Assembly: GCF_011045075.1 (NCBI RefSeq)
Contig: NZ_JAAKZZ010000002.1
Span: 1-56,097, forward strand
Origin: Streptomyces boncukensis
Lineage (GTDB): Bacteria > Actinomycetota > Actinomycetes > Streptomycetales > Streptomycetaceae
DNA length: 56,097 nt
Direction of reading: 5' to 3'
Part shown: one piece after another, positions 1 through 56,097 of the stretch
Layout of the letters: every line of letters starts with the position of its first letter
Numbering within the stretch: the first letter of the stretch is position 1
Position numbers and translations under genes: made by a program
The notes under the pieces: model-generated
The model's input: only the letters and a program-made list of their open reading frames with translations
Database searches by the model: none
What the model was told of the DNA's origin: nothing

Positions 1-29
1 GGTCTGCTCGGCCGCCGGCCGAGCAGACC
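1..29. repeat. Perfect 13-bp inverted repeat at the left contig edge
   Basis: Bases 1-13 (GGTCTGCTCGGCC) are the exact reverse complement of 17-29, with a 3-base loop (GCC). It lies in the coding frame of the left PKS. A perfect hairpin beginning at base 1 of a contig may be a natural GC hairpin that stopped assembly or a fold-back artefact, so the last residues of this PKS fragment should be treated with caution. Confidence 0.75.
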
Positions 30-1673
30 GGCCAGTTCCTCGCGGTCGCGGACGACTCCGGCCAGGCGCACCGGAAAGTGGGCCCGCCCGACCGCCGCCG
101 TGCGGCACAGGTCGGCGAGCGGGATGTCCGGGTGGTCCGCGAGGTACTGCCGGTAGCGCTCGATCTGGCGGCGCAGCGAACGGGTGCTCTGCGCCGACAG
201 GGTGAAGATGTGCGCCGACCCCTCCGCGTCCGGAGCGGACTCCCGGATCCGGGGCGGTGCCTCCTCCACGGCCAGGCACGCCAGCGTTCCGGCGATCCCG
301 AAGCCGTTCACCAGCGCGCGCCGGGGTCGGCCGGTCCACGGGCCGCAGCGCGTCGGCACGGTCACCGGACAGCGGTCCCACGGGATACGGGCCGAGGGGG
401 ACGCGAGGTGCAGATGCGGATAGAAGACCCCCTCCTGCATCTGCAGCAGGGTTTTGACCAGTCCGCACACGCCGGCGGCCGACTCCAGGTGGCCGACGTT
501 GGTCTTGACGGAGCTGACCACCACCGGCTCGGGCCCGCTGTGCGACGCGGCGAAGGTGTCGCTGATCGACCCCAGCTCGACGGGGTCGCCCAGCGGGGTT
601 CCCGTACCGTGCGCCTCGACGTACTGGATGTCCCGCGGTTCGAGCCCGGCGTCGGCGATCGCGGCGCGCATCACGGCCGCCTGGGCGATGCCGTTGGGCG
701 CGGACAGGCCCGCGCTCTCGCCGTCCGCGCGCACGGCCGAGCCGCGCAGCAGGCCGAGCACCCGGTCGCCGTCGCGCTCCGCGTCGGACAGCCGCTTGAG
801 CACGACGACGCCGCAGCCCTCGCCGCGGCTGTAGCCGTCCGCGCTCTCGTCGAACGTCTTGCACCGGCCGTCGGAGCCGAGCATCCCGGCCTGGGTGAGG
901 GCGGTCTGGGCCATGGGGTGGTGGATGGCGTTGACCCCGCCGCACAGTGCGATGTCGCACTCCCTGCGGCGCAGCCCCTGGGCGGCCAGGTGCGCGGTGG
1001 TGAGGGAGGACGAGCAGGCGGTGTCGATGGTGAGGCACGGGCCGCGCAGCCCCAGGAAGTACGACAGCCGTCCGGCTACGGCGCTGTGCGCGGTGCCCGG
1101 GATGAGGGAGCCGGCCAGCTCCTCCTCGGCAAGGGCGGCCGATTCCACGACGTAGTCCATGGACATGACGCCCATATACACTCCGCCGTTCCCGTGGCGC
1201 AGGCCGGTGGGATCGATACCGGCATCTTCCAGCGCCTGCCAGGCGGTTTCCAGGACAAGCCGCTGCTGGGGGTCTATGTAAGGGGCTTCTTTGGGGGAAA
1301 TCTTGAAGAACTTCTCATCGAACAGGTCGAGGCCCTCGATGAAATTCCCGTCCGCCACGGGGGTTTTGATTCCCGGGTTATCGCGATCGTCCGCCGGGTT
1401 GTCCGCCGAGTCGTCAGCCGGGGAATCCGTGTTCCCGTGGACCCAGCGGTCCTCGGGCACCGGCCCATGGGCCGAGCGCCCCTCGCGCAGGAACTCGGCG
1501 AATTCCTGCGGGGTTTCGCTGCCGCCCGGGAAGCGCAGCCCCACTCCGACGACGGCGATCGGCTCGTGCTGCTCCAGCAGGAGCTGGTCGAGGGCCTTCT
1601 TCTGCTCGCGGACGGTTTCCAGCGCCGCCCGGAGCCTGCCCTCGGCGCCCTCGGGCACGGGTGCCTCCGTCAT
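1..1673 (-). CDS. Type I polyketide synthase, N-terminal KS portion; C-terminus off the left edge
   Basis: Reading leftward from ATG at 1673, an open frame of about 557 codons runs off the window. A charged helical N-terminus of about 40 residues (docking-helix type, QKKALDQLLLEQ) precedes a ketosynthase starting at EPIAVVGVGLRFPGG. The active-site Cys is in DTACSSSLTTAHL, the first His in EAHGTGTPLGDP, the second in KTNVGHLESAAG, so the KS should condense. The visible end is the KS-to-AT linker (LSAQSTRSLRRQIERY); no AT is reached. The start overlaps the upstream ACP stop by ATGA, so the two are translationally coupled. The KS resembles the reducing PKS at 22676-28987 (shared ISPKEA, LRHGNGGVYM), suggesting paralogues of one pathway. 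An asparagine/aspartate-rich insert (TDSPADDSADNPADDRDNP) lies near residue 80. Substrate cannot be read. Confidence 0.92.
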   Translation of the reverse strand, partial: MTEAPVPEGAEGRLRAALETVREQKKALDQLLLEQHEPIAVVGVGLRFPGGSETPQEFAEFLREGRSAHGPVPEDRWVHGNTDSPADDSADNPADDRDNPGIKTPVADGNFIEGLDLFDEKFFKISPKEAPYIDPQQRLVLETAWQALEDAGIDPTGLRHGNGGVYMGVMSMDYVVESAALAEEELAGSLIPGTAHSAVAGRLSYFLGLRGPCLTIDTACSSSLTTAHLAAQGLRRRECDIALCGGVNAIHHPMAQTALTQAGMLGSDGRCKTFDESADGYSRGEGCGVVVLKRLSDAERDGDRVLGLLRGSAVRADGESAGLSAPNGIAQAAVMRAAIADAGLEPRDIQYVEAHGTGTPLGDPVELGSISDTFAASHSGPEPVVVSSVKTNVGHLESAAGVCGLVKTLLQMQEGVFYPHLHLASPSARIPWDRCPVTVPTRCGPWTGRPRRALVNGFGIAGTLACLAVEEAPPRIRESAPDAEGSAHIFTLSAQSTRSLRRQIERYRQYLADHPDIPLADLCRTAAVGRAHFPVRLAGVVRDREELAGLLGRRPSR

Positions 1674-2008
1674 GGCTGCTCCTTTCCGCCGTGGAGCGGG
1701 CCGCCGGAGAGGCCGGGCAGCACTTCGGTGACCATATGGTCCAGCAGCCGTGCCAGATTGGGGCTGTTGAACAGGACGTTCGTGCTGATCTCGCAGCCGA
1801 GCAGCCGCTCCAGCCGCTGCTTGAGCTCCGCCACGCGCAGCGAGGTGAGGCCGAGGTCGAAGAAGTTCCCGTCGAGTGGGAACTCCTCCTCCTCGTCCAT
1901 CAGCAAGCTGGCTTTGAACTCCCTGGCCAGGAGCTCCTCCAGGGCGTCCCGGCGCTCCGAGGCGGGAAGCCGGCAGATCTCACTGGCCGTCGGTGTGCGG
2001 TGGATCAT
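1670..2008 (-). CDS. Discrete acyl carrier protein (PKS/NRPS type)
   Basis: A 112-residue protein with one phosphopantetheine-binding domain. The carrier motif is NFFDLGLTSLRVAELKQRLE; the Ser in GLTSL is the attachment site, with Thr replacing the usual Asp of GLDSL, a variant common in peptidyl and stand-alone carriers. An acidic stretch (MDEEEEFPLDG) precedes the domain. ATG at 2008 has a GGGAG ribosome site about 7 bases upstream. The stop overlaps the next start (ATGA), so it is co-translated with the KS protein at 1-1673. It probably delivers a starter or extender to that KS, which shows no AT in the visible part. This is the first gene of the leftward operon, whose promoter region holds the 11-bp repeat array at 2111-2138. 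Confidence 0.9.
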   Translation of the reverse strand: MIHRTPTASEICRLPASERRDALEELLAREFKASLLMDEEEEFPLDGNFFDLGLTSLRVAELKQRLERLLGCEISTNVLFNSPNLARLLDHMVTEVLPGLSGGPLHGGKEQP

Positions 2009-2110
2009 CGGGCCCGCTCCCTACGTGTGCGGCCGTCCCGGCGAAATGCGAGCGCAATGCAGGCGTGATTCATCACGAGTACGCCGGCGCGGCCAGTCAA
2101 CCAAACTCGC

Positions 2111-2138
2111 CTGACACGGTGCTGACACTCCACTGACC
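2111..2138 (-). promoter_or_regulatory. Putative SARP operator: three heptamers at 11-bp spacing
   Basis: On the plus strand CTGACAC begins at 2111 and 2122 and CTGACC at 2133, exactly 11 bp apart. Read leftward this is GTGTCAG, the unit also found at 20360-20388. SARP activators bind direct repeats spaced 11 or 22 bp near the -35 position. The orientation suits the leftward ACP/PKS operon starting at 2008. No good -10 is visible at the expected distance (TGGTTG is weak), as is common for activator-dependent promoters. The region 2009-2270 separates divergent operons. Confidence 0.6.
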
Positions 2139-2270
2139 ATCCATTTCGCAATGGCCGCCGCGATGGCAGACTCGCAGAGCCGCACCGCAGCCGGCCTCCG
2201 AATGGCAAGGCCGCCCGGGATTCATCGAGGCGCCACAACCGGCGGACCGTAAACCGAGGATGGGTGGACG

Positions 2271-3719
2271 ATGGAGGAAAAGATCGACTTCGTCGGGGAA
2301 CTGGACAGCATGCTGAAAACGATCGGCCTGAGCCGGGATCCCGCGGTGAGCGAATTATCGGTGACCGGCCGGGACCCGGTGGTCAAATCGCCGCTCCGCA
2401 TGGGTGCCGCGATCGGGGTGCCCCTGCTCACGGCGGCGATCGGGTCCGCGCAGATCTGGCAGCTGCGGACCGGCCGGTCCCAGCGGCTGTCGCTGGACCT
2501 GGGCCAGGGGCTGCACCGGATGACCCCGCTCCTGGGCGGCGGAGCCACCCTGGGCGGCTACTTCTCCAGCCTCGGCTCGCTGGCCGGCATCGACGGTATG
2601 GCGCCGACCTTCTGGGACTTCTACCGGACCGCCGACGGCCGCTGGGTCATCCCGATCGCCTGCTATCCCAGGATCCGCGACGCGCTGCTGTGCCTCCTGG
2701 ACTGCGCGCACAGCAGGGAGCACATCACGGCCGCCATCGCCCGCTGGAACGCTTCCAGCCTGGAGGACGCGGCCGCCGAGCAGGGCGTTCCGCTCGCGAT
2801 CGTCCGTACCCGGGAGGAGTTCCTCGCCCACCCGCAGGGCCGCGCGGTGCTGGCCGAGCCGGTGGTGGCGGTCGAGCGGATCGGCGACGGGCCGCCCGTG
2901 CCGCTGCCGTCCGGCCCCCGCCCGCTGTCCTCGCTGCGCTGCCTGCAGTTCACCCACATCCTGGCGGGGACGGCGACCGGCCGGGCGCTGGCCGAGTACG
3001 GGGCTGATGTGCTGCACGTCTGCGAACCCGACTCCTTCGAGCACGAGGCCGTCTGGAACGAGTCGGCCGGCGGTATGCGCTCGGCGCGGCTCGATCTGCA
3101 CGCGCGCGGCGCCGGGCGGGACGCCTTCGACCGGCTGCTGCGCGACGCCGACGTGTTCGTGCACAACTACCGCCCCGGCAAGGCCGTACGGCTGGGGCTG
3201 ACGGCGCAGGACTGCGCGGCGGCGGCGCCCGGCGTCATCCACTGCTCGGTCAGCGCCTACGGGCACACCGGCCCGTGGCGCGACCGCGGTGGCTTCGACC
3301 AGCATGCCCAGGCGCTGACCGGCATCAGCCTGCGCGAGGGCGGGGACGGCGCGCCGAAGCTGCCGCCGGGCCGGGTGTTCAACGACTACATCGCGGCGTA
3401 CCTGGCCGCCTCGGGCATCATGGCCGCCGTCGTCCGGCGTGCCCGCGACGGAGGCAGCTACTCCGTCCGGGTCTCCCTGGCGGGAGTGGCCAACTGGTGC
3501 TGGAACCTGGGCAGTCCCGACCCCGCGCTGGTGGACGCGCTCGACGAGAACGCCCTTCCGGCGCCACCCCGCTGGCAGGTCCACCGGACCCCGCTGGGCG
3601 AGTTGCGGCACATCGTCCCGCCGGCCCGGCTGAGCGAGACGCCCGGGAGTTTCGACGACCCCGTCCTCCTGCCCCGCGGTTCCTCGAAGCCGCAGTGGCG
3701 CTCCCTCCCGGACGGCTGA
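2271..3719 (+). CDS. CoA-transferase family III (CaiB/BaiF-like) protein
   Basis: A 482-residue member of the class III CoA-transferase family, which moves CoA between carboxylates or acts as alpha-methylacyl-CoA racemase. The C-terminal half shows the family pattern: LAEYGADVLHVCEPD, DADVFVHNYRPGKAVRLGL and VIHCSVSAYGHTGPWRDRGG. The first 200 residues are a less conserved half-repeat, giving the long two-lobed form. ATG at 2271 follows GAGGATGG. Codon 29 is TTA (2355-2357), so translation may depend on the bldA tRNA. It opens the rightward operon 2271-8151 and ends 109 bases before the ALDH-type gene. Activation or transfer of an acyl-CoA for the neighbouring reductase is a reasonable guess; the substrate is unknown. 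Confidence 0.82.
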   Translation: MEEKIDFVGELDSMLKTIGLSRDPAVSELSVTGRDPVVKSPLRMGAAIGVPLLTAAIGSAQIWQLRTGRSQRLSLDLGQGLHRMTPLLGGGATLGGYFSSLGSLAGIDGMAPTFWDFYRTADGRWVIPIACYPRIRDALLCLLDCAHSREHITAAIARWNASSLEDAAAEQGVPLAIVRTREEFLAHPQGRAVLAEPVVAVERIGDGPPVPLPSGPRPLSSLRCLQFTHILAGTATGRALAEYGADVLHVCEPDSFEHEAVWNESAGGMRSARLDLHARGAGRDAFDRLLRDADVFVHNYRPGKAVRLGLTAQDCAAAAPGVIHCSVSAYGHTGPWRDRGGFDQHAQALTGISLREGGDGAPKLPPGRVFNDYIAAYLAASGIMAAVVRRARDGGSYSVRVSLAGVANWCWNLGSPDPALVDALDENALPAPPRWQVHRTPLGELRHIVPPARLSETPGSFDDPVLLPRGSSKPQWRSLPDG

Positions 3720-3828
3720 CCGGCGCCGCGCCGCGCCGCGTCGGCCCGTCCGCCCAGGCGCCCGTCCGGACGGACAGACGGCGGGCGGACGGAGAAGCAA
3801 CCCGAACCACGAACCGTTGGAGGACGCC

Positions 3829-5520
3829 GTGGGGCTCTCCCCCCGCAACGGCTCAGCGGCCGCCGTGCCGGCACCGGCCGGGCAGGGCGCGGCGGCGGCG
3901 CCGAGCGCACCACCGCAGCGCGAGCGGCCGCTGCGCAGCTACTACTCCTACATCCAGGGCCGGGACGTCGAGGGCACGGGCTGGGTCTACACCGTCAGCG
4001 CGGGGTCCCTGCTGGAGGACGTCTTCACCAGCGTCAGCCTCAAGCGCGCGCTGGAGCGGAGCCCCGACCCCGGCTCCGACGCCGCGCAGCACCCCTATGT
4101 CATCGGCCGGGTCGCCGTCGCGGGCGACGCCGGGATCGACCTCGCCCTCAAGGCCGCGGCCGCCGCGGCCCCGGCCTGGGCCGCGGTGCCGCTGGAGAGG
4201 CGCATGCGCCTGGGCCCGCTCTTCCGCGAGCGGGTGATCCGGCACCGCGAGGAGTTCCTCGACCTGCTGGTGGCCGAGGGGCACCCGCTGCGGCTGGCCC
4301 GCTGGCAGCTGAGCGGCCTGCTGGAGACGTACGGCGAGGAGAGCTGTGCCTGGTACCGGCGGTGCATGCACACCACGTTCCGGCACGGCGAGCGCCGTCT
4401 CGTCGTGCGCCGCCAGCCGGACGGCGTCGTCTGTCTGAACCCGCCGCAGAACGCCCCCGGCCAGAGCGCCGCGCTCGTGGTGCTGATGCTCATGGCGGGC
4501 AACGCCGTCGTCGTCCGCGCCCCGCGCAGCATTGCGCTGAGCACGATGTACGTGCTGCGCGAGCTGGTGGCCCCGGTCCTGGCCGAGGCGGGCGTTCCGC
4601 CCGGGGCGCTCGGCGCCGTGTGCGGCAACCCGGCCCAGACGATCAACCGCTGGCTCGACAGCCCGCTGGTGGACGACATCTTCTACATCGGGGGCAGTGA
4701 GGAAGGGCTGCGCTTCCAGCAGCGGTGCGTCGCCGCGGGCAAGAAGCCCATCCTCGAACTCGCGGGCAACGACGGCATCGTGGTGTGGAAGGACGCCGAT
4801 ATCCCGCTTGCCGCCGAGGCCGTCAGCGAGGCGTTCTACGGCTCCGGCCAGATCTGCATGGTGCCCAACTACGTCATCGTCCACCCGGATGCCGCCGACG
4901 CGCTGTTCGCCGAGGTGAAGGACAGGGCGCGCGAGGTCCGTCCGGGCCACCCGGAGGAGGAGGACGTGCTGCTCTCCCCCGTCCGGCGCAGCGAGCGGTT
5001 CTTCGCACTGCTGCGCGAGGCCCTCGACGCGGGCGCGGAACTGGTGTGCGGCGGGCACCGTACGGAGGCGGACGGGACGCGGTCGCAGACCGGGGTGTTC
5101 CTGGAGCCGACCGTCGTCCGGGTGAACGGCCTCGCGGGCTCGCGGGACCTGGAGATGGTGCGTCGCGAGACGTTCTTCCCGCTGCTCCCGGTCATCGTCG
5201 CCGAACCGGCCGAGGACGGACAGCTGCTCGACCGGCTCATCGACTTCGTCAACACCAACGAGTACGGCCTGCGCAACTCCCTGTGGGCGCGCGACGAGAC
5301 GGTCGTGGACGCCTTTGTGCAGCGGGTGGTCAACGGAGGGCTGCTGAAGGTCAACGACTCCCATATCGGCTTCCTCCCCTGTCTGCCCACCCACGGCGGT
5401 ACCGGCCTGTCCGGCGGCGTCCACGGCGAGGCCAACTACCCCATCCTGAAGACCTCGCATCTGCAGGGCGTCGGCATCGGCGCCGGCGTCAGCCCGCGCA
5501 GCACGGTCTTCGGCGCCTGA
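3829..5520 (+). CDS. Aldehyde dehydrogenase superfamily protein, possible acyl-thioester reductase
   Basis: A 563-residue ALDH-superfamily enzyme. The general-base motif LELAGND and the nucleophile motif GSGQICMVPNYV (catalytic Cys) are intact, and the cofactor fold is recognisable (VVLMLMAGNAVVVRAPRS). GTG at 3829 is chosen over TTG at 3817 because GGAGG lies 5 bases upstream. The protein is longer than ordinary ALDHs (about 500), with a Pro/Ala-rich N-terminus and no obvious second domain. Such enzymes oxidise aldehydes or, in the acylating branch, reduce acyl-CoA/ACP to aldehyde. Lying between a CoA-transferase and an acyl-CoA-dehydrogenase-fold gene, with a class III aminotransferase at 13213, it could supply a fatty aldehyde for amination (inference). 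Confidence 0.8.
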   Translation: MGLSPRNGSAAAVPAPAGQGAAAAPSAPPQRERPLRSYYSYIQGRDVEGTGWVYTVSAGSLLEDVFTSVSLKRALERSPDPGSDAAQHPYVIGRVAVAGDAGIDLALKAAAAAAPAWAAVPLERRMRLGPLFRERVIRHREEFLDLLVAEGHPLRLARWQLSGLLETYGEESCAWYRRCMHTTFRHGERRLVVRRQPDGVVCLNPPQNAPGQSAALVVLMLMAGNAVVVRAPRSIALSTMYVLRELVAPVLAEAGVPPGALGAVCGNPAQTINRWLDSPLVDDIFYIGGSEEGLRFQQRCVAAGKKPILELAGNDGIVVWKDADIPLAAEAVSEAFYGSGQICMVPNYVIVHPDAADALFAEVKDRAREVRPGHPEEEDVLLSPVRRSERFFALLREALDAGAELVCGGHRTEADGTRSQTGVFLEPTVVRVNGLAGSRDLEMVRRETFFPLLPVIVAEPAEDGQLLDRLIDFVNTNEYGLRNSLWARDETVVDAFVQRVVNGGLLKVNDSHIGFLPCLPTHGGTGLSGGVHGEANYPILKTSHLQGVGIGAGVSPRSTVFGA

Positions 5521-5552
5521 CGGCGCGCCCCGACAGCGAAAGGTGTTCCTCC

Positions 5553-6695
5553 GTGCGCACTCTCGACTCGGCACGCGCGACCTGCGAGCACTACCACCCG
5601 GGCCTCGGCAAGGCCCTGGAGGAGATCGAATTCGAGGAACGGGAGTACCCCGGCAGCCCGGTCATCGCGCTGTTCCGCGAGCACGACGGCGTCGGGCTGC
5701 TGGTGCCCGAAGCCTTCGGCGGCAAGGGCGCCGACCCCGTGGACGCCGTGCGGGTGATGCGGGCCGTCGGCTCCTACTCCCCCTCGCTGGCCGCCGCGGC
5801 GACCATGCACCACTTCACAGCCGCCACCCTCTACTCCCTGACCGGCCGCGACGACGGCCTCACCGCCGCCCAGCGGGCGCTGCTGCGCGGCGTCGTCCCC
5901 TCCCGCAAGCTCATGGCATCGGGCTGGGCCGAGGGACGCACTCGGCAGAACGTCCTCACCCCCTCGGTCGCCGCCCGGCCGGTGGCCGGCGGGTACCTCC
6001 TCAGCGGCGCCAAGAAGCCGTGCAGCCTGTCCCGTTCGATGGACCTGCTCACCGCGAGCGTCTCGGTCCCGGACGCCAGGGGCCGGCCGGAGCCAGCGCT
6101 CGCGCTGATCGCCGGGGACGCTCCCGGCATCACTGTGCACCCGTTCTGGGGCAACGGCGCGCTGGCCGCGGCGGAGAGCGACGAGGTGCGGCTGGCGGAC
6201 GTGTTCGTGCCCGAGGAACTGGTGCTGCGCACCGGCTCCGACGATCCGGAGCGGCTGTCGCGGATGCAGAGCGCCGGATTCATCTGGTTCGAGCTGCTGA
6301 TCTCCGCGGGCTACGCGGGAGCGGCGGCCGCTCTGGTGCGGCGGGTGCTGGAGCACGAACGGGGCAGCGTCACCGACCGGGCGGCGCTCGCGGTACGGGC
6401 CGAGTCCGCACACCTCCTGCTGGAGGGGACGGCGCGGGCGGTCCGCGACGGCGACCTGGACGGCGAGGCGGCGGTCGCCTCCGTGCTCATCGCCCGGTAC
6501 GCCGCTCAGGAGGCCCTCTCCGGCGCCGCCGACCTGGCCCTGGAGCTGCTCGGCGGGATGGACTTCATCCGCTCCCGGGAAGGCTCCCTGCTCGCCTCCG
6601 CCGTCCGGCCGCTGGCCTTCCACCCCCCTTCCCGCACCAGCACGGCCGAGCCGCTGGTGGCGTACCTCGCGGGAGCCCCGCTCGCGCTGTCGTGA
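5553..6695 (+). CDS. Acyl-CoA-dehydrogenase-fold flavoenzyme (candidate N-hydroxylase or desaturase)
   Basis: A 380-residue protein of the acyl-CoA dehydrogenase superfamily: N-terminal helical domain (LLVPEAFGGKGADPVDAVRV), central beta domain (SGWAEGRTRQNVL, GYLLSGAKKPCSLSRSMD) and C-terminal helical domain with LELLGGMDFI. GTG at 5553 follows AAAGGTG. The canonical ACAD catalytic Glu segment is not evident. VlmH, the valanimycin isobutylamine N-hydroxylase, belongs to the flavin monooxygenase branch of this fold. Since five other valanimycin-type genes lie at 9122-16563, this gene is the best candidate for N-hydroxylating the amine; alkyl-chain desaturation is the alternative. No flavin reductase (VlmR counterpart) is in the window. 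Confidence 0.78.
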   Translation: MRTLDSARATCEHYHPGLGKALEEIEFEEREYPGSPVIALFREHDGVGLLVPEAFGGKGADPVDAVRVMRAVGSYSPSLAAAATMHHFTAATLYSLTGRDDGLTAAQRALLRGVVPSRKLMASGWAEGRTRQNVLTPSVAARPVAGGYLLSGAKKPCSLSRSMDLLTASVSVPDARGRPEPALALIAGDAPGITVHPFWGNGALAAAESDEVRLADVFVPEELVLRTGSDDPERLSRMQSAGFIWFELLISAGYAGAAAALVRRVLEHERGSVTDRAALAVRAESAHLLLEGTARAVRDGDLDGEAAVASVLIARYAAQEALSGAADLALELLGGMDFIRSREGSLLASAVRPLAFHPPSRTSTAEPLVAYLAGAPLALS

Positions 6696-6819
6696 CCGGG
6701 CAGGCCCCGGTGCCCGGCGGAACACGTCGGTGCCCCGCGGTGGTGGACAACGCGGCGCGTGGTCGCAACCGTGGTCCGACACCTCGGATTCCCGATGCTG
6801 GAGAAAGGCGGCAGGGAGC

Positions 6820-7332
6820 ATGCCGGAGACGATGGAGAGCGCGATGCTGGCGCTGTGGGACGAGCTGACCGGGGCCCAGATGCTCCAGGCCGTCGCCGAT
6901 GGCCGGGTGCCGCACGGGGCGCACCACACGCTGCTGGGCCTGCGGGTCACCGGGGCCCGGCCGGGGCGTGTCGAGGAGACCTGGCAGCCGCCGGCGGCGC
7001 TGAGCAACCTCGCCGGGAGCGGTGTGCACGCCGGCTATATCGCCATGGTGCTCGACGACGCCTGCTGCGCCGCCGGGTCGAGCCAGGGCGAGCACGCATA
7101 CCCCATGATCACCCTGAGTCTGGACATCGACTTCCTCCGGCCCGTCCGGCCCGGCGGCGACTACACCGTGCACAGCGACCTCGTCCACCCGGGCCGGCGC
7201 CGGATGGTCGCCAACGCCCGCGTCCTGGACGCCGACGGCGCACCGGTCACCCAGGCCCGCGCCGGCGTCGTCCCGGATCTGGACTTCGCCTCCCGGATGC
7301 GCACGCCCCCCGCCCCGGAGGGGGAGAGCTGA
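6820..7332 (+). CDS. PaaI-type hotdog thioesterase
   Basis: A 170-residue single-domain hotdog protein. The fold is indicated by LSNLAGSGVHAGYIAMVLDD, the PaaI/YdiI-type central helix with a conserved Asp near its end, followed by TLSLDIDFLRPVRPGGDY, the usual beta-strand block. Members hydrolyse acyl-CoA or acyl-ACP thioesters. ATG at 6820 is preceded by GGGAG. It sits between the ACAD-fold enzyme and the type II thioesterase (4-base gap to the latter), inside the 2271-8151 operon. It could release a free acid or edit stalled chains. Confidence 0.83.
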   Translation: MPETMESAMLALWDELTGAQMLQAVADGRVPHGAHHTLLGLRVTGARPGRVEETWQPPAALSNLAGSGVHAGYIAMVLDDACCAAGSSQGEHAYPMITLSLDIDFLRPVRPGGDYTVHSDLVHPGRRRMVANARVLDADGAPVTQARAGVVPDLDFASRMRTPPAPEGES

Positions 7333-7335
7333 CCG

Positions 7336-8151
7336 GTGGAACCCACAGGAGACTGTCAGGTGCCATGTCCAACGGGCCGCTGGTTCGCCACGGCGGATCC
7401 CCGCCCCGATGCCGCGCGCCGGCTCTTCCTCTTCCCGCACGCGGGCGGCAGCGCCGCGTCCTACCTGCGGTGGTGCGCCCTGCTGCCCGACGTCGAGGTG
7501 CTGGTCGCTCAGTTGCCCGGCCGCCAGGAACGGCGGGCCGAGGAGCCGTACCGCCGGACCGGCCCGCTGGTCGAGGCGCTCCGGACGGCGCTCGAGGCCG
7601 AGCTGGACGGCCGCCCGTACGCTCTCTTCGGGCACAGTCTAGGCGCGCTGCTCGCCTACCGGCTGGCCGTGGACATCGAGCGGGACGGCGGCGAGGTCCC
7701 GGTCCTGCTGGGCGTTTCCGGCTGGGCGCCCGAGCGGGTCCTTCCGGTGGAAGCGCTTCTCCCGCTGCCCGACGCCCGGTTCGTGACCGCCGTACGGCGC
7801 TTCGGTGTACTGCCCGCCGAGGTCAGCGAGGACCCGGAGCTGCTCGCGCTGGTCCTTCCGGCGCTCCGCGCCGATCTCGCCCTGGTCGCCGGCTACCGCG
7901 ACGACGGCGCCCGGGTCGGCTGTCCGGTCGCCGCCTACGGGGGGAGGGCCGACCCGACGCTGGAGCGCGGCAGGCTGTCCGAATGGGCCGCCCGCACCCC
8001 GGTCTTTCTGGGAGCCAGTGCGTTCCCGGGAGGGCACTTCTACCTCGCGGACCACGCGATCGCCATCGCGAGCGACCTCGCCCGCCACCTCCAGCGAACA
8101 GAGGGAGACGACTCGATAGCGCACCGAAAGCGGCACGATAGCCGACCGTAG
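7336..8151 (+). CDS. Type II thioesterase (alpha/beta hydrolase)
   Basis: A 271-residue type II thioesterase of the PKS/NRPS editing family. FPHAGGSAASYLRWCALLP is the N-terminal oxyanion motif, ALFGHSLGALLAYRL carries the nucleophile Ser, AYGGRADPT the acid and FPGGHFYL the catalytic His, so the triad is complete. The GTG start at 7336 lies 1 base after the TGA of the hotdog gene, so it is co-transcribed. It removes mis-primed or stalled groups from carrier proteins; partners here could be the ACP at 1670, the ACP at 17670 or the PKS modules. The last 20 residues are charged and not conserved. Confidence 0.92.
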   Translation: MEPTGDCQVPCPTGRWFATADPRPDAARRLFLFPHAGGSAASYLRWCALLPDVEVLVAQLPGRQERRAEEPYRRTGPLVEALRTALEAELDGRPYALFGHSLGALLAYRLAVDIERDGGEVPVLLGVSGWAPERVLPVEALLPLPDARFVTAVRRFGVLPAEVSEDPELLALVLPALRADLALVAGYRDDGARVGCPVAAYGGRADPTLERGRLSEWAARTPVFLGASAFPGGHFYLADHAIAIASDLARHLQRTEGDDSIAHRKRHDSRP

Positions 8152-8283
8152 TAGCGTGCACCGAAAAGCCAGAGCGCGTCGCGTGACCGTCCGGGCGACC
8201 CGTCCGCGAACGTCTTTCCACCACGCGCACGCGCGATCACTGTCTTCTGCTTTTCCCACACGGTGTTCAGGCCGAGGTGACTC

Positions 8284-9111
8284 ATGATCTGTGGCGGGTC
8301 AGAGGGTCCGGTGGTCCGGTTCCGCATTCTCGGTGGCCTGGAGGCGGTCTCCCCGCTGGGAAGTGCCACGGTTTCCGGAGAATTCCAGCGGAGGCTGCTG
8401 CAGACCCTCCTGGTAAGCGAAGGAAGAGCGATCACCGGCGATATGCTGATGACCGAACTGTGGGGGGAGCTGCCGCCGGCCGGCGCGGCCAACGCCCTGC
8501 AGGCCCACGCCAGCAGAATCCGCAGAAAGATCCGGCAGATCGAGCCGCACCGCGAGCGCCCCCGCCTCATCTGCCGCCCCAACGGGTATCAGCTCCTCAT
8601 GGACGGCGCGGAGCTGGACGCGACCGCGTTCGTGGAGTCCGTCGCGCGGGCCGAGCGCATCCGGCTCGACGCGCCCGAGCAGGCCGTCGGCCTGCTGCGC
8701 CCCGCGCTGCGGCTGTGGTCCGGGGCGGTCTGCGGAGGCAGCCCCGGCGGACCGCTGTGCAGGGCCGCCGCCGCCCGGTACGAGGAACGCCGGCTGCAGG
8801 CCATGGAGGCGCTGTTCGACAGCGAGCTGATGCTGGGCCGGCATGCCGCGATTCTCGCCGAACTGCGCGAGGTGCATATGGACGACCCCCTGCGCGAACG
8901 GTTCTGCGAGCAGCTCATGGTCGCGCTGTACCGCTCCGGCCGCCAGGCGGAGGCGCTGGGCACCTGCCGCCGGACGTGGCAGTGCCTGATCGACCAGCTC
9001 GGCGTCGACCCGTCGCCGTCCCTGCGCCGGGTGGAGCACGCCATCCTCGCCCAGGACCCGGCGCTGGACCGCGGCCCGGTGTCGGCCGTACACGCTGCGC
9101 GGATCCCGTAG
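8284..9111 (+). CDS. SARP-family transcriptional activator
   Basis: A 275-residue SARP: N-terminal winged-helix DNA-binding domain (VVRFRILGGLEAVSPLGSAT, LWGELPPAGAANALQAHASR) followed by the bacterial transcriptional activator domain (LMVALYRSGRQAEALGTCRR). The size fits the short SARP class without an ATPase domain. ATG at 8284 follows GAGGTGACTC. Such proteins bind direct repeats at 11-bp spacing and recruit RNA polymerase; three such arrays occur here (2111, 10237, 20360). It has its own 132-base upstream gap after the 2271-8151 operon and converges on the VlmA-like gene with only 10 bases between stops. Likely a cluster-situated activator, in the role that VlmI plays for valanimycin. Confidence 0.93.
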   Translation: MICGGSEGPVVRFRILGGLEAVSPLGSATVSGEFQRRLLQTLLVSEGRAITGDMLMTELWGELPPAGAANALQAHASRIRRKIRQIEPHRERPRLICRPNGYQLLMDGAELDATAFVESVARAERIRLDAPEQAVGLLRPALRLWSGAVCGGSPGGPLCRAAAARYEERRLQAMEALFDSELMLGRHAAILAELREVHMDDPLRERFCEQLMVALYRSGRQAEALGTCRRTWQCLIDQLGVDPSPSLRRVEHAILAQDPALDRGPVSAVHAARIP

Positions 9112-9121
9112 CGCGGTACGG

Positions 9122-10129
9122 CTACAGCGCGTTGGCCGTTCGGAACACGTGGGCGAAGGAGCGGAGTGAGGCACGCCCGCGAAAGGCGATGTACTCCGCC
9201 GTCACCGCGTCCGGCGCCCACTTCTCCTTGTACGCGAGCTGACTGCGCGCGGGGTAGACGGCGTTGCCGCGCTCCCACAGCTGGCGTACCAGCCAGCGGA
9301 ACGCGGGGCTGTGGCCCGGGACTTCACACCGCGGGTCCAGGCCCGTGAACGGCGTGAATCCGAAGTGCAGCCAGCCGGCGCCCTCGCCGCGGAACACCTC
9401 GATCGCATGGCTGTTGACCGCCTCCGCCACCCCCGGCGGCCCGTCCGGACGGCGGCGGCTCAGGTCGTGCAGCCACCCGGCCCGGCTGCCGTACACGGGC
9501 GAGTAGGAGATATATCCGGCCAGTTCGTCGCCGATCAGGCCGAGGAACAGCCGGCGGTGCGGTTGCGCGGCCCCGCCCAGCTGGCCCACCAGGAACTCCA
9601 GGGGCTTGGCGTGCTTCCCCTTCCCCGCGAGCCAGGAGGCGTCCAGCTCCCGGACCGAGGCGGTCCAGTCGTCGGCACCGCCGGCGGGGGCCTCCCGCAC
9701 CGTCAGACCGCTGCGCAGCGCCCGCGAGATCTTGTTGCGCAGCCGCATGAAGCGGGTGCCGCGCAGGGAGAAGCGGTCCAGGTCGACCGCGTAGGACGCG
9801 CCGATCTGGTTGACCGTGAAACCCTGCTCCGCGTACCGCACGGCGTCGGCGTGCTGGAGCTGAACGCCGACCACGCGCAGCCGCCGCTCGCGCGCGTACG
9901 CGGCGAACTCCCCCAGCAGCCGGGGATAGTCCTCGTCGGGGGCGAAAGGGCCGCCGAACTGCACCAGATACCGGCCCGTGCGCCGATAGGCGATCACGCC
10001 GTCCGCGGATGGTGTCGTGAAGTAGCGGTTTCCTTCATTGAGCGCCAGAAATGCGCTCGGGTTGGCGGACCGCGTATACGTCCTGATGGCCTGAAGAGCG
10101 GAAATACCCGAGGTCGAGGCGGCAGTCAT
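9122..10129 (-). CDS. VlmA-like aminoacyl-tRNA-dependent transferase (DUF2156 / MprF catalytic domain)
   Basis: A 335-residue soluble protein made only of the DUF2156 double-GNAT catalytic domain of lysylphosphatidylglycerol synthases; the membrane flippase half is absent. Typical blocks are NEGNRYFTTPSADGVIAYRR, QFGGPFAPDEDYPRLL, WLAGKGKHAKPLEF, LHDLSRRRPDGPPGVAEA and the C-terminal ARSQLAYKEKWAP. In valanimycin biosynthesis VlmA, of this family, moves serine from seryl-tRNA to the isobutylhydroxylamine oxygen. Divergent from the VlmJ-like kinase (220-base gap) and beside VlmK-, VlmO- and VlmB-like genes, it is best read as the amino-acid donor step of an azoxy pathway. ATG at 10129 follows GGAGGAAAGGGG. 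No dedicated seryl-tRNA synthetase (VlmL) is in the window. Confidence 0.8.
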   Translation of the reverse strand: MTAASTSGISALQAIRTYTRSANPSAFLALNEGNRYFTTPSADGVIAYRRTGRYLVQFGGPFAPDEDYPRLLGEFAAYARERRLRVVGVQLQHADAVRYAEQGFTVNQIGASYAVDLDRFSLRGTRFMRLRNKISRALRSGLTVREAPAGGADDWTASVRELDASWLAGKGKHAKPLEFLVGQLGGAAQPHRRLFLGLIGDELAGYISYSPVYGSRAGWLHDLSRRRPDGPPGVAEAVNSHAIEVFRGEGAGWLHFGFTPFTGLDPRCEVPGHSPAFRWLVRQLWERGNAVYPARSQLAYKEKWAPDAVTAEYIAFRGRASLRSFAHVFRTANAL

Positions 10130-10236
10130 GGTCCCCTTTCCTCCGAGTGCTCGAATCGGAAGGACTGACTGACGAGTAGAGCACCGCGAAGCCGTCCCGA
10201 CAAGCGGCCCGTCCGGCCGCGGAAAACCGGGATGCC

Positions 10237-10263
10237 GTCAGTGATATGTCAGGGAATGGTCAG
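10237..10263 (+). promoter_or_regulatory. Putative SARP operator: three GTCAG motifs at 11-bp spacing
   Basis: GTCAG begins at 10237, 10248 and 10259, exactly 11 bp apart, in the same rightward orientation as the 20360 array. The flanking bases are less conserved than in the other arrays. It lies 87-113 bases upstream of the VlmJ-like start at 10350, so it probably controls the azoxy operon 10350-19120. The -10 is unclear (CACACT at 10274-10279 is weak). The divergent VlmA-like gene shares this intergenic region. Confidence 0.55.
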
Positions 10264-10349
10264 GGCCGTGGTGCACACTCATTCACGCATAAGGACGAGT
10301 CTGAAGATCCCGGAATCCCCGAAGCGACCCCGTCCGCCAGGAGTGAACG

Positions 10350-11306
10350 ATGCCGCACCAGATGAGCCCGGCAGCGCAGCGCGCCCTCATCGTGGCCAAC
10401 CCCGCGGCCGGCCGCTACCGCTCCGCCGTGGTGGAGCGCCTGGCCGCCGTCTGCCGCGCACGGCTCACGTCGGTGGCGGTGCACCGGACGACGGGCCCGG
10501 GTGACGCCACCGACGCGGTGCGCCGCGCGGTGGCCGAGGCCCCGGCCGGGCAGCGCCCGGACCTGGTGGTCGCGGTCGGCGGCGACGGCACCGTACGCGA
10601 GGTCGCCGAGGGGCTGGTCCGCCAGGGCGCCGACGACACCCGGGCGGCCCTGTTCATCGTGCCCGCGGGCAGCGCCAACTCCGACTACCGGATGTTCTGG
10701 GACGACCGGCCGTGGCAGGAGACGCTGTCCGGGGTGCTCGGCCCCGGGCACCGGGCCGAGACACGCAGGGTGGACCTCGCACGGCTGGCGGAGACCGGCG
10801 CCCACGTGCTCCTCGGCTCCTGCACCGGACTGGGCGCGCAGATCCTGTCGAGGGTCAAGACGCTGCCCGGCGCCGGGCGCGAGCGCTACGCCCGCGCCCT
10901 GGCCGAGGCCGCGGCCGGCTACCGCCCCTACCCGGGCCGGGTCACCGTCGACGGCGTCCCGCTGGCCGAGGGGCCGACCATCCTGGCCAACGTCGGCGGT
11001 GGGCGGTACCGCGCCGGACAGTTTCTGCTGCTGCCGCACTCCGAGCCGGACGACGGGCTGCTGGACGTCTGCGTCATCGACGGCCGCACCGACCCGGCCC
11101 GGCTGCCGGAGCTGACCCGGGACGGCCGGCATGTGGGCCTGCCGGGAGCCGCGTACGGCCGCGGGCGGCGCATCGTCGTCGAGCGGCTGGACGGTGAGCG
11201 GCTCGTCCTGGAACACGACGGCGAACTGCAGGACCGCACCGGGAACACGGCCACCTTCGACGTGGTGCCGCGGGCGCTGCCGGTATGGGCCGCCGCGGCA
11301 CCCTAG
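10350..11306 (+). CDS. VlmJ-like diacylglycerol-kinase-family kinase
   Basis: A 318-residue member of the diacylglycerol/sphingosine kinase-like family. The nucleotide motif VAVGGDGTVREVAEGL is intact and VPAGSANSDYR is the second conserved loop (usually PxGTxN). The C-terminal beta lobe has DDGLLDVCVID. VlmJ of valanimycin belongs to this family and phosphorylates the serine-derived hydroxyl of valanimycin hydrate before elimination by VlmK. Here the next gene is the VlmK-type lyase, the same pairing. ATG at 10350 follows CAGGAGTGAACG. It is the first gene of the rightward azoxy operon, downstream of the 11-bp repeat array. A housekeeping lipid kinase is possible from sequence alone, but the neighbours argue against it. 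Confidence 0.85.
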   Translation: MPHQMSPAAQRALIVANPAAGRYRSAVVERLAAVCRARLTSVAVHRTTGPGDATDAVRRAVAEAPAGQRPDLVVAVGGDGTVREVAEGLVRQGADDTRAALFIVPAGSANSDYRMFWDDRPWQETLSGVLGPGHRAETRRVDLARLAETGAHVLLGSCTGLGAQILSRVKTLPGAGRERYARALAEAAAGYRPYPGRVTVDGVPLAEGPTILANVGGGRYRAGQFLLLPHSEPDDGLLDVCVIDGRTDPARLPELTRDGRHVGLPGAAYGRGRRIVVERLDGERLVLEHDGELQDRTGNTATFDVVPRALPVWAAAAP

Positions 11307-11405
11307 GCCGTGTCCGGCGGATCGTGGTTGCCCTCTGTCGGGGCAGCCGGGTCGGGGCTGCCCCTGCCCGTGGCTTGCGGACCGCGGCTGGGGCCGTGGC
11401 CGGTC

Positions 11406-11482
11406 GCGCAGTTCCCCGCGCCCCTGAAGCGCCCCTGGCGGGGCGCCAGGGCGCGCCCCGCCAGGGGCGCGGGGAACTGCGC
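11406..11482. repeat. Streptomyces extragenic palindrome, full copy 1
   Basis: Left arm GCGCAGTTCCCCGCGCCCCT (11406-11425) and its exact reverse complement (11463-11482) enclose a second GC-rich inverted repeat. The same 20-base arms recur at 19191-19255 and the left arm at 42123. It lies in the 311-base gap between VlmJ- and VlmK-like genes, along with the hairpin at 11491-11526; I see no gene there. It may act as attenuator or terminator. Confidence 0.85.
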
Positions 11483-11490
11483 GAGCAACC

Positions 11491-11526
11491 TCCCCCAAGC
11501 TCTCGGCTTCGCTCGAGCAGGGGGGA
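11491..11526. repeat. Second extragenic hairpin (TCCCCC...GGGGGGA)
   Basis: TCCCCCAAGCTC is followed by a short loop and GAGCAGGGGGGA, giving a CCCCC/GGGGG plus GCTC/GAGC stem. This sequence type is widespread between Streptomyces genes. It lies 9 bases after the palindrome at 11406-11482 and about 90 bases before the VlmK-like start. Confidence 0.65.
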
Positions 11527-11617
11527 CCCCCATTCCAGCCGCGGACTGCGACGCACCGGCAGGGGCCGCCCCTGCCCGGCACACGGCACCTGCGGACAGC
11601 GAGGGAGGGAGGGCCCC

Positions 11618-13216
11618 GTGGCCCTGCTCGAAGAACTCGGCGGCTGGGCCGCACGGCTCACGCCCGACGCCGTGCCCGAGCGCGTTCTGCGCCGCGCCGC
11701 CAGCCAGGTGCTGTCCCAGCTCGGGGCGGTGCGGGCCGGCGCCGACCACCCGCTCGGCGGGCGGCTGACGGCCGCCTTCGGGCCCCCGCTGCAACCTGAT
11801 CCGCGCCAGTCGGCGTGCGTCCTGGCCGGCCTCGGATCGTGGCTGAACCTCGACGACACCGCGTACGCGGGCCACCTGTCCAGTTCCACCGTCGCGGTGC
11901 CCCTGGCCTTCGCCCGCGCCCGGGGGCTGGACGGCCCGGCGCTGCTCACCGCGGTGGTCGCGGCCAACGAGTGCGCGGCACGCGTCACCGCCGCGGCGAC
12001 GCTGGGCCCGCTGCGCGGCCAGACCGCGCTGCACGCGCATCTGGCGGGCGCGGTCGCCGGGCGGCTGCACTGCGAAGGCGCGCCGGCCCGCCGCTGGACG
12101 GACGCGCTCGGCCTCGCCTACGCGCAGCCGCCGTGGCCGCTGCTGCGCGCCTTTCTCGCCAGCGAAGCCCGGCTGCTGCACGCCTTCGGGCCGGTCCGTA
12201 CCGGCATGGACGCGTGCGACGCCGCGGCCGCCGGGCTCACCGGCGCCCCCGACCTGCTGGAGGACCCGGACGGGTTTCTGCGCCGGTTCGCGGCCGTTCC
12301 GCTGCCCGGCGCCGTCACCGCCGGGTTCGGAACGCGCTGGCACACCGAGACCTTCTCGTACAAACTGCACCCCGGCGGACCCGGTATCGACGCAGCCGTC
12401 GACTGTGCGCTGGCGCTCCACGGCGAGCTGGGCGCGCCGGACTTCGACGACCTCGCCGACGTCCTGGTCGAAGCCTCGCTCTACACGGTCCTGGTCGGCC
12501 GGCACGCCCGCCGCCACCTGGACGGGCCCCGGCGGCCGCTCGGCGCCCTGGTCCTGGACACCGGCTATCTGGTGGCCACGGCGCTGGCGACCGGCCGGCT
12601 GACCGTGGCCGACCTGGACCCGCCGGCAGCCGACGACCCGGTGCGCCGGGCCGCGGCCGACAGGGTCAGGCTGCTGCACGACCCCGCCATGACCCGCGGC
12701 CTCCTCGCCTCCGAGGCCCCGTTCGGCGAGGCGCTGCGCCAGGCGGGCGCCGCGGGCACCGCGTGGCTGCGGGAGTTCGGCGGTGCCCCGCTCGTGGAGC
12801 TGGCGGGCGACCCGGGCCCGCCGGCCGAGGACTTCACCGCGGCCGCCAAGGCCACCGGCGCCCGGGTGACGGTCCGGCTCACCGACGGCCGCAGCGCGGA
12901 GCGCGAACTGCTGATCCCGCACGGCGCCGCGGGGGAGCACACCCGCGTCCACCACGCCGCGCTGGTGCGCGCGAAGTACCGCGCGCTCGGCGGCCCGGAC
13001 CAGGTCGCCGAAGCACTCCCCCGCCTCCCCGCGATGGACGGCGCGGAGCTGCGCGACTGGATCGAGGCGGCCCTGCGGCCCGGCCCCCCGGCCGATTCCC
13101 ATCGCCCGGACCGCGCGGCGCGCGAAGCCGTCAGCGATCCGTCAGGGGCCCGTGCCACGGTGAAACCGCGCTCCTTGCGCCCCCTTGTCGACGACATCGA
13201 GGAGCAACGCCCGTGA
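11618..13216 (+). CDS. VlmK-like MmgE/PrpD-family lyase
   Basis: A 532-residue MmgE/PrpD (2-methylcitrate dehydratase superfamily) protein. Recognisable blocks are LGSWLNLDDTAYAGHLSSST, the substrate-site region after the first helical bundle, and FSYKLHPGGPGIDAAVDCAL in the C-terminal lobe. VlmK, of the same family, eliminates phosphate from O-phospho-valanimycin hydrate made by VlmJ to give the dehydroalanine unit. GTG at 11618 sits after a GAGGGAGGGAGGG ribosome site. The last 50 residues are a Pro/Arg-rich tail, making it longer than typical PrpD (about 460-480). The stop overlaps the aminotransferase start (GTGA). Substrate is inferred from neighbours; housekeeping methylcitrate use is unlikely here. 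Confidence 0.86.
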   Translation: MALLEELGGWAARLTPDAVPERVLRRAASQVLSQLGAVRAGADHPLGGRLTAAFGPPLQPDPRQSACVLAGLGSWLNLDDTAYAGHLSSSTVAVPLAFARARGLDGPALLTAVVAANECAARVTAAATLGPLRGQTALHAHLAGAVAGRLHCEGAPARRWTDALGLAYAQPPWPLLRAFLASEARLLHAFGPVRTGMDACDAAAAGLTGAPDLLEDPDGFLRRFAAVPLPGAVTAGFGTRWHTETFSYKLHPGGPGIDAAVDCALALHGELGAPDFDDLADVLVEASLYTVLVGRHARRHLDGPRRPLGALVLDTGYLVATALATGRLTVADLDPPAADDPVRRAAADRVRLLHDPAMTRGLLASEAPFGEALRQAGAAGTAWLREFGGAPLVELAGDPGPPAEDFTAAAKATGARVTVRLTDGRSAERELLIPHGAAGEHTRVHHAALVRAKYRALGGPDQVAEALPRLPAMDGAELRDWIEAALRPGPPADSHRPDRAAREAVSDPSGARATVKPRSLRPLVDDIEEQRP

Positions 13217-14496
13217 ACGCTCCGTTGGAAACCGGCCCCGGTACGGAAGAGGAGATACTCCGCCAGTACCGGGCCCACCTCAGCAAGGGCCGGGCGACGG
13301 TGGCCGACCTGTTCGGCAGCCATATGGAAGTCGCCTCCTGCGGTGCCTGGCTGACCATGAACGACGGCGAGAGGTACCTCAACTGCGGCGGCTACGGGGT
13401 CTTCCTCATGGGCGCCCGGCACCCCGTCGTCATGGAGGAGGTCCGCCGCCAGCTCGACGCGCACCCCGTGGCCACCCGCATCCTGCTGGAGCCGACGGTC
13501 GCCCGCGCCGCCGAGGCGCTGGTCTCCGTGACCCCGCCGGGGCTGGAGCGCGTGCACTTCGCGCTCTCCGGCGCGGAAGCCGTCGAGACCGCGCTCAAGC
13601 TCGCCCGCGCGGGCGGCCGGCGGCGGGTGGTCTCCACACACCTCGGCTACCACGGCAAGACGCTGGGGGCGCTCTCGGTCTCCGGCAAGGACGTCTTCCA
13701 GCGGCCGTTCCACCCCCTGCTGCCCGACGTCACACTGATCCCGTACGGCGATGCCGACGCTCTGGAGAAGGAGCTGGCGCAGCACCCCGGCGAGGTCTGC
13801 GTGCTGCTCGAACCGGTTCAGGGCGAGGGCGGCGTGATCGTCCCGCCGGACGGCTATCTGCGCCGGGCCCGCGAACTGTGCGCCACCTACGGCGGGTTCC
13901 TCGTCCTGGACGAGGTGCAGACCGGTATGGGGCGGCTCGGGGCCTGGTGGGGCGCCGACTCCGAGGGAGTGGTGCCGGACGTCCTGCTCGCCGGCAAGGC
14001 GCTGGGCGGCGGAGTCGTCCCGGTCTCCGCTGCGATCGCCTCCCGCGAGGTCTTCCGGCCGTTCGACAAGGACCCCTACATCCACACCGGAACCTTCTCC
14101 GGCGCCCCGCTCCTCATGGCCGCGGTCCGGGGCGCCATCCGCGCGGTGCGGGAGGACGACCTCACCGCGCGCGCCGCCGCGCTCGGCGCCGAGCTGCTGC
14201 CGCGCATCGCCGAGATCGCCCGCCGCAACATCCCCGAGCTGCTCACCGAGGTCCGCGGCCGCGGGCTGTTCATCGGCGTGGAGCTCACCGAGGCGGGCCT
14301 CGCGGGCGAGCTGCTGCTGGAGCTGTTCAACCACAGGGTGGTGGCGAACCACTCGATGAACGGCAACGCCGTGGTGCGCTTCACCCCGCCCGCCGTGCTC
14401 ACCGGCGCGGACACGGCATTCCTGCTGAGCGCCTTCGACGCGGCCACCCGCGACCTGGTCGAGCACAGGGCCCGTATGCCACAAGGAGGAGGATGA
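13213..14496 (+). CDS. Class III PLP-dependent aminotransferase
   Basis: A 427-residue class III (omega) aminotransferase. FALSGAEAVETALKLAR, STHLGYHGKTLGALSVSG, EPVQGEGGVIVPPDGYL and LDEVQTGMGR form the PLP pocket, and the Schiff-base Lys is in LLAGKALGGGVVPVSA. The THTGTFSGAP-type phosphate motif appears as HTGTFSGAPLLMAA. GTG at 13213 overlaps the upstream stop (GTGA), and the SRPBCC gene begins 1 base after its own stop. Family members aminate aldehydes or omega-amino acids. Valanimycin gets its amine by valine decarboxylation (VlmD); here an aminotransferase occupies the operon instead, pointing to an amine made from an aldehyde, perhaps from the ALDH-type protein at 3829. Confidence 0.93.
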   Translation: MNAPLETGPGTEEEILRQYRAHLSKGRATVADLFGSHMEVASCGAWLTMNDGERYLNCGGYGVFLMGARHPVVMEEVRRQLDAHPVATRILLEPTVARAAEALVSVTPPGLERVHFALSGAEAVETALKLARAGGRRRVVSTHLGYHGKTLGALSVSGKDVFQRPFHPLLPDVTLIPYGDADALEKELAQHPGEVCVLLEPVQGEGGVIVPPDGYLRRARELCATYGGFLVLDEVQTGMGRLGAWWGADSEGVVPDVLLAGKALGGGVVPVSAAIASREVFRPFDKDPYIHTGTFSGAPLLMAAVRGAIRAVREDDLTARAAALGAELLPRIAEIARRNIPELLTEVRGRGLFIGVELTEAGLAGELLLELFNHRVVANHSMNGNAVVRFTPPAVLTGADTAFLLSAFDAATRDLVEHRARMPQGGG

Positions 14497-14497
14497 C

Positions 14498-14947
14498 ATG
14501 CGGCAGGTGACGGTGGACGCCCTCATCCCCGGCGAACGCGCCGAGACGGTCTTCGACGCCGTCCTGCGGTTCGAACGCTACCCCGACCTCGCCCCGCATG
14601 TGCGCACGGCCGTGGTGCACGCCGGGCCGCCGCAGCCGCGGGGCAGCTCCAGCTGGGAGCTGTACTTCCGCAGCGGCCTCCTGCGGTGGACCGAGAGCGA
14701 GGAGTACGACCGCGAGCGCCTGCACATCGCGTTCCGGCAGACCGAAGGCGACTTCGACGAACTGGCCGGCTCGTGGGAACTGCGCCAGACGGGCGAGGAC
14801 TGCGCCCTGCACTTCGAGGTCGCCTTCGACTTCGGCATTCCCAGCATGGAGGGCATCCTCGACCCGATCGCCGAGCGGGTGGTCGAGGAGACCGTCGCCT
14901 GGGCGGTCAGCGGCCTGTTCACCGGCGTCACGCTCGGCGGGGAGTGA
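14498..14947 (+). CDS. SRPBCC / polyketide cyclase-like protein
   Basis: A 149-residue START/Bet v1-like (SRPBCC) protein: an N-terminal strand with GERAETVFDAVLRFERYPDL, then ELYFRSGLLRWTESEEY, and a long C-terminal helix (DPIAERVVEETVAWAVSGLF). This is the fold of aromatase/cyclases and of Coq10-type lipid-binding proteins. The start is 1 base after the aminotransferase stop and 3 bases separate it from the VlmO-like gene, so the three are translationally coupled. Nothing in the sequence fixes a reaction; binding of a hydrophobic fatty amine or hydrazine intermediate near the membrane enzyme is a guess. Confidence 0.82.
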   Translation: MRQVTVDALIPGERAETVFDAVLRFERYPDLAPHVRTAVVHAGPPQPRGSSSWELYFRSGLLRWTESEEYDRERLHIAFRQTEGDFDELAGSWELRQTGEDCALHFEVAFDFGIPSMEGILDPIAERVVEETVAWAVSGLFTGVTLGGE

Positions 14948-14950
14948 CCG

Positions 14951-15508
14951 ATGGACCAAGCCAACCCGTTCGAGACCCGCACCACCTTCCGGCTGCACCG
15001 CGCCGAGTACCTCGTCGGCCTCGCGGTCTCCGGGGGTCTGATCGTCGCCCACGCCGACGAGATCCGCTGGCTCCCTGCGCTCGTCCTCTTCCTCTATATC
15101 GACCTCATCGGCTACCTCCCCGGAGCCATCGCCTACCGGCGCAGCGCGGACAAGAGGATCTCCAAGGTCTTCTACGTCCTCTACAACACGATGCACAGCC
15201 TGATCACCCAGGGCGCCGTCGCCGCCCTGTGGTGCTGGCTGGTGCAGCCCGAGTGGGCCCTGCTCGCGCTGGCGTTCCACCTGTGCGGCGACCGCGGGGT
15301 GTTCGGGAACTTCCTCAAGCCGTTCGCCCTGCCCTTCGAGCCCGAGGCCGATCCGGGGTACCGGCGGCTCGTCGACGGGCTGCGGCGCCGCGGCGAGGGA
15401 CGCAGGGTCCCCGTCCCCACCCCCGAGTCCGAGTCCGAGTCCGAGTCCGAGTCCGAGTCCGAGTCCGAGTCCAGGGTGCCGGCCGGCACCCCGAGCGCCG
15501 GGGGCTGA
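14951..15508 (+). CDS. VlmO-like integral membrane protein (candidate N-N bond-forming enzyme)
   Basis: A 185-residue hydrophobic protein with about three to four membrane helices (LVGLAVSGGLIVAH; LPALVLFLYIDLIGYLPGAI; AVAALWCWLVQPEWALLALA). Conserved-looking polar residues lie within or beside helices: DLIGYLPG, YNTMHSLITQG and FHLCGDRGVFGNF, with His and Asp suited to metal binding. In valanimycin the membrane protein VlmO rearranges O-seryl-hydroxylamine to an N-N bonded hydrazine before VlmB acts. Size, hydrophobicity and position directly before a VlmB-like gene support this assignment. The C-terminus is unusual: eight Glu-Ser dipeptides from a hexamer repeat (15425-15472). Confidence 0.75.
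   Translation: MDQANPFETRTTFRLHRAEYLVGLAVSGGLIVAHADEIRWLPALVLFLYIDLIGYLPGAIAYRRSADKRISKVFYVLYNTMHSLITQGAVAALWCWLVQPEWALLALAFHLCGDRGVFGNFLKPFALPFEPEADPGYRRLVDGLRRRGEGRRVPVPTPESESESESESESESESRVPAGTPSAGG
15425..15472 (+). repeat. (GAGTCC)8 hexanucleotide microsatellite
   Basis: Eight uninterrupted copies of GAGTCC encode eight Glu-Ser dipeptides in the cytosol-facing tail of the VlmO-like protein. A hexamer unit keeps the reading frame when the copy number changes, so tail length could vary between strains without frameshift. Confidence 0.95.
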
Positions 15509-15582
15509 GACTCCGGCCCGCCGAAGGCGCCCGGCCCGGCAGCCCGGGGCGCTGCGCACCACCAGCAGGAGGGCATTCAACG

Positions 15583-16563
15583 ATGACTGACGCCGTATCC
15601 CCCGAGGCAGGCTGGGAGTCCGCTCCCGGACTCCTCGACGGGGCCAAGAGCCTCGACCTCACCGCCGAGCAGTGCGACCTGGCGTACTGGCTGCGCCATG
15701 TCGCCCAGGGCACCCTGCGCGGCCGCGCCGTCACCGGGCACGCGGACCAGGCACGGGTGCCGCGGTTCATGACGGAGCCCGGCCCGCTGCGCGAGGCCCT
15801 CGTCCTCGAACTGGGCTGCCGCTCGGTGGCCGAGGAGATGGCCACCAAAGCCCTGGGGCTCTACGTCGCCAACGCCCCCGGTGTCGCGGAGATGGAGTTC
15901 TACGCCACCCAGCTCCTGGACGAGGCGCGCCACGCCCGGGTGTTCCGCGAACACCTGGTGGAGCTGGGGATGCCGGCGCACACGCTGATCCGCGACATCC
16001 ACGAGATGGCCGCCGACTACCACGCCCGGGTGCTTCGGCCGCTGGCGGACTTCAGCCTGGAGGTCGTACGCGACCAGGCCGACTTCGCCGGCGGCGTGGC
16101 CATCTTCACCATCATCGTCGAGGGGGTCCTCGCACCCGCCGCCGAGCTGAGCGAGCGCAAGTGGGAGCCGCTGGACCCGGCCGCCGGAGAGGTGTCCCGG
16201 GGCGCGGCGATCGACGAGATCCGCCATCTGACGGTCGGCAGCTCGATCCTGCGCGACCACCTCGTGGCCCATCCGGAGTACCGGCCGCGGCTGATGGAGA
16301 TCCTGCGCGGCGGCCGGAAGCTGTGGGACGAGCTCCCCGACCGCGAGTTCGTCATGCCCCGGGAGGAGCTCTTTCAGGAGGGCATGCTCCAGCACGCCGA
16401 CGCGGTGGGCGACTACGAGGTCTGGCCGGGGCGCCGCATGCTCGACACCGGCCCCGAGGAGCGCTACGCCATGGCCGAGCGCTGGACGGACGAGATGGCC
16501 GAAGCGCGCCTGGTCCACATGGGCCTTCAGGACGCTCTCGCCGTCCTGGGCGGACCGGGCTGA
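15583..16563 (+). CDS. VlmB-like ferritin-fold diiron oxygenase
   Basis: A 326-residue helical protein with two E/D-x-x-R-H signatures typical of diiron carboxylate enzymes: LLDEARHARVFREHL near residue 113 and AIDEIRHLTVGSSIL near residue 210. Further Glu and His ligand candidates are in ECGCRSVAEEM-like (ELGCRSVAEEMATK) and FTIIVEGVLAPAAE. VlmB, a non-heme diiron enzyme, oxidises the hydrazine of valanimycin by four electrons to the azoxy group. Position after the VlmO-like gene matches. ATG at 15583 has AGGAGG 10 bases upstream. N-oxygenation of an amine to nitroso or nitro by this fold is the alternative. Confidence 0.83.
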   Translation: MTDAVSPEAGWESAPGLLDGAKSLDLTAEQCDLAYWLRHVAQGTLRGRAVTGHADQARVPRFMTEPGPLREALVLELGCRSVAEEMATKALGLYVANAPGVAEMEFYATQLLDEARHARVFREHLVELGMPAHTLIRDIHEMAADYHARVLRPLADFSLEVVRDQADFAGGVAIFTIIVEGVLAPAAELSERKWEPLDPAAGEVSRGAAIDEIRHLTVGSSILRDHLVAHPEYRPRLMEILRGGRKLWDELPDREFVMPREELFQEGMLQHADAVGDYEVWPGRRMLDTGPEERYAMAERWTDEMAEARLVHMGLQDALAVLGGPG

Positions 16564-16574
16564 AGGGGGCCGTG

Positions 16575-17618
16575 ATGCGCGCGACACACCGGCCCGGACC
16601 GCCCCCGACCGCCGTAGCGGGCGCGGCGGTTGTCGCCGGGGTGGGCGGCTGGGTGCCACCGGAGGTGGTCACCAACGACGACCTCAGCGTCCGCCTGGAC
16701 ACCTCCGACGCCTGGATCCGCAGCCGGACCGGCATCGCCGCGCGCCGTATGGCGCCGCTCGGCACCGCGACCTCGGACCTGGCCGTGGAGGCCGGCCGCC
16801 GGGCCCTGACGTCGGCCGGCAGCCCCGCGGTGGACGCGGTGCTGCTCACCACCGCGACCCCGGACCACCCCTCCCCGGCCACCGCGCCGGCCGTCGCCAC
16901 CCGCCTGGGCCTGTCGGGCGCCGCGGCGTTCGACCTCGCGGCGACGTGCGCGGGGTTCGTCTACGGGCTGGCCGCGGCGTCCGGACTGATCGCGAACGGT
17001 GCGGCCCACCGCGTCCTGCTGATCAGCGCCGAGGTCCTCTCCAGCATCGTCGACCCGCAGGACCGCACCCTGGCGGCCCTGATGGCCGACGGGGCCGGTG
17101 CGGTGGTGCTGCGGCCGGGCGCGGCCGACGAGCCGGGGGCGCTCGGCCGCGCCTTCCTGGGCAGCGACGGCGCGCTCAGCGGGCTGATGAGGGTCTCCGA
17201 CGGCGGATCCCGGCAGCGCAAGAGCGGCCGGCCGGCCGAGCCGGGCGGGGAGTTCCTGCGTATGCGGGGCCGGGAGACCTTCCGGCACGCGGTGGAGCGG
17301 ATGGCCGAGTCCTCGGGCCGCGCCCTGGAGGCCGCGGGCTGGAAGACCGGTGACGTCGACCACCTCGTGGCGCACCAGGCCAACGCCCGCATCCTGGCCG
17401 CGCTCGGCGACAGGCTCGACATCCCCGCCGACCGGCAGCTCTCCAACATCGAGTACGCCGGCAACACCTCCTCCGCCTCCATTCCGCTGCTGCTGGCCGA
17501 GGCGTCCCGGGACGGCCGGCTGCGGCCCGGCCGCCGGGTCCTGCTGACCGCGTTCGGCGGCGGCCTGGCATGGGGCGCGACCACCCTGGTGTGGCCGGAA
17601 CTGTCCGCCGCGCACTGA
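16575..17618 (+). CDS. Beta-ketoacyl-ACP synthase III (FabH-like)
   Basis: A 347-residue KAS III with the canonical triad: Cys in LAATCAGFVYGL, His in VAHQANARILAAL and Asn in YAGNTSSASIPLLL. SRTGIAARRMAPLGTATSDL is the usual N-terminal signature. It primes chain synthesis by condensing an acyl-CoA with malonyl-ACP. ATG at 16575 follows AAGGGGG; GTG at 16572 is also in frame. It lies 11 bases after the VlmB-like gene and 51 before the ACP, in one operon with the azoxy genes. A pathway-specific FabH suggests a dedicated starter, such as a branched or medium chain for the azoxy alkyl group. Confidence 0.94.
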   Translation: MRATHRPGPPPTAVAGAAVVAGVGGWVPPEVVTNDDLSVRLDTSDAWIRSRTGIAARRMAPLGTATSDLAVEAGRRALTSAGSPAVDAVLLTTATPDHPSPATAPAVATRLGLSGAAAFDLAATCAGFVYGLAAASGLIANGAAHRVLLISAEVLSSIVDPQDRTLAALMADGAGAVVLRPGAADEPGALGRAFLGSDGALSGLMRVSDGGSRQRKSGRPAEPGGEFLRMRGRETFRHAVERMAESSGRALEAAGWKTGDVDHLVAHQANARILAALGDRLDIPADRQLSNIEYAGNTSSASIPLLLAEASRDGRLRPGRRVLLTAFGGGLAWGATTLVWPELSAAH

Positions 17619-17669
17619 CGGCCCGGCACCCCCGACCGAGCCCATCGACGACTCCCTGAGGACGCGTTC

Positions 17670-17900
17670 ATGTACGAGAAGCTGAAAGAGATCCTCGCCG
17701 GCAAACTCATGGTGCCCCCCGACCTGATCACCATGGAGGCCACGCCCGAGGACATCGAGCTGGACTCCCTGGCCGTCGTGGAGCTCTCCCTCGTCCTGGA
17801 CAAGGAGCTGGGGATCGAGCTCAGCGACGACGTGCTGGCCGAGGCCAGCACCGTCGGCGACATCGTCCGGCTCATGGAGGAGCGGGGGGCGACCCTCTGA
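17670..17900 (+). CDS. Acyl carrier protein (type II)
   Basis: A 76-residue discrete ACP. DIELDSLAVVELSLVLDKEL carries the phosphopantetheine Ser in the normal DSL context. It has the small acidic four-helix profile of FAS/PKS type II ACPs. The stop shares bases with the KAS II start (TGATG), and it follows the KAS III gene, so the three form a minimal dissociated chain-building unit. It is separate from the ACP at 39021. Confidence 0.95.
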   Translation: MYEKLKEILAGKLMVPPDLITMEATPEDIELDSLAVVELSLVLDKELGIELSDDVLAEASTVGDIVRLMEERGATL

Positions 17901-19120
17901 TGCCACGCGCCGACGCGGCCGTCACCGGTCTCGGACTCGTGACGCCGGCGGGGACCGGAGTCGAGCGCAACTGGGAGACGGTCTGCGCGCCCAAGCCCGC
18001 CGCCGCCCTGGACCCGGCACTGACGGCGTCACCGGTGCGTATCTCCTGTCGCGTGCCCGACTTCGACCCGGCCGCTCAGCTCGGCGCACGCCGGGCCCAC
18101 CACCTGGACAGATTCGTCCAGCTCGGGCTGGTGGCCGCCCGTGAGGCCCTCGCCGACGCCGGCCTGGACCCCGCGGCCTGGGACGGAACCCGGGTGGGCG
18201 TGGTGCTCGGCTGCGGAGACGGCGGAACCACCACCCTGGAACGCGAGCACCGGGTCCTGCTGGAGGAGGGCGCGCGGTGGGTCTCGCCGCTGCTGATCCC
18301 GATGCACCCGCTCAGCATGCTGGCGGGCCAGGTGGCCATGGAGTTCGGCGCGCTGGGCCCCAATCTGGTGGTCGCCACCGCGTGCGCCTCCGGCACCAGC
18401 GCGGTCGGAGCGGCCAAGGACCTGCTGGCGCTCGACCGCTGCGACATCGTGCTGACGGGCGCCGGCGAGTCCACCCTCACCCCCCTCATCATCTCCGGGT
18501 TCGCCCAGATGAAGGCCCTCTCCCGGCGCCATCACGACCCGGCAGGGGCCTCCCGCCCCTTCGACGCGGACCGCGACGGCTTCGTCGCCGGGGAGGGGGC
18601 CGGGGTGCTGGTCCTGGAGCGCCCCGACCACGCGCGGGCCCGCGGAGCCCGGGTCCGCGCCCGCGTCGTCGGCTACGGGGCCTCGGCGGACGCCCACCAT
18701 ATGACCGCCCCGCACCCCGAAGGGCGCGGCATCGAGGCGGCGCTGCGCGCGGCGCTCGAAGACGCCGGAGCGTCCCCGGCGGACGTGGCGCATGTCAACG
18801 CGCACGGCACGTCGACGCCGCTGAACGACCTGGCCGAGGCCAAGGCGCTGCGCCGGGTCCTGCCGGGCTCCCCTCTGGTGACCTCGACCAAGGGCGTCAC
18901 CGGACACCTGCTCGGCGCGGCGGGCGCGGCCGAGGCGGTGTACACGGTGCTCGCGGTGGAGCGCGGGCTGGTTCCGCCGACCGCCAACCTCGAACGGCTC
19001 GACCGCGGCGTGGAGCTCGATATCCCCACCGTGCCCGCCCGGCGCCGCATCGGCCTGGCGCTCACCGAGTCCCTCGGCTTCGGCGGCCAGAACGCTGTTC
19101 TGGCGGTGGCCGGCGCCTAG
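17900..19120 (+). CDS. Beta-ketoacyl-ACP synthase II (FabF-like)
   Basis: A 406-residue KAS II. The catalytic Cys lies in VVATACASGTSAVGAAKDLL, with His in VNAHGTSTPLND and TGHLLGAAGAAEAVYTVL, so the Cys-His-His triad is complete. No chain-length-factor partner follows, so it acts as a homodimeric elongase rather than as an aromatic KS/CLF pair. The ATG overlaps the ACP stop. This is the last gene of the 10350-19120 operon; the palindrome at 19191-19255 follows and may terminate transcription from both sides. Confidence 0.94.
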   Translation: MPRADAAVTGLGLVTPAGTGVERNWETVCAPKPAAALDPALTASPVRISCRVPDFDPAAQLGARRAHHLDRFVQLGLVAAREALADAGLDPAAWDGTRVGVVLGCGDGGTTTLEREHRVLLEEGARWVSPLLIPMHPLSMLAGQVAMEFGALGPNLVVATACASGTSAVGAAKDLLALDRCDIVLTGAGESTLTPLIISGFAQMKALSRRHHDPAGASRPFDADRDGFVAGEGAGVLVLERPDHARARGARVRARVVGYGASADAHHMTAPHPEGRGIEAALRAALEDAGASPADVAHVNAHGTSTPLNDLAEAKALRRVLPGSPLVTSTKGVTGHLLGAAGAAEAVYTVLAVERGLVPPTANLERLDRGVELDIPTVPARRRIGLALTESLGFGGQNAVLAVAGA

Positions 19121-19190
19121 CGGTGGCCTTGCTGGGTCGGGGCTGCCCCTTGCTGTCGCGTCGCAGTCTGCGGGTGTGTCGTGGCTTGGC

Positions 19191-19255
19191 GCGCAGTTCC
19201 CCGCGCCCCTTCGGGGCGCATCCGTGCGCCCCGTCAGGGGCGCGGGGAACTGCGC
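19191..19255. repeat. Streptomyces extragenic palindrome, full copy 2 (probable bidirectional terminator)
   Basis: Left arm GCGCAGTTCCCCGCGCCCCT (19191-19210) and exact reverse complement (19236-19255), 25 bases apart. The interval itself holds GGGGCGCA/TGCGCCCC. It lies between the convergent KAS II (stop 19120) and SARP (stop 19346) genes, where a bidirectional terminator is expected. There is no U-tract, as is usual in Streptomyces. Confidence 0.85.
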
Positions 19256-19345
19256 GCGCAACCACGGCGACAGCCGCGGTCCGCAGGGCACGGACAGGGG
19301 CAGCCCCGGGCGCGGCCTGGACGTGTCCGAGCCCGGTCATCCCCG

Positions 19346-20188
19346 TCAGGGGCGGCCGTGCTGTCCGTCCCACGATCGGCACGGGACGTCTCCGTCCGCG
19401 ACCAGGCTGTCGTCATGGCGCAGGATGGCCCGCTCCAACGCGCGTAGCTCTCGGCCCGGTTCGAGTCCGAGCTCCTCGGCGAGCCGGCTGCGCGTGCGCT
19501 GATAGGAGGCCAGCGCGTCCGCCTGCCGCCCCGACCGGTACAGCGCCGTCATCAGATAGCCGTTCAGCAGTTCGTTCAGCGGGTGCCGGACGACCAGGCC
19601 GGTCAGTTCGTGCACCAGCGCGCGGTGCCGGCCCAGCCGCAGCTCCAGCTCGATCCGCTTCTCGTCGGCCGCTATGCGCTCCTCGTCCAGCTGCGCCGCC
19701 GCGCCGCGCAACACCTCGCTCTCCAGGTCGGACAGCGCGGGCCCGCGCCACAGCGCGACGGCGGCGCGGTAGAGCTCGACGGCCTGTTCGAGGCGGCCCC
19801 TGTCCTGGGCCAGGTCCGCGGCCGCCGTCTTCTGCCGGAACACCTCCACATCGAGGTCGCCGGGCTCGATGTGCAGGACGTAGCCGTACGGCTGGGTCTC
19901 GATGCCGTGGCCGTCGTGCAGCGCTTCGGCCAGCTTGTGGCGTAGCTGCGAGATACAGATGTGGACCTGGCTGCGCGAGGTGGGCGGCGACTGCGCGCCC
20001 CACACCGCGTTGATCAGGCACTCTCTCGGCACCACGCGGTTGGCGTTGAGCAACAGCATGGCCAGGATGCACTTTTGCCGTACCGCGCGCATCGGAAGCG
20101 GACGGGATGCCGCACCCACTTCCATCGGACCGAGAAGGCGGAAGAACGTCGGGTTGTCGCCGCATGAGCTGGGAACAGGCATGCACAT
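19346..20188 (-). CDS. SARP-family transcriptional activator (second)
   Basis: A 280-residue SARP with N-terminal winged helix (FFRLLGPMEVGAASRPLPMR; VWGAQSPPTSRSQVHICISQ) and bacterial activator domain (LMTALYRSGRQADALASYQR). It matches the one at 8284 in architecture but is clearly divergent in sequence. ATG at 20188 has GGAGAAGG upstream; a second ATG two codons later is possible. It is transcribed away from the hotdog gene at 20477, and the 288-base intergenic region holds the best 11-bp repeat array (20360-20388). Two short SARPs in one cluster suggest a cascade or separate control of two operon groups. Confidence 0.93.
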   Translation of the reverse strand: MCMPVPSSCGDNPTFFRLLGPMEVGAASRPLPMRAVRQKCILAMLLLNANRVVPRECLINAVWGAQSPPTSRSQVHICISQLRHKLAEALHDGHGIETQPYGYVLHIEPGDLDVEVFRQKTAAADLAQDRGRLEQAVELYRAAVALWRGPALSDLESEVLRGAAAQLDEERIAADEKRIELELRLGRHRALVHELTGLVVRHPLNELLNGYLMTALYRSGRQADALASYQRTRSRLAEELGLEPGRELRALERAILRHDDSLVADGDVPCRSWDGQHGRP

Positions 20189-20359
20189 GGGCCTTCTCCG
20201 TGTTCAGAGAGTGCGGGGGGCAGTCGTGTCGGGCTCTGCACACTAGACGCTGCTGCACATGGGACGCGGCGTCAATTGCCCTCTCAAGAAAGTCGATTCG
20301 GTACGGAAGAACTTGAGCCATTCACCGGGCCCGAGGCCGCGGAGCACTCCGGATGGCGC

Positions 20360-20401
20360 GTGTCAGCACCGTGTCATCGGTGTGTCAGGGCGGCGTAGAG
20401 T
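20360..20401 (+). promoter_or_regulatory. SARP-type operator and promoter: GTGTCA x3 at 11-bp spacing with -10
   Basis: GTGTCAG begins at 20360, GTGTCAT at 20371 and GTGTCAG at 20382, exactly 11 bp apart. A -10 hexamer TAGAGT at 20396-20401 lies 7 bases after the last heptamer, nearly the spacing typical of SARP-activated promoters, and there is no separate -35. It reads rightward into the hotdog gene at 20477, with a 5' leader of about 70 bases. Confidence 0.72.
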
Positions 20402-20476
20402 ACGGGTGAGCCGACCGGCCCGAGTTCCGACGCCCCGCCATTCCGGCCCGATCCTCACGAACCGGAGTCCGATGCC

Positions 20477-20896
20477 ATGACCGGCCCCGCGTATTCGACC
20501 GAGGAGATGCTGGCGACGATGCCGCACGCCGTTGCCCTGGGCATCGCGCTCGACGAGGCCGACGTCTCCGCGGTCCGGGGGCACTTGGACTACTCGCCAC
20601 GGCTGACCACGCTCGGGGGCGCGATGCACGGTGGAGCGTTGATGACTCTCGCGGACTCCGTGGGAGCGGTGTGCGCCTTCCTCAACCTGCCGCCGGACCA
20701 CAGCACCTCGACGCTTGAGTCCAAGACCAACTTCCTGCGCGGGGTGCGGGAGGGAACGGTCCGGGCGACAGCCCGCCCGCTCCACGTCGGACGGACCAGC
20801 ATCGTCGTACAGACCGACCTCTACGACGACCGGGGCGGGCGCGTGGCCCAGACCACCCAGACCCAAGCGGTGCTTCCGCCGCGGTCCTCCGCCTGA
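20477..20896 (+). CDS. PaaI-type hotdog thioesterase (second)
   Basis: A 139-residue hotdog protein with the PaaI/YbdB-type core: LTTLGGAMHGGALMTLADSV, where Gly-Gly and the central-helix Asp are expected, and LESKTNFLRGVREGTVRATA. ATG at 20477 follows GGAGTCCG. It differs from the proteins at 6820 and 42765. It has its own SARP-type promoter and is separated from the ScoE-like gene by 262 bases containing another promoter (21090-21119). A role in releasing the acyl chain is likely; which carrier it serves is unknown. Confidence 0.85.
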   Translation: MTGPAYSTEEMLATMPHAVALGIALDEADVSAVRGHLDYSPRLTTLGGAMHGGALMTLADSVGAVCAFLNLPPDHSTSTLESKTNFLRGVREGTVRATARPLHVGRTSIVVQTDLYDDRGGRVAQTTQTQAVLPPRSSA

Positions 20897-21089
20897 CCCA
20901 CGGCCCGGCCCCGGACCGGACCCACTCGTTCCGGTTTCACCCCGGGGCCGTCGGCCCCGCTCGCTGTCTCGTCGGACGGGACAACACGGCCGGAAAGCGC
21001 GGGCGGACGGGCGAATTCCTCCCCCCGGCGCCTCTACCCTGGCGAGGCATGCCTTGATCCGAAAAGCCGCCGGCAGCAGCGCCTTTTCA

Positions 21090-21119
21090 TTGAACAGCCC
21101 CGAATCCTGTGCATACTCT
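21090..21119 (+). promoter_or_regulatory. Probable housekeeping-type promoter for the isonitrile operon
   Basis: TTGAAC (21090-21095) and TACTCT (21114-21119) are 18 bases apart, close to the vegetative sigma-factor consensus. They lie 40 bases upstream of the chosen start of the ScoE-like gene at 21159. The local sequence is AT-richer than its surroundings. Apart from this I see nothing in 20897-21158. Confidence 0.5.
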
Positions 21120-21158
21120 TTTCCCCGAGTTGCCGTCGAACTGTTAGGCAGGCCATCT

Positions 21159-22067
21159 GTGATCATTACTCCGCAGCGCGGCGCGAAAATGGGAGTCGAG
21201 GTGTCCGAACTGGATGCCCTCGCAGCGCCGGAAGAAGAGCTGAGCGATCTCAAGAACCTGGTGTACACCTCGAAAATCCTGGTCCTGAAGGGTCAGGATC
21301 TCTCCCCCGCCGACTACGTCGAGTTCGGCAGGAGACTCGGCGAGGTGGAGACGTACTACCAGCCGATGTACCACCACCCTGAGCACAAGGAGATCTTTGT
21401 CTCCTCCAACAAGAAGGAAGGGGGAATGCAGATCGGAGTGCCCAAGACGGGAAAGTTCTGGCACCATGACTACTCCTTTATGCCGCGCCCCTTCGGCCTT
21501 ACGCTGATCTACCCGCAGGTTATTCCGCAGGGACAGCGCGGCACCCTGTTCATCGACCTGGAGAAGGCGTACGAGCAGCTGCCGGCGAAGCTGCGGAAGG
21601 AGATGGCGGACAGCTGGGTCGTCAACAGCGTGCGCCGCTACTTCAAGATCCGCCCCTCCGATGTCTACCGCCCGGTCTCCGAGATCCTCGCGGAGATCGA
21701 GGAGGAGACGCCCGAGGTCAGGCACCCCGCGGTGTTCCCGCACCCGGTGACCGGCCGTCCGGTGCTCTATATCAGCGAGGCGGTCAGCCACCGGCTGGAG
21801 GACGCCGAGGGCAACCCGCTGCGCGACGGCCTGCTCACCGAGGTGCTGGAGGCGGTGGGCCAGCTGGACACCAGCTTCACGCACGACAACATCCACCTCC
21901 AGAGCTTCGAGCAGGGCGACCTGCTGATGTGGGACAACCGCAGCCTGGTGCACCGCGCCCTGCACACGCCCAACCCGGAGCCGACGGTTTCGCACCGCGT
22001 CACCGTGCACGACGACCACGAGTTCTATCCGGGCATCGAGCGGCAGCTGACGGCGGCCGGGCGCTGA
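21159..22067 (+). CDS. ScoE/Rv0097-like Fe(II)/2-oxoglutarate oxygenase, isonitrile-forming
   Basis: A 302-residue TauD/TfdA-family oxygenase. The iron ligands are HHD in GKFWHHDYSFMPRPF and the distal His in WDNRSLVHRALH; the 2-oxoglutarate Arg is in SHRVTVHD. Segments match the ScoE/Rv0097 subfamily: YQPMYHHPEHKEIFVSS, VPKTGKFWH, KIRPSDVYRPVSEI, HLQSFEQGDLLMWDN. Family members oxidatively decarboxylate an N-carboxymethyl beta-amino acid to an isonitrile. GTG at 21159 is chosen because homologues begin near here and a GGCAGG site precedes it; the frame is open upstream, where a TTA occurs at 21143. The ScoD-like gene follows after 16 bases, the partnership known from isonitrile lipopeptide clusters. 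Confidence 0.9.
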   Translation: MIITPQRGAKMGVEVSELDALAAPEEELSDLKNLVYTSKILVLKGQDLSPADYVEFGRRLGEVETYYQPMYHHPEHKEIFVSSNKKEGGMQIGVPKTGKFWHHDYSFMPRPFGLTLIYPQVIPQGQRGTLFIDLEKAYEQLPAKLRKEMADSWVVNSVRRYFKIRPSDVYRPVSEILAEIEEETPEVRHPAVFPHPVTGRPVLYISEAVSHRLEDAEGNPLRDGLLTEVLEAVGQLDTSFTHDNIHLQSFEQGDLLMWDNRSLVHRALHTPNPEPTVSHRVTVHDDHEFYPGIERQLTAAGR

Positions 22068-22083
22068 AAGCGAGGGGATCGCA

Positions 22084-22626
22084 GTGGAGTACGAGCACGA
22101 CCAGGCGCTTCTCGACCAGGTGCTCCGCGTCTACAAGCCGCACACCCGCTATCTGAACTCGACGGCCGTGACGGCCAAGGGGGACCCGCAGGACGAGGGC
22201 GGAATGGTCAGGCTGCGCGGCGCGTTCGACATTCCCGAGTCCTGCTACATCGATGAAACCGGCCATTTCAACGCCGTCGAGTTCAATCTGTGCTTCAACC
22301 AGATGTACTACTTCATCGTGGCCAAGTCGGTCAAGGAAGGGCTGCTGCGGGCCTTCGGCGACTGGTCCATGGAGGACTTCTGGAAGCGGCAGCTCCCGGA
22401 TATGTTCATTGTGGACTTCCGCAGCACCTTCCGCCGCCATATGCACGGCCGCCACTTCTGGGGCGAGCTCGACATCGTCAAGGCCCAGCAGCGGGACGGC
22501 GGCAACGGGCGGATGATTCTGCTGAACACGCAGTGCCGCTACGGGGAGGCCGAGAAGGCCGCCTGCCACGGCGAGGTGCGGCTGGCGCTGAAATCCCCGG
22601 CGGCAGGCCCCGTCCCGAGCCCCTGA
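22084..22626 (+). CDS. ScoD/FcoT (Rv0098)-like hotdog enzyme, glycine-adduct formation
   Basis: A 180-residue member of the FcoT family. The diagnostic block GHFNAVEFNLCFNQMYYF is nearly that of mycobacterial FcoT, and FGDWSMEDFWKRQLPDMFIV and RHFWGELDIVKAQ also fit. ScoD and Rv0098, first called thioesterases, install glycine on the beta-carbon of an enoyl-ACP and free the resulting (carboxymethyl)amino acid, the substrate of ScoE. GTG at 22084 follows GAGGGG. The 16-base gap to the ScoE-like gene and 49-base gap to the PKS suggest one transcript. The adjacent PKS lacks a separate ScoB-type ACP, so the acyl donor may be the PKS carrier domain or another ACP. Confidence 0.88.
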   Translation: MEYEHDQALLDQVLRVYKPHTRYLNSTAVTAKGDPQDEGGMVRLRGAFDIPESCYIDETGHFNAVEFNLCFNQMYYFIVAKSVKEGLLRAFGDWSMEDFWKRQLPDMFIVDFRSTFRRHMHGRHFWGELDIVKAQQRDGGNGRMILLNTQCRYGEAEKAACHGEVRLALKSPAAGPVPSP

Positions 22627-22675
22627 CACCCCGCGCACCGTCGTGCCCCGTCACCGTGACCACAAGCAGGGAGCC

Positions 22676-25600
22676 ATGCCCATCACGCACGAGGAATCCG
22701 TCGCCGTAGTCGGTATCGCCCTGCGGCTGCCCGGCGGGAACAGTACACCGGACGAATTCGCCGCATTCCTGCGCGCCGGCCGGTCCGGTCTGCGCCCGCT
22801 CCCCACGGACCGGTGGGACACCGAGGGCCTGTTCTCGGACGACCCCGAGGCCAAGGGCACCATCCGGTGCGCCCGTGGCGGCTTTCTCGACGACATCGAC
22901 ACGTTCGACGCGAAGTTCTTCAACATCTCGCCGAAGGAGGCCGACTACGTCGACCCCCAGCAGCGGCTCGCGCTGGAGGTCGCCTGGGAGGCGCTGGAGG
23001 ACGCGGGCATGGACCCGACGCCGCTGCGGCACGGAAACGGCGGCGTCTATATGGCCGTCAGCAACATGGACTACGCGGGCGAGATGGGTGCCTACGCCGC
23101 GGAGGAGCTCAACAGCTATATGCCCACCGGCGCGGCGCTGAGCGCGGTGTCCGGCCGGGTCGCGTACTTCCTGGGCTGGCGGGGCCCCTGTCTGACCGTG
23201 GACACGGCCTGCTCGGCCTCGCTGGCCGCGGTGCACCTGGCCGCGCAGGCGCTGCGCGGCGGGGAGACCGACCTCGCGCTGTGCGGCGGGGTCAACACCA
23301 TCCACAGCCCCCGCCCGTACATCCTGGCCAGCCAGGGGAACATGCTCGCCCCGGACGGGGTGTGCAAGACCTTCGACGAGGCCGCCGACGGGTACTGCCG
23401 CAGCGAGGGCGCGGCCGCCCTCGTCCTCAAGCGGCTCGGCGACGCGCGGCGCGACGGCGACCGCGTCTACGCCCTGGTGCGCTCCTCGGCCATCGGCCAG
23501 GACGGCGAGAGCGGCTCCCTGATGGTGCCGAACGGCGCGGCGCAGGAGCGGCTGATCCGCACGGCCCTGGCCTCGGGAGACCTGCACCCCGGCGACATCT
23601 CCTGCGTCGAGGCGCACGGCACCGGGACCCCGCTGGGCGACCCGATCGAGATCGGCGCGATCAGCGCGGTGTTCGGCGCTTCGCACACCGCGGAGCAGCC
23701 GCTGACGGTCGGCTCGCTCAAGACCAACATCGGGCATATGGAGTCCGCCGCCGGAATCGGCGGACTCATCAAGGCCGTCCTGCAGATCCGGGACGCCGCG
23801 TTCTACCCGCATCTGAATCTGCGCACCCCCTCCAGCCGCATCCCGTGGGACGACATCCCGGTGACCGTCCCCACCGAGTACCGCCCGTGGTCCGCGCCGG
23901 TACGGCGGGCCCTGGTGAACTCCTTCGGCCTGACCGGGACCATCGCCTCGGTGGTCGTGGAGCAGCCCCCGGCGGACCGGGAAGCCGCAGGCGCCGCACG
24001 GCCGGCCGCCGGGCCGCATGTCCTCGCGCTCTCCGCGAAGACGCCGGGCGCGCTCCGCGGCCAGGTGCGCCGCTACCAGGAGCTGCTGAGCGACGAGCCC
24101 GACACCGACCTGGGCGACCTGTGCTACACCGCCGGCACCGGCCGGGCCCACTTCGGGCTGCGGATCGCGGGAGCCGTCCGCAGCCACGAGGACGTCACCC
24201 GGCTGCTGGACCGGGCCCTGACGCGCTCCACCCAGCCCGCCCGGCCGGCCGCGGGCGGCCGGACGGCGTTCCTGTTCTCCGGCGGCGGCACGCAGTACGT
24301 GGGCATGGGGCGGCCGCTGTACGAGCAGTTCGAGGCGTTCCGCGAGCCCATGGACGAGTGCGACGGGCTGTTCGAACCGCATCTGGGCCGGTCCGTCAGG
24401 GACATGGTGCTCGGCGTGGCGGAGGACGCCGAGCTCATCCACCAGATCCGGTATATGCAGCCCGCGCTGTTCACGCTGGAGTACGCGATGGCGCGGCTGT
24501 GGCTGGCGTGGGGCGTGCGCCCCACGGTGCTGGCCGGGCACAGCATCGGCGAGATCGTCGCGGCCACCGTCGCGGGGGTGTTCTCGCTGCGGGACGCGGT
24601 CACGCTGATGGCGGCCCGCGCCTCCCTGATGGACGCCTCACCGGCCGGCGCGATGACCGTCGTCGAGGCGACGGCGGCCGAGGCGGCCGCCTGGGTCGCG
24701 GACTACCCCGACCTGTCGCTGGCCGCCGTGAACGGAACCCGGAACACCGTGCTGTCGGGAGGGCGGGAATCCCTCGCGCGGCTGGAGGAGACGCTGGCCG
24801 TGCGGGAGGTCAAGACCACCCGGCTCGCCGTGTCCTGCGCCTCCCACTCGCCGCTGATGGCCGAGGCGGGCGAGGCGCTCACCGAGGTCGCCTCCGGCCT
24901 GACCTTCCACGAACCGCAGTTCACCCTGGTGTCCAACCTGACCGGCAAGGTGGCCGATCCGGCCGAACTGCGCACGCCCGGGTACTGGGGGCGCCATCTG
25001 CGCGGCGCGGTCCAGTTCGCCCAGGGCATGCGGGCCGTCGCCGAACGCGGCCGGCACACCTTCGTCGAAGTGGGCCCGGGAACCGAGCTCGTCGGCATGG
25101 GCAAGCAGTGCCTCGATGTGCCCGGCGACCATCTGTGGCTGAACAGCCTGCACCCGGAGGACACCGACGGCACCACGGCCCGGCAGACCCTCGCCCAGCT
25201 CTACACGGCGGGCGAGCCCGTCTCCTGGGCCGCGCACCACCGCGGCCAGGAGCGGCGCAGGATCGTACTGCCCACCTATGCCTTCGACCGGAAGCGGCAC
25301 TGGCTGCCCGCGCCCGCCGCCGGCGGCGCGGCCACCGGCCCGCAGAGCGGGCACCACCCGCTGCTCGGCCGCGAGGTGACCAGCGACGGGGAACGCGCGG
25401 CAGGCATCCGGACGTTCGCCGCCCGGATCGGCGCGGACCGCCCCGCGTATCTCGCCGACCACAAGGTGATGGGCCGGGTGGTGTTCCCCGGCGCGGGCTA
25501 TATCGAGATGCTGCTGGCCCTCCAGGACGCGGTGTACGGCGAGACCGACCGGGCCCTCACCGGCATGGCCATCCGGGAGGCCCTCTTCCTCCCCGACGGC

Positions 25601-28600
25601 ACGGACACCGAGCTGCGCACCCGGCTGCGGCCCGGCGGGGACGGCACGGACACCGTCGAGATCGTCAGCGTCGTGGAGAGCGACGAGCCCGGCGTGGCGC
25701 TCTTCGAGCGGCAGCACGTGACCTGCGCCCTCGCCCCGGCCGGCGATGCGGACGTGACGGAGACGGAAGCCGCCCTGCGCGGCCTGGCCGGGGAGGCGGG
25801 CGAGCCCCGGGTGCAGGTGAACGCCGACGACCTCTACGCGGGCTTCGCCGAGCTGGGCGTCGAGTACGGGCCCCGCTTCCAGGGAGTCGTCCAGGTCGAG
25901 GGGCACGCCGGACAGCTGGCCCTCGGGGAGCTGCGCGGGCCGGACGCGGCCCTGGGCGAGCTGGTGCCGCCGGCCCTGCTCGACTGCGCGTTCCAGTCGC
26001 TCGCCGCGCTCGCGGACGAGGCGGACGGGGTCGCCATGCCCACCGGCATCGGACGGCTCAGGCTGCTGAAGAAGCCGCGCGGCGGCGTGCTGCGCAGCGT
26101 GCTGCGCTTCCGCCAGCCCGGCGGCGAACCGGACGCCGCCTCCGGGCCGCCCGTCGCTGATCTGGTGCTGCTCGACGGGGACCGCACGGTCCTCGTGCTG
26201 GAGGAGCTCACCCTCCAGCCGGTGGCGAACGCCGCGCCCGACCGCGAGCGGATGTACTCCGAAGTGCGGTGGATCAAGCGCTCGCTGCGCTCCGCCGAGC
26301 CCCCGGAGCCGGGCCCCCGGCACGCGCTGCTCGTCGGCGCGCCGCGCGCCGCCGTCGAGGCGCTGGCGGAGCCGGCGAAGGACCGGGAGGTCACGCTCTC
26401 CGTCGCCGCCACCGGGGCCGAGGCCGGTGAGCTGCTCCGGGAGCGGCCCGCGGACGTGTGCTGGTTCTGGCAGCCCGCCGCGCACCCGGAGGAGTCGCTG
26501 CGGGAGGAGTGCGAGCGCAACTACCGGGGGCTGCTGGCCCTGCGGGACGTGCTGGAGGAGTCCGGATTCGGGCACGACCAGCGGCTGTGGCTGGTCACCG
26601 AGGGCGGCCAGTGGGTCCCGGGCGACCGGCCCGGGGACGGAGTCGCGGAGGGGCCCCCGGCGGCGGCGTCCCTGTGGGGCTTCGGCCACGTGATGTGGAC
26701 GGAGTACCCCGCGTACCGCGTCACCCTCGTCGACCTGCCCTCCGACGCCGGCGGCGGGTACGCGTCCCTGCTCGACGAGTGGACGGCTCCGGACGCCACC
26801 GACTTCCAGGTGGCCTACCGTGCGGGACAGCGCCATGTGCGCCGGGTCTACGACGAGCGGGGCGGCCCGGACCCCGAGGTCGAGCTGGTCCTCAGGGAGC
26901 CGGGCAGGATCAGCGGGATCGCCGCGGTGCCGCTGGGCGAGCCGGCCGAGCCCACGGGCAGCCAGATCCAGGTGCGGGTGTCCGCCGCCGGGATCAACCT
27001 CAAGGACCTCTTCAACGTCCTCGGACTGCACCGGCAGTTCGTCCAGGAGGCCGGGACGGGCCGGGAGGAGCTGCCGCTGGGCCAGGAGTGCGCGGGCGTG
27101 GTGACCGCCGCGGGACCCGACGCCTCCTTCCGGGCCGGCGACGAGGTGGTCGTGGCCCAGCTCGGCTGTCTGAAGCGGCAGGTGACCGTGGAGTCCGCTG
27201 CGGCCGTCCGCAAGCCGCCGGAGCTGGGCTTCGCGGAGGCCGCTGCGCTGCCCACCGCCTTCCGCACCGCCTATCTCGCGCTGCACGAGCTGGCCGGGAT
27301 CAAGCCGGGCGACCGCGTCCTGGTGCACGCGGCGGCCGGCGGTGTCGGCCAGGCCGCGGTGCAGCTGGCGCAGCGGGCGGGGGCCGAGGTCTTCGCCACG
27401 GCCAGCCCGCACAAGTGGCCGCTGCTGCGCTCCCAGGGCGTACGCCGTCTGATGCACTCCCGCACCCTCGACTTCGCCGACGAGGTGCTGGAGGCCACCG
27501 GCGGCGCCGGCGTCGACATCGTGCTGAACAGCCTCGACCTGGACTTCGCCAAGGCGGGCCTGAAGACCGTGGCGGACGGCGGCACCTTCGTCGAGCTGGG
27601 CAAGACCGGTCTGCTCACCCCGGACGAGGCCCGCGCCATCCGGCCCGAGGCCCGCTACGTCGACTTCAGCGACCTGGTCGACGAGCAGACGCGGCACACG
27701 CTGCCCCAGGACGCGCTGCAGGACGCGCTGCGGACCGTCGTCGACCTGGTCTCCGCCGGGGAGCTGGCGCCCCTGCCCACCACCGTCTACACCCTCGACG
27801 AGGTCGACGAGGCGTTCGAGGTGCTCAGCCGGGGAGCCAACACCGGCCGGGTCGTCCTCGGCCTGGAGCCGCCGGTGCCGCCGCCCGCGGCGCCCGTGGA
27901 GCTCAGCCCGGCGGAGACATACCTGGTGACCGGCGGCTTCGGCTCCCTCGGGCAGCTGACCGCCGAGCACCTGGTCAAGCTCGGCGCCCGGCACATCACC
28001 CTGCTGGGCAGGCGGCTCCCCGACGCCGGGCGGCTGGACGCGCTCCGGGAGCGGCTCGGCCGGGAGACCGAGGTCGTCGCGCTGGCCGCGGACATCGCCG
28101 ACGCCGACGACGTACGGCGGATCTCCGGGCAGCTGCGGGCCGGGGAGCAGCCGCTGGGCGGGGTCGTGCACGCGGCGGGCGTGCTGGCGGACGCGCCGGT
28201 GACGGCGCAGAGCTGGGAGAGCATCGACACGGTCTTCGGGGCGAAGGTCTACGGGAGCTGGCTGCTGCACCAGGAGCTCGCGCACCACCCCGGGCTCCGG
28301 TTCTTCATCGGCTATTCGTCGGTCACCTCGGTCCTCGGCTCCCGGGGCCAGGCCAACTACGCGGCGGCCAACGCGTTCCTGGACGCCCTCATGTGCGCGC
28401 GACGGGCCGCGGGGCTGCCCGGCACCAGCGTCAACTGGGGCGCCTGGGGCGAAATCGGCCTGGCGGCCGGGATGGACGCGCAGCACATCGCGAGCGTGGA
28501 GGACCAGGGGTTCGGCTTCTTCAAGCCGGCCGCCGGGATCCGCGCGCTGACCCGGCTGCTGGACGGCCTCCCCGCCCAGATCACCATCGCCGACGTCGAC

Positions 28601-28987
28601 TGGGACCGGTGCGCCGCCACCCGCCCGCAGCCCAACCCGCTGTACCACAAGGTCGGGAGCGGGCCCGCGTCCGCCGCCGTCGACGTCGATCTGGAGGCCC
28701 TGCTGGAGCTGCCCGGCGCCGAGCGCCAGGACGCCGTCGCGCATGTGCTGCGGTCGCTGATCGCGCAGCAGCTGCACTACGAGGACGCCGAGGACGTCCC
28801 GCCCGACGCGCGCTTCTTCGAGGTCGGTCTGGACTCGCTGGCCGCCGTCGAGTTGAAGAACGCGCTGGAGCTGTGCTTCCGCGTCCCGCTGTCGTCCTCC
28901 GACATCTTCAGCTACCCCTCGGTCGGACAGCTCGCCGAGTTCCTCGACTCCCGGATCGCGGGCGGTGCGCGGGGAGAGCAGCCGTGA
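22676..28987 (+). CDS. Single-module fully reducing type I PKS: KS-AT-DH-ER-KR-ACP
   Basis: A 2103-residue PKS. KS about 7-430, Cys179 in DTACSASLAAVHL. AT about 535-850, Ser623 in GHSIGE, specificity motif CASH. DH about 895-1180, His929 (HKVMGRVVFPG) and Asp1103 (LLDCAFQS). ER about 1420-1730 with HAAAGGVGQAAVQLAQ. KR about 1750-1960, Tyr1895 in GQANYAAANAFLD. ACP Ser2054 in GLDSL. All domains look active, so each cycle could give a saturated unit. There is no TE and no loading domain. With one module and a FadD-type ligase next door (GTGA overlap), it may work iteratively or extend a supplied acyl group. CASH is neither the malonyl (HAFH) nor the methylmalonyl (YASH) motif. ATG 22676 is preferred to GTG 22643 (GGGAG nearby). 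Confidence 0.95.
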   Translation: MPITHEESVAVVGIALRLPGGNSTPDEFAAFLRAGRSGLRPLPTDRWDTEGLFSDDPEAKGTIRCARGGFLDDIDTFDAKFFNISPKEADYVDPQQRLALEVAWEALEDAGMDPTPLRHGNGGVYMAVSNMDYAGEMGAYAAEELNSYMPTGAALSAVSGRVAYFLGWRGPCLTVDTACSASLAAVHLAAQALRGGETDLALCGGVNTIHSPRPYILASQGNMLAPDGVCKTFDEAADGYCRSEGAAALVLKRLGDARRDGDRVYALVRSSAIGQDGESGSLMVPNGAAQERLIRTALASGDLHPGDISCVEAHGTGTPLGDPIEIGAISAVFGASHTAEQPLTVGSLKTNIGHMESAAGIGGLIKAVLQIRDAAFYPHLNLRTPSSRIPWDDIPVTVPTEYRPWSAPVRRALVNSFGLTGTIASVVVEQPPADREAAGAARPAAGPHVLALSAKTPGALRGQVRRYQELLSDEPDTDLGDLCYTAGTGRAHFGLRIAGAVRSHEDVTRLLDRALTRSTQPARPAAGGRTAFLFSGGGTQYVGMGRPLYEQFEAFREPMDECDGLFEPHLGRSVRDMVLGVAEDAELIHQIRYMQPALFTLEYAMARLWLAWGVRPTVLAGHSIGEIVAATVAGVFSLRDAVTLMAARASLMDASPAGAMTVVEATAAEAAAWVADYPDLSLAAVNGTRNTVLSGGRESLARLEETLAVREVKTTRLAVSCASHSPLMAEAGEALTEVASGLTFHEPQFTLVSNLTGKVADPAELRTPGYWGRHLRGAVQFAQGMRAVAERGRHTFVEVGPGTELVGMGKQCLDVPGDHLWLNSLHPEDTDGTTARQTLAQLYTAGEPVSWAAHHRGQERRRIVLPTYAFDRKRHWLPAPAAGGAATGPQSGHHPLLGREVTSDGERAAGIRTFAARIGADRPAYLADHKVMGRVVFPGAGYIEMLLALQDAVYGETDRALTGMAIREALFLPDGTDTELRTRLRPGGDGTDTVEIVSVVESDEPGVALFERQHVTCALAPAGDADVTETEAALRGLAGEAGEPRVQVNADDLYAGFAELGVEYGPRFQGVVQVEGHAGQLALGELRGPDAALGELVPPALLDCAFQSLAALADEADGVAMPTGIGRLRLLKKPRGGVLRSVLRFRQPGGEPDAASGPPVADLVLLDGDRTVLVLEELTLQPVANAAPDRERMYSEVRWIKRSLRSAEPPEPGPRHALLVGAPRAAVEALAEPAKDREVTLSVAATGAEAGELLRERPADVCWFWQPAAHPEESLREECERNYRGLLALRDVLEESGFGHDQRLWLVTEGGQWVPGDRPGDGVAEGPPAAASLWGFGHVMWTEYPAYRVTLVDLPSDAGGGYASLLDEWTAPDATDFQVAYRAGQRHVRRVYDERGGPDPEVELVLREPGRISGIAAVPLGEPAEPTGSQIQVRVSAAGINLKDLFNVLGLHRQFVQEAGTGREELPLGQECAGVVTAAGPDASFRAGDEVVVAQLGCLKRQVTVESAAAVRKPPELGFAEAAALPTAFRTAYLALHELAGIKPGDRVLVHAAAGGVGQAAVQLAQRAGAEVFATASPHKWPLLRSQGVRRLMHSRTLDFADEVLEATGGAGVDIVLNSLDLDFAKAGLKTVADGGTFVELGKTGLLTPDEARAIRPEARYVDFSDLVDEQTRHTLPQDALQDALRTVVDLVSAGELAPLPTTVYTLDEVDEAFEVLSRGANTGRVVLGLEPPVPPPAAPVELSPAETYLVTGGFGSLGQLTAEHLVKLGARHITLLGRRLPDAGRLDALRERLGRETEVVALAADIADADDVRRISGQLRAGEQPLGGVVHAAGVLADAPVTAQSWESIDTVFGAKVYGSWLLHQELAHHPGLRFFIGYSSVTSVLGSRGQANYAAANAFLDALMCARRAAGLPGTSVNWGAWGEIGLAAGMDAQHIASVEDQGFGFFKPAAGIRALTRLLDGLPAQITIADVDWDRCAATRPQPNPLYHKVGSGPASAAVDVDLEALLELPGAERQDAVAHVLRSLIAQQLHYEDAEDVPPDARFFEVGLDSLAAVELKNALELCFRVPLSSSDIFSYPSVGQLAEFLDSRIAGGARGEQP

Positions 28988-30543
28988 GCGGCGGCGCGGC
29001 CGGGACCGGGACCCGGCCCACCACCCTCACCGAGGCGGCGGCCCACCACGCCCGGCACCGGCCGGACGGCATGGCCATCGAGTGCCAGGAGCGGCGGGTC
29101 ACCTTCCGTGAGCTGCACGAGCGGGGCAACCGCACGGCGCACGGGCTGCTGGCCGAGGGCCTCGCGCCGGGCGCCCGGGTCGGCTATCTGGGCAGGGACT
29201 CCGAGTACTACTACGAGGCGCTGCTGGCCTGTGCCAGGACCGGTGCCGTCCTGGTGCCCGTCGACCCGCGGCTGACCGAGCAGGAGCTGGCGCACGTGCT
29301 GCGGGACTCCCAGGCCGCGCTGCTGCTGGCCGAGGAGGACCGGCTGGAGGCGGTGGACCGGATCCGGTCGACGCTGCCGGAGCTGCGCACCGTCCTCCCG
29401 CTCTGCGCGGACGCGCCGGGCGGCGGGTTCCCCGGCTGGCAGGCGGGCCGGCCGGACACCGACCTGCCCGGGGTGACGCGCTCCCGCGACCCGCTGGTCC
29501 AGATCTACACCAGCGGTACGACGGGAGCCCCCAAGGGCGTGGTGCTGCGCCAGGGCAGCTTCTGGGCGGTCAACGACCTGCTGGCCCGGCACCGGCTGGA
29601 CTGGCTCGACTGGCGGGAGGACGACCGCAGCCTGAACCTGCTGCCGGGGCACCACATCGGCGGCCCCTGGTGGTTCCTACAGGGCTTCCGCGCCGGAGCC
29701 ACCAATGTGCTCGTACGGGACTTCCAGGGGCAGCACACCCTGCGGCTGATCCGCGATTCCGGCATCACCACGACCCTGATGGTGCCCGCGATGCTGCAGG
29801 TGCTGCTCAGCGAACCCGGCGTCTCCCCCGCCGACTTCACCGGGCTGCGCAAGGTGGTCTACGGCGGGTCGCCGATCCCGGAGAGCCTGCTGCGGCGCTG
29901 CCTGGAGACGATGCGCTGCGAGTTCGCACAGATCTACGGGCTCACCGAGACCTGCGCCTCGGCCGTCTGCCTGCCCCCGGCCGACCATGTGCCCGGCAAC
30001 CCCAGGCTGGCCGCCGCGGGACGCCCCTACCCGGGGGTGGCCGTGCAGATCGTGGACGACGCGGGGAACCCGCTGCCCACCGGGCAGGTCGGCGAGGTGC
30101 TCATCGACACCCCGGCGGTCATGGACGGCTACTGGCAGCGGCCCCGGGAGAGCGCGCTGACCGTCGCCGACGGCTGGCTGCGCACCGGCGACGCGGGGTG
30201 CGTGGACGACGACGGCTACCTCTACATCCGCGACCGGATCAAGGACGTGATCCTCGTGGCCGGCGAGAACGTCTACCCGGCCGAGGTCGAGAACGCCCTG
30301 CGGATGTGCCCGGCGGTCGCCGACGCCGCGGTGGTGGGCAGACCGGACCGGGTGCGCGGGGAGGCCGTGCACGCCTACGTCGTCCCCCGGGCCGGGGACC
30401 GGCCGGACCCGCGCGAGCTGCGGGAGTTCCTGCACGGGCGGCTCGCCGAGTACAAGATGCCCACCGCCTACGAGTTCGTCGAGCGGCTGCCGCGCAACGT
30501 GAGCGGAAAGGTCCTCCGGCGCGCTCTGCGCGCCCGCGACTAG
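28984..30543 (+). CDS. FadD-type acyl-AMP ligase / acyl-CoA synthetase
   Basis: A 519-residue adenylate-forming enzyme. YTSGTTGAPKGVVLRQ is the P-loop-like ATP motif, IYGLTETCAS the A5 motif, DGWLRTGDAGCVDDDGY the A7 motif, DRIKDVILVAGENVYPAEVE the A8 hinge, and NVSGKVLRR holds the A10 Lys. It activates a fatty acid as acyl-AMP for transfer to CoA or an ACP. In isonitrile lipopeptide clusters a ligase of this family (ScoC/FadD10) loads the unsaturated acid on ScoB. Its GTGA overlap with the PKS stop suggests it feeds that PKS or its ACP. No long insertion typical of fatty acyl-AMP ligases is obvious. Confidence 0.92.
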   Translation: MSGGAAGTGTRPTTLTEAAAHHARHRPDGMAIECQERRVTFRELHERGNRTAHGLLAEGLAPGARVGYLGRDSEYYYEALLACARTGAVLVPVDPRLTEQELAHVLRDSQAALLLAEEDRLEAVDRIRSTLPELRTVLPLCADAPGGGFPGWQAGRPDTDLPGVTRSRDPLVQIYTSGTTGAPKGVVLRQGSFWAVNDLLARHRLDWLDWREDDRSLNLLPGHHIGGPWWFLQGFRAGATNVLVRDFQGQHTLRLIRDSGITTTLMVPAMLQVLLSEPGVSPADFTGLRKVVYGGSPIPESLLRRCLETMRCEFAQIYGLTETCASAVCLPPADHVPGNPRLAAAGRPYPGVAVQIVDDAGNPLPTGQVGEVLIDTPAVMDGYWQRPRESALTVADGWLRTGDAGCVDDDGYLYIRDRIKDVILVAGENVYPAEVENALRMCPAVADAAVVGRPDRVRGEAVHAYVVPRAGDRPDPRELREFLHGRLAEYKMPTAYEFVERLPRNVSGKVLRRALRARD

Positions 30544-30551
30544 GAGAGCTG

Positions 30552-31832
30552 ATGGAACACGACAGCACCCCGGTGCGGCAGCTGCCGATGCCGCGGCCCG
30601 ATGTGTGCCCGTTCGGGCCGGCGCCCGAGTACGCCCGGCTGCGCGCGGAGGCCCCGGTGACCCGGGTGGCCTGCCCGACCGGCCTCACCGCCTGGCTCGT
30701 CACCCGCTACGCGGACGTGCGCGAGGCCCTCGGGGACGCGGACCGCTTCAGCAGCCGGCCGGGCCAGGTCGTGCACCTGATGGCGCACGCCGATCCCGAA
30801 CGCCCGCTGGCGCCGGGCGAGTTCACCCGTATGGACGGAGCGGAGTACCAGCGCTTCCGGCGCCATATCGGCCCGGAGGTGTCCACGGCGGGGCGGCTGG
30901 CCCAGCTGCGGCCAATGGTCCAGGCCATTATCGACGAGCGGCTCGACCTGCTGGCGCTGACGGACCGGCGGGCCGAGTTCTACCACGACTTCGCCGTTCC
31001 GGTCACCACGGCCGCCATCGGCGGGATCGTCGGCGTCCCCTACGAGGAGCGGGACCTCTTCCAGCGGGCCGGCGCCGCGGTCTTCAGCGGTGTGACGGAC
31101 CAGGCCGGCCTGGTGGCGGCGGTCAAACCGCTGCACGGCTACCTCTACCAGCTCCTGCAGGAGCGCAGGGCCGCCCCGGCCGACGACGGCATCAGCCGCA
31201 TGATCGCCCGCAGCGACGCCGCCGAGCAGCCGTTCAGCGACCTGGAGCTGGTCTCGATGTGCGCGATCATGCTCAGTGCGGGCTTCGACACCACCGCCAC
31301 CGTCCTGACGCACGGCCTGCTCGCGCTCCTCGCCCACCCGGAGGAGCTCGCCCGGCTCCGCGCGGACCCCTCCCTGGTCCCCCAGGCGATCGAGGAGCTC
31401 GTCCGGTTCTTCGGCGGCGCCCCGGGCATCGTGCGCCAGGCCACCCGGGACACCCGCATCGGCGGCCAGGAGATCGCCGCCGGCGACTATCTCGTCCTCG
31501 CCATCCAGGCCGCCGACCGCGACCCCGCGGCGTTCCCCGACCCCGACCGGCTCGACCTCACCCGCGGCGGCCAGGGGCACCTGGGCTTCGGCTACGGCGC
31601 GCACCAGTGCTTCGGCCAGCAGACCGCCCGGCTGGAGCTGACCGTGGCCTTCGAGACGCTGCTGCGCAGGGTCCCCTCGCTCAGGCTCGCGGTGCCGCTG
31701 GAGGAGGTCCCCTTCAAGACGGACTCGACCGTCGTCGGCCCCGCGGCCCTGCCGGTGGCCTGGGACCGCATCCATCCCGCCGCCGAAGGCGCCGCCGCGG
31801 CGCCGGCGCCGACCCCGGGAGAGCGGCGTTGA
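30552..31832 (+). CDS. Cytochrome P450
   Basis: A 426-residue bacterial P450. I-helix SAGFDTTATVLTHG, K-helix ExxR in IEELVRFFGG, and heme loop GFGYGAHQCFGQQTARLE with the axial Cys are all present. It starts at ATG 30552 after AGGAGAGCTG, 8 bases past the ligase stop, and its stop overlaps the TTG start of a ferredoxin, its likely electron donor. Hydroxylation or epoxidation of the isonitrile-bearing chain is plausible, since several natural isonitrile fatty acids are epoxidised, but the substrate is not readable. It differs from the P450s at 39275 and 40841. Confidence 0.94.
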   Translation: MEHDSTPVRQLPMPRPDVCPFGPAPEYARLRAEAPVTRVACPTGLTAWLVTRYADVREALGDADRFSSRPGQVVHLMAHADPERPLAPGEFTRMDGAEYQRFRRHIGPEVSTAGRLAQLRPMVQAIIDERLDLLALTDRRAEFYHDFAVPVTTAAIGGIVGVPYEERDLFQRAGAAVFSGVTDQAGLVAAVKPLHGYLYQLLQERRAAPADDGISRMIARSDAAEQPFSDLELVSMCAIMLSAGFDTTATVLTHGLLALLAHPEELARLRADPSLVPQAIEELVRFFGGAPGIVRQATRDTRIGGQEIAAGDYLVLAIQAADRDPAAFPDPDRLDLTRGGQGHLGFGYGAHQCFGQQTARLELTVAFETLLRRVPSLRLAVPLEEVPFKTDSTVVGPAALPVAWDRIHPAAEGAAAAPAPTPGERR

Positions 31833-32254
31833 GGATACGAGCCGATACCGGCAGCTGCGTCGCCTCCGGCCTCTGCGCCTACACCGCGCCCGAGGTCTTC
31901 GGCCAGCGCGCCGAGGACGGTGTCGTCGTCGTGCTCGTCCAGGAGGCCCCGGAAGAACACCGCACCGCCGTACACCGAGCGGTCGCCGACTGCCCTGTCC
32001 AGGTGCTCTCAGTGGATGAGGGCCGAGACCCGGAGGAGTCCGTCATGGCCCCGTACAAAGCCGTCCTCACGGGCGGGCCCGCCCACCTCCCGGAGGATCT
32101 GCGCATCCAGCACGTCGCCGACCTCGCCGAGACCGTCAAACTGCCGTTCGGTTCCGGCTACGAGCACTTCGCCCACCACGGCGGCTACCGCACCGTCGAC
32201 GGCGAGCGGATCCCGGAGTTCCGCTGGGTCGGCCGCACGGCGCTCGCCGAGTAG
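31829..32254 (+). CDS. Ferredoxin fused in frame to a DUF5988-like domain
   Basis: The first 65-70 residues are a P450-type 3Fe-4S ferredoxin (GSCVASGLCAYTAPEVF then VADCPVQVLSVDEG; three Cys). Without a stop the frame runs into a 70-residue DUF5988-like domain (KAVLTGGPAHLPEDLRIQ, KLPFGSGYEHFAHHGGYRTV, VPEFRW-like IPEFRWVGRTALAE). The TTG at 31829 overlaps the P450 stop. An ATG at 32045 has its own GGAGGAG seven bases upstream, so the second domain may also be made alone. DUF5988 proteins occur often in Streptomyces clusters and have no known role. Confidence 0.78.
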   Translation: MRIRADTGSCVASGLCAYTAPEVFGQRAEDGVVVVLVQEAPEEHRTAVHRAVADCPVQVLSVDEGRDPEESVMAPYKAVLTGGPAHLPEDLRIQHVADLAETVKLPFGSGYEHFAHHGGYRTVDGERIPEFRWVGRTALAE

Positions 32255-32259
32255 CGGGG

Positions 32260-32667
32260 TCACCCGCGCCGGGTGAAGAACACGGTGGCCAGGAGGTAGG
32301 TGACCCCGCCCACCGCAGCGAGCAGATCCCAGGGGTGAGCGCTGTTCCCGCGAGTCAGTTCGATCGCGAAGCCGGTGAGCACCACCAGGATGAGAACGTG
32401 CCCCGTCAGCGCGGCAGCGCGCAGGCTGATGATCTGACGGCGCTCGTCCTCGACCTCGCCGCGGAGCAGGGCCACCGCCTCCGAGCGGCGGGACAGCAGG
32501 ACGAGGAAGAGCGTGTAGCCGGCCATGATCGCGAAGCCGCCGGCCGCCATTCCGGGGTCGCCCCGGGCCAGGAAGACCGCCACGTAGCCGACGCCGCACA
32601 GCAGCCCCACGGCTGGAACAAGCCAGCGCCGCCCCCGGGTCCGCGCGAGCTGCTGGTCAGTCGACAT
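32260..32667 (-). CDS. Small membrane protein (DUF2178-like), partner of XRE regulator
   Basis: A 135-residue protein with four hydrophobic helices (WLVPAVGLLCGVGYVAVFL, GFAIMAGYTLFLVLLS, ALTGHVLILVVLTGFAIEL, AAVGGVTYLLATVFF) and a central charged segment (RRSEAVALLRGEVEDERRQ). It overlaps the end of the XRE gene by 11 bases and is co-transcribed. XRE plus DUF2178-type pairs are common stand-alone two-gene units in actinomycetes. It converges on the ferredoxin gene with 5 bases between stops and marks the right end of the isonitrile operon. Function unknown. Confidence 0.82.
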   Translation of the reverse strand: MSTDQQLARTRGRRWLVPAVGLLCGVGYVAVFLARGDPGMAAGGFAIMAGYTLFLVLLSRRSEAVALLRGEVEDERRQIISLRAAALTGHVLILVVLTGFAIELTRGNSAHPWDLLAAVGGVTYLLATVFFTRRG

Positions 32668-32848
32668 GGAAGATCTCCTCCACCGTTCTGCCGAAGTAGC
32701 GGGCCATGCGGATCGCCAGGGGCAGCGAGGGGTCGTAGCGGCCCTGCTCGATGGCGTTGACCGTCTGCCGGGAGACGCCCAGGGCCTGCCCCAGCTCCTG
32801 CTGGGACAGCGCCCTGGTCCTCCGCAGGGCGCGCACGTCGTTCCGCAT
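32657..32848 (-). CDS. Short XRE-family (YgzD/Cro-type) repressor
   Basis: A 63-residue helix-turn-helix protein: LRRTRALSQQELGQALGVSR (helices 1-2), QTVNAIEQGRYDPSLPLAIR (recognition helix) and YFGRTVEEIF. This is the compact Cro/C1-type regulator with no effector domain. The start at 32848 lies only 7 bases after a good -10, so the mRNA is probably leaderless. A perfect 9-bp inverted repeat overlaps its promoter (32862-32886), suggesting autoregulation. It is co-transcribed with the membrane protein. Confidence 0.88.
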   Translation of the reverse strand: MRNDVRALRRTRALSQQELGQALGVSRQTVNAIEQGRYDPSLPLAIRMARYFGRTVEEIFHVD

Positions 32849-32855
32849 GACTGGA

Positions 32856-32886
32856 AAGTAAGCTTGACACTCCGCCGGTGTCAAGC
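32856..32886 (-). promoter_or_regulatory. Promoter with overlapping inverted-repeat operator of the XRE operon
   Basis: Read leftward, TTGACA (32884-32879) and TTACTT (32861-32856) are spaced by 17 bases, and the start codon follows after 7. GCTTGACAC (32862-32870) and GTGTCAAGC (32878-32886) form a perfect 9-bp inverted repeat around a 7-base spacer, covering the -35 and spacer. A dimeric XRE repressor bound here would block transcription. Confidence 0.72.
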
Positions 32887-32988
32887 GTGCTTTACCTCGC
32901 CGGGGCCCGGGGCTCAGGGCCCGGGGCCCGGAGGCCCGAGGAAGGGCCTGCTGGGAACATCGCTCCGCCCCCGGGTGTTGGCAAGGAG

Positions 32989-33816
32989 ATGACGACCCAC
33001 ACGGTGGACACGACACAGGAGATCGCCGCGTTCCTGCGGACTCGGCGCGAGCGCCTGGATCCGCGGGATTTCGGCCTGCCGTCGCGCCGGCAGTCCCGGC
33101 GGACCCCGGGGCTGCGCCGTGAAGAGGTCGCCGAGCTCGCCGGGGTCAGCATCGACTACATCGTGCGGCTGGAACAGGCGCGCGGACTGCGGCCCTCGGT
33201 GGGCGTGGTGGAGGCGCTGGCCCAGGCGCTGCGGCTGGCCCCCGACGAACGCGCCTACCTCTTCGACCTGACCCGCCAGCGGCGCCCCGAGGCCGACGGG
33301 CCCGCCACCGCGCCGGCGCCGCAGCTGGCCCATCTGGTCGCCGACCTGTCGCCCCTTCCGGCCATGCTGATGAACCACCGCTTCGACATCCTGGCCTGGA
33401 ACCGCGAAATGACCCGGTTGCTCCAGGTGGATTTCGACACCCTGCCGGCGCCGCGGCGCAACGCGATGTGGCTGTGCCTGATGCATCCGCGGATCCGCGA
33501 GTTCTACCTCGACCGCGAACAGGTGGTGCGGGACGGGGTCGCCCACCTGCGCAGCGCCTGGGCCGCACACCCCGAGGACCGGGCGCTGGGCGGCCTCATC
33601 GCCGAGTTCACCGCCCATGACGAGGACTTCGCCCGGCTGTGGGCCGCGCGGGACGTCAAGGTCAACGGTCGCGGACACAAGGCGATGCGGCACCCTGACG
33701 TCGGTGAGATCGCCGTGCACTTCGAAGTGCTGATGCCGCTCCAGGACACGGACCAGCGGCTGATGGTCTGCCGCGCCGCGGACGACCGCAGCCGCACGGC
33801 GCTGGACCGCCTGTGA
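32989..33816 (+). CDS. XRE-family regulator with MmyB-like ligand domain
   Basis: A 275-residue helix-turn-helix regulator: N-terminal HTH (RREEVAELAGVSIDYIVRLE, VVEALAQALRLAPDERAYLF) and C-terminal MmyB-type domain (MLMNHRFDILAWNREMTRLL; FARLWAARDVKVNGRGHKAM). The C-terminal domain of this family has a PAS-like pocket seen to bind fatty acids. ATG at 32989 sits close to AAGGAG. These regulators are numerous in Streptomyces and often control adjacent short-chain dehydrogenases; none is adjacent here, so its target is uncertain. It may belong to the non-cluster segment 32260-34910. Confidence 0.88.
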   Translation: MTTHTVDTTQEIAAFLRTRRERLDPRDFGLPSRRQSRRTPGLRREEVAELAGVSIDYIVRLEQARGLRPSVGVVEALAQALRLAPDERAYLFDLTRQRRPEADGPATAPAPQLAHLVADLSPLPAMLMNHRFDILAWNREMTRLLQVDFDTLPAPRRNAMWLCLMHPRIREFYLDREQVVRDGVAHLRSAWAAHPEDRALGGLIAEFTAHDEDFARLWAARDVKVNGRGHKAMRHPDVGEIAVHFEVLMPLQDTDQRLMVCRAADDRSRTALDRL

Positions 33817-34091
33817 CTCCGTGGCGCCCCGTGCGGGACGCCCGTGCGCCGTTCCGCTCCCGCGGGGTGGCCGCGATGCCGAGGGCGCCCCAAGTCGGTT
33901 GACCCGGCGGCGCGTTGCACGATGGTGCAGTCCGGCGCATCCACGACTGTGTCCGCGGCGGCATGCCCGCTAATCTGCTCGGCGGGTCGCGCAGCGGCAG
34001 TCCACGGATCCGGACGGGCCGACACCCGGAAAACGCTCAGCACCGGATCACTCCGACAACCGGCGTAAAAGTGAAGAATGCGGAGAACACC

Positions 34092-34910
34092 ATGCCCGAC
34101 GGCGGCTTCACACCTGAAGAGATCAACACCAGTATCGCCCACCCGGCTCGCATCTACGACTACTACCTGGGCGGCAAGGACAACTACGAGGTCGACAGAG
34201 CGGCGGCCGACCGCATACTGCAGCTCTTTCCGTACGCGCGCGCATGGTCCCTCAGCAACCGGGGGTTCCTGGAGCGCGCGGTGCGCGCGGTCACCCGGCA
34301 GGGCGTCCGGCAGATCATCGACATCGGCACCGGCATCCCGACCTCGCCCAACACACACGAGGTGGCCCGCACGGTCGACAACGATGTCCGGGTGGTCTAC
34401 GTGGACAACGACCCCATCGTCGCCACCTACGCGGACGTCAAGCTCACCAACGAGGGCAATGCCGGTTTCGCGCTCGCGGACCTCCGCGAGCCCGAGGCGG
34501 TCTTCGAATCCCCGGCGGTCCGGAACCTGATCGACCTCGACGAGCCGGTGGCGCTGATGATGGTCGCCATCCTCCACTTCATCTCCGACGAGGAGGACGT
34601 GGCGGGGATCGTCAGCACCCTCACCCGGCGCCTGCCCAAGGGCAGCTGCCTGGCCCTGTCCCATGTCTCCTCCGACTTCGAGGCGAACAGCAGCGGCGAT
34701 CTCCTGGGCGCCGCCAAGGTGTACGACACCGCCACAGCACGCCTCAACCTGCGCGGACGGGAGGAGATCCTGTCCTTCTTCGACGGCTTCGAGCTGCTCG
34801 AACCCGGCCTGGTGCAGGCGCCGCTGTGGCGCCCCGAGGAGCCGGTTCCCTCCGAGGAGGAACTGCGGCAGTACGTCGGCTACGTGGGGGTCGGCGTCAA
34901 GAGCGGCTGA
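34092..34910 (+). CDS. SAM-dependent methyltransferase-like protein (DUF574/Methyltransf_19)
   Basis: A 272-residue protein of the large Streptomyces DUF574 family. The opening ARIYDYYLGGKDNYEVDRAA is diagnostic, followed by IIDIGTGIPTSPNTHEVAR (modified SAM loop) and VVYVDNDPIVATYAD (acidic residue for ribose). ATG at 34092 follows GCGGAG. Dozens of paralogues exist per genome and few have known roles, so its presence does not by itself imply a biosynthetic function. The 275-base upstream gap (33817-34091) shows no gene; a loose TTGACC lies near 33899. Confidence 0.87.
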   Translation: MPDGGFTPEEINTSIAHPARIYDYYLGGKDNYEVDRAAADRILQLFPYARAWSLSNRGFLERAVRAVTRQGVRQIIDIGTGIPTSPNTHEVARTVDNDVRVVYVDNDPIVATYADVKLTNEGNAGFALADLREPEAVFESPAVRNLIDLDEPVALMMVAILHFISDEEDVAGIVSTLTRRLPKGSCLALSHVSSDFEANSSGDLLGAAKVYDTATARLNLRGREEILSFFDGFELLEPGLVQAPLWRPEEPVPSEEELRQYVGYVGVGVKSG

Positions 34911-34937
34911 CCGCGGGGAGCCGGCGGGCCGCGGTCG

Positions 34938-35486
34938 TCAGCGCTTCAGGTCGTCGATCGAGACCTCGGCGGCCGGCTCGGGGTCCACCCGCGTCACGTT
35001 CATGATGCGGCCGAGCATCAGATAGAAGCCGATGGACACGGTCAGCTCCACGATCTCCCGGGGCGAGAGGTCGTCGGCCACCGCCGCGTAGGTGGCGTCG
35101 TCGGCGTCTCCGGTGAGGACGACCGCCGTGCTGAAGTCGAGCACGCGGCGTTCGAGATCGGTGAACACCTCGCTGTCGGCCGCGCCCCCGCGCAGGGCCT
35201 CGATCTTGTCGTCGGCCACCCCGACCACCCGGGCCAGCCGCTCGTGCTGGTGCCACTCGTACTCCACTCCGCACAGCTGAGCGGCCCGCAGGACGGCCAG
35301 CTCCCGCAGCCCGGGGTCGAGTTCGAGGGAGGTGAGGATCGCCTGGCCCAGCCGCAGGAAGGGCCGCAGACAGGTCTCGGCGTGCGCGACCAGGTTCACG
35401 ATCCCCGCCTGGGCCGGCATCATGCGCAGGGCCTCGGCGACGGGCTCGGGCGCCTCGTCCGCCGTCACATAGGGCAGTCGTGCCAC
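34938..35486 (-). CDS. AhpD-like / carboxymuconolactone-decarboxylase-family protein
   Basis: A 182-residue CMD-family protein. LAVLRAAQLCGVEYEWHQHERLA holds the family segment, here CGVEYEWHQH, with a single Cys instead of the CxxC of true AhpD, so thiol peroxidase activity is doubtful; REIVELTVSIGFYLMLGRIM is the conserved C-terminal helix. GTG at 35486 follows GCGAGGAG. It is the last gene of the leftward operon 40630-34938, 53 bases after the epimerase. Members of this family appear in polyketide clusters as putative decarboxylases or peroxidases. Confidence 0.83.
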   Translation of the reverse strand: MARLPYVTADEAPEPVAEALRMMPAQAGIVNLVAHAETCLRPFLRLGQAILTSLELDPGLRELAVLRAAQLCGVEYEWHQHERLARVVGVADDKIEALRGGAADSEVFTDLERRVLDFSTAVVLTGDADDATYAAVADDLSPREIVELTVSIGFYLMLGRIMNVTRVDPEPAAEVSIDDLKR

Positions 35487-35539
35487 GGGGTACTCCTCGC
35501 AGGGTTGGAGGGACTGCTGGTCGGGGCGGTGGCACACGG

Positions 35540-36565
35540 TCACGGCCCGGCTGCCGGCAGCCCCTGCCGGCGGGCGCTCGCGACCGTCTCGGCCAGGACG
35601 GAACCGGCGCGGTGGCGCGGCTTCCAGCCCAGCTCGCGCAGGGCCTTGTCGCAGCTCACCGTCATCGGTGCGGACAGCAGATGGCTGTAGAACTGCAGCT
35701 CGGGGGGCGTCCACGGGGTGGCGGCCGCCAGGGCGCGGAGCCCGCGGGCGACGCCGAGCGGGATACGGGCGACGGGCCAGCCGAGAGCGCGGGCCACATC
35801 GCCGACGGCCAGCTCCTCCGGCGCCGCGAGGTTGTACGCGCCGGGGGCGCCCGCTCCCGCCACGGCCAGCGCCAGCGCCTCGGACACGTCCTCCGCGTGC
35901 ACCAGCTGCATGGGCACCCCCGCGTCGAAGGCCACGGGCTTCATCCCGGTGCGCCGCAGCGCGCGCATCAGCCCCGCCGGGGCCTTCGCGCCCATCCGCG
36001 TCAGCGGGTTGTCCCGCACCAGCGCCAGCGACTCGGCACCGGCGATCACGCAGGGCCGGAAGACATAGGCGTCCACCGTGGTCCCCGCCGTGACGTCGGC
36101 GAGGATCCGCTCGGTGGCGACCTTCTCCTGGGTGTAGAAGTAGTTGCGGTTCGCGCGCAGCGGCAGCTCTTCGGTGAGCGGAAGCGGCCGGTCGTCGTAG
36201 AACCCGTACACCGCGGCGGACGACGCGTAGACCAGCCGCCTCACGCCCGCGGCGACGGCGGCCCGGAACACGTTGCGGCAGCCGGCGATGTTGATGGCCC
36301 GCGTCTGCGCGCGCGGCCCGAAGATGAGGAAGGCCAGGTGCAGCACGACGTCGGCGCCCCGCACGGCGCGGGCCACGGACGCGGCGTCCACCACGTCGGC
36401 CCGGACGAACTCCACCGAGGCCAGGCCCGCGGCGCGCGGGTCGAACGCGCTGCGGCCCACGGCCCGGATCCGGCCCACCTGCGGGTCGGCCTCCAGCCTG
36501 CGCAGCAGCGGCTTGCCGAGGTCGCCGGTGGCGCCGATCACGGTGACGTCAAGCCCTTGCGACAT
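35540..36565 (-). CDS. NAD(P)-dependent epimerase/dehydratase (extended SDR)
   Basis: A 341-residue extended short-chain dehydrogenase. VTVIGATGDLGKPLLRRLE is the Rossmann loop, LVYASSAAVYGFYDDR contains the catalytic Ser/Thr region and NYFYTQEKVATERIL the YxxxK pair. ATG at 36565 has a perfect AAGGAGG site 7-9 bases upstream, and the start overlaps the end of the KAS II gene by 17 bases. Such enzymes act on nucleotide sugars or reduce beta-keto groups. With no sugar genes nearby and a KAS III/KAS II/ACP set upstream, ketoreduction in the chain-building set is the better guess. Confidence 0.87.
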   Translation of the reverse strand: MSQGLDVTVIGATGDLGKPLLRRLEADPQVGRIRAVGRSAFDPRAAGLASVEFVRADVVDAASVARAVRGADVVLHLAFLIFGPRAQTRAINIAGCRNVFRAAVAAGVRRLVYASSAAVYGFYDDRPLPLTEELPLRANRNYFYTQEKVATERILADVTAGTTVDAYVFRPCVIAGAESLALVRDNPLTRMGAKAPAGLMRALRRTGMKPVAFDAGVPMQLVHAEDVSEALALAVAGAGAPGAYNLAAPEELAVGDVARALGWPVARIPLGVARGLRALAAATPWTPPELQFYSHLLSAPMTVSCDKALRELGWKPRHRAGSVLAETVASARRQGLPAAGP

Positions 36566-37811
36566 GGCCTGCCTCCTTATCGCGGCGGAGGACCAGGCAC
36601 GCGTTGTGGCCCCCGAACGCCATGGACAGCGACAGCGCGGCATCGAGCTCCACCTTGCGGGCGCTGCCGGGGACGTAGTCGAGATCGCAGTCCGTATCCG
36701 GCGCCTCCAGGTTGATCGTCGGAGGCACGATGCCGTGGTGGAGCGCCAGCGAGGTGGCCGCCGCCTCCACGGCGCCGGACGCACCGAGCAGGTGGCCCGT
36801 CATGGACTTGGTGGAGCTGACCGCGATCCGCTCGGCGTGGCCGCCGAGGCTCCGGCGCAGCGCCGCCGTCTCCGCGACGTCGGAGAGCCGGGTGGAGGTG
36901 CCGTGCGCGTTCACGTAGCCGATCTCGCAGGCCGCGGTGGACGCGTCGTCCAGCGCGGCGCCGATCGCGCGCGCCGCACCGGCACCGCCGGGCAGCGGAG
37001 CCGTCTCGTGGTGCGCGTCCGTGGTCTGGCCGTAGCCCGCGACCTCCGCGTACACCCGGGCGCCGCGCGCCCGCGCCAGGTCCGCCGACTCCAGCAGCAA
37101 CGCCCCGGCTCCCTCGGCGAGCACGAAGCCGTCGCGATCGGCGTCGAAGGGGCGGCAGGCGGCCTCGGGCGCGTCATTCCGCCGGGACAGCGCGCGCAAC
37201 TGTGCGAATCCAGCCATGATCGGGGCCCGTACGGCAGCCTCGCTGCCGCCCACCAGACAGGCGTCCGCGTAGCCGTCCCGCACCAGCCGCGCGCCCCAGC
37301 CGACCGCGTCGGACGCCGAGGCGCAGGCGGTGACGGGGCACATGGACGGGCCGCGGAAGCCGTGCCGCACGGCGATGTTCGCGGCGGCCATGTTCGGGAT
37401 CGCGCAGGGCACCAGCTTCGGGGAGACATAGCGCGGCCCCCGCAGCCACTCGGCGACCGAGCCCTCGCGCATGGTCTCGGCGCCGCCGATGGCGGTGCCG
37501 AAGACCACCCCGACCCGGTCCGGGTCGGGCGCGGCGAAGTCCGCGTCCGACACCGCCAGCGCCGCGGCCACCAGCGCGAGCTGGCAGAACCGGTCCAGCC
37601 GCTTGACGTCCTTGGTCTCCAGCCAGGCGCCCAGCTCCACATCGCGCACCTCGCCGGCGATGCGCACCGGATGGCCCGCCGGGTCGAAGCCGGTGATCCG
37701 GCCGATGCCGGACTGCCCGGCCACCAGCGCGTCCCAGAACCGCGGCCCGGAGCCCACCGGGGAGACCACCCCGATTCCGGTCACCGCCACCGGCCTCCTC
37801 CGGCCGGTCAC
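36549..37811 (-). CDS. Beta-ketoacyl-ACP synthase II (FabF-like), second set
   Basis: A 420-residue KAS II. GPSMCPVTACASASDAVGWG has the catalytic Cys, YVNAHGTSTRLSD the first His and MTGHLLGASGAVEAAATSL the second, so the triad is intact. GTG at 37811 overlaps the KAS III stop (GTGA); a longer frame upstream is only a shadow of that gene. No chain-length factor is present. It is more divergent from the KAS II at 17900 than expected for a recent duplicate, so this second set probably makes a different chain. Confidence 0.94.
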   Translation of the reverse strand: MTGRRRPVAVTGIGVVSPVGSGPRFWDALVAGQSGIGRITGFDPAGHPVRIAGEVRDVELGAWLETKDVKRLDRFCQLALVAAALAVSDADFAAPDPDRVGVVFGTAIGGAETMREGSVAEWLRGPRYVSPKLVPCAIPNMAAANIAVRHGFRGPSMCPVTACASASDAVGWGARLVRDGYADACLVGGSEAAVRAPIMAGFAQLRALSRRNDAPEAACRPFDADRDGFVLAEGAGALLLESADLARARGARVYAEVAGYGQTTDAHHETAPLPGGAGAARAIGAALDDASTAACEIGYVNAHGTSTRLSDVAETAALRRSLGGHAERIAVSSTKSMTGHLLGASGAVEAAATSLALHHGIVPPTINLEAPDTDCDLDYVPGSARKVELDAALSLSMAFGGHNACLVLRRDKEAGHVARA

Positions 37812-38971
37812 GGTGCGGCACCGTCCTGCGGCGCGACGGCGGTGAGCAGCATGAAGGAGATCGACCACCGGGCCGCCTCGGGCACGAAGCAGAGCACCTG
37901 GTCCCCGGGCTCCAGCGGGTGCTCCCTGACCAGCTCCTCCAGGATCACATAGATGCTCGCGCAGCCGATGTTGCCCACGCTGTGCAGGTTGGTGAACCAC
38001 TTCTCCGGCTCCGGGCAGGGCAGCCCGCGCCGCTCGATCTCCTTCCACACCGCAGGGCGCAGCACCTCGCTGGAGTAGTGCGCACCGAGGTAGCGCAGCC
38101 CTCCCGGGTCGAACCTGCCCGCCTTCAGCAGCCGTTCGTACTCCCCGACGCAGGTGCGCACCAGCCCCGGCAGCAGCCGCAGCTCCTGGCGGAGCAGCAG
38201 CGCGCCGTCGGCCGCGGCCTCGGCGACGGTCGGGTAGTCGCCCCAGTAGGGCGAGTCCGCCGAGTTGTCGGGCTTCCCCAGGTAGGAGCACAGCTCGGTG
38301 GTGTTCGCGTACGAGGTGAGCGAGATCCACTCCACCCGCAGGCTGATCCGGTCCTGCGCGGGGCGCGGCCGCAGCACCACGGCGCCCGCGCCGTCGGAGA
38401 GCATGTAGCGCATGAACGCCAGCTCGGTGCCGACCTTCTGGTCGACGCTGTCCACCGAGACGGAGGAGAAGCGGGACTTCTTCATGATCCGCGAGGTGAA
38501 CTCCGAGGCGCAGGAGACCGCGCAGTCCGCCTCGCCGAGCCGGATCTGCGCGTACGCGTCCTTCAGCGCCATCATTCCCGAGGTGCAGGTGCCGTGCGTC
38601 GAGCGGATCTCGCACGGCGGGCTGCCCAGCTCGCCGTGCACCATGCTCGCGATCCCCGGCGCCACCAGATCGGGGAAGCTGGCGGCCGCGCCGAGGAAGT
38701 CGACCCGATCGAGCGCGGCATCCGCGCTGTCGAGTGCGTCGCGCACCGCGTGCGCGGACATCGTCGCGTTGGTGTGGAGCGTGCGCTGCTCGGTGTCGAT
38801 CGCGTAGTGCCGGGTCTTGATCCCGCTGTTGCGCACCACCTTGTCGCGCAGCTGGTCCCAGCGGGGGCCGAGGGAGCCGATGTACTCCTCCATCCGGCTG
38901 CTGGGGACGGGGTCGCCGGGCAGGAACTTTCCGATTCCAGTGATGTACGCCGACACGTAGCCCTCCGCCAC
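37808..38971 (-). CDS. Divergent beta-ketoacyl-ACP synthase III
   Basis: A 387-residue KAS III-fold protein longer than FabH (about 330). Cys is in RSTHGTCTSGMMALKDAY and Asn in SVGNIGCASIYVILEEL; the usual HQAN box is replaced by YLGAHYSSEVL, whose His is the probable catalytic one. GSLGPRWDQLRDKVVRNSGI is the N-terminal signature. This branch includes KAS III-like enzymes of specialised pathways that prime unusual starters or transfer acyl groups. The GTG start at 38971 has no strong ribosome site. It follows the ACP by 49 bases and is coupled to KAS II. Confidence 0.88.
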   Translation of the reverse strand: MAEGYVSAYITGIGKFLPGDPVPSSRMEEYIGSLGPRWDQLRDKVVRNSGIKTRHYAIDTEQRTLHTNATMSAHAVRDALDSADAALDRVDFLGAAASFPDLVAPGIASMVHGELGSPPCEIRSTHGTCTSGMMALKDAYAQIRLGEADCAVSCASEFTSRIMKKSRFSSVSVDSVDQKVGTELAFMRYMLSDGAGAVVLRPRPAQDRISLRVEWISLTSYANTTELCSYLGKPDNSADSPYWGDYPTVAEAAADGALLLRQELRLLPGLVRTCVGEYERLLKAGRFDPGGLRYLGAHYSSEVLRPAVWKEIERRGLPCPEPEKWFTNLHSVGNIGCASIYVILEELVREHPLEPGDQVLCFVPEAARWSISFMLLTAVAPQDGAAP

Positions 38972-39020
38972 GAGTTGGGGGAATGTCGATGGTCAGTAGC
39001 CGGTCTGCGGAGGCGGCCGG

Positions 39021-39278
39021 TCAGGCTCCCGGCTTCGGGGCGATCTCGTCGAGCACGTCGCCCACGGTCTGTGCGGTCAGCACCGCGGCGTCGTCGAGTC
39101 CGACTCCCTCGGTGAACAGGAGGAAGCCGACCTCGGTCAGTGCGAGGGAGTCCAGATGGAGGTCGTCGTCCAGCCGTGCGTCCTCGGTGACCAGCTCGGG
39201 GGCGATGCCGCGCTGGTCGGCCAGCAGGGTGCGCATCCGCTCCAGCAGCTCCTGCCGCTCCGTGCCGCCGCCGCTCAT
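39021..39278 (-). CDS. Acyl carrier protein (second type II ACP)
   Basis: An 85-residue ACP. ARLDDDLHLDSLALTEVGF places the phosphopantetheine Ser in a standard DSL motif, within an acidic four-helix domain. The ATG at 39278 overlaps the stop of the preceding P450 (ATGA). It is the natural partner of the KAS III (37808) and KAS II (36549). Direct coupling to a P450 suggests that the P450 may act on an ACP-bound chain or amino acid. Confidence 0.94.
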   Translation of the reverse strand: MSGGGTERQELLERMRTLLADQRGIAPELVTEDARLDDDLHLDSLALTEVGFLLFTEGVGLDDAAVLTAQTVGDVLDEIAPKPGA

Positions 39279-40630
39279 GCGGCCGGCTCCGACCGGCTCG
39301 GCGCGCGCACGGCGACCGGCAGATGGATCACGCCGCGGATGTTCCTGGACGGGCGCCGGGTGACGGGGCCCGCGCTCGCGAGCGCGGGGAAGCGGCGGAA
39401 CAGCTCGCGCAGCATCGTGGTGGCCTGCAGCCGCGCCAGCCCGGCCCCGAGGCAGAAGTGGGCGCCGGCGGAGAAGGCGAGGTGCTCGCGGCTGTTCGGT
39501 CTGCCGGGGTCGAACCGGTCCGGCTCGGCGAAGACCGAGGGATCGCGGTTGGCCGCGCCCAGCAGCAGCACGACCGTGCTGCCGGGCCGCAGCCGGTGCC
39601 CGCCCAGCTCCACCGGCTCCCGGGCCACCCGGGCCACGTACTGCACCGGTGAGTCCAGGCGCAGCACCTCCTCGACCACGTCCTCGGCGAGCTGCGGGTC
39701 GGCCGCCAGGCGGTGGCGCACCGTGTTGCCGCCGCCGCCGTTGCCGCCGTCGTCGCCGTCGCCGTTGCCGCCGTTGCCGTCCAGCAGCGTCACGATGGCG
39801 TTGGCCACCAGGTTCACCATGGTCTCGAAGCCCGCGACGAACAGCAGCTGGGCGGTGGCCAGCAGGTCCTTCCGCTCCAGCGGGCGGCCGTCCGCCTCGC
39901 ACTCGACCAGCCGGCTCACCACGTCGTCACCGGGGTGCCGTCTGCGGTGGGCGATCAGCTCGTCGAAGAACGCCTCCAACTCGCCCAGCACCGCGCGGGT
40001 TTCGCGCACCTCGCCCATGGTGCGCACCCCGTTGAGGGTGCCCGCCAGCGTCATGCCCCACCACACGAAGCGGTCGTGGTCCACGGTCCGCACGCCGAGC
40101 AGCCCGGTGATGGTGCTGATCGCCACCCGCACCGCGAAGTCGGTGACCGCGTCGAACCGCGGCCGCCGCGCCAGCTCGTCCAGCTCCCGGGCCACGGTCC
40201 GCTCGACGAGCTCGGTACGCGCGCGCAGGGCGCGCGGGGTGAACCACGGCGCCACCAGCTTGCGCAGCCTGGTGTGCTCCGGCGGGTTGAGGCTGAGGAA
40301 GGAGTCGTCGACGGGCTGTACGTACCGGCGCCGGCCGCCCGCGTGCCGGTCGAAGTCGATGCGGGTCAGCTCGCTGATCGGAGCGACCCCGAACCGGGGG
40401 TCCCGCAGGGCCTCCTGGCAGAGCGGGTGGGAGCCGGTGAGGTGGACTCCGAGCTTGCTGCGGACCAGTTCGCCCCGGGCGCGGACCGCGGCGTAGACGG
40501 GGTAGGGGCTCTCGCCCGGCTGCAGCGACATCAGACGGGCCCCCGGGTCACCCGCTTTGGACAGCGACCATAACGCCGATCTGACGGTGAAGAGTTTTGC
40601 CCGCGTTCCGGAATCGTGCAGCAAGGTCAT
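39275..40630 (-). CDS. Cytochrome P450 with a Gly/Asn/Asp-rich insert
   Basis: A 451-residue P450: I-helix LLFVAGFETMVNLVANAI, ExxR in VEEVLRLDSPVQY, heme loop FSAGAHFCLGAGLARL. Between the I and K helices lies a low-complexity insert of about 18 residues, largely Gly, Asn and Asp (39725-39783), where most P450s have a short turn. ATG at 40630 is preferred (GGAGGGGGAAG upstream), giving an extended N-terminus; the alternative start near 40531 has no ribosome site. Codon 20 is TTA (40573-40571), so expression may need bldA tRNA. First gene of the leftward operon ending at 34938, divergent from the P450 at 40841. Confidence 0.93.
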   Translation of the reverse strand: MTLLHDSGTRAKLFTVRSALWSLSKAGDPGARLMSLQPGESPYPVYAAVRARGELVRSKLGVHLTGSHPLCQEALRDPRFGVAPISELTRIDFDRHAGGRRRYVQPVDDSFLSLNPPEHTRLRKLVAPWFTPRALRARTELVERTVARELDELARRPRFDAVTDFAVRVAISTITGLLGVRTVDHDRFVWWGMTLAGTLNGVRTMGEVRETRAVLGELEAFFDELIAHRRRHPGDDVVSRLVECEADGRPLERKDLLATAQLLFVAGFETMVNLVANAIVTLLDGNGGNGDGDDGGNGGGGNTVRHRLAADPQLAEDVVEEVLRLDSPVQYVARVAREPVELGGHRLRPGSTVVLLLGAANRDPSVFAEPDRFDPGRPNSREHLAFSAGAHFCLGAGLARLQATTMLRELFRRFPALASAGPVTRRPSRNIRGVIHLPVAVRAPSRSEPAA

Positions 40631-40779
40631 TGATCTTCCCCCTCCGGCAGTGATCTGTACTGAGGATCTTTGTGGAGCCGAAAACGGAACGGAGATCAAA
40701 AGACGCGCAGAAAGCCAACGATCTGTCAGCGTAACTATCCGGTTCAGCGGCTGTCAATCACGATCGAATTCCCCGGTGG

Positions 40780-40814
40780 AGTGGTCCGTTGACAGGTCGA
40801 AGTGGCCCGCTGAC
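40780..40814. repeat. 21-bp-spaced direct repeat in the divergent P450 promoter region
   Basis: AGTGGTCCGTTGAC (40780-40793) and AGTGGCCCGCTGAC (40801-40814) match at 12 of 14 bases with a 21-bp period, two helical turns. They end 27 bases before the rightward P450 start. They could be a regulator site for one or both P450s; the unit contains TGAC, as do the 11-bp arrays, but differs otherwise. The 210-base gap holds no gene. Confidence 0.5.
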
Positions 40815-40840
40815 GATGTCGGCAGCGAAAGAGGTGTGAC

Positions 40841-42019
40841 GTGGAGTATCCGTTTCCCACCGAGCCGGGGCTCGGGCTCGACCCGCGGTACGCGCGGCTG
40901 CGCCGGGAGTGCCCGGTGGCGCGGGTGCGGCTGCCCCACGGCGGCGACGCCTGGCTGGTGACCGGCCATCCGGAGAGCAAGGTCGTGCTGTCCGACCCGC
41001 GCTTCAGCAGGGCCGCGGCGGCGCACCCGGACAGCCCCCGGTTCACCCCGCGTCCGCTGCCCGCCGCGATGCTGCAGAACCTGGATCCGCCCGAGCACAC
41101 CAGGCTCCGCGGCGTGGTGGCGCAGGCTTTCACCGCCCACCAGGTGGAGCGCCTGCGCGCGCGCACCGAGGCGCTGGCCGAGGAGCTGCTCGACCAGGTG
41201 GCCGAGCGGGGCCCCGGCGTCGACCTGGTCGAGGCCCTGGCCTTCCCGATGCCGATGCGGACGATCTGCAACCTGCTCGGCGTCCCGTACGACGAGCGCG
41301 AGCACTTCGAGCGGTACTCCGACGCGCTGCTCTCCACCACCGCCTTCACCGAGCGGGAGATGGAGCGGGCGACGGGCGAACTCCACCGCTATATCGCCGA
41401 ACTGATCGCCCGTCGCCGCCGCGAGCCCGGTGCGGACCTGCTCAGCACCCTGGTGCGGCACGCCGACCCCGACAGCGGCCTCGGCGAGCCGGAGATGGTG
41501 ATGCTGGGCGTCGTCGTGCTGGTCGGCGGCTACGAGACGACGGCCTGCCAGCTCTCCTGCATCCTGCACACCCTGCTGTCCGTACCGGAGCGGTACACGG
41601 CGCTGTGCGAGGACCCGGGGCTGATCCCCGGCGCTGTGGCGGAGCTGGTGCGCTATATCCCGCTGGGCGCCGCGGGCAGCTTCCCGCGCGTGGCCACCAG
41701 CGATGTGGAGCTCGGCGGCGCGGTGATCCGGGCGGGCGACGCGGTGGTGACGCACGCCGGCTCGGCCAATCGGGACGAGCGGGTGTTCCCGGCACCGGAC
41801 GAGCTGGACTTCACCCGCGAGGACAACCCGCACCTCGGCTTCGGCCACGGGCCGCACCACTGCCTCGGCTCGCGGCTGGCCGCCATGGAGCTGCGGACCG
41901 CGCTGCGCGCGCTGGTGCGGAGGTTCCCCGGGCTCCGGCTCGCGGCTCCCCCGCAGGAGATCGCCTGGAAGGACGGCATCATCCTGCGCGGCCCCGTGAA
42001 CCTGCCGGTCGCCTGGTGA
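40841..42019 (+). CDS. Cytochrome P450 (third)
   Basis: A 392-residue P450 of usual bacterial size (CYP105/107-like). I-helix LVGGYETTACQLSC has Gly-Gly-Tyr-Glu-Thr, ExxR is AELVRYIPLG, and GFGHGPHHCLGSRLAAMELR is the heme loop. GTG at 40841 follows AGAGG. No ferredoxin is adjacent, so it may use the one at 31829 or a housekeeping donor. It is divergent from the P450 at 39275, and convergent with the SnoaL-like gene across a 136-base gap that holds a partial palindrome. Role not deducible. Confidence 0.94.
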   Translation: MEYPFPTEPGLGLDPRYARLRRECPVARVRLPHGGDAWLVTGHPESKVVLSDPRFSRAAAAHPDSPRFTPRPLPAAMLQNLDPPEHTRLRGVVAQAFTAHQVERLRARTEALAEELLDQVAERGPGVDLVEALAFPMPMRTICNLLGVPYDEREHFERYSDALLSTTAFTEREMERATGELHRYIAELIARRRREPGADLLSTLVRHADPDSGLGEPEMVMLGVVVLVGGYETTACQLSCILHTLLSVPERYTALCEDPGLIPGAVAELVRYIPLGAAGSFPRVATSDVELGGAVIRAGDAVVTHAGSANRDERVFPAPDELDFTREDNPHLGFGHGPHHCLGSRLAAMELRTALRALVRRFPGLRLAAPPQEIAWKDGIILRGPVNLPVAW

Positions 42020-42122
42020 GGGGCGGCGGCTCGGCGGGTGCCTGGGGGCGTCCGGCGGATCTTGCCGGGTCGGGGCTGCCCCTTGCTGCTCGCCGCAGGC
42101 TGCGGGTGCTCTGTGGCCGGTC

Positions 42123-42150
42123 GCGCAGTTCCCCGCGCCCCTGCCGGGGC
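42123..42150. repeat. Streptomyces extragenic palindrome, partial copy 3
   Basis: The left arm GCGCAGTTCCCCGCGCCCCT (42123-42142) is present with a short GGGGCGC complement, but the full right arm found at 11406-11482 and 19191-19255 is missing. The preceding GTCGGGGCTGCCCCTTGCTG is also shared with the 19130-19160 region. It lies between convergent genes and may help terminate transcription. Confidence 0.75.
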
Positions 42151-42155
42151 GCGCC

Positions 42156-42635
42156 TCACTCCCTGCGCTTGGGCGCGTGCTCGGCCGCGGCCGCGAAGAG
42201 GCCGAGGTCGCCGTCCGTCCACACCAGCCGCGCGGTGACCGCGGAGATCAGCCAGCGCCCGGGGCCCCGCGCCATGCCCAGCTGGTAGGTCCCTCCGCAG
42301 GTCACCATGCGGCTGTCCGCGGGCCCCCGCAGCACATGCGTCGCCACGACGTTGGCCACCACGTCGGCCGTCGCGCCCCCGACATCCGCCACGACGTTGG
42401 TGATGACGTGCTGGGTGGCGCTGAAGCCGCTGAGCCGGGCACGCCAGCGGTCACCGATCGTGCCGCCGGGGACCTCCTGCGGCCGGCCGCCGAACAGTTC
42501 CGTGTAATCGAGCCGCACCTGTTCGGTGAATATGCCGGGAAGCCGGTCCCAATTCCGATCGTCGACCATGCGGCCGAAGCGGCTGACGACATCCTGGATG
42601 GCGAAATGCTCCTCGGGCGCGCCCGTCGATGTCAT
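42156..42635 (-). CDS. SnoaL-like (NTF2-fold) protein
   Basis: A 159-residue SnoaL_4-type protein: AIQDVVSRFGRMVDDRNWDR (first helix), LPGIFTEQVRLDYTELFGG and TQHVITNVVADVGG, then CGGTYQLGMARGPGRWLIS. The fold covers polyketide cyclases, dehydratases and hydroxylases; the Asp/His pairs (VDDRNWD, TQHVI) are typical of the small-molecule-processing subgroup. ATG at 42635. It is transcribed alone, opposite to both neighbours. Cyclisation or isomerisation of a product from the second chain-building set is possible but not shown. Confidence 0.84.
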   Translation of the reverse strand: MTSTGAPEEHFAIQDVVSRFGRMVDDRNWDRLPGIFTEQVRLDYTELFGGRPQEVPGGTIGDRWRARLSGFSATQHVITNVVADVGGATADVVANVVATHVLRGPADSRMVTCGGTYQLGMARGPGRWLISAVTARLVWTDGDLGLFAAAAEHAPKRRE

Positions 42636-42764
42636 GCTCCCCGAGGATGGATTTCGCCACGATGGCCTGTCAACACCGCCCCGCGACCGAGCCGCCGATC
42701 GCTGGAGCGGCGAATTCCGGATGGGTTCTGTACGCCCGGAGCCGTTCTGCGTAAGGTGACGCCC

Positions 42765-43235
42765 ATGTCGGCCGATTCCGAAACCGCGACAGGCCAGGCG
42801 CTGCTGTACCAGGTGCGCGTCCGTCCATCGGACACCGACCTCCAGGGGATCGTGCACGCCTCCCGGTACAGCGTCTTCTTCGAGGCAGCGATGATCGAGG
42901 CGTTCCGGACCGCCTCCGGCGACTACGACGTACTGGCCTCCAACAACGTGGACTTCGTCCTCGCCGAGATGACGATCCGCTACCTCGCCCCCGCCCGCTT
43001 CGACGAGCTGCTGGAGATCGCGGTGTGGCGGCGCGGCATGGGAACGACCTCGCTGACCATCGACTACCGGGGGCGCGTCGGGGACCGCGAGGTGGTCCAC
43101 GCCTCGGCCCGCTATGTGGCCTTCGCCGTCGGCGAGCTGACCAAGACGGCCATCCCGGGTCCGGTCCGCGCGGCGCTGGACTCCATCCCCCTGCTGCCGG
43201 ACGAGGCTCCCCGCCACCAGCCCGTACGCGCATGA
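42765..43235 (+). CDS. 4HBT-type hotdog thioesterase (YbgC/FabZ-like fold)
   Basis: A 156-residue 4-hydroxybenzoyl-CoA-thioesterase-type protein. YQVRVRPSDTDLQGIVHASR contains the conserved catalytic Asp region (DTDxxG-V-H), and VFFEAAMIEAFRTASGDYDV the long helix. AAG GTG AC precedes ATG 42765. The stop overlaps the shikimate-dehydrogenase-like start (ATGA), and a third gene is coupled in the same way, so 42765-44985 forms a tight operon. It probably releases a chain built by the dissociated KAS set at 36549-39278. Confidence 0.9.
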   Translation: MSADSETATGQALLYQVRVRPSDTDLQGIVHASRYSVFFEAAMIEAFRTASGDYDVLASNNVDFVLAEMTIRYLAPARFDELLEIAVWRRGMGTTSLTIDYRGRVGDREVVHASARYVAFAVGELTKTAIPGPVRAALDSIPLLPDEAPRHQPVRA

Positions 43236-44071
43236 CCGGAGTCGCCGCGGTCCCTGCGATCTCGGGCTCCACGCGGCTGTACGCCGTGCTCGGCGACCCG
43301 GTGGCGCAGGTCAGGGCGCCCGGCCTGGTCAACCCGCTGTTCGCGCGGCTCGGCATGGACGCCGTTCTGGTCCCCGCGCGGGTGGGGCGGGACGAGCTGG
43401 CCGACGTGGTACGGGGGCTGGGACGGATCGCGAGTCTGCACGGCCTGCTGGTCACCGTCCCGCACAAGGCGGCCGTCTGCGCGCTCGCGGACACCCTGGG
43501 CCCCGCGGCCGCACTCGCCGGCTCGGCGAACGTCCTGCGCCGCGAACCCGACGGGCGGCTGACGGCCGAGAACTTCGACGGGCTCGGGTTCGTCCGCGGC
43601 CTGGAGGCGGCCGGGCACACCGTGGACGGCCGCCGGCTGACGCTGATCGGCGGCGGCGGTACGGGCAGCGCCATCGCGGCGGCGGCCCTGTCGGCGGGCG
43701 CCGCGCGGGTCTGTGTGCACGACGTCGACGCGGCGCGGCTCACCTCGCTGCTGTCCCGGCTCGACGAGCGGTGGCCGGGCAGGGCTCACGCGGCCGGCCC
43801 GGGGGATCTGCGGACCGCCGATCTCGCGGTCAACGCCACCCCGCTCGGGCTGCGCGCGGGCGACCCGCTGCCCTTCGACCCCTCGGCCGTGCGGCCGGAT
43901 GCCGTCGTCGTGGACATCGTCATGGAGCCGCACGACACCGCGCTGCTGCGCCGGGCCGCCCGGGAGGGGCGCCGTGTGCACCACGGCATCCATATGCTGG
44001 AGCAGCAGGTGTCCTGCTATCGCGAGTTCTTCGACTGGCCGCAGCCGGACCCGAGGGGGGCGTCTCGATGA
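43232..44071 (+). CDS. Shikimate-dehydrogenase-like oxidoreductase with altered substrate motif
   Basis: A 279-residue AroE-family protein. The catalytic Lys (LLVTVPHKAAV) and Asp (ENFDGLGFVRGL) are kept, as is the NADP loop LIGGGGTGSAIAAAA. However, the shikimate-binding Ser-x-Ser of true AroE (HSxSP) is replaced by QVRAP in VLGDPVAQVRAPGLV, so shikimate is probably not the substrate. ATG at 43232 overlaps the thioesterase stop; its own stop overlaps the next start (ATGA). A cluster-specific role, such as reduction of another cyclic or hydroxy acid, fits better than the shikimate pathway. Confidence 0.88.
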   Translation: MTGVAAVPAISGSTRLYAVLGDPVAQVRAPGLVNPLFARLGMDAVLVPARVGRDELADVVRGLGRIASLHGLLVTVPHKAAVCALADTLGPAAALAGSANVLRREPDGRLTAENFDGLGFVRGLEAAGHTVDGRRLTLIGGGGTGSAIAAAALSAGAARVCVHDVDAARLTSLLSRLDERWPGRAHAAGPGDLRTADLAVNATPLGLRAGDPLPFDPSAVRPDAVVVDIVMEPHDTALLRRAAREGRRVHHGIHMLEQQVSCYREFFDWPQPDPRGASR

Positions 44072-44985
44072 AAGCGGTGGCCTTCGACGCGTACGGCCCG
44101 CCCGAGGTGCTGAGGATCGTCGAGCGCGGGACGCCGCGGCCCGGTCCCGGACAGGTGCGGGTGCGGGTGCGGGCCTGCGGCGTCCAGCCGTTCGACGTCC
44201 GGGTCCGGCAGGGCACGATGGATGTCCCGGTCGTCTTCCCGCAGTCGCTGGGCAACGAGTTCGCCGGTGTGGTCGACGAGGTCGGCGAGCACACCTCCGG
44301 CTGGGCGCGGGGCGACGAGGTGTTCGGCTGGGCGTTCATGGCCTCGCTCGCCGCCTACGTCGCCGTCGACACCGGCTCCGTGCTGCGCAAGCCGCCGGAC
44401 ATGCCCTGGGACGTCGCCGGCTGCATGTCCTCCTCGGGCAACACCGCCTGCACCGCGCTGGACGACCTGGGCGTCCGCTCCGGCGAGACCCTGCTCGTGC
44501 ACGCTGCCGCGGGCGGTACGGGCACGGTCGCGGTGCAGGTCGCCAGGGCGCGGGGCGCCCGGGTCATCGGCACCGCGAGCGAGGCCAACCACGCGTACCT
44601 GGCGGGCCTCGGCGCGACGCCGCTGGCCTACGGGCCGGGCCTCGTCGAGCGCGTACGCGCCGTCGCCCCGGGCGGCGGAGTGGACGCGGTGCTCGACGCC
44701 GTCGGCGGGCAGGCCCTGCGCGACTCCCTGCTGCTCGCGGCCGACCGGAGCCGGATCGCCACCCTGGTCGACCACGAAGCGGCGGCCGAGCTGGGGGTGA
44801 TCGGCGTCCGCGGCCGACGCTCCCTCGATCACCTGCGCGAGCTCGCCGGCCTCTACGCGGAGGGGCGGCTGCGCATCACGGTCCGCGCGCGCTACCCGCT
44901 GGAGCAGATCGCCCAGGCGCACCGCGACGTCGAAACCGGCCATGGCAGAGGAAAGGTCGTCGTCGTTCTCGACCGACCCCCCTAA
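44068..44985 (+). CDS. Zinc-independent NADPH:quinone reductase-like (MDR) protein
   Basis: A 305-residue medium-chain dehydrogenase of the quinone reductase group. MKAVAFDAYGPPEVLRIVER is the usual start, NEFAGVVDEVGEHTSGWARG the substrate lobe and VHAAAGGTGTVAVQVARARG the NADPH loop; the zinc Cys cluster is absent. Such enzymes reduce enones or enoyl thioesters. The ATG overlaps the preceding stop and a promoter-like sequence follows its end. It could supply the enoyl reduction step for the dissociated set, which has no FabI-type gene. Confidence 0.9.
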   Translation: MKAVAFDAYGPPEVLRIVERGTPRPGPGQVRVRVRACGVQPFDVRVRQGTMDVPVVFPQSLGNEFAGVVDEVGEHTSGWARGDEVFGWAFMASLAAYVAVDTGSVLRKPPDMPWDVAGCMSSSGNTACTALDDLGVRSGETLLVHAAAGGTGTVAVQVARARGARVIGTASEANHAYLAGLGATPLAYGPGLVERVRAVAPGGGVDAVLDAVGGQALRDSLLLAADRSRIATLVDHEAAAELGVIGVRGRRSLDHLRELAGLYAEGRLRITVRARYPLEQIAQAHRDVETGHGRGKVVVVLDRPP

Positions 44986-45000
44986 CTTTCCTTATGCGCG

Positions 45001-45029
45001 TTGACCGTTTCACAGCCCCTCGGTGTTAA
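45001..45029 (+). promoter_or_regulatory. Possible promoter of the FAD protein / PLP decarboxylase operon
   Basis: TTGACC (45001-45006) and TGTTAA (45024-45029) are separated by 17 bases in an AT-richer stretch 73 bases upstream of ATG 45102. GGATACAA just after is an alternative -10. Confidence 0.4.
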
Positions 45030-45101
45030 TGGATACAACAGGTCCTTGTCCGGCGGCCCCGATGAGTCTTTGGCCGGGCGACTTCCACCCGAGGGGGATT
45101 G

Positions 45102-46964
45102 ATGACTGATCCGATTGGGCCGGTGAACCGGAACGGGCAGACAGCGGAACCGGTCTGCCTTGATAACGCCCAATTCAACAGGGCTGAGTACTCGGAAGAC
45201 CTGACCGGGGCCCGCGACCCCGACTTCCTGGCAATCGGCCTCGGCGGCACGAGCATGATGGCCATGTTATGGACGATAGCCAGCGGAAAGCGCGCTGTCG
45301 GTATCGATGTGCGCAACTGCCCCTCGCTGGGGGTGCACTGGAACATCCGGCAGGAGTTCTACCATCACCTCGGCACGATCGACCGGCTGATGCTGGAGAG
45401 GTACGGCGAGGACGGCGTCCCGCGCCGCGGCGACGGCCGTCTGATGCGCCTGGCCGAGTGCCTGTACCACCCGGACTGGCCGGCCGGCCCGGTGGCAGCG
45501 GACGACGTGCTCACCGGGTTTCTCGGCGCCGCCGGGATGGAGACGCGCGTGACCGGCACCGTGCTGCACACCGAGTTCATCGACGACCGGTGGAAGAGCG
45601 GCGGGCCGCACCGCGCCATCACCGTCTCGGATCCGCCGACCCCGGACACCGAGCCCGATTCCGCCAAGCTCGGCGGCGGCATGGCCGACATCCTGGACGG
45701 GCCCTCCACGCTCCAGGCGCGCGCCGCGGACGTCCTCATCCTGCTGCGCCGCTATCTGGAGGAGATCGAGGCGATGGACCTCGCCAGGGGCCTGGAGCAG
45801 CCACGGGCGCGGCTCTTCAGCCACCACCGCGTCCTCCCGGGCCCCGACGGGTTCACCACCCTGCCCGACGGCCGCCGGCACATCCGGATCGAGGCGATAC
45901 GGGAGCTCGACTACGCGGGCAGGTTCCGCCGGGTCCGCGCCCCGGGCACGGACGTGATCGACCTCGGCGTCCCCGAGGTCTTCATGATCGCCGAAGGGTT
46001 CGACAGCGAGGACGCCAAGCGGCTCGGCTTCCAGCAGCACGACGTCCACGTCGACCACCAGGACGGCCGCGGCCCTGTCGTCGCACAGGCCGACTATCTC
46101 GCCGGTCTGATGGATGTGCTGGTGGACGGGAGGCTTCGGCGCCGTATCGCCTCCGCATTCGACGCGCAGGGCACGGAGTACTGGGTGCGCCAGATTGCCG
46201 TCGGCCACGAGGGTGATCCCGCTGTCGGCTGGGTTCTGGTGCAGGTCCCCGACTTCAAGTCATTCGACCCGGTCGCCGCAGGGCTCGTTCCCGAGGGAAC
46301 GGACCAGGACTCGCCCGAATACTACGCCGGTTTCCAGCACCTCATGCGGGACTTCTTCCTGGAGCAGGCAGGGCACATCCTGGAGATCCCGAAAGAGGAA
46401 TTGCTCGGGGTGCAGATGAACTACGGGCCGAAATTGTTCAGCGTGATCGAGCAGATCGGGGACGACGCGCTCATCGTCCCGAACGGCGTCGTCGCGGGCG
46501 ACTCCTTCGGCAACGGCCATTTCATGACCAGCGGCGGCGCGATGACCGGCATGGTCGGCCACGGCCGCAGGGTCCGCGACTACTGGCGCTCCCGGGCGGC
46601 GGGCCGGGGCGTGCCCGAGGCGCTGCGCGAGCTGGCGGACGGCATCAAGGCGGACACCGAGGACTGGCTGCAGGTCAGCGCACGGGAGTTCAGCGAGGCG
46701 GCCCCCATCAACTTCGGCGCCGAGCGCATCCAGCGCATCGCGCGGGCGAGCGGCACGGACCCCTCGGCGCGCGCCGCCGCCGTCGACGCCGGCCGACGGC
46801 ACCGGCACACGCTGGTGACCCTGGACTACTCGGACTGGCGCCGGCCCGTCATGTACCCCGGCCGGCGCTACGCCTACCCGCTCCCCCCGCTCGACCCCCG
46901 GCATCCGGACGAGAGGACGCACCCGGCGGACGACCGCGCGGCGGCCCTGCCCCGGGCGAGCTGA
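45102..46964 (+). CDS. FAD/NAD-type oxidoreductase of unassigned function
   Basis: A 620-residue protein with an N-terminal dinucleotide-binding fold: DFLAIGLGGTSMMAMLWTIA is the Gly-rich loop, a modified GxGxxS. Later blocks are NYGPKLFSVIEQIGDD and NGVVAGDSFGNGHFMTSGGA, the latter like the second FAD-contacting GD motif of flavin monooxygenases and dehydrogenases. I do not recognise the subfamily with confidence. ATG at 45102 follows GAGGGGG. Codon 56 is TTA (45267-45269), so bldA control is likely. The PLP decarboxylase begins 2 bases after its stop, so the two probably act in sequence, for instance oxidising an amino acid or the amine derived from it. Confidence 0.7.
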   Translation: MTDPIGPVNRNGQTAEPVCLDNAQFNRAEYSEDLTGARDPDFLAIGLGGTSMMAMLWTIASGKRAVGIDVRNCPSLGVHWNIRQEFYHHLGTIDRLMLERYGEDGVPRRGDGRLMRLAECLYHPDWPAGPVAADDVLTGFLGAAGMETRVTGTVLHTEFIDDRWKSGGPHRAITVSDPPTPDTEPDSAKLGGGMADILDGPSTLQARAADVLILLRRYLEEIEAMDLARGLEQPRARLFSHHRVLPGPDGFTTLPDGRRHIRIEAIRELDYAGRFRRVRAPGTDVIDLGVPEVFMIAEGFDSEDAKRLGFQQHDVHVDHQDGRGPVVAQADYLAGLMDVLVDGRLRRRIASAFDAQGTEYWVRQIAVGHEGDPAVGWVLVQVPDFKSFDPVAAGLVPEGTDQDSPEYYAGFQHLMRDFFLEQAGHILEIPKEELLGVQMNYGPKLFSVIEQIGDDALIVPNGVVAGDSFGNGHFMTSGGAMTGMVGHGRRVRDYWRSRAAGRGVPEALRELADGIKADTEDWLQVSAREFSEAAPINFGAERIQRIARASGTDPSARAAAVDAGRRHRHTLVTLDYSDWRRPVMYPGRRYAYPLPPLDPRHPDERTHPADDRAAALPRAS

Positions 46965-46966
46965 CC

Positions 46967-48424
46967 GTGGACGGCGCAGCCGGCGCAGGCCCCGGGGCGG
47001 CGCGCATCCCCCTGGAGCCGGACCGCGAACAGACCGCGGCGATGATGGCGGACGTCACCGAGTTCGTCCTCGGCTTCCTCGACTCCCTGGGCCGCGACCG
47101 CCCTCCGGGCCCGCGGCCGGAGCCGGGCACGGCCCCGGCCGGCCGCCCCCCGGAGGGGCCCGGAGAGCTCCGGGAGCTGCTGCGGGTGGTCCGCGATGCC
47201 ACCGGGCGGGCCCACGACACCACCGGGCCGGGCTGTTACGCCTACTTTCCCGGTGGCGGCCTGGTGAGTTCGGCCGTGGCCGAGCTGCTGGCCCGGGTGA
47301 CCAACCGCTACTCGGGCTTCGCGTCCATGGCCGGTGAGCTGGTCGCGCTGGAGGAGAGCGTGCTGCGCTGGCTGTGCCGGGAGTTCCTCCTGCCGGACGG
47401 GGCGCGCGGCCTGGTCACCACCGGTGCGTCGGCCGGCACGCTGGCGGCGCTCGTCGCCGCCCGCACCACGGTGCTCGGCGGCCCCGGTGCCACCGGCACG
47501 CTGTACGTCACCCGGCATACGCACCACTGCGTGGCGAAGGCCGCGATGCTCGCCGGCTTCGCGCCGGAGCAGGTCCGCGAGGTGCCCGTCGACGCCGGGC
47601 TGCGGATGGACGCGCGGGCGGCGGAGGCCCTGATCGAGCAGGACTGGGCGGCGGGCCGCCGTCCGTTCCTGCTCGTCGGCACGGCGGGCGCGACCGACAC
47701 CGGCACCATCGACCCGCTGCCGCAGCTCGCCGATATCGCCGGCCGGCACGGCATGTGGCTGCACGCGGACGCGGCCTACGGCGGCGGCTTCCAGCTCACC
47801 GGCCGCGGCCGCGCGCTGCTGGCCGGCGTCGAGCGGGCCGACTCGATCGTGCTGGACGCGCACAAGTCGCTGTTCCTGCCGTACACCACGGGGGTCCTGC
47901 TCGTACGCGACGGACGCGCCCTGCGCCTCTCGCATGCCACGGCAGGCGGCGCCTACCTGCGCGACCTGGACCGCGAAGCCGACGAGCTGCCGGACTACGC
48001 CGACCTGGGCGCCGAGCTCAGCCGGGAGTGGCGCGGCCTCCGGCTGTGGTTCCCCCTGCAGCTGCACGGGGTCGCCGCGTTCCGCGCCGCGCTCGACGAG
48101 AAGCTGGACCTCGCCGCGGTGGTGGACCGCGAGCTGCGGAGGATCCCGGGCCTGCGCGTGCTGCCGCCGGACCTCACCGTCCACGTGTTCCGCGTGGCCG
48201 GCGGGGACGGCGGGGACGGCGGCCCGGTCGGCGAGGACGAGACGAATCTCCGGGTGCTCAGGGCCATCAACGCCTCCGGCCGCGCCACGCTGACGAGCAC
48301 CCGGGTCAACGGCCGGATCTGGCTGCGGATGTGCGTGCTCAACCACCGCACCCACCGCGAGCATGTCGACGACGCCGTCAGGATCATCCGTGACGCGGTG
48401 CGGCAGGTGGCCGGCGTCCGCTGA
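46967..48424 (+). CDS. PLP-dependent group II amino acid decarboxylase
   Basis: A 485-residue group II decarboxylase. GCYAYFPGGGLVSSAVAELL resembles the substrate-side motif, LVTTGASAGTLAALVAARTT the PLP phosphate region, WLHADAAYGGGFQL the Asp contacting the pyridine N, and VLDAHKSLFLPYTTG the Schiff-base Lys. It decarboxylates an L-amino acid to an amine; aromatic, acidic and aliphatic substrates all occur in the family. GTG at 46967 is coupled to the FAD protein. Valanimycin uses a PLP decarboxylase (VlmD) to make its amine, so this is a second candidate amine source besides the aminotransferase at 13213. Its gene end faces the methyltransferase gene (42-base gap). Confidence 0.92.
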   Translation: MDGAAGAGPGAARIPLEPDREQTAAMMADVTEFVLGFLDSLGRDRPPGPRPEPGTAPAGRPPEGPGELRELLRVVRDATGRAHDTTGPGCYAYFPGGGLVSSAVAELLARVTNRYSGFASMAGELVALEESVLRWLCREFLLPDGARGLVTTGASAGTLAALVAARTTVLGGPGATGTLYVTRHTHHCVAKAAMLAGFAPEQVREVPVDAGLRMDARAAEALIEQDWAAGRRPFLLVGTAGATDTGTIDPLPQLADIAGRHGMWLHADAAYGGGFQLTGRGRALLAGVERADSIVLDAHKSLFLPYTTGVLLVRDGRALRLSHATAGGAYLRDLDREADELPDYADLGAELSREWRGLRLWFPLQLHGVAAFRAALDEKLDLAAVVDRELRRIPGLRVLPPDLTVHVFRVAGGDGGDGGPVGEDETNLRVLRAINASGRATLTSTRVNGRIWLRMCVLNHRTHREHVDDAVRIIRDAVRQVAGVR

Positions 48425-48466
48425 CCGCGCGGGCGGCGGGTGCGCGCGCACGCACCCGCCGCCCGC

Positions 48467-49330
48467 TCAGCCGCCGTCGCCCGCTCGGCCGCCGTCGCCC
48501 GCGGGCCCGCTGTCGTGCGGCTTGCCGGCGACGATGACCACATAGCCGAGGTGCTCAGCGGCGGGGGCGAAGAAGGGCCGCACCCCGTCCTCGAACTCGG
48601 CGACGGCCGCCGCGCCGAACGTGGCGGTCAGGTCGCCGCGCAGCGCGTCCACGTGGTCGAGGTACTTCCACTTGCGCCGGCCGAAGACCCGCGGCCCGCA
48701 CTGGGTGTACTCCTCGATGTCGAACCCCGCCCGGGTGAGCGCGTCCAGCCAGCCGTCGAGCGTGTGCAGCGTGTTGATGCCGATGCTCGCGGCGAACCGG
48801 GCCGCGTCCGCGTCGGTCATGGCCCGTTCCCTGCTGAACTCCGTGATCGCGATCCGGCCGCCCGGACGCAGCACCCGGGCGAGCTCGGCCGTGGCGGCGG
48901 GCAGGTCCGGTGCGCACTGCAGGGACTCCAGCGCCACCACCGCGTCGAACGACGCGTCCGCGTAGTCCAGCTCGGTGTAGTCGCCGTACTCGAAGCGCAC
49001 GCGTCCTGCGGCCTCGCTCTGCGCGCCCCGGGCCCGCGCCTGGGCCACCTGGACCCGGCTGACGGTGACGCCGGTGACGTCGGCGCCCGTGTCGGACGCC
49101 AACTGGACCGCGGGGCCGCCGCATCCGCAACCGGCGTCGAGCACGCGCTCGCCCGGTTCCAGTGCGAGGGCGCCGGCCACCTTGCGGGTGATGCGCCGCA
49201 TCGCCTCCGCCAGTGCGGCGCCGTCCTCGTCGCTGTGCCAGTACCAGAGGTGGAACTGGCCGTCCCCCACGGCGCTCACCACCGGCGACGTCTCGTCGTA
49301 GGCTTTGCCGATCTCCGCGGTCTCCACCAT
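48467..49330 (-). CDS. SAM-dependent methyltransferase (class I)
   Basis: A 287-residue class I methyltransferase. RVLDAGCGCGGPAVQLASDT is the SAM motif I with an unusual double Cys, GDYTELDYADASFDAVVALE motif II and LRPGGRIAITEFSRE motif III. The opening HLWYWHSDEDGAALAEAMRR is seen in the sterol/tocopherol-like and macrolactam O- or C-methyltransferase branch. ATG at 49330 is preferred (AGGGA 5 bases upstream); 49345 is possible. It is the last gene of the leftward PKS/FMO/methyltransferase group, probably tailoring the polyketide. The tail (PAGDGGRAGDGG) is low complexity. Confidence 0.9.
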   Translation of the reverse strand: MVETAEIGKAYDETSPVVSAVGDGQFHLWYWHSDEDGAALAEAMRRITRKVAGALALEPGERVLDAGCGCGGPAVQLASDTGADVTGVTVSRVQVAQARARGAQSEAAGRVRFEYGDYTELDYADASFDAVVALESLQCAPDLPAATAELARVLRPGGRIAITEFSRERAMTDADAARFAASIGINTLHTLDGWLDALTRAGFDIEEYTQCGPRVFGRRKWKYLDHVDALRGDLTATFGAAAVAEFEDGVRPFFAPAAEHLGYVVIVAGKPHDSGPAGDGGRAGDGG

Positions 49331-49393
49331 GGTCTTCCCTCGCATCGTGTCGTTTCCCCTGTCCCGCGGCGCCCGGTGACGAGCGGCCGCGGC

Positions 49394-50992
49394 TCACACC
49401 GGCGCGGCGACCGCACAGCGCTCGCGCAGCCGCGCGACGAGCGCCGGCAGCCGGTCGTTGTCCCGCACCGCGCCGAAGACGTAGAAGTCCGGGCGCACCA
49501 GCACGGCCCCGGCCCCGTGGCCCCTGAGGAACGGCCGGTACACGTCGTCGACGTCGGCCACCGCGCCCGCGGGCGCGTGCCCGCTCGCGCCGGGCGGCCG
49601 GACGTGCACGACATGGGCGCCGATCTCGTCGAGGTAGCCGCGGCAGGTCTCGTCCAGCCACGGCCGGGGGTCGTCGAGGCACAGCAGCACCCAGCCCGGT
49701 CCGACGGCGTCGTCCAGCAGCGCGGGCGCACCGCCCCGGGACACGCGCCCCAGCGGGGTCAGCTCGCCGACCGGTGGCGCGCAGGTGCCGTCGGCGTCCC
49801 GGTCCAGGAAGCCGTCGACGAGCGGGTGGACGCCGGGCCGCTGGGCGGAGCGGGCCATGTCCCGCTCGCGTGCGGCCCGGAGCACGGCGTGCAGATCGGC
49901 GGCGTCCTCCTCGTCGGTCTGGCAGATGACCTGGCCCAGGTGCAGCGACAGCTGGATCGCGTGGCGCACATGGGCCGAGCGCTCCTCGGTGTAGGTGTCG
50001 ATCAGTTCCTCACCGGCCTTCCCCGCGAGGACGAGGTCGAGCTTCCACGCGAGGTTGAGCGCGTCGCGGATCCCCGAGCTCATCCCCTGCCCCGCGAACG
50101 GCGGCATCAGATGCGCGGCGTCGCCCGCGAGCAGCAGCCGGCCGGCCCGCCACCGCTCGGCGTAGCGGGCCTCGAACGTGTAGCACGCGAACCGGTCCAG
50201 CCGTGCGTTGTCCGGTGTCACACCGGCGTACCGCCGCAGCAGCCGCCACGCGGACTCGGCGGTGCCCAGCTCCTCCAGGGTCTCGCCGGGCACCCGCATG
50301 AACTCCCAGCGCCGGTGGCCGGGCCCGGCGGACACCGCGGTGCGCGGGCGCGCCGGGTCGCAGATCTGAAGGTTGTTCGGCCGGAACCCGCGCTGCTCCC
50401 GCAGGGTCACATCGCAGATCAGCCAGTCGTGCGAGAAGGTGAAGTCGCGCATCCTGGGGTCGATGCGGCCGCGGACGAAGCTGTTCGCGCCGTCGCACCC
50501 CACGACCCACTTCGCGTCGAGCACCAGCGCTTCCCCGTCCGCGCCGTGCGCCACGGCCCGCACGGCGTCCTCGCCCTCGGACAGGTCGTCGACGCGGTAT
50601 CCGCGGAACACCCGCAGGTTCTCCAGCCGCTCGCCGCGGGCGATCAGCGCTTCCTCCAGCTCCGGCTGGTACATCGACGTCGAGTCCGGCCAGTGGCACC
50701 AGCCGCGCTCGGAGATCTTGCTGTACAGCAGGGTCTCCCCCGCTGCGTCCTGCCATATGTACTCGTCGGCGCACTCCCCGAACCCGGCGAGTAACCCGCC
50801 GAGCCCGGCGGCGGCCAGGATGCGGCCGGCCTCGCTGTCGTACGCGACCGCGCGCGGCCGCCCGAACGGCCGGGGCCAGCGTTCCACGACATCCACGCGC
50901 CGGCCCCGCTGGGCCAGCAGGACCGACAGCACCATGCCGACGGGTCCGTAGCCGACGATCAGTACATCCGCACCGTCGTGTCCGGTGCTCAC
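49394..50992 (-). CDS. FAD-dependent aromatic/polyketide hydroxylase (PheA/TetX/MhpA family)
   Basis: A 532-residue group A flavin monooxygenase. ADVLIVGYGPVGMVLSVLLA is the first FAD loop, WVVGCDGANSFVR the DG motif and LLLAGDAAHLMPPFAGQGMS the second FAD motif; a thioredoxin-like C-terminal domain follows (HVVHVRPPG onward). It hydroxylates phenolic or polyketide substrates using NAD(P)H and O2. GTG at 50992 follows CAGGAG. The TTA codon at 50794-50792 (codon 67) suggests bldA dependence. It lies 23 bases downstream of the PKS stop, so it likely tailors that product. Confidence 0.93.
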   Translation of the reverse strand: MSTGHDGADVLIVGYGPVGMVLSVLLAQRGRRVDVVERWPRPFGRPRAVAYDSEAGRILAAAGLGGLLAGFGECADEYIWQDAAGETLLYSKISERGWCHWPDSTSMYQPELEEALIARGERLENLRVFRGYRVDDLSEGEDAVRAVAHGADGEALVLDAKWVVGCDGANSFVRGRIDPRMRDFTFSHDWLICDVTLREQRGFRPNNLQICDPARPRTAVSAGPGHRRWEFMRVPGETLEELGTAESAWRLLRRYAGVTPDNARLDRFACYTFEARYAERWRAGRLLLAGDAAHLMPPFAGQGMSSGIRDALNLAWKLDLVLAGKAGEELIDTYTEERSAHVRHAIQLSLHLGQVICQTDEEDAADLHAVLRAARERDMARSAQRPGVHPLVDGFLDRDADGTCAPPVGELTPLGRVSRGGAPALLDDAVGPGWVLLCLDDPRPWLDETCRGYLDEIGAHVVHVRPPGASGHAPAGAVADVDDVYRPFLRGHGAGAVLVRPDFYVFGAVRDNDRLPALVARLRERCAVAAPV

Positions 50993-51015
50993 GTCGTTCT
51001 CCTGGGGTGACCGCA

Positions 51016-54000
51016 CTACGCGCCTCCAGCCGTGCGGGCGCCGCCGTCCTTGCCGAGCCACTCCTGCAGCGACTCGGCCAGCGACGCGGGGGTCGGGTTG
51101 TTGAATACGATGGTGACCGGCAGCCGCCGTCCGACGATCTCGTTGAGGCGGTTGCGGAACTGGACCGACTGCAGCGAGCTCAGACCGGTCAGCTCGAAGA
51201 AGTTGCCGTCGTCCGGGACGCCGGGGGCGAGCCCGTCCTCGACGAAGTCCGCCAGCAGCTCCCGGACGAGGTCCGCCAGCAGCTCCCGGCGTGCCCCGTC
51301 GCCGAGCCCGGCCAGGCGGCGACGGAGCGCCTCCGGGCCGGCCGGGTCGGCGTCGAGCCCGGCGGGCGCCGCTTCCGCGGCCCCGTCCCCGGCGGCGGCC
51401 GGGCCCTCCGGGGCCAGCCAGTAGCGCTGCCGCTGGAAGGCGTAGGCGGGCAGCTCGGTCCGCCGCGCGCCGAGCGAGGCGAACCAGGCGGGGAGCCCGG
51501 GGTCGTCGGCCTGGTCGAGCGCGAGCGCGGGATGCCGCTCGCCGGCCGCGAGCGCACGGAGCGCCTCCAGCGCGTCCAGCGCCTCCGCGCCGCCCCCGGT
51601 CCTGGCCGTCACCACCGCGCGATGCTCCAGACCGGCCTTCAGCGCCAGCGAGAAGCCCACGTCGAGAGGGTCGGAACCGGGGTGCCGGGTGAGGTGGGCC
51701 GCGAGCCGGCCGGCCTGTGCGCGCAGCGCCTCAGGGGTCCGGCCCGACAGCGTCCAGGGCACCGCGGACGGCACGGCGGGGCGCTCCTCCGGTGCGCCGG
51801 TCCCCTCCCCCTCGGCCGGCCCCTCGTCGGGGGCCTGTTCGAGGATCACATGGGCGTTGGTCCCGCTCACTCCGAACGACGACACCCCGGCCCGGCGGGG
51901 CCGGTTCACCTCGGGCCACGGCGTGGCCTCGGTGACCAGCTCGACGGCTCCGGACTCCCACGCGCCGCCCGAGGTGGGCTCGTCCACATGCAGCGTGGGC
52001 GGCAGCACCCCCTGCCGGATGGCCTGCACCATCTTGATGACGCCCGCGACGCCGCCGGCCGCCTGGCTGTGCCCGATGTTCGACTTCACGGAGCCGAGCC
52101 GCAGCGGCCGCTGCGGATCGCGGTCCTGGCCGTAGGCGGCGAGCAGCGCGTTGACCTCGATGGGGTCGCCGAGGGGGGTGCCGGTGCCGTGCCCTTCCAC
52201 GGCGTCCACGTCGCCGGGTGCCGTGCGCGCGTTCGCGAGGGCCTGGCGGATCACCCGTTCCTGCGCCCTGCCGCTCGGCGCGGTCAGGCCGTTCGACGCG
52301 CCGTCCTGGTTCACCGCGGAGCCGCGGAGCACGGCCAGCACGCGGTGCCCTTCGCGCCGCGCGTCGGAGAGCCGCTCCAGCATCACCAGCGCCACGCCCT
52401 CGGACATGCTCATGCCGTCGGCGCCCTCGGCGAAGGACTTGCACCGCCCGTCCGGGGCCAGCGCGCCCTGCCGCACATAGGTCGCGAACGTCTCCGGTGA
52501 CGCCATGACGGCGACGCCGCCGGCGAGCGCGAGGTCGGAGTCTCCGCTGCGCACCGACTGCGCCGCGAGGTGCAGCGCCACCAGCGAGGAGGAGCAGGCG
52601 GTGTCCACGGTGACCGCCGGGCCCTCAAGGCCGAAGGTGTACGCGATCCGCCCGGTCGCCACGCTGCTGACCGTGCCGACGCCGAGGTGCCCTTCGAGCT
52701 CGGCGCGGTCCGCGTAGCCGTTGTGCACCAGGCCCGCGAACACGCCGATCCGCCGCCCGCGTACGGCTGTCGGGTCCATCCCGGCGCTCTCGATGGTCTC
52801 CCAGGCGACTTCGAGGAGCTGCCGCTGCTGCGGGTCCATGGTCTCGGCTTCCCGCGGGGAGAGCTGGAACAGCTCCGCGTCGAAGGCGGTGGCGCCGTCG
52901 AGGAAGCCGCCGGCCTGCTCGATGCCGCTGTCCGCTCCGAGCACCGGGTCCGGCAGCCAGCCGCGGTCGGCCGGGAACGCGGAGATCCCGCTGCCGCCCG
53001 CTTCGACGAGGCGCCACAGGTCCTCCGGCGACTCCACCCCGCCGGGCAGCCGGCAGCCCATGGCCACGATGGCGATCGGGTCGTCCGCCGCGCCCGCCTC
53101 GCCGGGCCGGCCCTCCGGTACCGCCGCAGGCTCCCGGACGGCAGGCTCCTGACCGGCAGGCTCCTGACCGGCGGACTCCTGGCCGGTGCCGCCCTCGTCC
53201 CCGAGGAGCCCGGTCAGATGCACGGCGAGGTCCTGCGGCGTGGGGTGATCGAAGACGAGGGTCGCAGGCAGCCGGGTCCCAGTGGCCTTGTTGAGCCGGT
53301 TGCGCAGCTCCACGGCGAGCAGCGAGTCGATCCCGAGGTCCTGGAACGCGGTGCCTGCCGGAACGTCGTCACCGGTCCGATGCCCCACGACGGTCGCCGT
53401 GGCGGTGCGGACGAGGTCGAGCAGCCGCGCCTCGCGCCGCTCCGGCGGGAGCGCCGCGAACCCGTCGTCCCGCGCGGCCGCGCCGTCGTCGCGGCGCAGG
53501 TCCCTGCGCCGGGTGCGGGCCGGGACGAGCGCGCGGAGCAGCGGCGGGACCTCCTCGCCGGTCCGCAGGGCCTCCTGGTCCAGCCGGACCGGTACGAGCG
53601 CCGGCCGGTCGACGGCGAGGGCGGCGTCGAAGGCGGCGAGCCCCTGCTCCGCCGGGAACCCCCGCGTGCCCTGCCGGGCCATCCTGGCCCGGTCCGCGGC
53701 GCCGAGGCGGCTGCCCATGCCGGCCCCGCCTTCCCACAGGCCCCAGGCCAGCGACTGCGCGGGCAGGCCCCGGGCGGCGCGATGGCGGGCGAGCGCGTCC
53801 AGGAACGCGTTCGCCGTGGTGTAGTTGCCCTGCCCGGCGTTGCCGAACGTGGCCGCGGCCGCCGAGTAGAGGACGAACGCCTTGAGCGGGAGGTGCTCGG
53901 TGAGTTCGTGCAGGTGCCAGGCGGCGTCCACCTTCGTCCGCAGCACCGTGTGCCACTTGTGCTCGTCGAGGCCGGTCAGCACGCCGTCGTCGACGACGCC

Positions 54001-56097
54001 CGCGGTGTGGACCACGGCGGTCAGCCGGTCGGCGGCCGCGCCGACGATCCCGGCCAGTGCCTCGCGGTCGCGGACGTCCGCGGCGAAGGAGCGCACGGTC
54101 GTCCCGGCCGCGGCGAGCCGGTCGACCCAATCCTGCTCGGCGCCGCCGCGGGAGACCAGAATCAGTTCGGCGACGCCGTGGGCATGGACGAGGTGCTCGG
54201 TGACCCGCCTGCCGAGTCCGCCGGTCGCGCCGGTGACGAGCACGGTCTCCCCCTCCAGCGAGCCCGGCTCGTCCGGCGCGGGCACCCGGCTCAGCCGCGG
54301 GACGAAGGCGCTGCCTTCGCGGACCGACACCTCGGGCTCGTCCACCGCCAGCCCGGCCTCGATCGCGTCCCGCTCCGGCCGGTCGAGGGCCAGCAGCCCG
54401 AACCGCCCCGGGTGCTCGGCAGCGGCCGTCCGCAGCAGACCCCGCAGCGGCTCGGTGACCAGCCGTCCTGGCCGTGTCGCCAGCACGAGCCGCGACTCGG
54501 CGGCCCGGGGGTCGGCCAGCCACTCCTGAAGGTCCCGCAGAACGCGGAGGCCGGCCGTACGGACGCGCTCCGGCAGGGGCCCCTGGGCACTGCCGGTGTC
54601 GGGTGTGCGGACGACGACCGGGGGGAGCTGTGCGGCCTCGCGGACGTCCTCGAAGAACGCCCACTCCGGGACGGCCGCCGACGGTTCCGCGCGCTGCCAG
54701 GAGACGTCGAACAGCAGGTCGGCGGCGGAGAGAGGCCGCCGCAGCGCCTCGGCCCCGACGGGCCGCACGGTGAGGCGGTCGACGCTGACCACCGGGAGGC
54801 CGGCCTCGTCCACCGCGGTCAGTGAAACGGCGTCCGCACCGGCGGAGGCCAGCCGCACCCGCACCGACCGCGCACCGGTCGCGTACAACCGGCAGCCCGA
54901 CCAGGAGAACGCCAGCCGCGACTGGCCGGGCTCCCCCAGCAGCCCCGACACGTCCAGCGGATGCAGCAGGGCGTCCAGCAGCACCGGGTGCGCGCCGTAT
55001 CCGTCGTCGTCGCCGGTCTCGCCCAGCCGCACCTCGGCGTAGGTGGCCTCCGCGTCCCGCAGGACCGACTCCACCGCGCGGAACGCCGGTCCGTAGTCCG
55101 CGGCCAGCCCGTCGTAGAAGCCGTCCAGGTCCACCGCCCGCGCGCCGGGCGGCGGCCACGCGCCGACCTCCGCCGCGGCCGGGGAGTCCGGCGCCGTGAG
55201 GGTGGCGTTCGCGGTCTCGGTCCACGCGTCCTCGTCCTGGGGGCCGCCGCGGGTGTGGATGGTGACGTGCCGCTCGCCCCTCTCGTCGCCGCCGGGCGCT
55301 TCCACGACGACCTGGACGTCCGTGCCGCCGCTCTCGGGGAGCGTCGTGGGCGCGAGGACGGTGAGTTCCTCGACCGTGGGGCTGCCGACCCGGTCCCCGA
55401 TGTGGAACAGCAGATCCAGCCACGCGGTGCCCGGCACGATCAGTACGCCGCCGACCCGGTGCTCGGCCAGCCACGGCTGCCTCCGCACATCGAGACGGCC
55501 CGTGAACACCCTGGTGCCGCCGTTCGCCATCGTCAGTTCGGCGTCGAGCAGCGGATGTCCCGGAGCGGCGAGGCCCGCGCCGGTCACCGTGTTCCCGACG
55601 GGCGGGGCGCTCAGCCAGTACCGCTGGTGCTGGAAGGCGTAGGTGGGCAGGTCCGCGGGCTCCTCCGGTGGGGTGACGCCGTCGAAGACGGGCGCCCAGT
55701 CCACATCGACGCCGCGCACCCAGAGTTCGGCCAGCGACCGGTGGAAGCGCGCCGGGCCACCCTCGTCCCGGCGCAGTGTGCTGACGACCGCGGCACCGTC
55801 CGCGCCGTGGTCGTCGACCAGGTCCTGCACGGCCCCGGTCAGCACCGGGTGGGCGCTGACCTCCACAACGGTCCGGTGGCCCAGGTCGAGCAGGGCGCGT
55901 ACGGCGTCGGCGAAGCCGACCTGCTGCCGCAGGTTCCGGTACCAGTACGCGCCGTCGAGTTCGGCGCCCTCGACCCACCGGCCGAGGACGGAGGAGAACA
56001 TCGGGACCCGGGCCGACCGCGGGGTGATCCCGCGCAGCGCCTCCAGCAGTTCGGTCTCGATGCGCTCGACGTGGGAGGTGTGGGAGGCTGTCTCTTA
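51016..56097 (-). CDS. Type I PKS, C-terminal part: (AT)-DH-KR-ACP, then AT-less KS-ACP
   Basis: At least 1661 residues from the first Met in frame (56001); the true start is off the right edge. Order: AT C-terminus with xASH motif (methylmalonyl-like, incomplete); DH with EHRVGGVLIVP and LLDALLHPL, both intact; KR with TGATGGLG, VVDDGVL (B-type, D-hydroxy) and GQGNYTTANAFLD; ACP with Ser893 (GIDSL); KS with Cys1136 in DTACSSSLVALHL and intact histidines (VEGHGTGT, NIGHSQAAGG); then a short joined linker ending PAYAFQRQRYWL; ACP with Ser1609 (GLSSL). The last module has no AT and the protein has no thioesterase, so it needs an acyl donor in trans or acts without extension. The ACP-KS linker has GQEPA-type repeats. 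Confidence 0.93.
56088..56097. other. Probable Nextera/Tn5 mosaic-end adapter remnant
   Basis: The last 10 bases, CTGTCTCTTA, equal the first 10 of the Tn5 mosaic-end complement used in Nextera libraries. Read leftward they place a TAA and Glu-Thr just before the AT motif Ala-Ser-His, where Val-Asp-Tyr is expected. The genomic sequence therefore probably ends at about 56087. Confidence 0.8.

What the first reader, a model, noticed from the sequence alone, without database searches (positions are those of the whole stretch)
9122..16563. Nearly complete valanimycin-type azoxy cassette with an aminotransferase in place of the decarboxylase
Seen: a DUF2156 transferase, DAG-kinase-family kinase, MmgE/PrpD lyase, class III aminotransferase, SRPBCC protein, small polytopic membrane protein and diiron protein, mostly in one operon. 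Known: VlmA, VlmJ, VlmK, VlmO and VlmB have exactly these folds and together build and finish the azoxy group of valanimycin. Inference: this window encodes an azoxy metabolite whose amine comes from an aldehyde plus aminotransferase, in contrast to valine decarboxylation, consistent with a fatty alkyl azoxy compound (elaiomycin/maniwamycin/jietacin type).
Basis: partly seen in the sequence, partly recalled or inferred. Interest (0 to 1): 0.93.

Follow-up and report, generated by a model that had tools for sequence, protein, structure and literature searches.

The report
Long-chain azoxy compound gene cluster
This Streptomyces DNA carries a gene cluster that likely makes a still unidentified long-chain compound with an azoxy (nitrogen-nitrogen-oxygen) group; it belongs to a known kind, and its predicted way of supplying the amine, which had looked unusual, is the common one among the related clusters compared.

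Summary
All seven proteins are at the stated places, and they form an aliphatic-azoxy cassette. The 14951 protein carries the four VlmO residues D51, H82, H110 and D114 at the published numbers. The 15583 protein matches a solved 'Putative VlmB homolog' (446 bits). The VlmA-, VlmJ- and VlmK-type proteins fall in the expected Pfam families. The cluster is larger than reported. It includes an aldehyde dehydrogenase and a VlmH-type N-hydroxylase upstream, and a KASIII/ACP/KS set downstream. A type I PKS begins at the left contig end and continues, with an acyl-AMP ligase, on another contig of the same genome (C985).

The novelty claim does not hold. Aldehyde plus aminotransferase is already proposed for azodyrecins. 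In 47 VlmO/VlmB loci it is the rule (39); the L097-type decarboxylase is the exception (4 rows, 3 distinct loci).

What may be new is a helix-grip SRPBCC protein (14498-14947). It is present in all 39 aldehyde/aminotransferase loci and absent from all 4 decarboxylase rows. I propose it hands the long chain from the ACP to the reductase (untested).

The isonitrile genes next door (21.1-32.3 kb) belong most likely to a separate cluster.

New member of a known kind; product unknown.

The parts
21..1592 (-). start of the azoxy-cluster type I PKS (KS part), cut by the contig end; residues 13-519 of the S. violens counterpart
   Evidence: 76% identity to S. violens PKS; residues 542-2113 (74%) and the acyl-AMP ligase (80%) are on contig C985 of the same genome; a PKS-ligase pair sits at this place in 5 of 5 sister loci
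1670..2008 (-). free acyl carrier protein ahead of the PKS (GLTSL motif)
   Evidence: ORF, translation; L111 shows a carrier-protein match (36%) in the same place
2271..3719 (+). family III CoA-transferase, shared with the five sister loci
   Evidence: PF02515 172 bits; 75-77% in L005-L009, 61% in L050, not found in the other 74 loci
3817..5520 (+). aldehyde dehydrogenase family protein, predicted acyl-to-aldehyde step
   Evidence: PF00171 211 bits; C347 and E314 kept in at least 36 of 37 rows; found together with the aminotransferase in 39 of 47 VlmO/VlmB loci
5553..6695 (+). acyl-CoA-dehydrogenase-fold flavin N-hydroxylase (VlmH type), start codon inferred
   Evidence: among the best 120 homologues two are named isobutylamine N-hydroxylase or N-monooxygenase in full and two more in cut-off names; PDB kin include DszC; in 46 of 47 VlmO/VlmB loci, the 47th being cut off
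6730..7332 (+). 4HBT thioesterase
   Evidence: PF03061 44 bits; 76-85% in the five sisters, in none of the other 75 loci
7336..8151 (+). type II thioesterase
   Evidence: PF00975 133 bits
8284..9111 (+). SARP regulator
   Evidence: PF03704 144 bits, PF00486
9122..10129 (-). VlmA-type aminoacyl-tRNA-dependent transferase
   Evidence: PF09924 214 bits; 7 of 10 PDB matches are named as aminoacyl-phosphatidylglycerol synthases or transferases, the other 3 have names that do not tell
10350..11306 (+). VlmJ-type kinase (GGDGT at residue 77)
   Evidence: PF00781, PF19279; motif
11618..13216 (+). VlmK-type lyase (MmgE/PrpD)
   Evidence: PF03972 57 bits, PF19305 36 bits; start; 75-80% in five sisters
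13213..14496 (+). class III aminotransferase, predicted aldehyde-to-amine step
   Evidence: PF00202 266 bits; GTG start read
14498..14947 (+). SRPBCC helix-grip protein, proposed chain-handling protein
   Evidence: PF03364 70 bits; model pLDDT 95.1; in 39 of 39 ALDH/AT loci and 0 of 4 decarboxylase rows
14951..15508 (+). VlmO-type membrane N-N-bond enzyme
   Evidence: D51, H82, H110, D114 present and invariant in 39 rows; helices in a middling model (pLDDT 75.7) at 10-33, 40-64, 72-97, 100-121, 135-150
15583..16563 (+). VlmB-type ferritin-like diiron oxygenase
   Evidence: 82% to a 'VlmB-like protein'; PDB 6d9f 'Putative VlmB homolog' 446 bits
16575..17618 (+). KAS III
   Evidence: PF08541, PF08545
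17670..17900 (+). acyl carrier protein
   Evidence: PF00550 46 bits; DSL motif
17900..19120 (+). ketosynthase (FabF type)
   Evidence: PF00109 168 bits
19346..20188 (-). second SARP regulator, right end of the block conserved in all five sisters
   Evidence: PF03704 156 bits; 64-73% in the five sisters

Best explanation
The block from the left contig end to 20188 is an aliphatic-azoxy-type gene cluster of a Streptomyces that carries VlmO and VlmB homologues with VlmH-, VlmA-, VlmJ- and VlmK-type genes and is predicted to make a long-chain azoxy compound whose amine likely comes from a fatty aldehyde. Shown: the genes, their order, the VlmO metal-site residues, the close VlmB match, and the conserved co-occurrence. 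Inferred pathway: (1) KASIII, ACP and KS build an acyl chain on the cluster's ACP. (2) The helix-grip SRPBCC protein holds that chain and hands it on; the ALDH reduces it to the aldehyde. (3) The aminotransferase makes the amine. (4) The VlmH-type flavoenzyme, with a reductase encoded elsewhere, makes the alkyl-hydroxylamine. (5) The VlmA-type enzyme adds serine from seryl-tRNA charged by the housekeeping synthetase. (6) VlmO forms the N-N bond. (7) VlmB oxidises the hydrazine to the azoxy group. (8) VlmJ and VlmK phosphorylate and eliminate the serine hydroxyl to an azoxy-acrylate. (9) The acyl-AMP ligase and one-module PKS, split between this contig and C985, load the azoxy-acid and extend it. 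I commit to the PKS on the acid side because PKS and ligase are kept in two loci where a decarboxylase stands in for ALDH and aminotransferase.
For: VlmO residues (against PMC11705231 passages). VlmB by sequence and PDB. Pfam for VlmA/J/K, the last two being the very families PMC9379638 section 8 lists for VlmJ/VlmK. VlmH-type names. The order ALDH-ACAD-AT-SRPBCC-VlmO-VlmB in 39 of 39 loci with all six, on one strand in 38. ALDH+AT in 39 of 47 loci, all 39 with SRPBCC; decarboxylase rows 4 (3 distinct loci), none with ALDH, AT, SRPBCC or KASIII; none with both. PKS and ligase next to the cassette in 5 of 5 sisters and split over C364/C985 here. PKS plus ligase kept in L069 and L140, where a decarboxylase stands in for ALDH/AT. 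The review says VlmO/VlmB homologues accept various aliphatic chains (PMC11705231, passage).
Against: No product is known and no activity was measured. The ALDH keeps the general-base glutamate (E314) usual in hydrolytic aldehyde dehydrogenases (rule recalled), so acyl reduction is not shown. No flavin reductase or extra seryl-tRNA synthetase lies on the contig. Sequences named VlmA, VlmJ, VlmK or VlmH of valanimycin were not in hand; those identities rest on Pfam families, names of homologues and context. Some loci (L129, L131) keep ALDH/AT/SRPBCC without a KASIII, ACP or KS match, so the chain can come from elsewhere. For step 9, only 2 of 4 distinct decarboxylase loci keep PKS and ligase (L069, L140); L074 shows a 35% PKS match without ligase, and L097 neither, within about 20 kb. 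The 47 loci are not a random sample: 28 were found through a VlmK query.
Confidence: 0.7

Rival explanations
1. The PKS and acyl-AMP ligase build the alkyl chain of the amine, and KASIII/ACP/KS only prime it; nothing extends the azoxy-acid.
For: The sister azoxy PKSs align over their whole length, at 50-52%, with the fully reducing module at 22643, which would suit a saturated chain; ALDH and AT could act on its released product. A type II thioesterase is in the cluster.
Against: PKS and ligase persist in L069 and L140, which lack ALDH and AT and carry a decarboxylase, whereas KASIII has no match in any of the four L097-type decarboxylase rows or in L140.
Confidence: 0.3
2. The azoxy genes and the isonitrile genes at 21.1-32.3 kb are one supercluster that makes a single molecule with both groups.
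For: They lie under 1 kb apart. ScoE equivalog 453 bits over its cut-off of 400; FcoT 180 bits; PKS, ligase and P450 run on in the same direction. By plain identity the ligase at 29 kb is closest to an azoxy-locus ligase (57%, L107).
Against: The five sister azoxy loci have no ScoE or FcoT match in their stretches nor in 6-20 kb further to the right. The azoxy PKS and ligase are a different pair, at the left end and on C985. On the tree the ligase at 29 kb groups with four ligases from ScoE loci (99/96; its long branch makes the place less sure). In 394 Streptomycetaceae genomes 43 have a strong VlmB match and 40 have ScoE; five have both (4.4 expected by chance): the window's genome, three with 375 kb, 2.0 Mb and 3.2 Mb between them, and one with them on different contigs. 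Of 30 azoxy genomes reached through named loci, 5 have ScoE over the cut-off, each on another contig than VlmB.
Confidence: 0.07
3. The SRPBCC protein is an enzyme (cyclase, hydrolase or imine-handling) or a regulator rather than a chain carrier.
For: The fold is shared with ZhuI and TcmN cyclases and with thebaine and norcoclaurine synthases; the cyclases and thebaine synthase rank above the acyl-ACP binder. Polar residues such as R58, E66, D85 and D122 are invariant in 33 sequences.
Confidence: 0.45

Closest known systems
Azodyrecin clusters (ady/azd), Streptomyces sp. RM72, A1C6, S. mirabilis P8-A2
   Same: Dehydrogenase (Ady2), VlmH type (Ady3), transaminase (Ady4), VlmO (Ady6), VlmA (Ady7), VlmB (Ady8) as described in PMC9379638; the numbers 2, 3, 4, 6 match the gene order here with SRPBCC in the place of the unmentioned Ady5 (my inference; the ady gene table was not seen).
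   Different: This cluster has VlmJ/VlmK-type genes, a PKS and a ligase. No methyltransferase of family PF04072 and no desaturase was found in the proteins scanned from 2271 to 20188.
Valanimycin cluster (vlm)
   Same: VlmO and VlmB homologues, VlmA-, VlmJ-, VlmK- and VlmH-type proteins, SARP regulators (the vlm regulators are recalled).
   Different: ALDH plus aminotransferase plus SRPBCC in place of a decarboxylase; no SerRS in the cluster; a PKS and a fatty-chain set added.
KA57-A (azx) cluster, S. rochei 7434AN4
   Same: Azoxyalkene plus type I PKS in one 36-kb cluster (PMC6662830, table passage); SRO_1835/1837 are VlmO/VlmB homologues (PMC9379638).
   Different: Gene-by-gene comparison not made; the product and the side groups may differ.
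K. setae KM-6054, KSE_27350 locus (L095/L096)
   Same: KS, ACP, KASIII, VlmB, VlmO, SRPBCC, AT, ACAD, ALDH, VlmK, VlmJ and VlmA at 54-74% plus PKS, ligase and TEII at 46-51%.
   Different: Different arrangement of VlmA/J/K, a P450 in the locus; product unknown to me.

Membership tests
aliphatic azoxy cluster (VlmH/VlmA/VlmO/VlmB core) | VlmO-type protein with D51, H82, H110, D114 | tested here: met
   same residues at the same numbers, invariant in 39 rows and in 28 rows
aliphatic azoxy cluster (VlmH/VlmA/VlmO/VlmB core) | VlmB-type diiron protein | tested here: met
   E84, E114/H117, E180, E212/H215 invariant in 35 rows (ligand role inferred)
aliphatic azoxy cluster (VlmH/VlmA/VlmO/VlmB core) | VlmA-type PF09924 transferase | tested here: met
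   214 bits; the family is also found in 7 of 14 control genomes, so context counts; amino acid specificity not testable here
aliphatic azoxy cluster (VlmH/VlmA/VlmO/VlmB core) | VlmH-type flavin N-hydroxylase nearby | tested here: met
   names among best hits, context; VlmH itself was not compared
aliphatic azoxy cluster (VlmH/VlmA/VlmO/VlmB core) | VlmR-type flavin reductase in the cluster | tested here: not met
   7 PF01613 matches in the genome, none on C364 or C985; PMC9379638 calls VlmR highly conserved in such neighbourhoods; the reductase need not be clustered to act
aliphatic azoxy cluster (VlmH/VlmA/VlmO/VlmB core) | production of an azoxy compound | not testable with these tools
   needs culture and MS
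valanimycin cluster proper | amino acid decarboxylase supplying the amine | tested here: not met
   no match to the L097 decarboxylase in the window; the PLP decarboxylase at 46967-48424 lies 27 kb outside the block
valanimycin cluster proper | second seryl-tRNA synthetase (VlmL) | tested here: not met
   one SerRS over cut-off in the genome, on C286; two weak partial matches on C365 and C497
valanimycin cluster proper | VlmJ/VlmK pair | tested here: met
   PF19279/PF00781 and PF03972, adjacent
azodyrecin cluster | dehydrogenase plus transaminase for the amine | tested here: met
   PF00171 and PF00202
azodyrecin cluster | Ady1-type methyltransferase (PF04072) and Ady9-type desaturase | tested here: not met
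   absent from the Pfam results for the proteins scanned at 2271-20188
KA57-A cluster | azoxy genes with a type I PKS in one cluster | tested here: met
   the azx genes themselves were not compared
isonitrile (ScoE-type) cluster | ScoE, FcoT and acyl ligase | tested here: met
   but for the neighbouring block 21165-32254, not for the azoxy block

The most novel reading that the evidence does not exclude
The SRPBCC protein is an overlooked working part of long-chain azoxy pathways: a helix-grip protein that lifts the finished acyl chain off the cluster's ACP and delivers it to the reductase and aminotransferase. Azoxy clusters would then be built from exchangeable halves. A fixed N-N half (VlmH, A, O, B) would be joined either to a long-chain amine half (ALDH, AT, SRPBCC, often KASIII/ACP/KS) or to a decarboxylase, with valanimycin-type amine supply as a later replacement that discarded the chain-handling protein.
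Probability: 0.3. Interest if true: 0.58.

Novelty: new member of a known kind. Interest (0 to 1): 0.4.

Why it matters
The bacterial azoxy pathway was worked out on a few compounds, while PMC9379638 (section 8) counts 179 VlmA/VlmH pairs in 3,146 actinobacterial genomes and says that most groups lack a linked product. This cluster belongs to a branch with predicted long-chain amine supply, VlmJ/VlmK and a PKS. That ALDH/AT/SRPBCC travel together, and did not occur with the decarboxylase in any of 47 loci, suggests a rule for predicting the amine side of azoxy compounds from sequence. It also points at one protein, SRPBCC, with no assigned step in the pathway texts that I saw.

Tried and rejected
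Considered and rejected: the PKS and ligase at 22643-30543 as the azoxy PKS (the sister-like one is at the left contig end and on C985). The PLP decarboxylase at 46967 as a VlmD counterpart (no match to the L097 decarboxylase; 28% to the L140 one; 30 kb from VlmB). An acyl-reducing signature in the ALDH (E314 and C347 both present, so not informative). Catalytic detail from the VlmO model (mean pLDDT 75.7, pTM 0.55; helices only). Counting rows: 47 loci hold both VlmO and VlmB. These are 28 of the 80 (80 kept of 100 relatives), 15 of the 20 fetched (L134, L135, L139, L145, L146 lack one of the two matches at the coverage set), L097, L099, the K. setae locus and the window. L061 is cut off, L077 and L142 have an aminotransferase without ALDH, and L140 has a second, unrelated decarboxylase; these four support neither side cleanly. 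The VlmB tree has 46 rows (one dropped for coverage), is rooted at its midpoint only, and the decarboxylase group has weak support (90/63). Most of the other 52 loci show VlmJ/VlmK beside a ligase or thioesterase but no VlmO/VlmB inside the stretch; in all 30 genomes tested VlmB is present somewhere. Literature: nine searches of an open-licence library. Shi 2023, Maleckis 2024, Garg 2002 and Kunitake 2015 did not appear in the listings and were seen only as references. No paper tying SRPBCC to azoxy compounds appeared, and 'Ady5' does not occur in the main text of PMC9379638; supplements could not be read. What I saw of papers: PMC9379638 passages and section 8; PMC11705231 passages; PMC6662830 passages; PMC13273461 passages (not used); PMC9014085 abstract and outline; the rest as search listings. 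Recalled only: elaiomycin, maniwamycin and jietacin structures, the glutamate rule for aldehyde dehydrogenases, and isonitrile pathway roles of ScoC-E.


Full report
What was checked. The window is contig C364 of an 8.27-Mb assembly of 1141 contigs; its close kin are Streptomyces. The seven proteins of the finding are real: PF09924 at 9122-10129(-), DAGK/YegS_C at 10350-11306, MmgE/PrpD at 11618-13216, aminotransferase class III at 13213-14496, SRPBCC at 14498-14947, a membrane protein without Pfam match at 14951-15508, and a ferritin-like protein without Pfam match at 15583-16563.

Identity of the two decisive proteins. The 14951 protein has D51, H82, H110 and D114, the four residues reported as essential in VlmO (PMC11705231, passages). 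They stand at the same numbers as in the VlmO-type protein of the K. setae locus L097, and they are invariant in all 39 rows compared. The best 120 homologues of the 15583 protein include dozens named 'VlmB-like protein'. Its only strong match among solved structures is one sequence with entries 6d9f and 8wvr, 'Putative VlmB homolog', 446 bits over residues 4-322. Of the ten PDB matches of the 9122 protein, seven are named as aminoacyl-phosphatidylglycerol synthases or transferases and three have names that do not tell. [quoted passage not shown]

The cluster is larger than the finding. Five species (S. violens, S. fumigatiscleroticus, S. niger, S. poonensis, S. sclerotialus) keep the whole run from the CoA-transferase at 2271 to the second SARP at 20188 in order at 64-88%. 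It contains an ALDH and, at 5553-6695, an acyl-CoA-dehydrogenase-fold protein. Among that protein's 120 best homologues, two (P0256, P0334) are named isobutylamine N-hydroxylase or N-monooxygenase, and two more (P0308, P0324) show such a name cut off; most of the other named ones are called acyl-CoA dehydrogenase or oxidoreductase. Its PDB kin include the flavin monooxygenase DszC. I take it as the VlmH counterpart. In all five sisters a PKS and an acyl-AMP ligase lie to the left. Bases 21-1592 of the window, minus strand, are the start of such a PKS (76% to S. violens, residues 13-519). Residues 542-2113 and the ligase lie at the start of contig C985 of the same genome. The window therefore most likely breaks inside the azoxy PKS.

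The neighbour. From about 21.1 kb a second block follows: a ScoE equivalog (453 bits, cut-off 400), FcoT (180 bits), a PKS, an acyl-AMP ligase, a P450, a ferredoxin and DUF5988. In S. violens and S. niger (2 of 5 sisters) synteny goes on to the 139-aa hotdog protein at 20477-20896 (72-73%) and then ends. No ScoE or FcoT match lies in the right flanks fetched from the five sisters: about 20 kb each for L098, L104, L108 and L109, 6.4 kb for L112. S. fumigatiscleroticus does have a ScoE, on another contig. The ligase at 29 kb groups with four ligases from ScoE loci (99/96) and outside the 32 azoxy-locus ligases, though on a long branch and with its highest plain identity, 57%, to an azoxy-locus ligase. 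Among 394 genomes, 52 have a VlmB match, 43 of them strong (E below 1e-80), and 40 have ScoE. Five have both, where 4.4 would be expected by chance. One is the window's genome; three have the two 375 kb, 2.0 Mb and 3.2 Mb apart; one has them on different contigs. I treat the two blocks as neighbours, not as one pathway.

Amine supply. In 47 loci with both VlmO and VlmB, 39 have ALDH and aminotransferase. All 39 also have the SRPBCC protein. The order is ALDH-ACAD-AT-SRPBCC-VlmO-VlmB in all 39, on one strand in 38. Four rows (three distinct loci: Embleya scabrispora L069, S. abikoensis L074/L128, K. setae L097) carry a PLP decarboxylase instead (Pfam for L097; 57-60% matches for the others). 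None of the four has a match to ALDH, AT, SRPBCC or KASIII, and no locus has both kinds. On the VlmB tree the decarboxylase rows form one group (90/63) inside a starred group (100/99) with an ALDH/AT locus (L143), within an ALDH/AT-dominated tree (midpoint root). L140 carries a second, unrelated decarboxylase beside its N-hydroxylase. So ALDH/AT is the usual state here and decarboxylases look like later replacements. The sample is not random, and relatedness inflates the counts.

PMC9379638 already proposes Ady2 (dehydrogenase) and Ady4 (transaminase) for azodyrecin, with alanine and without VlmJ/VlmK in the pathway described, and counts 179 VlmA/VlmH pairs, some groups with VlmJ/VlmK or KASIII. 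KA57-A comes from a cluster described as azoxyalkene plus type I PKS (PMC6662830). The window cluster is a new member of this kind.

How it most likely works. See Best explanation. Steps 6 and 7 (VlmO, VlmB) rest on published enzymology of homologues. Steps 1-5 and 8 rest on homology and context. Step 9 (PKS extends the azoxy-acid) rests on PKS and ligase staying in decarboxylase loci L069 and L140 (2 of 4 distinct decarboxylase loci; L074 has a PKS match only, L097 neither) and is the least sure. Serine rather than alanine is inferred from the VlmJ/VlmK pair. The genome has one SerRS over the cut-off, elsewhere, and seven flavin reductases, none on C364 or C985.

Verdict. Observation confirmed, interpretation partly supported, novelty low to moderate. 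The interest lies in the amine-module rule and in the unexplained SRPBCC protein.

Noticed in passing
window 21165-32254 (+): A ScoE-type isonitrile block (ScoE, FcoT, one-module PKS, acyl ligase, P450, ferredoxin, DUF5988) less than 1 kb from the azoxy cluster; of the five genomes in 394 that have both VlmB and ScoE, only the window's shows them close together (one of the five is undecided, on two contigs).
   Followed up: partly
window 33915-56001: A third biosynthetic region: SAM methyltransferase, epimerase, KS, KASIII-like protein, P450s, 4HBT, shikimate-dehydrogenase-N and zinc-alcohol-dehydrogenase domains, PLP decarboxylase, methyltransferase, FAD monooxygenase and a PKS.
   Followed up: no
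window about 15425-15472: A TCCGAG repeat gives the VlmO-type protein a Glu-Ser repeat tail; the conserved part of the protein ends before it.
   Followed up: no
L140 (5630-12200): An azoxy locus with a second, unrelated PLP decarboxylase beside the N-hydroxylase, and shortly after VlmB a protein with O6-methylguanine methyltransferase and HhH-GPD repair domains; this may be self-protection from an alkylating product.
   Followed up: partly
L095/L096 and L097: K. setae carries two azoxy-type loci: one with ALDH/AT, PKS and VlmJ/K (KSE_27350 locus), one with a decarboxylase and no ALDH/AT.
   Followed up: partly
G000:C985:1-6291: Contig that most likely continues the azoxy PKS cut at the left end of the window and carries its acyl-AMP ligase.
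   Followed up: yes
window 20477-20896 (+): 139-aa hotdog protein shared with S. violens and S. niger just right of the second SARP; it may or may not belong to the cluster.
   Followed up: no
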